Assembly (NCBI GenBank): GCA_005772855.1
Contig: SXIK01000035.1
Coordinates: forward strand, 1 to 33,209
Source of the DNA: Planctomycetia bacterium
Lineage (GTDB): Bacteria; Planctomycetota; UBA8108; SXIK01
Direction of reading: 5' to 3'
DNA: 33,209 nt
Shown: piece by piece, positions 1 to 33,209 of the stretch
Layout: each line of letters begins with the position of its first letter
Numbering within the stretch: position 1 is the stretch's first letter
Notes under the pieces: generated by a model
Database searches by the model: none
Seen by the model: only the letters and a program-made list of their open reading frames with translations
Told to the model about the DNA's origin: nothing
Made by a program: the position numbers and the translations under genes

Positions 1-240
1 CCGAGCGGAGCGAGGGCGGCGGCAACAACGACACGCGGCCCCTCCGGTCGCACGCTGCGCGTGCGCCTCCGGGCCAGGCTCTCGGGAGCCGCCAGCTCTC
101 GCTGGCGCCGGCTCCCTCCGAGCCGTTTGCGGCTCCGCCAGCTCGCCGCAAACCCCCGCCTCGGCGCCTGAGGGGCGCCGGGCGCCTCTGGCGCGAGCAG
201 CCGCAACCTTTCGCAGGCTGCAAAAGGTCTCATCACTGCC
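1..240. repeat. Cluster of GC-rich imperfect hairpins
   Basis: No convincing gene is seen in the first 281 bases. The stretch is packed with short inverted repeats. CGCACG at 49-54 pairs with 60-65. GGGAGCC+GCCAGC at 84-96 pairs with GCTGGC at 101-106 and GGCTCCC at 110-116, a 13-bp stem with a 3-nt bulge and a tctc loop. GAGCCG at 120-125 pairs with CGGCTC at 130-135. Three GGCGCC palindromes lie at 163, 174 and 181. An 11-bp stem with one mismatch runs from 206-216 to 218-228. The last could end transcription of a gene to the left, but no T-run follows. The words look like an extragenic palindromic repeat family; copies elsewhere in the genome cannot be checked here. Confidence 0.6.
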
Positions 241-281
241 CGCGTGCAGTATACTCTCCGCTCCACCAAGGAGATTCCCCC

Positions 282-1373
282 ATGCGCCTCATGATTGACT
301 CGCACCTCGACCTCAGTTGGAACGCCCTTTCCTGGGACCGCGATCAGACACTCGGCCTCGATGAACTCAACCGCCGCGACTCGGCGTTCTCGGACGACGA
401 CTGCCGCGGCCGCGCGACCACGAGCCTTGGTGAAATGCGTCGGGGGGGCATCGCCGTCTGCCTCGGAACCGTGCTCACCAGGTCGAAGCCAGAGGTGCGC
501 CCGCCCGAGGGACAGCGCCGAATCTCGCTCGATTTTCCGAGCCAGTCGATTGCGTATGCGGTGGGCCAGGGACAGCTCGCCTATTACCGTCTGCTCGAGA
601 GCCAGGGCCACATCCGCATGCTACGAACCGCCCGTGAACTCGACGATCACTGGCGGCGCTGGGAGACCAAGGGCGACCCGAGTGAACCCCTGGGCCTTCT
701 CCTCGCGATGGAAGGCGCCGACCCGATCGCGGATCCAAGCCAGGCCGAGGCCTGGTTTCTGGACGGTCTGCGCTGCGTCAGCCTTGTCCACTACGGCGAG
801 GGACCCTACGCATTTGGCACTGGAAAGGAAGGACCCCTTTCGCCTCGGGGAAGGGAGCTCTTGAGGGAGATCGCCCGCTTGGGCTTGATCCTGGACGTGA
901 CGCACCTGTCCGACCAGAGCTTCTTCGAAACCATCGATCTTTACTCGGGCCCCCTTCACGCAAGCCACCAGAACTGCAGATCTCTCGTGCCCGGGGCCCG
1001 ACAATTCACCGATGAGCAGATCCGCATTGTCATCGAGCGAGGCGGTATCCTTGGCGTCTGCTGCGACGCCTGGATGCTCCAGGCGGGCTGGCAGACTGGG
1101 GTCACGCCTCGCGATACGGTGACGCTCGAAGCGCTCGTGGACCACATCGATCACATCTGCGCGCTCGCGGGCAACCACGATCACGTCGCGATCGGCAGTG
1201 ACCTCGATGGTGGGTATGGCACCGAACAGACGCCTGCAGGCCTGGACACCATCGCGGACCTCCAGAAGCTCGACGCGATCCTCCGCCACCGTGGCTACTC
1301 GGACAATGCCGTGGACGCAATCTTTCACGGCAATTGGCTCAGGTTCTTCCGAAAGTGGTTACCGCGAGGGTGA
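282..1373 (+). CDS. Membrane dipeptidase (peptidase family M19)
   Basis: This is a zinc dipeptidase of the renal-dipeptidase family M19, which hydrolyses dipeptides including ones with a D-residue at the C-terminal position. All expected metal ligands are visible: H8-x-D10 in the N-terminal 'IDSHLDLSWN', E144 in 'LLAMEGADP', H208 in 'LDVTHLS' and H229 in 'ASHQN'. D307 in 'IGSDLDGG' matches the conserved C-terminal aspartate. At 363 residues it has normal family length. No signal peptide is present, so despite the family name it is probably cytoplasmic. The start is well supported by AAGGAG at 268-273, eight bases before the ATG. The gene stands alone, 109 nt before the next gene on the same strand. 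Typical roles are amino-acid salvage or dipeptide catabolism; the substrate cannot be told from sequence. Confidence 0.95.
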   Translation: MRLMIDSHLDLSWNALSWDRDQTLGLDELNRRDSAFSDDDCRGRATTSLGEMRRGGIAVCLGTVLTRSKPEVRPPEGQRRISLDFPSQSIAYAVGQGQLAYYRLLESQGHIRMLRTARELDDHWRRWETKGDPSEPLGLLLAMEGADPIADPSQAEAWFLDGLRCVSLVHYGEGPYAFGTGKEGPLSPRGRELLREIARLGLILDVTHLSDQSFFETIDLYSGPLHASHQNCRSLVPGARQFTDEQIRIVIERGGILGVCCDAWMLQAGWQTGVTPRDTVTLEALVDHIDHICALAGNHDHVAIGSDLDGGYGTEQTPAGLDTIADLQKLDAILRHRGYSDNAVDAIFHGNWLRFFRKWLPRG

Positions 1374-1482
1374 GTTTCCTGTTCACCTGCGATCCTCCTT
1401 GTAAGCCCCTTCAGCCAGGCAGGAGAGGGGCGCAGGTCGATAGATGCTTAATTCACGCCAATGTGCTAATTAGGGGCTCTTC

Positions 1483-4400
1483 ATGAGTCCTACCAAGAAC
1501 CGCGGATCGCTTGCCTTGGCCACGGCATCGGCGCTTTTTTTTCTGTCGGGCGGAACGGGGCTGGCATACCAGGTCGCCTGGTCGAAGCGGTTCTCTCATG
1601 TCTGGGGTAGCTCAACCCTGGCGATGGCGGCCGTCATCGCATCTTTCCTTCTGGGTCTCGGGCTCGGCGCGCACCTCCTCGGCAAGTTCGCGGACAGGAC
1701 GCGCTCGGGCCTCTTCTGGTATGGGGTTTCCGAGGTCGCAATCGGCATACTGGCGGTCATCATTCCGTTCGAGATACAGGCGCTGCGAGTGGTCTCGGCC
1801 TGGATCTATCCGCTCCTGGAGCAACACCCCATCCTGCACACCCTCGTGCGCTTTCTCTTCACGCTGATCGTCATCGGTCCAGCCTGCTTGCTCATGGGAG
1901 GGACCCTGCCTTTGCTGATCCGGCACTTCACGCCGCCGGAGCGGGGTGCAAGCGCATCTGCCGGCTGGCTCTACGCACTCAACACGCTCGGGGCGGCCGC
2001 GGGAGCCTACGCCGCAGGCTTCCACCTGCTTCCGTCCTGGGGATTGTTCAAGACCAACCTCGTTGTCGCGGGGCTCAACATCGCGATCGGCGCGGTGGCG
2101 ATGTTCGTCGCCAAGGTAGCCTCGCAGACGCGAGTCACAGGCTTCCTCGAAATGCCACCACCCTCCGTGAAATCAGTCTCCTCCCACAATCCCGGGGCCC
2201 ACGAGCTTCCGCTCCTCTACGTCACCGTGGCCCTCACGGGCGCCGCCTCGTTGATTCTCGAGATGGTCTGGACCCGCCAGCTCGCCGTTCTCCTGGGCGG
2301 CTCGACCTACGCATTCTCGGCAATGCTCTTTCTCTTGCTGATCGGCATCGGAACTGGGAGTTTGCTTTACCACTTGCTCTTTCGCGAGTCCCAGCGAAAC
2401 GCGCTGGTGCCCGCAATCACAATTGGAGTCATTGCCCTGACAGCATGGATCGGCAAGCTCCTGATTCCACAGCTGGGAGTCTTCGTGGGAACCGTGAAGG
2501 ACTTGCGCGCCAACCAGGGCTGGAACGCGGCCATCGCAGTGGGCGTAAGCGCGGTCCTTGAGCTCTTGCCCGCGATCGGCATGGGACTTCTCTTCCCTCT
2601 CTTTATCGAGCGCACACGCAAGCGAGCCGTGGACACGGGCAAGGCCATTGGCGCAATTTACGCATGGAACACCGTGGGAAGCATCGCGGGCGCCACCGGG
2701 ACGTTCCTCATTCTCGTCCCTCGATGGGGTCTGGCCAGGACGGCTGGCATCGCCATCGCCCTCTATGCGCTCGCCCTGCTGCTCTCCTTCCCCATCCGCT
2801 CGAGTGGACGCCAGCTCGTTACACTCGCCGCACTTTGCGGGGTCATGCTCGTGAGCTGGAACGGCATGGTGAAACAGCTCGACCCTCTAAAGACAGACCT
2901 GGGCTTCTACCTTTACGGACCAAATCCGGACCCGGAAAACCGCTTCGTGAACGCCCACTTTCGGGAAGGTGCCTCCTCGAACGTCTTCGTCACGATGACG
3001 AAGCAGATGGATCGAGCCAGCTATGCGTTACGCGTGAACGGCAAGGTCGACGCGAGCAGCGTCGGCGACATGAACATGCAGCTCGGCCTTGCGTACCTTC
3101 CCATGGTCCTCTTGCCCGCCGCACGCGACATCTGCGTGATCGGCTTTGGAAGCGGGACGACATCGGGAGCCGCGCTTCTCTTCCCACAGACTCGAGTCAC
3201 TTGCTGTGAAATAGAGTCGGAGGTGGTCGCCGCCTCACCCCTGTTCGAGGACGTGAACCACTCGCCGGAAAAGTCGAGCCGCTTCCAGATCGTCTACGAC
3301 GACGGCCGAAGCCACCTGCAGGGCACGAAGGCCAATTACGACATCGTCCTGTCGGAGCCATCCAACCCATGGATCGCCGGGGTCTCGAACCTCTTCACGA
3401 AGGAGTTCTACGAGGAAGCGAGGAGGAAGCTAAGACCCGGCGGGATCCTTGCCCAGTGGCTGCAGGTCTACAACTTCAGCCCGGACGACTATGTCCTCGT
3501 CGCCCGCACCGTCCTCGCGGTATTTCCAGAGTGCGCGCTGATCCGAATTTCTTCGGGCGACACAATCCTCCTGGCGTCCACAGCGCCCATCGCCAGCTCC
3601 AGGGAGTTGATCGACAGGGGACAGGCCCTCATCGACGCCACCCCGCAAGTGGCGGCCGACCTCACCCGGTACTTCCGTACCACGGACGTCAGGGCACTGC
3701 TCCTTTCCCACATCATCCTCGATACTCACGGAGTACGGAGACTCGTCGCCGCAAGCCATTCTGGACTCCACAACACCGACCTCAACCTGAAGCTTGAGTT
3801 CGACGCTCCACTGCGGCTCTTCAGGGGCGCTGCGGACGATAACACGCTCACCCGGATACTCAGCCACGGTGATCTGCGGTATTACGAGACCGTTGTGGAG
3901 CTGTGGGGCTGCACGAAAAACCAGGCCAGCGTCCTGCGGGAGATTCCGAAGCTCCTCGAGAGGTCCGCCCAACCTGAGCTTCTGCGAGGCCTGGCCGACC
4001 TGGCGCTCAAGCTCGACCCGGAGCGCGCAGACTTGATGGTCGATCGCCTTGCGCTGGGTCCTCCCGAGGACGCGGCAGAGTTTGCCGGGAGTGTGGAACG
4101 TGTGCTCAAGCTCTCGAGCAAGGAGGCCAATCGACTCGGCGTACGCATGTTCAAGGAGCGCAAGACCGAAAAGGCCATCGAGGTCTTCCGGCGCATTCTG
4201 GCCGTCCACCCTCAGTCGAACTCGACGTGGAACAACCTCGCCATTGCCCAGGACGCCGCTGGAAGGTTCGACGAGGCGGAGCAGGCCTTCCAGCGCTCAC
4301 TGGCAATAGATCCCCTCCACATCGACACAGCAAAGTCTTACCAGAGCTTTCAACAGAAGCGAAAAGCCATGTCGGCGAGGAGCGCACAAGCGCAAACGGC

Positions 4401-4497
4401 GCCGCAACCGGACGACACCGCTCGGGATGGGGCTCCCACGGATCCACCCGGCTCGGCGCAAGATCTTCAAGGCGCTGAGGACCCGGCCGCCAATTAG
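1483..4497 (+). CDS. Membrane-embedded spermidine-synthase-like protein with C-terminal TPR
   Basis: The 1004-residue protein has three parts. Residues 1-500 are a polytopic membrane region with roughly a dozen hydrophobic helices, and the opening 'GGTGLAYQVAWSKRF' is typical of the fused MFS-like/spermidine-synthase family. Residues about 490-760 are a Rossmann methyltransferase-fold polyamine-synthase-like domain, with the nucleotide-binding loop 'VIGFGSG' (552-558), 'DDGR' (606-609) and 'LSEPSNPW' (623-630). Residues about 885-950 contain two tetratricopeptide repeats, followed by a Pro/Ala-rich tail. True spermidine synthases are soluble and about 300 residues, so the substrate of this membrane form is unknown and it should not be called SpeE. 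AGGGG at 1472-1476 lies six bases before the ATG. It ends in TAG and converges on the giant minus-strand gene with a 91-nt gap, in which no clear terminator is seen. Confidence 0.88.
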   Translation: MSPTKNRGSLALATASALFFLSGGTGLAYQVAWSKRFSHVWGSSTLAMAAVIASFLLGLGLGAHLLGKFADRTRSGLFWYGVSEVAIGILAVIIPFEIQALRVVSAWIYPLLEQHPILHTLVRFLFTLIVIGPACLLMGGTLPLLIRHFTPPERGASASAGWLYALNTLGAAAGAYAAGFHLLPSWGLFKTNLVVAGLNIAIGAVAMFVAKVASQTRVTGFLEMPPPSVKSVSSHNPGAHELPLLYVTVALTGAASLILEMVWTRQLAVLLGGSTYAFSAMLFLLLIGIGTGSLLYHLLFRESQRNALVPAITIGVIALTAWIGKLLIPQLGVFVGTVKDLRANQGWNAAIAVGVSAVLELLPAIGMGLLFPLFIERTRKRAVDTGKAIGAIYAWNTVGSIAGATGTFLILVPRWGLARTAGIAIALYALALLLSFPIRSSGRQLVTLAALCGVMLVSWNGMVKQLDPLKTDLGFYLYGPNPDPENRFVNAHFREGASSNVFVTMTKQMDRASYALRVNGKVDASSVGDMNMQLGLAYLPMVLLPAARDICVIGFGSGTTSGAALLFPQTRVTCCEIESEVVAASPLFEDVNHSPEKSSRFQIVYDDGRSHLQGTKANYDIVLSEPSNPWIAGVSNLFTKEFYEEARRKLRPGGILAQWLQVYNFSPDDYVLVARTVLAVFPECALIRISSGDTILLASTAPIASSRELIDRGQALIDATPQVAADLTRYFRTTDVRALLLSHIILDTHGVRRLVAASHSGLHNTDLNLKLEFDAPLRLFRGAADDNTLTRILSHGDLRYYETVVELWGCTKNQASVLREIPKLLERSAQPELLRGLADLALKLDPERADLMVDRLALGPPEDAAEFAGSVERVLKLSSKEANRLGVRMFKERKTEKAIEVFRRILAVHPQSNSTWNNLAIAQDAAGRFDEAEQAFQRSLAIDPLHIDTAKSYQSFQQKRKAMSARSAQAQTAPQPDDTARDGAPTDPPGSAQDLQGAEDPAAN

Positions 4498-4588
4498 AGC
4501 CTGGGTATGCGTGAAGGGGGGAATAGTCCTGGATTCCGACTCCAAAGTACCGTGCGGACTTCCTGGGTGGGCTGGCTACAGGGACACC

Positions 4589-7500
4589 TCACCAGTGGAT
4601 CACGGGCGGCGAGATCAACGTCGAGCTATTGACCACGGATACCGATCCGGTGGTGATGATGATCAGGTCTCCCTGCGTGGTCATGCTCCCTCTGTTCGTC
4701 ACCGTGAGATTATCGAGCACGATCGCTCCGTGAAACGGATTGCCCACGGCTCCGACCGCCGTCAGGTCGCCGCTTGAGGGAAGGACGGTAAGGCTCTTCG
4801 CGTCGTTGCTGGCGATGCCGAACGGGGTCAGCGTCATGCCGTTGACGACAACCCACTGACCCTGAAGGCCCGTTTCACTCGTAGGAAACGCGCTGGCCGT
4901 GGCGCCGAGCACGGTCGGGGTGAGGCTCGTAATGGTGCCCGTACCGACGGGGCGAAGCTGCGTACGGGTCGTCGATTGTGCACGCGCGTTGTTGTCGACC
5001 ACCAGGTCACCGTACCCCTGGTGAGCCCCCTTCCAGAAGACCGTTCCGGCGCCTCCGACCGAGGTCGCCTTCACCGCGATGGGCGCCAGTGTTCCACCGT
5101 AAGCGTGAACCCTGCCCGTGAAGCTCGCGCGATTCGTGTAGTGAATGGCAATGCGCCCGCCGCCGCCAGCCCCCGCGCCAACTCCGCCGTCCGCTGATCC
5201 ACCGTCGGCGTTAACCTCCCCGGCACCGCGGATCGTCTGAACGCTGAGGTAGACTCCGCCGCCGCCGCCGCCCCCCCCGACGTCCGTGTTGCCGCCTCGC
5301 TGCGTGCCGTCGCCCTGTGCGTCGATCTTGCCCTCAAGAGCGACCTCTTGCGCCAGAATGAGGACGAGTCCACCGCCCGAGTAAGCGCGCTCGGTCGACA
5401 GGGTCGTGCGCGCACTGCCTCCTCCGCCAGGCCTGCGCGGATGGGAAAAGTCGTCGTAAACCGGCGAAACGACCGTGCCCAGGCCGGCTCCGGCGCCCTG
5501 AAAGCCCCCCACGGCTCCATGGCTACCACCGGTGCCGCCACTCGCACTCGAGCCGATGTTGTCGGCAGTTCGACCGGTAGGGGCCGTGTTATCGCCGCGC
5601 CGCCCCCCAAGATAGCCCTTCGCCACGACGTCAACCAGTGAGCCCGACTCGATCGTCAGGGTGCCAGTGAGCCGCAGGTCGACAGCATGGGTCTGGGTGA
5701 TCGTCGGCTCCCGCACGGTGATTCGGCTGGAACCCGTGAGCGCGATCGACTCGGCCGCGAGCGGCGTCGAGAGCCGCAAGACGCCGGAGTTCTTGACCGT
5801 GAGAGTACCAATGCCTGCGCCTTGTGAAACGAGCTCGACGACGTCGAGCTCGCCACCGTCCACGTCAAGGAAAGCAACCGCGGGCATCGTCAGCCGCGGC
5901 CCACGAAGCACGCCCTCCAGCATCCAGCGCTCCGGGGTGGCAGGATCAAGCGCCTCGACCCTGATGGCGCGTTCGCTGAGCACGCGGGCGCCTCCAAGCA
6001 CCGCGAATAGCCCAATCGACAAATCCCCGCGGCCAGCGTCCCTCAGAACCGTCAACTCGCCCCGAGACAAACGCCCCTCGGCATCGATCGTGAGGTCACC
6101 CGTCGACGATGACGCTCTTCGGACGTAAATCGTGCCCGCACCGCCCACGACCTCGGCGGCCGCGGGCCCGGGGATTTGGGCTCCGCCAGGCGCTCGCAGC
6201 ACGCCAGTAAAACCATCACCGCTCGTGTGCACGAGCGAGATGCGGCCGCCACCACCCGCACCGCCTCGAGACGCACCGACGGACTTTGCCGAGCCGCCCG
6301 CGGCGATCACGGAACCCGACCCGCTCAGCGTACCCACCACCATCTGTACGGAGCCTCCAGCTCCGGCACCGGCATGGTCCGTGTCGAAGAGATCGGGCCT
6401 TTCTGCCCCGGCTCCGGAGACGTCCATGGTTCCTTCAAGTGAAAGCTCGGCGGCGCGCAGGACGACCACGCCACCACCGTTTCCGCCACGGAACGATGGG
6501 TTCAATGGATCCGCCGCGACCTCCGCTGCACCACCACCGCCAGGAAGATCCGGTGACTCGATCTCGCCGTGAACATCTTGCACGAGCGTGGCGCCCGAGT
6601 TTGGCAAGCCGCCCATGCCGCCGTGACTCCCCCCGGACCGAGCATCTCCAACGAGGACACCGCCGGATGTCTGACCCGAGGCGCTCGTGCTTCCCCCCAT
6701 GTACCCTCCCAGGAAACCCTTCCCGACAAGGTCGATGCGGCTCGTCGTGTCGATGCTCATCCTGGTCTCCACGGCGATATCAAGCACGCTGTAGCCATCC
6801 AGGTCAGGGTCGGGCACCGTCAGGAAGGAGCTCACAAGACTCAATGAATCTGCCTGGATCTTTCCTCCCGCCGTGAGCTCGGTCGCTTGAAGCGTGAGCA
6901 GGTCAGCCTCCAGCATCGACGGGAATGAGGCCTTGCAGTTCGTGAAGCCCAGGGCATGCATACGGCCCAGCTCGCTCGAAAGCGCGTCCACGTGAAGTGA
7001 GCCGCCGGAAAGCTGAAGATCCGACGTGTTGACGAGGCGCAACTCGGCGCCGGAAACCTCTCCGCCCGTGATCGACAGCGGCTGCGTCGCGGAGAGCAGG
7101 CGAAGCTTCGCGATATTCCTGAGCTTGCCCTTGCCCTTCACCGTGAGGCGGTCGAGCACAATCTCCTCGCTGACCGAGGCACCGAGCACTGTGCGCGGCT
7201 CACTCTGGTCTCGACCTCCGTTTTCGATCAGGAGCTGACCCTCCCCCGTCCCGAGACGCAGAAATACTGTTCCCGCACCACCGGTCGACTCGAGCAGGTC
7301 GGGCCCCGGAGCAAGACCACCCCCCCGAGCAGTGACGCGGGAGAGGTCGAATCCGGCTGCATTGCCCAGGTACATTGCGACCCTGCCGCCTCCGCCCGCC
7401 CCCGGGTGCAAGGCACCTGCTTGCGGCGCAGCACCACCGTCCGCCTGAATAGTGCCGGCACCGCGCAGGACTTCGCAGCGTACGACGACACTTCCGCCCG

Positions 7501-10500
7501 CCCCGCCTCCAGCACCGACAATCTGTGGGGCACCTTCTCCATTCGCGGAGAGCACCCCATCCAATTCCAGCGTCGCGGCCCGCACGATCAGAATCCCGCC
7601 ACCGCTGCCACCGCGCTCGTTTCCGGCCCCCTGAGCGGAGCCTCCGCCGCCGCCCAGATTCGGGTCGCGGAAGTCACCCGAACCGGGCTGCACGATACGC
7701 CCGCTCGCCGCGCTTTCGTACCCACCGAGCCCGCCATGACTACCGCCCGTCAGCGGGTCACCACTGGCAACTCCACTCGGCCCAAGTCCCAGATGGCTCG
7801 AGTTTCCAGGCCCACGCCCACCGGGATAGCCCTTGCCGCTCGCGTCAAGGCGGCTGCCGCTACCCACCGCGAGTGTGCCCTTCACGGTCAGATCCAACGC
7901 CACTGGCTGCGTGCCAGATGGACCCGGCGTACCGAGGACAGAGTTCGAGAGTGTCAGGGCGCCAACGGTCACCGGCCCCCGGAGCACCACGCTCTTGTTC
8001 TCAAAGGTAATCGATCGCGATGAAAAATCAGTTCCGAATAGAGGGCTTGTACCGATATCGATCTCCGTCGCGTCATCGAACCCATCCCCATCGGTGTCAG
8101 CCTTGCGTGGATCCGTCCCAACCGTGATTTCGCGCCGGTTCTCAAGCGAGTCGCCGTCGAAGTCCTCGTCGCCGTCAAGGACGCCATCGCCATCGGTGTC
8201 CTTCATCGTCGGATCGAGCCCCAGCCGCGGCTCAACACCATCCGGAAGACCGTCCGAGTCGCTGTCAGAGCTCAGTGGGTTCGACCCCAGCAAGTTCTCT
8301 TCCTTGTTGCTGAGGCCGTCGCCGTCGGGGTCCTCTTCTCCGTCAGGAATTCCATCGCTGTCCGAGTCGGCCTTCGTGGGGTTCGTGTGGGTCCGCTGAA
8401 TCTCGTAGCTGTCCGAGACCCCGTCCAGGTCCGTGTCGGCAGAGCCCGCGTTGGTCACGAAGCCATCGGCCCCTGCGCGCGACTCCTCTCCGTCATTGAT
8501 CCCATCGCCATCCGTATCGACGACAAAGGGGTCCGAGATATAGCCGTCCACGCCAGGGTACACCTCCTCGATGTCGGTGGCGCCATCGCCGTCCTGGTCT
8601 GCATCGTCCTCGTCGGGCGTCAAGTCCCCGTCCAGATCAGCCTTCACGACGACGACGAGCGCGCCAATCAGTGCCTTGTTACGCTTGAGGTCGACCCCCG
8701 TGGCGGAAATGGTCACGAAGTACGGACCCGGCCGAGAGAGACTCGCGGTGAATGAAAAGCGAAAGGGCGAGAAGCCATCGTGGTAGACGGGTTGACCGTC
8801 GACGAGAAAGTCGACGCTTTCGAGAAACACGTCGTCCTTGGCCCGCGCGAATACACTCACGGTCTTGCCCGGGACGATCTCTCCGGTTGCGTTCTCTTGA
8901 AAAAGCAGTAACCCCGATGGCGCCCTGGCGCCCAGGTCTGCCTTTTCCAGCACTTGCGAAATCGCAATCGAGGTGCTGCTCAAGCCGACAACGTAGTTCT
9001 GATTCGTCAAGAGCTGCGTCGTGCCGCTCGCGCTATTCAGTACATTGCCCAGAAGAGAAATGGTGCCGGCGTCAGCAGCCTTGTAAATCACAACCTTGTC
9101 GTTTGCGGCGGTCGTGTGAGCGAATACCCGATTGTTGACCATCGCGAGGGCGTCGAAGGTGGCCGAGGGGAACTCGGGGGCGGAAGAGTCGAGAATCTGT
9201 AGCGCGGATGGGTTGGCCGCGGAGATCGCGAAGAGTCCAGCCGCCCCGTGGGAGACGTAAACGAACGGACCAGACGCCGCGATCGCCAAAAATGGCGAGA
9301 CGCTGGCCGGCATCTCGAAACGTTGAAGCTCTCGAGGGGATGTCGGCTCGCTGATGTCGACGCTGATGAGACGGTTCAAGCTTGGGATCCCGAGAAACGC
9401 GAGCGATCCACTCAGGGCGAACCTCGAAAAGGCCGGAAGCGGCAGCGATCCAACCGGCTCAAGGACGCCGCCGGCCCCGGGCCGCAGAATGCGAAGGCCC
9501 GTGTCGGTTGAGAGGTAGACGGCTCCATTCAGAACGGCCACGCCGGTCACAGCTCCAAGGCCGCCGAGCGTGGAGGTCCTCGTGATGACGCCCGGGTTCG
9601 TGACATCGACGATGTGGAGACCCGAGACCCCCGCAGCAACATACGCAGTGCCTCTGTCCACGACGATGTCGCGCACGTCCGCGGAGAGAAACTCTGTGTC
9701 TCGAAAAGTGATCACAAAGCTGAGGACGTCCACCGAGTAAGTCGTGAGCCTGCCGTCGTTCGTGAGAACGGCGATGACGTTGTCGATGGTGAGCGCCGCG
9801 CGCACGCCAAGGCTGCTCAGGTTCACACTCGACTTGAAGCTTGGCGTGAAATTTCCGCTGGGCTTCTCGTTGGGATTCAGCGGATCCAAACCCTGCTCTA
9901 TCTCGGAGCCATCGAGCGTGGTATCCCCATCGGTGTCGGCATTCAATGGGTCCGTGCCGAGCACCAGCTCTTCCGCGTCGCCGAGGAAATCCTCGTCCGT
10001 GTCGCGGTTGTGCGGATGGGTCCCCCGCTCAAACTCCTCCACGTTGCTGAGGCCATCGGAGTCGGCGTCAGCCAGCGCGTCGGTGTTGTTGTCGGGGTCA
10101 AAGCCCTGCGCCTCCTCGTAGGCGTCGGGCATGCCGTCGCCATCGGCATCAGAGTTCAGGTCGACCAACACAAGTACCTGCGCCCATTCGCCATCGCCAA
10201 GGACACGGATCCAGGCAAACCCCGGTGCCCGGGCAGTTACCTCACCCGTGCTGGAGACAGTGGCAACGTTCGCGTTGGAAGTCTGGAGGATCACCGCGTC
10301 GCTCGAGAGAGGTCCCCCCGGGTATTCGGCACCGTCCAATGTTTTCCCCGAGACCCGAAGCTGCACCTTGCGGTCAACCGCCGGCAGCACGATCGTGGAA
10401 ACTCCGTCAGGACCGCCGAGGTCAAGATCGAAGATGACGGGATCGCCGCTGGCTGGAAGCGAGAGATCCGCATTGGCGTGATACCCCGACTCGGCTTCGA

Positions 10501-10795
10501 TGAGGAGGGGCTTCGATGCCACGACCGGACCACCGCACTGCGCAGCCTCAACCGCACGCACCGGGACGCCCACGGTGAGGCCGCCGAGGTCATAGCGTCC
10601 ATCGGGCCCGACGAAAACGCTGCCGCGTCCCGGAGAGCCGACGCGGAGCGACTCGAGACCGCCGCACGCTCCTGGACGCACCCGCCCCGTGTCCAGGGCA
10701 TCGAACAGGCTCCGATCGCCCGCAGGAAGAGCGGAGAAGATCGCCACCGCGAGGAAAGCGACGAAAACCATGCATCGAAAGGCTCGAGTGCTCAT
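4589..10795 (-). CDS. Giant secreted protein: TSP3 calcium arrays, LVIVD-like propeller, three Gly-rich modules
   Basis: This 2068-residue protein starts with a signal peptide ('MSTRAFRCMVFVAFLAVAIF', cleavage near 'LPAG'). In order there follow a Big_2-like Ig domain (about 130-213), a thrombospondin-type-3 array with four DxDxDG-like loops (about 215-310), and a propeller of LVIVD-like blades ('LHIVDVTNPG' near 390; about 330-640). Next come an Ig-like domain (645-702), a second TSP3 array with about ten loops (720-920) and three homologous Gly-rich modules spaced about 370 residues apart. It ends abruptly in 'PPVIHW' with no LPXTG, PEP-CTERM or similar sorting signal. The ATG overlaps the stop of the upstream RHS gene by four bases (ATGA), and GGGGGAG precedes it, so translation is probably coupled. 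The architecture suggests a calcium-stabilised extracellular adhesin or matrix protein. That role is inference; no catalytic motif was recognised. Confidence 0.9.
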   Translation of the reverse strand: MSTRAFRCMVFVAFLAVAIFSALPAGDRSLFDALDTGRVRPGACGGLESLRVGSPGRGSVFVGPDGRYDLGGLTVGVPVRAVEAAQCGGPVVASKPLLIEAESGYHANADLSLPASGDPVIFDLDLGGPDGVSTIVLPAVDRKVQLRVSGKTLDGAEYPGGPLSSDAVILQTSNANVATVSSTGEVTARAPGFAWIRVLGDGEWAQVLVLVDLNSDADGDGMPDAYEEAQGFDPDNNTDALADADSDGLSNVEEFERGTHPHNRDTDEDFLGDAEELVLGTDPLNADTDGDTTLDGSEIEQGLDPLNPNEKPSGNFTPSFKSSVNLSSLGVRAALTIDNVIAVLTNDGRLTTYSVDVLSFVITFRDTEFLSADVRDIVVDRGTAYVAAGVSGLHIVDVTNPGVITRTSTLGGLGAVTGVAVLNGAVYLSTDTGLRILRPGAGGVLEPVGSLPLPAFSRFALSGSLAFLGIPSLNRLISVDISEPTSPRELQRFEMPASVSPFLAIAASGPFVYVSHGAAGLFAISAANPSALQILDSSAPEFPSATFDALAMVNNRVFAHTTAANDKVVIYKAADAGTISLLGNVLNSASGTTQLLTNQNYVVGLSSTSIAISQVLEKADLGARAPSGLLLFQENATGEIVPGKTVSVFARAKDDVFLESVDFLVDGQPVYHDGFSPFRFSFTASLSRPGPYFVTISATGVDLKRNKALIGALVVVVKADLDGDLTPDEDDADQDGDGATDIEEVYPGVDGYISDPFVVDTDGDGINDGEESRAGADGFVTNAGSADTDLDGVSDSYEIQRTHTNPTKADSDSDGIPDGEEDPDGDGLSNKEENLLGSNPLSSDSDSDGLPDGVEPRLGLDPTMKDTDGDGVLDGDEDFDGDSLENRREITVGTDPRKADTDGDGFDDATEIDIGTSPLFGTDFSSRSITFENKSVVLRGPVTVGALTLSNSVLGTPGPSGTQPVALDLTVKGTLAVGSGSRLDASGKGYPGGRGPGNSSHLGLGPSGVASGDPLTGGSHGGLGGYESAASGRIVQPGSGDFRDPNLGGGGGSAQGAGNERGGSGGGILIVRAATLELDGVLSANGEGAPQIVGAGGGAGGSVVVRCEVLRGAGTIQADGGAAPQAGALHPGAGGGGRVAMYLGNAAGFDLSRVTARGGGLAPGPDLLESTGGAGTVFLRLGTGEGQLLIENGGRDQSEPRTVLGASVSEEIVLDRLTVKGKGKLRNIAKLRLLSATQPLSITGGEVSGAELRLVNTSDLQLSGGSLHVDALSSELGRMHALGFTNCKASFPSMLEADLLTLQATELTAGGKIQADSLSLVSSFLTVPDPDLDGYSVLDIAVETRMSIDTTSRIDLVGKGFLGGYMGGSTSASGQTSGGVLVGDARSGGSHGGMGGLPNSGATLVQDVHGEIESPDLPGGGGAAEVAADPLNPSFRGGNGGGVVVLRAAELSLEGTMDVSGAGAERPDLFDTDHAGAGAGGSVQMVVGTLSGSGSVIAAGGSAKSVGASRGGAGGGGRISLVHTSGDGFTGVLRAPGGAQIPGPAAAEVVGGAGTIYVRRASSSTGDLTIDAEGRLSRGELTVLRDAGRGDLSIGLFAVLGGARVLSERAIRVEALDPATPERWMLEGVLRGPRLTMPAVAFLDVDGGELDVVELVSQGAGIGTLTVKNSGVLRLSTPLAAESIALTGSSRITVREPTITQTHAVDLRLTGTLTIESGSLVDVVAKGYLGGRRGDNTAPTGRTADNIGSSASGGTGGSHGAVGGFQGAGAGLGTVVSPVYDDFSHPRRPGGGGSARTTLSTERAYSGGGLVLILAQEVALEGKIDAQGDGTQRGGNTDVGGGGGGGGVYLSVQTIRGAGEVNADGGSADGGVGAGAGGGGRIAIHYTNRASFTGRVHAYGGTLAPIAVKATSVGGAGTVFWKGAHQGYGDLVVDNNARAQSTTRTQLRPVGTGTITSLTPTVLGATASAFPTSETGLQGQWVVVNGMTLTPFGIASNDAKSLTVLPSSGDLTAVGAVGNPFHGAIVLDNLTVTNRGSMTTQGDLIIITTGSVSVVNSSTLISPPVIHW
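4950..5684 (-). repeat. Gly-rich module 3 of the giant secreted protein
   Basis: This is the third copy of a protein-level repeat. It runs from a β-strand-rich lead ('LTGTLTIESG') through 'KGYLGG', 'GGSHGAVGG' (near residue 1759), 'PGGGGSA', a Gly-rich 'GGGGGGGGVYLS' run, 'GAGGGGRIAIHY' and 'VGGAGTVFWK' to 'LVVDNNARAQS'. It corresponds stage by stage to the copies at 6060-6790 and 7195-7903. Boundaries are approximate. Confidence 0.75.
6060..6790 (-). repeat. Gly-rich module 2 of the giant secreted protein
   Basis: Second copy of the module, with the same marker order: 'KGFLGG', 'GGSHGGMGG' (near residue 1391), 'LPGGGGAAE', 'GGNGGGVVVLRAAELSLEG', 'GGAGGGGRISLVH', 'VGGAGTIYVRR' and 'LTIDAEGR'. 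The 'GGSHGG' marker is about 368-372 residues from its partners on each side. Boundaries are approximate. Confidence 0.75.
7195..7903 (-). repeat. Gly-rich module 1 of the giant secreted protein
   Basis: First copy of the module: 'LTVKGTLAVGSGSRLDASG', 'KGYPGGRG', 'GGSHGGLGGY' (near residue 1019), 'NLGGGGGSA', 'GGSGGGILIVRAATLELDG', 'GAGGGGRVAMYL', 'TGGAGTVFLR' and 'LLIENGGRDQS'. Successive short β-strand segments ending in Gly-rich turns suggest a β-helix or β-solenoid fold (inference). Boundaries are approximate. Confidence 0.75.
8040..8640 (-). repeat. Second thrombospondin-type-3 calcium-loop array (about 10 loops)
   Basis: About ten consecutive DxDxDG-type loops are visible in translation (for example 'DTDGDGINDGEE', 'DSDSDGIPDGEE', 'DSDSDGLPDGVE', 'DTDGDGFDDATE') at residues about 720-920. 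Most are followed by 'G(T/S)(D/N)P' type linkers. TSP3 loops of this kind bind calcium and make a stiff rod. The DNA repeats follow from the protein motif and are not a CRISPR-like array. Confidence 0.85.
9868..10155 (-). repeat. First thrombospondin-type-3 calcium-loop array (4 loops)
   Basis: Four loops, 'DADGDGMPDAYEE', 'DADSDGLSNVEEF', 'DTDEDFLGDAEE' and 'DTDGDTTLDGSE', lie at residues about 215-310, between the Big_2-like domain and the propeller. The third and fourth lack one canonical Gly or Asp and may bind calcium less well. Confidence 0.8.
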
Positions 10796-13700
10796 CTTGC
10801 TTCTCCCCCACGGCCGTGCACCGTGACCTTGAAAGGGTTGAGGTAGTCCGCCCTTCGCGCGCCGCTCGAGTCCCCCGTGACCTCGCCCGGCAAGCCGTCC
10901 AGACCGGGGAACTGGTACCCGTTCAGCTCCAGGGGTGAGGCCGGAACCAGCGCGCCAGCATCCGCGATGAACCGCCCGAAGGCTGGATCGAAGTGCCGCG
11001 CACCACTGGAGTGAAGACTCGATTCGAAGTCATGGTAGTTGCCGCCAAAGCCCATCGAGACGCCAAGGTTGGAGAAGTTGATCAGGCTTCCAAAGCTGTT
11101 CAAAACACGCGGCAGGCCAAATGGGTCGTATCGGTAGGACTCAAGGACCACCGCAGAGTCGTCCAGGAGCGCTGTGGGAGATCTCGCGGCATCCTGCAGG
11201 AACGAGAAGCTCCTGGCGGGAGCACTGGCTCCACGCAACCGCAAGACTTCAGGTGAGCGGTCGTCAACGTAGAGGTACTGCCGGAGCAGCTGGCTTTGAG
11301 AGTCCCGCTCCTCTGCAACCCGGTTTCCCACGTACGTGAAGCGAATCAGGCCTGGCGGCTGATCACGCGCAGGGATCTTCACGTCCTTCAAGAGACGTCG
11401 TCCCTTGAGCGAATAGTTCTCCGGGTCCTCAGCCCCGAACGCGTCATACCCATGGACAGCCACCGTGCTCGCGCCCCTGACGATTCGGACAAGCCGCCCG
11501 AGCGCATCGTAGGCATAGGAGAACTGACCCTTCGTCTTGAGGCTCCCACGAGCATCGTAGGTCAGCACATCTTCGTCCGATCGGATGTAAGAGTTGCGCG
11601 AGTCCACCTGGAGCTTCCGCACGGAGAAGTTGATTTCGAGGAGGCGCCAGGAATGGCTCCCATCGGTGTAGAAGACGATCTTTTCGAGCGGATCGATCGG
11701 CGGCACTCTCGGCTCAAAAACGTTCGGAAGGAACCTCTGAAGTCGATAGATCGAGTCGTACCGCCAGACCTCGCCAAGCTCATCGGCCCTGTGAATGGGT
11801 TTTTCGTAGAGTTTGAAGCCGTTTCGGTCGCGTCCATACTCAAAACCATGAAACGCTTCCCCGGCCGCATTACGGTAGACATGCTCGATAGGCTGACCGA
11901 AGACGTCAAATGCCACATTGCGCTGCACCCCGTCAACTTCCCTGAGGAAAGAGAGCGTGACGCCATTGGCCAGACGCTTCTCGAGCAAGCGCCCCGTGCC
12001 AAAATGGCGGTAGGTTGCGTACGTCCCCGTGGAGTCGGAAAGCGCGGTCACGCGGCCGGTTCTGTCGCGTGGCGTGGCAAATACACTGCCGTCGGGATAC
12101 TGGATCGAGACCTGTCGTGCAGCAAGGTCTCTCCCGATGGTAAACGTGAAGCCGTCTTGCGACTCCTCCTGCGTATCGCCGAGGGAGTCCCTCCGCAAAA
12201 TGGTCACGGCATCGTCGAGCGGATCCTCCGGCGAATTATTGTCGAAGGCCAGAGTCAAGCGAGAGAGGCCGTCATACTCAAAACGCTGGACGGTCGTCCC
12301 CTCCACGCCAGCCCCGCGCAGGAGCAACCTCTGGATGAGACGGCCCAGGACATCGAACTCCTGCGACACGACAGACCCATTGGCGTCGGTGATCTCCACC
12401 CCGCGGCCGTCCGCGGTCCGGCGGCGCGTCTCAACAACTCCTTCCGGCCAGATCTTCCTGGTGACACGACCCCAGGCATCCAGCTCGACGGACGTGCGAT
12501 GCTCGTTGTCGTCAACCCAGGCGATGAGACGGCTCAGATCGTCCCACTCGAACTTCTCGGTGATGATCCCATCGCGGTTGTACGGGCTTGTAATATCGAT
12601 CAGCTGCGAGCCTTCGCCGTCGGTGCGCAGCTCGCTCTGAGACTCGACCAGCCGACCCAGATTGTCATAAACGTACCGCGTGCGATTGCCGAAGCCATTC
12701 AGGTTCGTACGCTGACGCTCCGTCATGTAGGGACGGAGCGAAGCAAACTCGGGCTCATCCTCACCCACCGAGATCCCCTTCGCATCCGCGACCAGCAGAA
12801 CACGGCTCATCGCATCGTAGCGCGCCCGCCAGACCCCTCCGCCCGAATCGACGAGCATCGTCAAGCGATTCAACGGATCAAACGTGCGCAGGATCGTCTC
12901 AACCTCTCGGTAGCGCCCGAGCGTGCCATAGTCGGGGTCGTCGCCGACGCCAGGGTCAACGGGGTCAAGAGTCAAGCTCTCGCGGACCTCGCGGACGGCG
13001 TTGCCGTTCGCATCGCGCAAGTAAGACCGCGACCCGCCGAAAGGATCCAGCTCGTGCGCAAGCCGACCTGCGCTGTCGTACTCGCGCTTCCACTCGTTGC
13101 CCTCGAGGTCGATGCGTCGGACAAGAAGACCGCCGGCGTCGAAGAACCGTCTCTCCCTGAGAGCGGTGGCGCTCGCCCCGGGCCCTGCGCCGGGTGCAAA
13201 GCGGAAATGGACCGACTCGATCGAGCGACCCTGCTCATCGTGCGCATGGCAGGCACGAGAGAGGAGCACGTTACCGTGCCCACTTCCATCTACAGGTGTC
13301 GGTCCACCAGCTGAACCGAGGAAAGACTCGACAGTGATGTTGCCTTCGATGTCGCGATCAAGAACGCGCATGCCGCCAGCGGCGTCGATCACTCCGATCT
13401 CGCGGCCGAATCCATCGTAGCGATGCTCTTTTGCTCCCTCTGCAAGGTCACCTTCAATCCGCAAGAGATTGCCCCCTTCGTCGTGGAAGCTGCGGACGAC
13501 GGCTTCCTGTGGCGTCTCGACGGCCGTGCGGTGCTCGATCACGAGCCCGCGCTCGTCGCGGAGCCAGGTCTCGTCGGTGCCGATCACGGGCTGGATCACC
13601 CGGGCAAGCAGGCCGGTTGGCGAGTATCGGTATCGCGTGATGATGCTTCGCTCGGGTCCCACCTCCCCTCCGGAAACCTCCCGAGTCACCGTCACTGGCC

Positions 13701-16700
13701 GCCCCAGGAGATCGAATTCCGTGTCCGTGTCAAGAAATTGGTTAGCGGTGACGAGGAAGTGGCCTCCGCCGTCGGTTGACGTGTAGTTCTCGATTCGAGT
13801 CCGCGTCACGTTGCCATCGGCGTCGTAGATCCACTGACTCCGGTACTTCAAGGGCGGCGCAAGGCGGCGCTCCATCAACTCGCCCAGAGGGTTGTAGACA
13901 TGGAACTCGTCGTTTCCGTTCGCATCGCGTCGCGAGGCGAGGTAACCGCTTGCGTCGTAGGTGAGCTGCTCGACCACGACTTCACGGGGAGCACCCGCCG
14001 ATCCCTGATCGGCGATGCGACGGGCCAATAGCCCACCCGTCAGCGTGTCACGCCCAGGCCCCGTTTCGGGCGTGCCATCGCCGTTCCAATCCGTCTCGGG
14101 ATGATACTCCAGCCGCGTCGTTCGACCCGCCCCATCCCTCGTGAGAATGAGCTGACCCAATCGGTTGTACTGATAGCTGATGACGTACTCGACCGCCGGG
14201 CCGCCTCCGGGCGGAATCGCTGGCGGCAAAGCCTCGCGGATAACATTTCCTGACCGCTGTGAAGTCTCCCCGTCGCCGTTCAAGTCACCCAGAGCGAGGG
14301 TGATTCCAGATCGAGCGAGCGCCTCGGCCAGGTCATCCGCGTCAACGGCAGCTTCGGAGGCAAGAGCCGCGAGAGTACTACCCTCCTGATAGTCGAGAGT
14401 CCAGCGCCGCCGGTAGCGGCCAGGGCCTCCCGCACCGCCTGTTGGAGGCATGAACTCCGGGTCGTTGCCCCTCGGAGAGACCTCCTCGACGACAACGCCG
14501 AAGAGCGGATCACGGAGGTAACTCGTCACCGCAGGCTTGCCGGGCCCCGCGACCGTGGGCGCCGGATGATGCTCGACTCGGATGAGCGATGCCTGCGCGT
14601 AACGCAGGGGCGAGCCTTCATCCCGGGTGTAGACCTTGCGATCGCCCCGCGGCTCCGTCCTCGACGCCAGACACCCTTCCCGTGTCCATGTCCAGCGCGT
14701 CTCGTAAAAGGGAGGCAGAGTCCCCGGTGGCGGATGCAGATTGGCAGGATCGCGAGGACGTCCCTGCGGCACGGTGCGCACCCTCAGCGAAATCGGTAGC
14801 CCTGCTCCGCTCCAGACGACATCGCGCACGCGGCCTTCCTGATCAGTGAAGCGGGTAGTGCCCGCGGCGGAGAGCAGGAAGGACTCCAGGTCGGATCCCG
14901 AACGGTAGGAATCCGGCGCCGTCCGCCAGATCGCGTACTCGAACCCAACGGTACCGCCCGCGGGCACGCCCGACGCGTTCGTCCCACCCCAATCCTGGCG
15001 CACGACCCGATCAAACGATGGTTGCGTCGGGTCCATTCCGTAGACCACATGGATCCTCGGCAACCGCGTTGCCGCGACTTCCCGCGGGTCGATGATTTCC
15101 AGGAGGTTGTGGTTGAGGCGATCATCCGCATTGCCAGTGGAATAGACGTACTCGCGCCGGCGGCCTGCCGGAAAGGCATTGTCCGTGGGGGTGCTAACGA
15201 CCACCGGGCTACGCGCCGCCACGAGGTCGCCTGCGGAGCTGTACTCGAATACCACCTCGCGGCCGCTGGCATCGCGGATGAGCATTATGCGACCCTCGGA
15301 GTCGTGCTCGTAATCGACGCCGCGGCCAAGCGGATCGATTGCCTGCGAAATGAGGCCGTCGGCACCTCGCACCAGGAAGAGGTGATTCTGGCTTCGATCG
15401 GTAATCGACTCCAGTCGGCCACCCCGTGGAGTGCCATCGAGGGGGTGGTACCGGTATATAGTGCCATCTGGCTCCCTCTCGATGTAGAAGCCCTGCGCAT
15501 CGACGAAGAGACGCGCAAAGACGCCAACAGGTGACACAAACTGGCCGTCCACGGAGTCCAGGAGAAACTCGTCGAAGCTGCCCTTCCCATTCGCACGCAC
15601 GATGCTGCCGCCGTTCAGGCTGGGGTGGAGCCTCCGGTCCTCGTACTCGTGCTCCCAGTTCCAGCCCAGGGACCCCTTGAAGTTGTGACGACTCTCGTAG
15701 CGCCTCCGAAAAGCGTAGGGAAGACCACGACCCGGGAGGGGCAACTCGAGGTCGGTCTCCTCGACGAGGAGCTCGCCAGAGTGCGCAAGCACGTTGAAAC
15801 CGAGGGAGACACTCTCGGCTCGCTGGGGTACTTCCTGGAACCCTGGCTCTTGAACAATTACGCGACCTGACAGCGTGCCGGTGCGGCCGGCGAGCGGCCC
15901 GGGACGCGAAAGGAAGACGACGCCGCCCGTCCGGAGGCCTCGCCCTCCAGACGCAGTGATCGAGCCAGCCTCCTCACCCACAACACCGAGCGACGACTCA
16001 ACGTATTCACCAGCCGCCGCGCTATGCACGAACATCGGCACGGAGCAGCCAGCACGCTCGCGAACTCTGGGAACGCTGAGACTCGCCGGAGGATCGAACC
16101 GGACGCCCTCGGGCAGAATTGCGATGGGAACATCAGCGTGTAGGTCATCGGGGAACATTGCGGGCAAAGTCGAGAGAGCCAGCGAGGCCAGCGTGAGCGT
16201 TCCCGACTTCGAGCCGCCCGGGAACGTCACCGAGCCCGGCGCGATCTGGAGGCGCAAACCCGGCAATCCCTTCAGCGTCATGAGCGCACCCTGCGTCTCA
16301 CTCAGGAGCTGGCTGCGGGTCTTGACTCCGGAGGGATCTGTTGCCGGGGCCATACGAATTGCGTCCACGTGATTCGCGCGTCCGCTCACGGCGAACGACC
16401 GAACCTCGTGGGTTCTGAAACCAACGGCCACGGGCATCAAGAGCAAGTCACCGGCCGGCACGCCAGCGATACGATAGCCGCCGAAAGAATCCGTGAGGCC
16501 CGGAAGGGTGCCGCTTGAGGTGCGAAGCTGGACATCGATGCCGGGCATCGGCTGGCCTCGAGAGTTCAGCACCGAGCCCAACACCTCGGTGTCAGCGGCG
16601 GGGCCAGGAGCGAGGCCGCGAGCCTCGAACATTATTTCGGGCGACTGCGAGTGCGACGCTGCGATTGTGCTGAGCGAATCGACTCCTGGAGGTAGCCTTG

Positions 16701-18981
16701 TTGCCACGCTCGCCACCCCCGCGGCGCTCGTCACCACGGCACGCTCAACCTCTCCCGCGAAGAGGGCACCGCCCTTGACAACGCGGAAACGGACGGGCTC
16801 GCCAACCATCGGAGTGCCAAAATCGTCGATGAGGCGGACCTCCAGGGGCGTTGGCAGGTCCGCTCCCGCTGTTCCGGTGAAGGAACGCACACGGTGGGCC
16901 ACGAGAACGCGGCCGGTCCCCGGGTTCACGGGCAGCACAAAAGCGACGGGCGAGTTTGCCTGTGCGAGGCCGCTCACCTCCACCACCGAGAACCCGGCCC
17001 CACCGCCCGGCCTGAAGGACACGGCCGCACGGCCGTCAACGCCCGTGAGCCTCGATCTTGAGCGCAGGCCATCTACCAAACCATCTCCCAGCGTGACGCG
17101 AAACTCAAGGACCACGCTCCTCTGAGGCAGGTTGGCAGCATCGCGAGCCATGGCGATGAGCTGAACCGACGCCTCCTGGCCGGCCACAAGCGTCAGCCCG
17201 TCGCCCGAGTCAATGGCAAGGGAGGTGGCCGCCGCTCCTCCGCGAACCACCCTGTAATTGCGTGACGTGACGTTGCCCCTGGCGTCCTGAGCCACAAGCT
17301 GCACGGCATGCGAACCTGGCTCGAGCGGGAGATCCGCCAGGAACGTACCGTTTACAACGGTCGCCAAGACTCCGCCAATGGACAGCGTGATCTTGCCCTC
17401 AAGCTCTCGCGGCATGCCAAAGTCTCCGACCCGTCCCACGAAATGCGTGACACTTGACTCGGTGCGGTAACCCACGCTCGAGAGGAGCTGCCGCTCGGGC
17501 GGGTAGGTCAACTCGACGAGCGGTCCCTCGGTGTCGATGAAGAGCGGCGCCACAGCCTGCGCCCGCCGCGCAGCGGGCCCCGGGAGCGACGTCGTCGCCA
17601 CGAGCTCCTGCATGCCTGGGCCCAGGGTGAGGCTTGCACTCCAGGCGTCCCCGGTGACCTGGGCAACAACACCGTTAACAACGACGGGCGCCCCCGGCGG
17701 CTCGATCAAGCCTCCCACCGTCACAGGGGTGGAGGCGCCACTGCCCGCGAGCACGCCCAGCGGGTTCCGGATCGAGACCCTGGGCACGATCGAGTCGATC
17801 GTCACGGGGAGTGCCGCCTGTCCTCGATTCCCTACTGGATCGAAGGCCTCAGCCACGAGCGTGAGCGGACCGGGATCTAGCCGCAAGGTAACCTCGAACA
17901 GGCCTTTGTGGACCGAGGCCTGCGCTCCGTTCACGAAGACGTCGGCGGCAGGGTCATTCACCGTGCCCCGGACCTGCACCATGCTTGAAATGAGCGAGGC
18001 TCCCGAGGATGGCGAGGTGATCGCGATCGAGGGCGCGGTGACGTCGGGCAGTGTGGAAAATGGCGCGGCGACCTCGGGTAAGGGCTTCGCGTCGGGTCCG
18101 AAAGCCTGGGCGCTCCCGATCGCGGCTCGCAAGATGGTGACCGCCTTTTCACTCGAGCCGGCGGTGCCCGTTGCCTTCACAACGATGGTATTCAGACCGA
18201 GCGAAAGCGGCACCCTGCCCGTGAAGAAACCGCCCACGCTCGTGACTGGCAATCCTGCCGCACTCACTGAGGCCTGCGCGTCGGTGACGTGCCCGGACAC
18301 CGCGACCGTGTCCGACGTGACGACAGAGCCATTGGCGGGAGCGGTTATGCGAATGAGCGGGGCGCCATTGGCGCCATCCAGCACGCGCACGAACGCCTCG
18401 CGGAACACGCCACGGTAACGAACTCTGACGCGCGATTGGCCAACGCCTCGGGCCGTGATCAGTCCATCCTCGTTAACCTCGACAATTGCGGGATTGTCGA
18501 CACTGTAGGTCGTCGAAGGCGATGTGCGCACGTCCTCCCGCAACCCCGAAGAGTCCACCGCGACAACCTCGAGCACCACCGTATTCCCGCTTCGGTGGAA
18601 GAAAACCTCGAGAGGCTGCACGAGCAATTGGGCAGGGGGGTCGCGCCCGTTGGCGCAGCCCAGGAGATCGTTCGTGGGATCGACATCCTCACGCTCGAAC
18701 GGGGGTCTAGGCTCCGAACCGCCAAGAAAGAGGTAACTCAGCGCGCTGATGGCGTCGGTGATTTGGAGAGCTCCATTGTCGTCCACGTCGCACGCGTCGA
18801 TGCAAATCGGTTTCTGGCCGCCAAGGAAGAGGTAGCCGAGGAGCTTGACCGGATCTGTAATGTTGAAGCGGCCACTTTCATCGCAGTCCCCTCGACGGAA
18901 AACGCCCTGGCCCAGAGCCATCGAGCGTGTGCCAAGTGCAAGGAGGAGAACGCAAGTCAGCCACCTGGCCGAACGCTTCAC
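10792..18981 (-). CDS. YD-repeat / RHS protein with N-terminal dockerin-like and Ig-like domains
   Basis: From the GTG at 18981 this is 2729 residues. That start puts a clean signal peptide first (KRSARW then a Leu-rich core, cleavage near 'MALGQG'). An ATG at 19086 would add 35 residues before it, and neither start has a strong ribosome site. Domains in order: dockerin-like EF-hand pair with two 'YLFLGG' motifs (28-109), a Big_2-like domain (about 115-200), several Ig-like domains (about 205-560), an invasin/Big_1-like domain (about 585-700), a carboxypeptidase-regulatory-like domain (about 798-880), then from about 1070 a DUF6531-like entry and a long YD-repeat RHS shell. The RHS core ends at 'SGARHFDPAFGRFI' (about 2660), and only about 65 residues follow, too few for a usual toxin tip. 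Two calcium-loop-like insertions ('DLNGDGE' 1566-1572, 'DWNGDGT' 1631-1637) sit in the shell. It is the first gene of an operon with the 2068-residue protein. Confidence 0.9.
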   Translation of the reverse strand: MKRSARWLTCVLLLALGTRSMALGQGVFRRGDCDESGRFNITDPVKLLGYLFLGGQKPICIDACDVDDNGALQITDAISALSYLFLGGSEPRPPFEREDVDPTNDLLGCANGRDPPAQLLVQPLEVFFHRSGNTVVLEVVAVDSSGLREDVRTSPSTTYSVDNPAIVEVNEDGLITARGVGQSRVRVRYRGVFREAFVRVLDGANGAPLIRITAPANGSVVTSDTVAVSGHVTDAQASVSAAGLPVTSVGGFFTGRVPLSLGLNTIVVKATGTAGSSEKAVTILRAAIGSAQAFGPDAKPLPEVAAPFSTLPDVTAPSIAITSPSSGASLISSMVQVRGTVNDPAADVFVNGAQASVHKGLFEVTLRLDPGPLTLVAEAFDPVGNRGQAALPVTIDSIVPRVSIRNPLGVLAGSGASTPVTVGGLIEPPGAPVVVNGVVAQVTGDAWSASLTLGPGMQELVATTSLPGPAARRAQAVAPLFIDTEGPLVELTYPPERQLLSSVGYRTESSVTHFVGRVGDFGMPRELEGKITLSIGGVLATVVNGTFLADLPLEPGSHAVQLVAQDARGNVTSRNYRVVRGGAAATSLAIDSGDGLTLVAGQEASVQLIAMARDAANLPQRSVVLEFRVTLGDGLVDGLRSRSRLTGVDGRAAVSFRPGGGAGFSVVEVSGLAQANSPVAFVLPVNPGTGRVLVAHRVRSFTGTAGADLPTPLEVRLIDDFGTPMVGEPVRFRVVKGGALFAGEVERAVVTSAAGVASVATRLPPGVDSLSTIAASHSQSPEIMFEARGLAPGPAADTEVLGSVLNSRGQPMPGIDVQLRTSSGTLPGLTDSFGGYRIAGVPAGDLLLMPVAVGFRTHEVRSFAVSGRANHVDAIRMAPATDPSGVKTRSQLLSETQGALMTLKGLPGLRLQIAPGSVTFPGGSKSGTLTLASLALSTLPAMFPDDLHADVPIAILPEGVRFDPPASLSVPRVRERAGCSVPMFVHSAAAGEYVESSLGVVGEEAGSITASGGRGLRTGGVVFLSRPGPLAGRTGTLSGRVIVQEPGFQEVPQRAESVSLGFNVLAHSGELLVEETDLELPLPGRGLPYAFRRRYESRHNFKGSLGWNWEHEYEDRRLHPSLNGGSIVRANGKGSFDEFLLDSVDGQFVSPVGVFARLFVDAQGFYIEREPDGTIYRYHPLDGTPRGGRLESITDRSQNHLFLVRGADGLISQAIDPLGRGVDYEHDSEGRIMLIRDASGREVVFEYSSAGDLVAARSPVVVSTPTDNAFPAGRRREYVYSTGNADDRLNHNLLEIIDPREVAATRLPRIHVVYGMDPTQPSFDRVVRQDWGGTNASGVPAGGTVGFEYAIWRTAPDSYRSGSDLESFLLSAAGTTRFTDQEGRVRDVVWSGAGLPISLRVRTVPQGRPRDPANLHPPPGTLPPFYETRWTWTREGCLASRTEPRGDRKVYTRDEGSPLRYAQASLIRVEHHPAPTVAGPGKPAVTSYLRDPLFGVVVEEVSPRGNDPEFMPPTGGAGGPGRYRRRWTLDYQEGSTLAALASEAAVDADDLAEALARSGITLALGDLNGDGETSQRSGNVIREALPPAIPPGGGPAVEYVISYQYNRLGQLILTRDGAGRTTRLEYHPETDWNGDGTPETGPGRDTLTGGLLARRIADQGSAGAPREVVVEQLTYDASGYLASRRDANGNDEFHVYNPLGELMERRLAPPLKYRSQWIYDADGNVTRTRIENYTSTDGGGHFLVTANQFLDTDTEFDLLGRPVTVTREVSGGEVGPERSIITRYRYSPTGLLARVIQPVIGTDETWLRDERGLVIEHRTAVETPQEAVVRSFHDEGGNLLRIEGDLAEGAKEHRYDGFGREIGVIDAAGGMRVLDRDIEGNITVESFLGSAGGPTPVDGSGHGNVLLSRACHAHDEQGRSIESVHFRFAPGAGPGASATALRERRFFDAGGLLVRRIDLEGNEWKREYDSAGRLAHELDPFGGSRSYLRDANGNAVREVRESLTLDPVDPGVGDDPDYGTLGRYREVETILRTFDPLNRLTMLVDSGGGVWRARYDAMSRVLLVADAKGISVGEDEPEFASLRPYMTERQRTNLNGFGNRTRYVYDNLGRLVESQSELRTDGEGSQLIDITSPYNRDGIITEKFEWDDLSRLIAWVDDNEHRTSVELDAWGRVTRKIWPEGVVETRRRTADGRGVEITDANGSVVSQEFDVLGRLIQRLLLRGAGVEGTTVQRFEYDGLSRLTLAFDNNSPEDPLDDAVTILRRDSLGDTQEESQDGFTFTIGRDLAARQVSIQYPDGSVFATPRDRTGRVTALSDSTGTYATYRHFGTGRLLEKRLANGVTLSFLREVDGVQRNVAFDVFGQPIEHVYRNAAGEAFHGFEYGRDRNGFKLYEKPIHRADELGEVWRYDSIYRLQRFLPNVFEPRVPPIDPLEKIVFYTDGSHSWRLLEINFSVRKLQVDSRNSYIRSDEDVLTYDARGSLKTKGQFSYAYDALGRLVRIVRGASTVAVHGYDAFGAEDPENYSLKGRRLLKDVKIPARDQPPGLIRFTYVGNRVAEERDSQSQLLRQYLYVDDRSPEVLRLRGASAPARSFSFLQDAARSPTALLDDSAVVLESYRYDPFGLPRVLNSFGSLINFSNLGVSMGFGGNYHDFESSLHSSGARHFDPAFGRFIADAGALVPASPLELNGYQFPGLDGLPGEVTGDSSGARRADYLNPFKVTVHGRGGEAR

Positions 18982-19140
18982 TTCGGCTTTCGTGCCAAGA
19001 TTTGGGAGCAAGCTTGAATTCCCATGTGGGGCCAAGTGGCACGCAACGAAAGTGGGGGAACATTCGTCAGCGCCGAAGTCACTCATTTCAACCCATTGAC
19101 TGGTGGGAGTTTTGGTTTCTCCCCGGACCCAGCGCGGCCG

Positions 19141-19149
19141 ATTTTACCA
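19141..19149 (-). promoter_or_regulatory. Candidate extended -10 promoter for the RHS operon
   Basis: On the minus strand the sequence reads TGGTAAAAT: a TAAAAT box at 19146-19141 with the TGn extension just upstream. No good -35 lies at the usual distance, which an extended -10 can tolerate. It would give a leader of about 50 nt to the ATG at 19086 or about 150 nt to the preferred GTG at 18981. The prediction comes from motif matching only. Confidence 0.3.
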
Positions 19150-19366
19150 CAAACCAGGTGCAGGCCAGCGAAAAGCTGGAACACAGGCCACTATGAGGCA
19201 ATTTTCACGCCGGCACGATCGGAAGACGCAGAAAATCCCCAGCAGTTCGGCTCAAGTCCACAACTGCGTGGAGCCCTGCGATCACGAAGAGTCCGGCTTG
19301 AGACCTGCCATCGGAGTCGCCGGCCTCACTGTTTGACGCAAGCTCCTGCCTCAGAATCCTTTAGGA

Positions 19367-19402
19367 TTGTGAACTTCATTGAGAATTCATAAAATGCTCA
19401 CA
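19367..19402 (+). promoter_or_regulatory. Candidate promoter with 11-bp-spaced direct repeats before the two-component genes
   Basis: TTGTGA (19367-19372) and TAAAAT (19390-19395) are 17 bp apart, a good sigma-70-type spacing, with transcription expected to begin near 19402. Inside it TTCATT (19375), TTCATA (19386) and CTCACA (19397) recur at exactly 11-bp intervals. That is the helical spacing bound by tandem OmpR/PhoB-family dimers, and the TCAT core resembles half of a Pho box. Because the repeats overlap the -10 rather than replace the -35, autorepression fits better than activation. The match is partial and unproved. Confidence 0.35.
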
Positions 19403-19424
19403 ATGGAGGTTTAGGAATTAAGAA

Positions 19425-20111
19425 ATGGCGAAAGAGACGATCCTTGTCATTGAAGATGAACGAGACATCATTGAGATCATTGAATATAACTTTGCGCGAG
19501 AAGGGTTCACGGTCCTCAGCGCAACCAACGGCGAGAAGGGGCTGGAAATCGCCCGCGCCAAGAGACCCTCGGTTGTGGTGCTGGACCTCATGCTCCCTGG
19601 CCTCGATGGAATCGAGGTGGCGAAGCGACTGAGACAGGACCCGGCAACGCGAGAAATCGCGATCGTGATGCTGACGGCAAAATCCGAGGAAAGCGATGTC
19701 ATCCTGGGGCTCGGCGTGGGAGCCGATGACTACGTCACGAAGCCGTTCAAAATGAAGGAGCTTCTGGCCCGCGTGAAGGCCGTACTGCGCCGGGGTCCGC
19801 TCCACGACGAGGGCCCAACAGGGAAGCGTCTCGAACTCGATGGACTTGTCATCGACAAGGCCAAGTATCAGGTATTTGTTGGCGGCAAGGAGATCCCTTT
19901 AACGCTCACGGAGTTCAAAATTCTTGCCTTGCTCGCGGGAGCGCCTGGCCGGGTGTACACCAGGGAGCTTCTGCTCCAGAAAATTCAAGGCGAAACCTTC
20001 GTCGATGAGCGAAATATCGACGTCCACATCCGGTCCATTCGAAAGAAACTCGGCGAGGAGAACGAATACATCGTAACGGTCCGTGGAGTCGGCTACAGAT
20101 TCAAAGAGTGA
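19425..20111 (+). CDS. PhoB/OmpR-family response regulator
   Basis: This 228-residue DNA-binding response regulator has an N-terminal receiver domain (1-120) with the acidic pair E10/D11, phospho-acceptor D54 ('VVVLDLMLPG'), T84 and K106 ('TKPF'). Its C-terminal winged-helix trans_reg_C domain (about 130-228) contains 'LTLTEFKILALL' and ends in 'VRGVGYRFKE'. This is the PhoB pattern and length. AGGA at 19413-19416 precedes the ATG, with a further GGAGG just upstream. The histidine kinase gene overlaps its 3' end, so the two form a cognate pair. A phosphate role is the usual one for this family. No pst or phoU genes are nearby, so the signal is left open and no symbol is given. It may regulate its own promoter through the 11-bp repeats upstream. 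Confidence 0.93.
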   Translation: MAKETILVIEDERDIIEIIEYNFAREGFTVLSATNGEKGLEIARAKRPSVVVLDLMLPGLDGIEVAKRLRQDPATREIAIVMLTAKSEESDVILGLGVGADDYVTKPFKMKELLARVKAVLRRGPLHDEGPTGKRLELDGLVIDKAKYQVFVGGKEIPLTLTEFKILALLAGAPGRVYTRELLLQKIQGETFVDERNIDVHIRSIRKKLGEENEYIVTVRGVGYRFKE

Positions 20112-21498
20112 TTCAATCCAGATCCCGACGCCTCCGCGGCGCCCCACGGAAAGCAAGAAGCAGCCAGGATTTGCTCTGTGGCGTTCGAGCTTCCTTTGGC
20201 GCTCCCACATCCTCACGGGTTCGCTGGTCGCCATCGCAGTCCTGCTGGGCGGCTGGGAGGGCTTCTTGACGGCCGGATTGCTGGGTGGAGTCCTTGTCTA
20301 CTGGAACATCCGCAATGTCATGTCACCCATCTCGACCATCGCCAACGCTGCAGAAGCCATGGCAAGGGGCTCCTACGATCATCAGATTGCTGCCTCGGAG
20401 TTCGATGAAGGAGCCATCTCGGCCCTGGGACAGGCCTTGAACTTGATGTCCGGGGAGCTTGCGCAGCGGCTCAACGCGATCGCGCTGGACCGAATGCGCC
20501 TCGAGACCGTGCTTGCCGCGACGCTCGAAGGAGTGATCGCGCTCGACCGTGAGGGCCGGGTAACGCTCATGAATCAGGCGGCCCATCGTCTCCTGGGCAT
20601 CTCGCCAGGATCGTCCATCGGGCGCCCCTTGAGCGAGACTTGCCGCAACTTGAGCCTCGGCGAGCTCGCCCGGGAATCGATGCAAGAGAATCAGCTTCGC
20701 ACCCTGGAGGTCACGGAGGTGGGCAAGACGCTCGAGGTCTATGCGACACCGCTCGGATCGTCCACGGGGGTTGTGCTCGTGGTGCACGACGTCACCGAAG
20801 TCCGCCGGCTCGAATCAGTCCGGCGCGACTTCGTGGCCAACGTCTCGCACGAGCTGAAGACGCCTCTCACCGCGATCCGGGCTTACCTCGAAACTCTGCT
20901 CGACGACGACGAATTCAACAACCCCGAGAAACACGTCCGTTTCTTGAAAAAAATCGAGCTGCACGCAAACCGCCTCACTGCGCTCATCACCGACCTCCTG
21001 AGCCTGTCTCGGATCGAGTCCGGCGACGCCTATAGCCAGCGCCAGAGGGTCAACTTGTCGGACATGGTGCTGGCTTCCCACCAGAGGCTCGCCCCCAACG
21101 CCGAACAGAAGGGACTCCGGGTTGAGATCCAACTTCCCTCGGAGTCCATGTACGTCCTGGGCGACGTGGAGGCCTTTCACCAGATCTTCGACAACTTGAT
21201 CGACAACGCCATCAAGTACACCGAGCCTGGGGGGCACGTGGAGATATCCGTGGCGCGAATCAACGGCCACATCCGCGCCTGCGTGGTGGACACTGGAGTC
21301 GGCATACCCGGGGAGGATCTGCCGCGAATTTTCGAGCGGTTTTACCGCGTCGACAAGGCTCGTTCGCGGGAGCTCGGCGGCACCGGGCTCGGACTCTCCA
21401 TCGTGAAGCATCTCGTGCAGTCTCTTGATGGCGAAATTCAGGTCGAGAGCGAGGTCGGGAAGGGATCACGCTTCAGCGTGACGTTTCAGGCAGCTTGA
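20083..21498 (+). CDS. PhoR-like sensor histidine kinase (HAMP-PAS-HisKA-HATPase)
   Basis: The 471-residue sensor kinase is paired with the preceding regulator. Two hydrophobic helices near residues 42-75 are separated by only a short turn ('GGWEG'), so there is almost no external sensor domain. Then come a HAMP-like linker (about 75-125), a PAS domain (about 130-235), a HisKA domain with phospho-acceptor H256 ('NVSHELKTPLTAIRAYL'), and a HATPase_c domain. The latter has the N box 'DNLIDNAIKY' (370-379), the G1 box 'DTGVGIP' (403-409) and the later 'GTGLGLS'. The start is a GTG lying 29 nt inside the regulator gene. No better in-frame start is seen, so the N-terminus is uncertain. Overlap implies co-transcription and coupling. 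The PAS domain or the membrane itself probably carries the input. Confidence 0.92.
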   Translation: MESATDSKSDSIQIPTPPRRPTESKKQPGFALWRSSFLWRSHILTGSLVAIAVLLGGWEGFLTAGLLGGVLVYWNIRNVMSPISTIANAAEAMARGSYDHQIAASEFDEGAISALGQALNLMSGELAQRLNAIALDRMRLETVLAATLEGVIALDREGRVTLMNQAAHRLLGISPGSSIGRPLSETCRNLSLGELARESMQENQLRTLEVTEVGKTLEVYATPLGSSTGVVLVVHDVTEVRRLESVRRDFVANVSHELKTPLTAIRAYLETLLDDDEFNNPEKHVRFLKKIELHANRLTALITDLLSLSRIESGDAYSQRQRVNLSDMVLASHQRLAPNAEQKGLRVEIQLPSESMYVLGDVEAFHQIFDNLIDNAIKYTEPGGHVEISVARINGHIRACVVDTGVGIPGEDLPRIFERFYRVDKARSRELGGTGLGLSIVKHLVQSLDGEIQVESEVGKGSRFSVTFQAA

Positions 21499-21722
21499 CT
21501 CCCCGGCGATCTGCTCCTGGCCTCTCTCCGTGACTTTCGCGTTGAAATCAGCGACCCTGTCGGCTATAGCCCAGGTGCACGTTTGGCCAGTGAGCCTTTG
21601 AAAGGAGGCTCCAACGCAGGGGAGTGCGTCGGCCCCCTCCGAGACGAGTCGTTGAAGGCTCGTTCCAAGTCGGAGGTTGCGTGGTTCGAGTAAAAGTGGA
21701 CTCAAGAGGTGGAGACAGCCCT

Positions 21723-24284
21723 ATGGCCGCGACGAGCGGGGACCGCCCCCAACGCTCGAGCGGGCGACCCGAGGCCTTGAGCCTCGGCATCCCCGGGATC
21801 AAGGTGAAGAGCCCCATTGGCTCCGGCATACGGGGCACGGTCTACTCCGTCACCGACGGTCGTTGCACGCTGGCTCTCAAGGTCCTGCGCCGGGGGATCC
21901 ACGTGGATCGAGAGGCCCTCTCACGCCTGAGCAAGGCAGCGCCCAACCGCATCCGCCATCCCAACCTGGCGCCGATCGAGCTCATGGGCGAGCTTCAGGA
22001 TGGCTCTCTTTACTACGCCACCCCATTTCTTCGTGGTGATTCCCTCGACCGACTACTCCACGACCTCCAGCCTGGTGCCGCTCCACGGCCGTCGCTCAGC
22101 GTCTTCGCTCCAGACGTGGATGGAGCACCGCACCCTCAGCTCCCGACGCGCGGCGCCGAGCTTTTCGCCGAGGCGCTCGAGGGCCTCACCATCGTCCACA
22201 CCGCCGGAATCGTGCACCGGCGGCTGAGCCCGCGAAACCTCCATCTCACCCCTCGGGGCCGGTTGATGATCACCGACTTCGGCGGAGATGCCACGACAGA
22301 AGCTGGCGATGATTTGGTGTACCGTGCGCCCGAACAGCTCGTCCCCTACCCCGAAAGCGTGGGCCCACCGGCCGACGTCTACGCGATGGGCGTGATCCTC
22401 TATGAGGCACTCACAGGGAAGAGGCCCTTCACAGCAGAGAATCCAAGAGAACTGAAGGAATCAATTCGGGAAGGCCGGTTCGATCCGCCGGGCGCTCATG
22501 CGCCGAATCTGCCGCACAACCTCGAGGCCTGCGTCTTGAAGGCAATGGCGTTCGAACCCGCCGACCGTTACCGCGACGCCGAGGCGTTCGCGGCCGACCT
22601 CCGCAGGTTCCTACACGGCGAGGAGCCCATCGCTGCTCGCCGCGAAGAGAAGCCTCAACCCACCGGGGGCCACTTGAGGGCCGCCCGGGGCGACTGGCTT
22701 CGAGTCGCTGCCGCTGCGGTGATTCTTGGCGCCTTCGTCGCCTGGCTATGGCCCCGGGGAGATACCCCGGATGCCCGTGCGGTATCGCTCAACCTTGGCA
22801 TCGCGAGCAAGGAGCCGGACGCTGCGCCGGAAGCCAAGCCAGATCGGCTGGTCCCGCAGGCACAGATTCTCCACTCCCGGGGCCCGACAGAAGCCGTGAC
22901 TGCGCCGCCGACAGTCCTCAGTACCAGCTTGCTGAGCGATCCTACAGCGCAGGAGCTCACAGGCGGCAATGAGTACGCGAAGTACGCAGCCCTCACCCGC
23001 CTGCGCCTCGAGGTTGAAAAAGGCACGCGCCCCAGGTCCGATGCCCTGCTCGCTGCCTGGGCCATCCAGGCGAGAGAGCCAACGCTGCGGCGGCACGCGA
23101 TCGAGACTCTTGGATACTCGGCCGATGGCGACTCCACCCTGCGTGTGCTTGCGATCGGAGAGGACCTGCCCCGGATCACGCTCGACGCGGAGGCCTTCTA
23201 TTCACTCCACGACTCCCTCCTCCGGATCGCCGATCCAATAGCCACGCGCACGATTTGCCTCTGGAGCCTCGAAGAGAGCGAGACAGTCGACCGGGGACCC
23301 ACTCCTCTCAGCATCCACCTCGACCCCAACCTCCGACTCGAGATCGGCGAGGGTTCGCCGCGAAATCTGACAATTCGCTGGATCCGAGCTCGCGCGTTGA
23401 TAGATCCGGAAAGTCTCATCGAGGCCGTGCCCCACCTGGCGGCCCGAGACGATGTCCTGGCCGAGTTGATCGCCGCATTGCGCAGCCTGGGTGGGCCCGG
23501 GGCCCGGGAAGCCTTGGCTCGAATCGTCCGGGAACATAGCTACTCGGCCGGTCACGCCGCTTTGAGCGCGCTCCGGGACCTCGGCGCTCACGCCGAGGTC
23601 CTCGACGTGGCCCAGGGCGAACTTCCCCGGGCACTCCGGGCAGAAGCAATTCGGATGCTGGGCGCTGAGCTCGGAGTTCTTGCTCTTGAAGAGCTGAGAA
23701 TCTTGGCGATCACGAGCCCGGAGGCGGAGCTGAGACGGATTGCCTTCGCGAGCCTATCCAAGCTCGACGACCCCGAAGCGCTCGCCGCCATTCCAGCCTT
23801 TATTCGCGACCCCGAGTTGCGCGAAGGCGCTCTCAAGTGGGCGGCTCGAATCTCGGGAGACGCATCGACACCCGTGATGATCGAGCTCCTGGGTGAAAAC
23901 GACTTCTCCGCCCAGAGCCTCGCGAAAGAACGGCTCAAGACCGCCGGACCTCGCGACCTGCTCGCACCCCTCGTTGACCGTCTGCTCGATTCGCGCCCAT
24001 TCACCCGGGAATGCGCCTTCGAGGTACTCCTGGCGCGCGGAGACCTTCCACGAATCTCCGAGGCTATCGCCCGTATCTTTGGGAGGCGGATCCAGCCCGC
24101 GCCCGAGGAAGCCCGAAAGGCGGTCGCGGCAATGCGCGGAGCGCTTGAAGCGGTCCATCCCCTGGCGGTTCGCCTGAGAAATGCCGCCAGGCAGGCGGTA
24201 TCCCGGGCCTCAAGCCTTCTGTGGGCCGAGAGCGGGCTCTCCTACTTGGCCCGAATGCTCTTGCAGCCTGCGCAGGATCGTTAA
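21723..24284 (+). CDS. Membrane Ser/Thr protein kinase-like protein, probable pseudokinase, with HEAT repeats
   Basis: An 853-residue protein with a Hanks-type kinase fold (about residues 20-290). The β3 lysine is K53 ('LALKVL') and the Mg-binding DFG is intact at 185-187. The catalytic loop, however, reads 'HRRLSPRN' (165-172): the HRD aspartate is Arg and the following Lys is Ser. Phosphotransfer is therefore doubtful and a pseudokinase scaffold is likely. One membrane helix (about 324-343) separates it from an external region with HEAT-like helical repeats (about 420-850). The ATG at 21723 is chosen because GAGGTGGAG (21706-21714) sits eight bases upstream. An in-frame GTG at 21624 would add 33 residues but has a poorly placed ribosome site. 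The 224 nt after the histidine kinase hold no other gene. lspA follows after ten bases, so the two are probably co-transcribed. Confidence 0.88.
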   Translation: MAATSGDRPQRSSGRPEALSLGIPGIKVKSPIGSGIRGTVYSVTDGRCTLALKVLRRGIHVDREALSRLSKAAPNRIRHPNLAPIELMGELQDGSLYYATPFLRGDSLDRLLHDLQPGAAPRPSLSVFAPDVDGAPHPQLPTRGAELFAEALEGLTIVHTAGIVHRRLSPRNLHLTPRGRLMITDFGGDATTEAGDDLVYRAPEQLVPYPESVGPPADVYAMGVILYEALTGKRPFTAENPRELKESIREGRFDPPGAHAPNLPHNLEACVLKAMAFEPADRYRDAEAFAADLRRFLHGEEPIAARREEKPQPTGGHLRAARGDWLRVAAAAVILGAFVAWLWPRGDTPDARAVSLNLGIASKEPDAAPEAKPDRLVPQAQILHSRGPTEAVTAPPTVLSTSLLSDPTAQELTGGNEYAKYAALTRLRLEVEKGTRPRSDALLAAWAIQAREPTLRRHAIETLGYSADGDSTLRVLAIGEDLPRITLDAEAFYSLHDSLLRIADPIATRTICLWSLEESETVDRGPTPLSIHLDPNLRLEIGEGSPRNLTIRWIRARALIDPESLIEAVPHLAARDDVLAELIAALRSLGGPGAREALARIVREHSYSAGHAALSALRDLGAHAEVLDVAQGELPRALRAEAIRMLGAELGVLALEELRILAITSPEAELRRIAFASLSKLDDPEALAAIPAFIRDPELREGALKWAARISGDASTPVMIELLGENDFSAQSLAKERLKTAGPRDLLAPLVDRLLDSRPFTRECAFEVLLARGDLPRISEAIARIFGRRIQPAPEEARKAVAAMRGALEAVHPLAVRLRNAARQAVSRASSLLWAESGLSYLARMLLQPAQDR

Positions 24285-24294
24285 GATATGCAGA

Positions 24295-24921
24295 ATGCTT
24301 GAGCACCGCACGTCAAGAACTCTGCTTGCGATTGTATTCGTGGTCGTGGCCGTGACCATTACGGGCCTGGACCTCTGGACCAAGAAGGCCGTCTTCGAAT
24401 TCTTGAACGTAAAGAACGCTGGTAACCCCCCTCACGTGATCGCACAGGAGCGGTACGAGATCCTTCCGGGATGGTTCGAGCTCGAGGCCAACTACAACTA
24501 CGGTGCCTTCAGTGGCTGGTTTGCGGAGCACACGGGCTGGCTTGCGTTGCTCTCGGGCGCTGCGCTCCTGATCATCGTTGTCATCTTCGTCCTCCAGCTT
24601 CGACAACCCGAAGGACCGGGATGGCTGTTCACGCTGTCTCTCGGACTCCTGTGGGGCGGAACTTGCGGTAACTTTTATGACCGATTCGTGCTAAAGGCAG
24701 TGCGCGACTGGATCAAGTGGTACTACGTCTCGGCCAATGGCAAGGAACACGTCTGGCCGAATTTCAACATCGCCGACAGCGCGATTTGCACGGGAGTCGG
24801 AATGCTGGTCTTGCTCGAGTTACTGCGCGCCACGAGGCAGAAGAAGGACGTACCGTCGAGCGTCCCTGCCCTGGGCTCGGAGCCGCAAGCAAGAGCAACG
24901 CAAGAGTTGGGTCCTCAATGA
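24295..24921 (+). CDS. lspA: Lipoprotein signal peptidase (signal peptidase II)
   Basis: LspA is an inner-membrane aspartyl protease that removes signal peptides from diacylglyceryl-modified prolipoproteins. All family boxes are recognisable in these 208 residues: 'DLWTKKAV' (D26...T29 K30), the 'NYNYGAFSGWF' box, and the two catalytic aspartates D129 in 'GNFYDRF' and D161 in 'FNIADSAI'. Four hydrophobic helices are visible. A longer loop than usual between the catalytic boxes ('SANGKEHVW') and a C-terminal tail after helix four make it longer than the usual 160-170 residues. The ATG at 24295 is the first start giving a normal N-terminus. It is ten bases after the previous stop, with only a weak AAGA ribosome site. 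Its 3' end overlaps the convergent cupin gene by seven bases. Confidence 0.93.
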   Translation: MLEHRTSRTLLAIVFVVVAVTITGLDLWTKKAVFEFLNVKNAGNPPHVIAQERYEILPGWFELEANYNYGAFSGWFAEHTGWLALLSGAALLIIVVIFVLQLRQPEGPGWLFTLSLGLLWGGTCGNFYDRFVLKAVRDWIKWYYVSANGKEHVWPNFNIADSAICTGVGMLVLLELLRATRQKKDVPSSVPALGSEPQARATQELGPQ

Positions 24922-25244
24922 GAGGCCTCGGGGTGCGGCGCCATGAAGACGAGACACACGGCTTCGGCCTCCGACTCGTTCGCGACCCCGTGAGGCTCTC
25001 CAGCAGAGGCAAGTACGATCTCGCCTTCCCGGAGCGTTTGACTTGACTCCCCCACTGTTACCTTCGCTTCGCCCCGGAGGATGTAGTACAGCTTGTCGTT
25101 CAACGCATGACTGTGGACCTTCTGCGACTGGCCCGGGAGCAGACAGTAGAGATCGCAGAAAAATCGCGAAGTCTCAAAGATGTTCACCTTCATCATCTTC
25201 TTCGGGTTGAAAGATTCGAGGCTCCTGACTTTTTTGGCGTTCAT
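24915..25244 (-). CDS. Small cupin-domain protein
   Basis: A single-domain cupin of 109 residues. The first cupin motif reads 'HSHALNDKLYYILRG' with H44 and H46 as likely metal ligands. The usual Glu of motif 1 is not in place (Asp50/Lys51 sit there). The second motif supplies H85 in 'AGEPHG'. This order is typical of small double-stranded β-helix proteins; the function cannot be given. The ATG at 25244 is preferred because AAAGG sits just upstream on the coding strand. An upstream in-frame start at 25298 would run into the divergent MutS-like gene. It faces that gene across 24 bp, so the promoters must overlap or lie within coding sequence. It converges on lspA with a 7-nt overlap. Confidence 0.85.
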   Translation of the reverse strand: MNAKKVRSLESFNPKKMMKVNIFETSRFFCDLYCLLPGQSQKVHSHALNDKLYYILRGEAKVTVGESSQTLREGEIVLASAGEPHGVANESEAEAVCLVFMAPHPEASH

Positions 25245-25268
25245 ATTGACCTTTCTTGAAATTTCAGA

Positions 25269-27212
25269 ATGCGACTCCACCAAGCTACTTCCAAGCACCC
25301 TGGAAATCCCGAGGAGATCGAGAAGCTCTCGGCCGAAATCTCACGACTGGAACGTGCCGCGAGTCGGATCTCGCACCTCCGGCTCCTGTGCTTCCTCGGG
25401 GCCATCGCAGCCTTCGTGCCAATCTCTCACTCTGTCTTGTTCCCCGTGATCGGGGGCACCCTGGCCCTGACGCTGTTCGCGGCTCTCGTCTTCGCGCACT
25501 CACACATCCTCGACCGAGTCGACATTTTCAAGGCGAAACGGCTCCTTCTGACGGAGAAGGAGGCTCGCAGGGGCTCGAGGCGTCAGACTCGCGCCGCCCC
25601 GGTGATCGTCGAGAACGCCGTGCCCCTCGAAAAGGGCCTGCGAGTCCACCGTCCCGAGCCGCCTTCGAGCACCCTCGACCCGGCGACCGCTGATGATCTC
25701 GGTCTCTTCGGCAGCGTCAGCCAGCGCTCGGTCTTCGGCCTTCTTGACACCTCAAGCACGCTCTTCGGCTCCCGCCGTCTTCAACGAATACTGCTCCATC
25801 CGCTGGAAGTCGCTTCCGACATTCGTACGCGGCAGGCATCCGTGCTCGAGCTCACCACGGAAGCAGCCCTGCGTGAACGCTTGCTCGCGGCGGCTCTCCC
25901 GTTGCGCGAGCACGACCTCTCGCCCATTGCCAGGATGCTTTCAGAGCCTCCCGTCTTTACAGGACGAACCGGGCTCCTGCTTGTCATCAACGCCCTGGGT
26001 TCGCTGGCCCCGATCCTGCTTCTCGCCTCCGCCGTCACGCGAAGCCTTGGCCCACTCCAGCTGATCGTGCCCTTGATCTTCCTCAACATGGCCGTCATCG
26101 GCGCCAACGTGAAGAGGTCGAACCCTGTCCGCGATCGCCTCCTCCTCCTGGGGCCCCTTCTTGATACGTTTCTGCGGCTTGAGGCCGTCGTCACAGCGCA
26201 CCCACCACGCTCGGATGAGCTCTCGGCGGCTGCGCAATGTGTAACGAAGCTCAAGCCTCACGCAGCAAGACTGGGGAGGTTTGTCCGCCTTCTCGAGCTA
26301 CACTCCTTCGGACTTCTCTTCGAGCTCTGGAATCTCCTCACGCTCTGGGAGCTCAGGATCCTTCCGCTTGCGGAGAAAGTCGTTGCGGAGAGGCGGCCAC
26401 TGCTCGAGAACGGGGTCGGCGCCCTGGGGGAGATCGAGGCCCTCGTCTCCCTGTCGTTACCCCTTGCCGAGCAGGAGGGCTTCGAGATCCCGAGCGTCCT
26501 GGATGGCACTCGAGCGGTGCTCGAGGCGGCCGAGATCGGCCATCCCAATCTCGAGGCACGGGAGGCAGTGAGGAACCCGCTGGCACTCGGCAACGAATCG
26601 ACCGTGCTGATCGTGACAGGCTCCAACATGGCCGGCAAGTCAACCTATCTCAAGTCGATCGGCGTCAACCTCGCTCTGGCAAACGCCGGAGGACCCGTCT
26701 GCGCGAAGGACTTTCGATGGACTCCCCTGTGGCTCTACTCCGACATCAACGTGCGCGATAGCCTGGACGACGGCAAGAGCTACTTCCAGGTCGAAGTCGA
26801 GCGCGTCTTGAAGGTGATCCAGAAAGCCCGGGAATCAGCACGGATCCTGGGCATCTTCGACGAGCTATTCAGGGGCACGAACTCGGAGGAGCGGATTGCT
26901 CTGGTGCGCGCCATCCTGAGACACCTGCGCGACACGGGGGCCCTGGTGGTGGTGGCGACGCACGACCTGGCGCTCACGAGGCTCGTGACGGACGATGGGG
27001 AACGAGGCATGCGCAACCTCCACTTCCGCGAGACGGTAGAAGGCACCGAGATGCGCTTCGACTACCGCCTCAGGGAGGGCCCTGCCGTATCGCGCAACGC
27101 CATCCGCGTCCTGGAAGCCGTGGGGTACCCCGAGTCGATTACCCGCGAGGCGCGCCGCGAGTGCAGCCCGCCGGCCCGGCCGCTCCTTGACAGAATTGAA
27201 GCTCCAAAATAG
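25269..27212 (+). CDS. Membrane-anchored MutS-family ATPase (not canonical MutS)
   Basis: 647 residues. The C-terminal part is a MutS domain V ATPase, with Walker A 'TGSNMAGKSTYL' (G451 to T459), Walker B 'LGIFDELFRGTN' (D531 E532) and the downstream 'VVVATHDLAL' His switch. Upstream is a MutS core/lever-like helical region. The N-terminus has an amphipathic helix and two hydrophobic helices (about 40-76), and another hydrophobic pair lies near 235-275, so it is probably membrane-bound. There is no N-terminal mismatch-recognition domain and no Smr nuclease domain, so neither canonical MutS nor MutS2 fits. Membrane MutS-like proteins of this layout are known as uncharacterised paralogues. No clear ribosome site precedes the ATG. 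Its stop is TAG. It converges on the FKBP gene. Confidence 0.88.
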   Translation: MRLHQATSKHPGNPEEIEKLSAEISRLERAASRISHLRLLCFLGAIAAFVPISHSVLFPVIGGTLALTLFAALVFAHSHILDRVDIFKAKRLLLTEKEARRGSRRQTRAAPVIVENAVPLEKGLRVHRPEPPSSTLDPATADDLGLFGSVSQRSVFGLLDTSSTLFGSRRLQRILLHPLEVASDIRTRQASVLELTTEAALRERLLAAALPLREHDLSPIARMLSEPPVFTGRTGLLLVINALGSLAPILLLASAVTRSLGPLQLIVPLIFLNMAVIGANVKRSNPVRDRLLLLGPLLDTFLRLEAVVTAHPPRSDELSAAAQCVTKLKPHAARLGRFVRLLELHSFGLLFELWNLLTLWELRILPLAEKVVAERRPLLENGVGALGEIEALVSLSLPLAEQEGFEIPSVLDGTRAVLEAAEIGHPNLEAREAVRNPLALGNESTVLIVTGSNMAGKSTYLKSIGVNLALANAGGPVCAKDFRWTPLWLYSDINVRDSLDDGKSYFQVEVERVLKVIQKARESARILGIFDELFRGTNSEERIALVRAILRHLRDTGALVVVATHDLALTRLVTDDGERGMRNLHFRETVEGTEMRFDYRLREGPAVSRNAIRVLEAVGYPESITREARRECSPPARPLLDRIEAPK

Positions 27213-27232
27213 GCCTCGTGTGTGCCATTCAA

Positions 27233-27264
27233 GAGCCTCCCGAGCTGCTGGCCCTCGGAGGCTC
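27233..27264. terminator. Hairpin between convergent genes, possible bidirectional terminator
   Basis: GAGCCTCCCGAG (27233-27244) and CTCGGAGGCTC (27254-27264) form an 11-bp stem with one bulged base and a nine-base loop, midway in the 86-nt gap between the convergent MutS-like and FKBP genes. Neither side has a T-run, so it is not a classical intrinsic terminator. It may stall polymerase or protect 3' ends. Confidence 0.45.
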
Positions 27265-27298
27265 AGGCCAGCACGCGTCGCCTCGACGCGAAGCCATC

Positions 27299-27892
27299 TT
27301 ATTTCCCTCCAGGCTTTGTGAAGCTCACGAGCTCAATCTCGAAGTCAACGTCCGCCCTCGGAGGCACGATGTCTCCAAGCCCTCGTACGCCGTACGCGAG
27401 GCCGTGGGGCATGTGCACCTTGCGCTTTTCGCCGGCCCGCATCGCCGTGAGTGTCTCCACCCAACCCTTGACGAGGCTCAGGGAGTCGAGCTTGTATTCG
27501 TTGGGCACTCCACCGGGATTCCGTGTGTTCATGAACTCCACCTTGTCGGAGGCGCGAGTACCGACGACGTGCACTTTCACCAACGACCCCAGGGCGGGCG
27601 TATCGCCGACGCCATCCTTGAGCACCGTGTACTCGAGCCCGGAAGGAGTCTTGACCACGGCGCCTGTCTTTTCGAGCTCGCTCGGCGTTGCCCCAGCGGC
27701 CTGCGTTCCCGGCACCGCCGTCGCTGGGGCCAGGGTCGCAGGCTTTGCGATCACGGGTGATGGTGCGGCGGCTGGAGAGCTCGAGGCCGACGTGGCGGGC
27801 TTGGAGACCGGACCTGGAGGCGGAGCCGCCTTGTCGCAACTGAAGCTGAGCAGAAAAACAAGACAGGCAGATAGGACAGAACGCAATTTCAT
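27299..27892 (-). CDS. FKBP-type peptidyl-prolyl isomerase, predicted lipoprotein
   Basis: The 197-residue product starts 'MKLRSVLSACLVFLLSFSC', a signal peptide ending at C19 with a loose lipobox. A Pro/Ala/Ser-rich linker (about 20-75) leads to an FKBP_C domain (about 85-195). Recognisable FKBP segments are 'SGLEYTVLKDG', 'VKVHVVGT', 'LVKGWVETLTAMRAGEK' and 'MPHGLAYG', ending 'VDFEIELVSF'. It should catalyse cis-trans proline isomerisation and assist folding of exported proteins at the membrane surface. The ATG at 27892 is preferred, with AGGAG ten bases upstream. A longer reading from 28102 would add 70 residues with no signal-peptide logic. The lspA gene 2.4 kb away encodes the peptidase that would mature such a lipoprotein. 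Confidence 0.9.
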   Translation of the reverse strand: MKLRSVLSACLVFLLSFSCDKAAPPPGPVSKPATSASSSPAAAPSPVIAKPATLAPATAVPGTQAAGATPSELEKTGAVVKTPSGLEYTVLKDGVGDTPALGSLVKVHVVGTRASDKVEFMNTRNPGGVPNEYKLDSLSLVKGWVETLTAMRAGEKRKVHMPHGLAYGVRGLGDIVPPRADVDFEIELVSFTKPGGK

Positions 27893-27927
27893 GATGGTTG
27901 AACTCCTGGATTCCTGGAAATGTAACG

Positions 27928-27956
27928 AAGATAACGCGTCATCGTTCGTACTCCAA
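27928..27956 (-). promoter_or_regulatory. Candidate promoter for the FKBP lipoprotein gene
   Basis: On the minus strand TTGGAG (27956-27951) and TATCTT (27933-27928) are 17 bp apart, giving a transcription start about 30 nt before the ATG at 27892. The hexamers match the sigma-70 consensus at only three and four positions, so this is a weak prediction supported mainly by spacing and location. Confidence 0.25.
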
Positions 27957-28640
27957 CTCTTTCCGAATGCCCGCTGGCAAGATACTCGGTGTCCGGCCCC
28001 CCCCTCCCGGAAAATGGGCGAAGCCGCCGTCGACAGGAGCGCCCAGGAAACTGCCGCAGCACGCCGGGGCAGATAGGCTCCGCGCGGCCATGAGCGGGAC
28101 ATCTGGACCAGGGCTTACCGGCCACCGGGGCCGGGGGCGCCCGGCGCCCATCGCGCGCCGAGGAGGGGACCCCGCCAGGCAGCCAGTGCGGGGGAGGTCT
28201 TCCTTCCCGTCGATGAGTAAAGACAGCCAGTTGAACTGTCCCAAAGGTTCACTTAGAGTCTGGTTCCGCCGGGCTAACGGCCCGAAGCCATACGAACGGC
28301 GACGGCACAGAGTCCCGGAGGTGCCGCGGGCCGAAGTCAGGGATCCTTATCGAGGCTGGCTCAGTTGTTCCACTCGACTTCTCCCCTCCATTCATTCAGT
28401 CCACCCGAAAACTCAAGAAACCTGCGCGAGGCGAACTTGCGCGTTCAATTGTTTCCCTGGTTTACACTGTCACCCGACAATGCTGCCGCGTGCGGCTGCC
28501 TGCATAGCCAAAGAATCTGGGTGCAAGCCTTCACTTGCAGCGCTCCGCCCTTGCAGGTAAATCCGCGGTCAAAGGGTTTCGCCGCTCCAAGCAGGTCTTG
28601 CCACCCACGGAATAAATAATTCCCGCGAAAGAAGACGCCG
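27957..28640. other. Long structured intergenic region upstream of adk, no gene recognised
   Basis: About 680 nt with no convincing coding frame; the open frames present have no recognisable domain and lack a ribosome site. Strong inverted repeats stand out. Two back-to-back hairpins lie at 28116-28132 (CCGGCC/GGCCGG) and 28133-28147 (GGGCGC/GCGCCC). CCCCGC at 28068+100 (28168-28173) pairs with GCGGGG at 28186-28191. TGCAAG at 28522-28527 pairs with CTTGCA at 28534-28539. The GC-rich half (about 27990-28200) is followed by a more mixed half. I looked for RNase P, tmRNA, SRP RNA and tRNA signatures on both strands and found none. It may hold an unrecognised structured RNA or the adk leader. 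Confidence 0.4.
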
Positions 28641-29309
28641 ATGACCCCAGAAGGCAGCTACAAGAATATCATTCTCTTTGGCCCGCCAGGCGTTGGGAAA
28701 GGAGCGCAAGCTCAAATCCTGAGCCACAGCCACCATTTGCCTCATTTCTCAACGGGTGAAGTAATTCGGGATGAGATCACCCGCCAAACGCCCCTCGGAC
28801 TTCAAGTGAAGGACGCAGTCAACAGCGGCTGTCTTGCGGACGACGAGGTCGTACTCGGGATTGTCATGTCGCGGATCGACCTCAAGGAATATTCCCGCGG
28901 TTTCGTGATGGACGGATTTCCCCGAAATGTACACCAGGCCGAGAGGCTTGACCGTCTGCTGCTCGCGCGCGGGCGCAAAATTACCTATGCCCTTTTTATC
29001 ACGGCTCCAGTGGAAACAATCATCACCCGACTTGCAGGTCGGCGCATCTGCTCCCAGTGTGGCCTTACTTACCACAAGGAGTTCAAGCGTCCAAGAATTC
29101 ACGGCGTTTGCGATATGTGCTTTGGCAAAGTGGTGCACCGCCAGGACGATTCCCCTGAAGCGTACCGTGACCGTCTGCGGACGTATGCCGAGCAAACTCT
29201 ACCCCTCGAGAAGTACTATCAGAGGACAGGCATTCTCATTCGCGTGAACGGAGATCAGACGGTGGAACAGGTAGCCGAGGAGATCCGCAAAGCGATCGAC
29301 GAGCAGTAA
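28641..29309 (+). CDS. adk: Adenylate kinase, Cys4 (zinc-type) lid
   Basis: Adenylate kinase converts ATP and AMP to two ADP in the cytoplasm. The 222-residue protein shows the P-loop 'GPPGVGKGAQ' (14-23), the AMP-binding 'FSTGEVIRDEI', the 'DGFPRNVHQAERLD' segment and a long lid with four cysteines (C137, C140, C157, C160), which in this family bind structural zinc. The lid then continues 'VVHRQDDSPEAYRDRL'. One oddity is that the P-loop Thr of the usual GKGT is Ala22. The ATG has only a weak purine-rich stretch (GAAAGAAGA) upstream. The gene follows about 680 nt of structured non-coding DNA and converges on a lipoprotein gene with a 22-nt gap. It lacks the secY/rpl neighbours common for adk in other bacteria. 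Confidence 0.95.
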   Translation: MTPEGSYKNIILFGPPGVGKGAQAQILSHSHHLPHFSTGEVIRDEITRQTPLGLQVKDAVNSGCLADDEVVLGIVMSRIDLKEYSRGFVMDGFPRNVHQAERLDRLLLARGRKITYALFITAPVETIITRLAGRRICSQCGLTYHKEFKRPRIHGVCDMCFGKVVHRQDDSPEAYRDRLRTYAEQTLPLEKYYQRTGILIRVNGDQTVEQVAEEIRKAIDEQ

Positions 29310-29331
29310 GGCGCCAGTGGGCGCCACGCGC

Positions 29332-30126
29332 TCAAATGCGGATCCACCAGAGGATCCGGAGCGCTTTTTTCCCGCGGTCGTTCTCCCAACCCAGGAACCC
29401 GCCCAAGATGCGGACGCTGCTACGAAATTTTTCCGGGGTCTCCTCTGCTTCCTTCTCGGCGATCGAGTCACGTTCGTAACCCAGGATCGGGTCGAGCAGG
29501 TAAAAGTGCTTGCTCCGCCCGTAACTTCCTGCCTTGAGGATCGGAAGCAGCCACATGCCACGGTCCAGATAGCCGCTCGACGCATCAAGGACTGGAAACA
29601 GATGAACCTTCCACCGCCCGACCCCGTGTCGGACGAAGAAGAGCGGCCAGGCAAAATGGTGCGTGATTGCCGGGGCGAGATCGATCCATTCCCGGTGGAT
29701 GCCGTAGAGTGGCCAGAGGTGGTCGATGGAACAGTCACCCGCCTCGCGCTCCTCGCGAATGCGAACATAGAACGGGAAAAGGACCGTGCGCGAATAGCCT
29801 CGAAATGAGTCGCTGGCGAAAAGAGGCCTCAGACGCAACCAACTCGGCCGACCCGAGGGCAGCTCACGGCCGCGTCCAACCTCGAAGATCGGCCACAAAA
29901 CCTCGACCGCCGTGCCCGGGTCGCCAGACTCTGTGAAGAGGAGCGGAAAGAGCGGCGTGCGCGAAGTGCTTGCGGGCAACTCCCCATTCGCGGGCTCGCC
30001 CTCGGCGTCGAGCGCATCGAAGCGCGCCTGGGTGCGCCCACGAGCCTCTGCAATCCAACCCCTGTCGGGTCCGACACAACCCGCACCGCAAAGGGCCGCC
30101 AGGAGAGTGAGCCTCGTTCTCCACAT
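29332..30126 (-). CDS. Predicted lipoprotein with repeated W-P-L(F/Y) motifs, unknown function
   Basis: A 264-residue protein from the ATG at 30126. It begins 'MWRTRLTLLAALCGAGC', a signal peptide ending at C17 in a lipobox-like AGC. A longer frame from 30213 adds 29 residues that do not look like a signal. The mature part carries a motif at roughly 20-35 residue spacing: 'PLFPLLF', 'VLWPIFEV', 'RLRPLFAS', 'VLFPFYVR', 'HLWPLYGI', 'FAWPLFFV', 'HLFPVLDA', 'WLLPILKA', 'YLLDPILGYERD'. Each is an aromatic-rich β-strand followed by a turn with charged residues. This looks like a β-meander or β-barrel-like repeat protein at the outer envelope, but I know no function for it. No good ribosome site is visible. 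It diverges from the phosphodiesterase gene across 190 nt. Confidence 0.8.
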   Translation of the reverse strand: MWRTRLTLLAALCGAGCVGPDRGWIAEARGRTQARFDALDAEGEPANGELPASTSRTPLFPLLFTESGDPGTAVEVLWPIFEVGRGRELPSGRPSWLRLRPLFASDSFRGYSRTVLFPFYVRIREEREAGDCSIDHLWPLYGIHREWIDLAPAITHHFAWPLFFVRHGVGRWKVHLFPVLDASSGYLDRGMWLLPILKAGSYGRSKHFYLLDPILGYERDSIAEKEAEETPEKFRSSVRILGGFLGWENDRGKKALRILWWIRI

Positions 30127-30316
30127 GATTTGCTCAGGAAGGATACTCGCCGAAATCGGCAAATGAAATCGCGCCCACCCAATGGAGCCCGGTGACGGCG
30201 ACGGCTCCCCCATTCCGTGTTACAAAATGGCTTTCCGAAAATTCCGCTGTGCTCCTCTTGCGACCGGCAGATGCACGACTCTGAAGAAGTGAGCCCTTGA
30301 TCCCTGCCCATACAAA

Positions 30317-31684
30317 ATGAAACCCCTCATAGTCCTTGACATCGTCGGCCTCACGCCCGGGCTGATGGGTGAGCCTACGCCAAACCTCTCTCGTCTCGCC
30401 AGGGAAGGCTTTCAGGCGTCGCTCGGCTCTGTTCTTCCTGCCGTCACGTGCTCCGCGCAGTCGACGATGCTCACCGGTCTCCTCCCCCGCAGCCACGGAA
30501 TCGTCGGGAACGGCTGGTACTTCCGTGACCTGAGCGAGGTCTGGCTCTGGCGTCAGTCGAACCACCTGGTCGGAGGCACAAAGGTCTGGGAGATGGGACG
30601 TGAGCGTGATCCAGGCTTCACCTGTGCGAAGCTCTTCTGGTGGTTCAACATGTACTCCACCGCCAACTGGTCGGTGACACCGCGTCCCATCTACCCGGCC
30701 GACGGCCGCAAGATCCCGGGAATCTACACGCACCCGGCAAACCTGAAGCCCACGCTCGAGGGCCAACTCGGCCAGTTCCCACTTTTCAATTTCTGGGGGC
30801 CCAACGCCAACGTCCGCTCGAGCGAGTGGATTGCGAGAGCAGCGGCGATGGTCATCGAGAAGCACCGACCGACACTCTCGCTCGTCTACCTCCCGCACCT
30901 GGACTACGACCTGCAGCGCTTCGGTCCAGATTTTCAAGACATCTCGACGCAGCTCCGGGCGATCGACAGGGTGGCGGGCGAACTCATCGACCTCGCTCGC
31001 CGGCTCGACATGGAGGTGATCGTGCTCAGCGAGTACGGGATAAGGCCCGTTAGCTCGAGCGTCTCGATCAACCGCGTCCTGCGGCGAGAGGGCCTCCTCG
31101 CCGTGCAGGAGACGCTCGGATGGGAGCTGCTAGATCCCGGTGCCTCGCGGGCCTTCGCACTCAGCGATCATCAGATCGCACACGTCTACGTCCGCGATCC
31201 CCGCGATGTGTTGCCGGTGAAGCGCCTCCTTGAAGGTGTCGATGGAATCGATTACGCCCTGGACCGCGACGGGCAGGCGGACTTCGGTCTCGATCACGAG
31301 CGTTCGGGCGAGATTGTGGCCGTGTCAGCGAAGGACCGCTGGTTCGACTACTACTACTGGCTCAACGAGAGCCGCGCACCCGACTTCGCGCCGACGGTCG
31401 ACATCCACCGAAAGCCCGGCTATGACCCGGCCGAGCTCTTCCTCGATCCAAAAAAGAAGCTCTTGAAGCTCCAGATCGCGTACAAACTTGCACGGAAAAT
31501 GCTCGGGTTCCGCTACCTCCTGGACGTCATCCCGACTTCCAGCGAGCTCGTTCGTGGCTCACACGGCCGCCTTCCCGACCGACCGGAGGAGGGTCCAGTT
31601 TTGATCTGCTCCTCGCGCAAGTCGCAGAAGTCGCATTTCGAGATGACCCAGGTGCCGGAGGTACTGCTGGAGACCATTTTCTGA
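30317..31684 (+). CDS. Alkaline phosphatase superfamily protein, nucleotide pyrophosphatase/phosphodiesterase type
   Basis: 455 residues of the type I phosphodiesterase / nucleotide pyrophosphatase group in the alkaline phosphatase superfamily. T44 in 'PAVTCSAQSTMLTG' is the expected nucleophile and the N-terminal metal-site aspartate is D8 ('LIVLDIVGL'). The mid-protein motif reads 'HLDYDLQRFGP' (D196), where classical enzymes have a His in place of Q200. The classical 'SDHG' reads 'LSEYGI', and a late His lies in 'DIHRKPGYDPAEL'. These departures look consistent with a known bacterial subgroup (from memory), so this may be a real enzyme with altered metal binding. No signal peptide is seen, and the substrate is unknown. 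There is no clear ribosome site before the ATG. The gene stands alone and is followed by decayed sequence. Confidence 0.88.
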   Translation: MKPLIVLDIVGLTPGLMGEPTPNLSRLAREGFQASLGSVLPAVTCSAQSTMLTGLLPRSHGIVGNGWYFRDLSEVWLWRQSNHLVGGTKVWEMGRERDPGFTCAKLFWWFNMYSTANWSVTPRPIYPADGRKIPGIYTHPANLKPTLEGQLGQFPLFNFWGPNANVRSSEWIARAAAMVIEKHRPTLSLVYLPHLDYDLQRFGPDFQDISTQLRAIDRVAGELIDLARRLDMEVIVLSEYGIRPVSSSVSINRVLRREGLLAVQETLGWELLDPGASRAFALSDHQIAHVYVRDPRDVLPVKRLLEGVDGIDYALDRDGQADFGLDHERSGEIVAVSAKDRWFDYYYWLNESRAPDFAPTVDIHRKPGYDPAELFLDPKKKLLKLQIAYKLARKMLGFRYLLDVIPTSSELVRGSHGRLPDRPEEGPVLICSSRKSQKSHFEMTQVPEVLLETIF

Positions 31685-31884
31685 TGTCAACCGGATATTG
31701 GACTTACACTACTTGGTAGCGCTCGGCGGATCCTGTAGGAGCCTGGACCTGCTTTCTCATGACTCAACTGAACAACTCTGAATCGCGTCCGAGAGGCAAC
31801 CGATGGCACCATGGCGATGTGCGTTGGAGCTAAATAGTCCGGCGCGATTCCGAGTGTTCAGCATTCGCCGAGAAGTTTTCCGCG

Positions 31885-32664
31885 ATGGCGCGAAGCGAAG
31901 GCCGACCGCGATCCTGGAAGGATCGCAGAGGACAAGCGACAAAGCCAGCGCGGAAAAGAACCGGCGAGGCGCCACTCCGAATCGTGCCGGGCTATGTAGA
32001 TGCGAAACGAAATGTGGTTGCCGGCAGCGTGGCGAATTTGGCGGCCGCGATCGGTCGGGCCGCCGACCTCCGCATCCACACCGAGTTTCCGAACAATGAA
32101 CACCTCGATGTGAGTTCGTCCAGCAGCGAACGTATCCGTGAGGTCGCCGAATTCGGCGTTACCTACTGCGTCGATGAAAAATAGTCCGCGGGGATCATGA
32201 ACCTGCGGCAGCCGATTTCTTTGCCGACAGGGTTTGGCGCCCGTCCTTCGATGTCGTTTTTCTTGCACAACCAGGACGGCACGCAGGCCATTGCACGACC
32301 CTTTCTGGACGGCCGCCCCGCAGAAGCAACGCTCGGGCCATCCAAGGCGCAGCCTCCCGCCAACATGCCCAAGTACCACCTGCTCGACAGCTGGGATTCG
32401 GAAACCAACGCCCCCAGCCATAACTTCGTGTAGGACTTCGATCTGTTCCGCTACTGCGTCAACGACTCCTGGCGCGAAGTACTGCTGCACTCGGCGACCG
32501 GCGAGGTTGGTTCCGGATCGATCAACGAACTGGTGGCCGCCTTCTCGTCAGGCTGCGCGATCAAGCTCGGCGTCAGCAATCCCTGTGCAACTCTTTGCCA
32601 AGGCACGGATCGCGCTTTGGGCCACGAGGTCTTTGTACAGGGAGGTGCCGGTCTGAGAGCGTGA
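31885..32664 (+). pseudogene. Decayed gene with two in-frame amber stops, family not recognised
   Basis: One reading frame keeps protein-like sequence across 31885-32664 but is cut by TAG at 32182-32184 and TAG at 32431-32433 and ends at TGA 32662. The pieces read 'VPGYVDAKRNVVAGSVANL', 'MNLRQPISLPTGFGARPSM', 'FLHNQDGTQAIARPFLDG', 'PKYHLLDSWDSETNAPSHN' and, past the second stop, 'DFDLFRYCVNDSWREVLL' and 'GHEVFVQGGAG'. Continuity in a single frame without indels argues for one gene broken by recent point mutations; TAC or TAT to TAG is the simplest change. TAG is a normal stop elsewhere here (4495-4497 and 27210-27212), so recoding is unlikely. The frame also stays open upstream to about 31834, so the original start is uncertain. 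A minus-strand open frame over the same bases is a shadow. Confidence 0.65.
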
Positions 32665-32900
32665 GCCATGAAGCAACCCACTGCACAGTCGTCCGCCGGA
32701 GGCGCCCTGCGCCCGTCAGGCGCCGGGGAGGGGGAGGCCGCATGTCGCGGCCGAGATTGACGTGCGCACGACGGAACGAATGCACGCGTTCAAGCCAGGG
32801 CAAGCACCCGAGCAGCCCTGCGCGTTGACGCCCCCGGAACACCTGCTCGGACGCTTCCGTGACTTGCCTTCCTGGGCTACCCCCGCACAATGGGACAGTA
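32665..32900. other. Non-coding stretch with short palindromes
   Basis: No gene is recognised between the pseudogene and the final partial gene. GGCGCC recurs at 32701 and 32718, and GGCCGC (32736-32741) pairs with GCGGCC (32747-32752) around a five-base loop. The GGCGCC words are the same as those in the hairpin cluster at the left end of the window. Short open frames on both strands carry no recognisable domain. Confidence 0.4.
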
Positions 32901-33209
32901 ATGAAAATGGATACAGCAGTGGTGCTGTCGTCGCCTACCAGAGTCCCCGCAAAGCTGATCGTGATGGGATTCTTCGTCGCTCGCCTGTGCGCCTCGCAGG
33001 AAGCGCCTCCACTCGCCGCGGTATTGAACGGGCTTTCGGGGCGAGCCGTCAGCGAAATTTGGTCCGCCGTTGAGGAGCTGAAACGACTTCATGAGGCCGA
33101 TGCGGAGGCGTTCAGGTGGCTCTCGAACACGCTCGGGAGCCTTCCGGACAGGGCGAGGCTTGCCGGAGCGGCGCTCCTCTACGCTCGCAAGGAGCCCGCG
33201 TACCAACAG
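32901..33209 (+). CDS. N-terminal part of a predicted exported helical protein, truncated by window edge
   Basis: An open frame starts at ATG 32901 and runs off the right edge, giving 103 residues so far. A GGGA lies five bases before the start; a second ATG at 32907 is also possible. The N-terminus has a basic segment then a hydrophobic core ('KLIVMGFFVARLCAS'), compatible with a signal peptide cleaved before 'QEAPPL'. The following residues are Ala/Leu-rich amphipathic helices ('AVSEIWSAVEELKRL', 'ARLAGAALLYA') that resemble the start of a HEAT- or ARM-like helical repeat. That reading is tentative on so short a piece. Codon use looks like the intact genes, unlike the decayed sequence before it. 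Confidence 0.55.
   Translation, partial: MKMDTAVVLSSPTRVPAKLIVMGFFVARLCASQEAPPLAAVLNGLSGRAVSEIWSAVEELKRLHEADAEAFRWLSNTLGSLPDRARLAGAALLYARKEPAYQQ

Follow-up and report, generated by a model that had tools for sequence, protein, structure and literature searches.

Bacterial pseudokinases are a little-studied group. In mycobacteria one of them is part of MviN (MurJ), where it is attached to a membrane protein of envelope biogenesis. SelO and SidJ are without the HRD Asp, keep the Lys and the metal-binding Asp, and have a proven alternative catalysis. In the accessible part of a 2025 review, bacterial pseudokinases are defined by the loss of the beta-3 Lys, the HRD Asp or the DFG Asp, and the families ActPs1-3, GLW, CP1, DYD and DLHK are described (PMC12599244). 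A comparable layout is found in YukC/EssB of type VIIb secretion, in which a cytoplasmic pseudokinase, one membrane helix and an all-helical outside domain form a non-catalytic scaffold that, according to the accessible part of PMC9600267, does not bind ATP. Kinases of the PknB type, such as PknB and PknA of M. tuberculosis, have the order kinase, membrane helix and extracytoplasmic part. In planctomycetes, kinases have been counted by their K-D-D sites, and by this measure 525 of the 610 kinases of one species were judged functional; the word pseudokinase is not used in the accessible text of that work (PMC11032199); the string Planctomyc- has no occurrence in the accessible text of PMC12599244.

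The locus described here lies on contig SXIK01000035.1 of a Planctomycetia bacterium, in a stretch of 33,209 nucleotides that we call the window. Its central gene is an 853-aa open reading frame (Table 1), with the translation given in the preliminary description. The start is supported by a Shine-Dalgarno-like sequence ahead of it, and a promoter and terminator scan found no promoter-like site on the upstream side on the same strand. Pfam recognizes a kinase domain (PF00069, 73.2 bits against a cut-off of 31.7) and HEAT repeats (HEAT_2, 35.9 bits against 27.7) as its sole matches, and together with the membrane helix found by hydropathy these agree with the earlier account of a kinase fold fused to a membrane helix and HEAT repeats. 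The AlphaFold2 model, made from an alignment of eight family members (mean pLDDT 75.3, pTM 0.46), gives good local confidence to the kinase fold and to the helical solenoid at residues 401-786, and low confidence to residues 308-402, which join the two folded parts and contain the membrane helix.

Table 1. Features of the pseudokinase locus (positions are those of the window unless another locus is named)
Feature	Position	Strand	Basis
Pseudokinase gene: kinase fold, membrane helix, HEAT solenoid; 853 aa	21723..24284	+	ORF, Pfam, model
Shine-Dalgarno-like GAGGTGGAG ahead of pseudokinase start	21706..21714	+	read from sequence
Kinase-fold domain, residues ~27-300	21801..22622	+	Pfam, AlphaFold2, PDB sequence and fold matches
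Glycine loop GSGIRG, residues 33-38; Arg37 is the loop tip	21819..21836	+	alignment
Beta-3 Lys53	21879..21881	+	alignment; 8/8 orthologues
Catalytic loop HRRLSPRN, residues 165-172; Arg167 at catalytic Asp site	22215..22238	+	alignment
DFGG, residues 185-188; metal-binding Asp185	22275..22286	+	alignment; Asp in 8/8 orthologues
Single membrane helix, residues ~325-343, basic side facing kinase domain	22695..22751	+	hydropathy
HEAT alpha-solenoid, residues ~401-786, predicted extracytoplasmic	22923..24080	+	Pfam, model; topology inferred
lspA, signal peptidase II, 10 nt past pseudokinase stop	24295..24921	+	TIGR00077, 83.8 bits, cut-off 73.95
PhoB-like response regulator, upstream neighbour	19425..20111	+	Pfam, NCBIfam; in window genome and G001 only
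PhoR/PnpS-like histidine kinase, upstream neighbour	20083..21498	+	Pfam, NCBIfam; in window genome and G001 only
A2 gene copies	L041 3558-4535; L042 9011-9988; L043 8761-9717; L044 7490-8440; L040 6608-7594; L072 11028-11927		

The kinase fold is Hanks-type and PknB-like. M. tuberculosis PknB and PknA are its nearest solved relatives both by sequence, among the best 60 of 1103 PDB matches (phmmer E 2.7e-24 for PknB), and by fold (Foldseek of the model against PknB, TMt 0.74-0.81). It differs from the PknB type in having Arg for the HRD Asp, in the loss of the loop Lys and the P+1 GT, in a short activation segment and in the absence of PASTA repeats, of which Pfam shows none; the PASTA kinase equivalog NF033483 (Stk1/PknB) scores 117.6 bits, below its cut-off of 450. 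Similarity to the anti-phage kinases PD-T4-6 and MADS6 is confined to the kinase domain, while the neighbours in the window are lspA and two-component genes. An insert-like conserved stretch (SL...G...P) precedes helix E in the pseudokinases and occupies residues 124-140 (22092-22142) in the window protein.

The preliminary description had read a catalytic loop lacking both the catalytic Asp and the loop Lys beside an intact beta-3 Lys and DFG, and had taken this for the profile of a pseudokinase; translation and alignment agree with the reading, and the orthologues with the profile. Including the window protein, eight orthologues were found in eight of the ten genomes of the order examined, spread over three families: G001 belongs to the window's own family, G007 goes together with one genus (G002, G004, G006 and G008), and G003 represents the third. 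In all eight the HRD Asp is replaced by Arg, encoded by CGG in five, CGC in two and CGA in one, within loops that otherwise vary (HRRLSPRN, HRRLSGRN, HLRLTPNN, HGRISPGN in two, HGRICSGN, HGRISSGN and HGRIHPGN). The loop Lys is missing throughout, being replaced by Ser (as in the window), Thr, Cys or His, and no acidic residue of the catalytic loop is invariant across the eight. No member has the P+1 GT either, with Thr alone remaining in G007, and DFG and APE lie 19-20 residues apart in seven members and 42 in G003, against 25-62 in the other domains of the window's genome that are aligned at both ends. At the alpha-C site an acidic residue occupies one of two adjacent positions in six orthologues and neither in two, and for this reason we do not claim the alpha-C Glu as completely lost; with this residue and the Thr of G007, the loss of catalytic features is incomplete. 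Under a definition that requires the conserved loss of at least one of the beta-3 Lys, HRD Asp and DFG Asp, the family qualifies by the HRD Asp, lost in 8/8, and of the residues expected in an active Hanks kinase it lacks this Asp and the loop Lys and keeps the beta-3 Lys and the DFG Asp in every member.

Among the other kinase domains of the window's genome, Asp is present at HRD in 40 of the 42 with the catalytic loop covered, and the GT or GS of the P+1 loop in 37 of 40. Kinase-like domains of that genome without the HRD Asp are the second tandem domain at G000:C40:12364-13128 (L099, SGGLSPET/PFG) and the domain at G000:C24:53334-54002 (L127, HGNLRPEN/DPG), both of which fall outside the family clade in the tree.

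That tree comprises 89 kinase domains, limited to those covering at least 80% of an alignment HMM that also served the motif counts and was seeded with 19 own-genome kinases picked for an intact HRD motif. The eight orthologues form a single clade in it (support 0.999, stem 0.65), and the catalytic Asp is present in 79 of the 81 non-family domains; the stem is long and the neighbours of the family are weakly supported. When a profile of the eight was run against 392 genomes of the phylum, with only five candidates per genome scored, the eight gave 394-536 bits and the next best 223.5, a gap that is partly by construction because the profile was built from the same eight sequences. All 22 non-family loci from this search have HRD and GT or GS. 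A scan of public genome contigs gave 23 loci, seven of them the relatives already named (JACQVW010000010.1, JAFGKN010000644.1, CAJWMA010000012.1, JAKUSY010000112.1, NZOA01000018.1, DCKY01000143.1 and JANQLS010000085.1; six labelled Planctomycetota or Planctomycetes and one 'uncultured bacterium'). Fifteen of the other 16 could be aligned (L141 gave no row) and 14 of these have the catalytic Asp, the one without it being L151 (HFGISPES); an lspA frame was recognized near none of the 16. From the public contigs and the phylum search, the family is therefore known here from one Planctomycetota order only, and a search among viral contigs found no relatives. The G003 copy, which scores 101 bits with the window protein alone as query, no better than ordinary kinases, is assigned to the family by position, motif, architecture and tree.

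The family is under purifying selection, with dN/dS of 0.12-0.23 among the computable pairs within the genus (g3; G006/G008 was not computable owing to N in the sequence) and, for the window and G001, 0.41 at a dS of 1.4 by one method, the other method giving no value. Close orthologues with an intact HRD, which would have made the window's loop a strain-specific mutation, were looked for among the orthologues and none was found. The Asp-to-Arg change is thus a conserved and monophyletic family trait, not a local mutation or the product of chance. Conserved loss of a catalytic residue in a bacterial Hanks fold is what the family shares with ActPs1-3, GLW, CP1, DYD and DLHK; none of the families in the accessible part of PMC12599244, however, has Arg at the HRD Asp while the beta-3 Lys and DFG are intact, and neither this motif nor this lineage is among them. 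According to the same accessible text, the HRD and beta-3 sites of ActPs2 carry Asn and Arg, respectively, HRD and/or DFG persist in DYD and DLHK, and CP1 has a COG3899 domain and no membrane helix, whereas the window protein has one membrane helix and only kinase and HEAT matches in Pfam. MviN, too, has a pseudokinase, attached there to a membrane protein of envelope biogenesis, but its beta-3, HRD and DFG positions are all degraded and it is fused to MurJ (PMC12599244, accessible part), while the family described here lies beside LspA.

The motifs that hold the nucleotide have been retained. All eight orthologues have the beta-3 Lys, the loop Asn and the DFG Asp (G003 reads DFNG), and also the Gly loop, which is always GxGxRG with Arg at its tip; among 38 further kinase loops from the same genome, none has Arg there. 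The window protein has 23 Arg in ungapped kinase columns, and three are invariant in the family, namely those at the loop tip, at the HRD position and in a late RY motif, the last of which we take to be a canonical structural residue of kinases. Known kinases have both the Gly-loop tip and the HRD Asp turned towards the pocket's phosphate end, and the other two invariant Arg are therefore expected near it. Since no member has lost the Gly loop, the beta-3 Lys, the loop Asn or the DFG Asp, it is plausible that the pocket is able to bind ATP, although the Arg at the HRD position could itself occupy the nucleotide site. Phosphate transfer is unlikely, since the protein has lost the base, the Lys that partners it and the P+1 anchor but has kept the nucleotide-holding motifs, and judged by these residues its catalytic inactivity is well supported. 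EssB differs here, since the accessible part of PMC9600267 reports a degraded Gly loop and no ATP binding. The window protein also has HEAT repeats instead of the EssB helices and is linked to lspA; no YukC family match to it was found in Pfam at E 0.01, and no type VII parts were found among the window proteins scanned.

A membrane helix is found by hydropathy in all eight orthologues, and the basic residues that precede it, together with the nature of the domain, suggest that the kinase fold is cytoplasmic and the helical part extracytoplasmic. The C-terminal part varies. It consists of a linker and HEAT repeats in the window protein and G001, combines HEAT repeats with a short TPR-like helical piece in G007 and G003, and in the four genus members is only the short helical piece, which runs to the protein end without HEAT repeats (the TPR-like reading was made by eye, and the TPR_2 match in G007 reaches only E 0.076).

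The gene that follows the pseudokinase is lspA in 8/8 loci, so the part of the earlier account that placed the gene before lspA extends to the whole family. Measured to the first possible lspA start, the two genes lie 10 nt apart in the window (taking the ATG at 24295; an earlier in-frame ATG lies at 24181), 10 nt in G001, 7, 12 and 15 nt in three genus members, 78 nt in G007 and 200 nt in G003, and hence 7-15 nt in five of the seven measured loci. G004, where the lspA frame opens directly past the pseudokinase frame, was left out of these counts because its lspA start was missed by the simple gene caller. The order genomes without the pseudokinase, G005 and G009 (80% and 55% complete), gave no lspA match either. 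Elsewhere in the class none of 16 lspA loci has a kinase in its visible flanks (two with less than 1 kb upstream), nor has any of the 30 loci examined elsewhere in the phylum (flanks of ~1.5 kb); an ancestor with an intact HRD beside lspA was sought at these same loci and no kinase was found.

The two-component pair, which the preliminary description had placed directly upstream, is indeed there in the window but does not extend beyond G001, and it is therefore a family-level feature. Directly before the pseudokinase in six of the eight loci lies instead A2, a gene whose conserved product is 299-328 residues long and begins with a signal-like sequence. It has no match in the window's genome (96% complete) and only a weak one in G001 (4.9e-4), away from the pseudokinase locus, and for its product we found no Pfam match over cut-off, no NCBIfam match and no PDB fold match at E<=0.001. 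With the HEAT region missing from four orthologues and the two-component pair restricted to one family, the constant unit is the pseudokinase, its membrane helix and lspA. An earlier proposal of a sensor or scaffold for envelope status accordingly keeps the conserved lspA link, with the two-component link confined to one family and a whole genus doing without the external HEAT region; any sensing part would be the pseudokinase, the membrane helix or the short helical stalk rather than HEAT as such.

From the conservation of the operon we infer a functional link between the pseudokinase and LspA, bearing in mind that linkage is no proof of function. The explanation that we favour, with moderate confidence, is that the gene product is a membrane scaffold or switch, nucleotide-competent and dead for phosphotransfer, that is coupled to lipoprotein processing. 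Against it count the incomplete loss of catalytic features, the strong differences of the extracytoplasmic part from family to family, with HEAT lost in 4/8, and the presence of A2, the third gene of the unit, in no more than six of the eight loci. In such a protein the cytoplasmic kinase fold would be tethered by its one membrane helix and would bear a helical extracytoplasmic part, HEAT and/or TPR-like. Either the arginine-lined pocket would bind a ligand or a constitutive lock would form between Arg and the DFG Asp, and in either case the conformation of the domain would be set. The membrane helix would then pass this state to the helical arm, which may contact LspA, the product of the next gene, or its lipoprotein substrates, as a scaffold or switch for them. 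More generally, the role of the pseudokinase is probably that of a switch or scaffold rather than an enzyme. A bolder version, which we put forward only tentatively and with a fairly low expectation that it is right, would make the protein a dedicated regulator of lipoprotein maturation: the pocket, lined by the Arg of the loop tip and that of the HRD position, would read a cytoplasmic nucleotide, the helix and arm would gate LspA or feed it prolipoproteins, and an order-wide family would have exchanged a catalytic base for a phosphate-binding Arg. We know of no dedicated LspA regulator, and a search of the open-access literature found none, nor any description of this pseudokinase family or of its link with lspA. 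If the link is true, it would mean a signalling input to lipoprotein maturation in these bacteria; an invariant Arg in place of one catalytic residue, intact nucleotide motifs and a fixed neighbour make LspA a concrete candidate partner.

Other readings of the same facts have to be weighed. MviN and FhaA are a precedent for a pseudokinase partnering an FHA protein, and the window's genome has dozens of intact kinases, as the HRD counts above indicate, so the pseudokinase might partner an active Hanks kinase or an FHA protein and share no more than a promoter with lspA. We consider this unlikely, as the lspA linkage is exclusive and conserved over three families while the other neighbours vary. 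The kinase fold might instead catalyse another reaction, such as the AMPylation of SelO or the glutamylation of SidJ, with the two Arg posing ATP anew; the nucleotide-holding motifs retained in 8/8 would fit this, and both enzymes are active without a canonical HRD motif (PMC12599244, accessible part). It is nevertheless an improbable reading, given that the alpha-C Glu is not invariant, that the model shows a short alpha-C helix (residues 63-69) and that no match to SelO or SidJ, which are separate families, appears in Pfam or among the best 60 of 1103 PDB matches; a sequence relation between them and the window family was not found.

Certain kinases with atypical motifs are active, and K53 and D185 are present, which might speak for a still-active kinase with another residue as catalytic base. 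This we regard as very improbable, because the loop Lys, the P+1 GT and the usual activation segment are all gone, Arg sits at the base and the catalytic loop offers no invariant acidic residue in its stead. That the loss of catalytic residues reflects a gene in decay or an assembly error is hardly credible: the identical change occurs in eight independent assemblies with three synonymous Arg codons, the frames are full-length and dN/dS, at 0.12-0.23, is far under 1, and we reject it.

Some other genes of the window deserve mention. The gene at 1483-4497 (+) encodes a protein of 1004 residues that has spermine-synthase as well as TPR domains; in the four genus members a relative of it (~30% over parts) lies beside the pseudokinase unit but on the other strand, perhaps as a trace of an older gene order. 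Two adjacent giant genes on the - strand (10792-19086 and 4589-10795), the stop of one overlapping the start of the other, encode products of 2764 aa, in which dockerin-like and RHS/YD-like stretches are seen by eye, and of 2068 aa, with TSP3, LVIVD and Big_7 repeats. Finally, a protein with MutS domains V/III is encoded at 25269-27212 (+) and shows by eye membrane-like hydrophobic stretches near its N-terminus; its gene and a divergent cupin gene (24915-25298, -) overlap at their starts.
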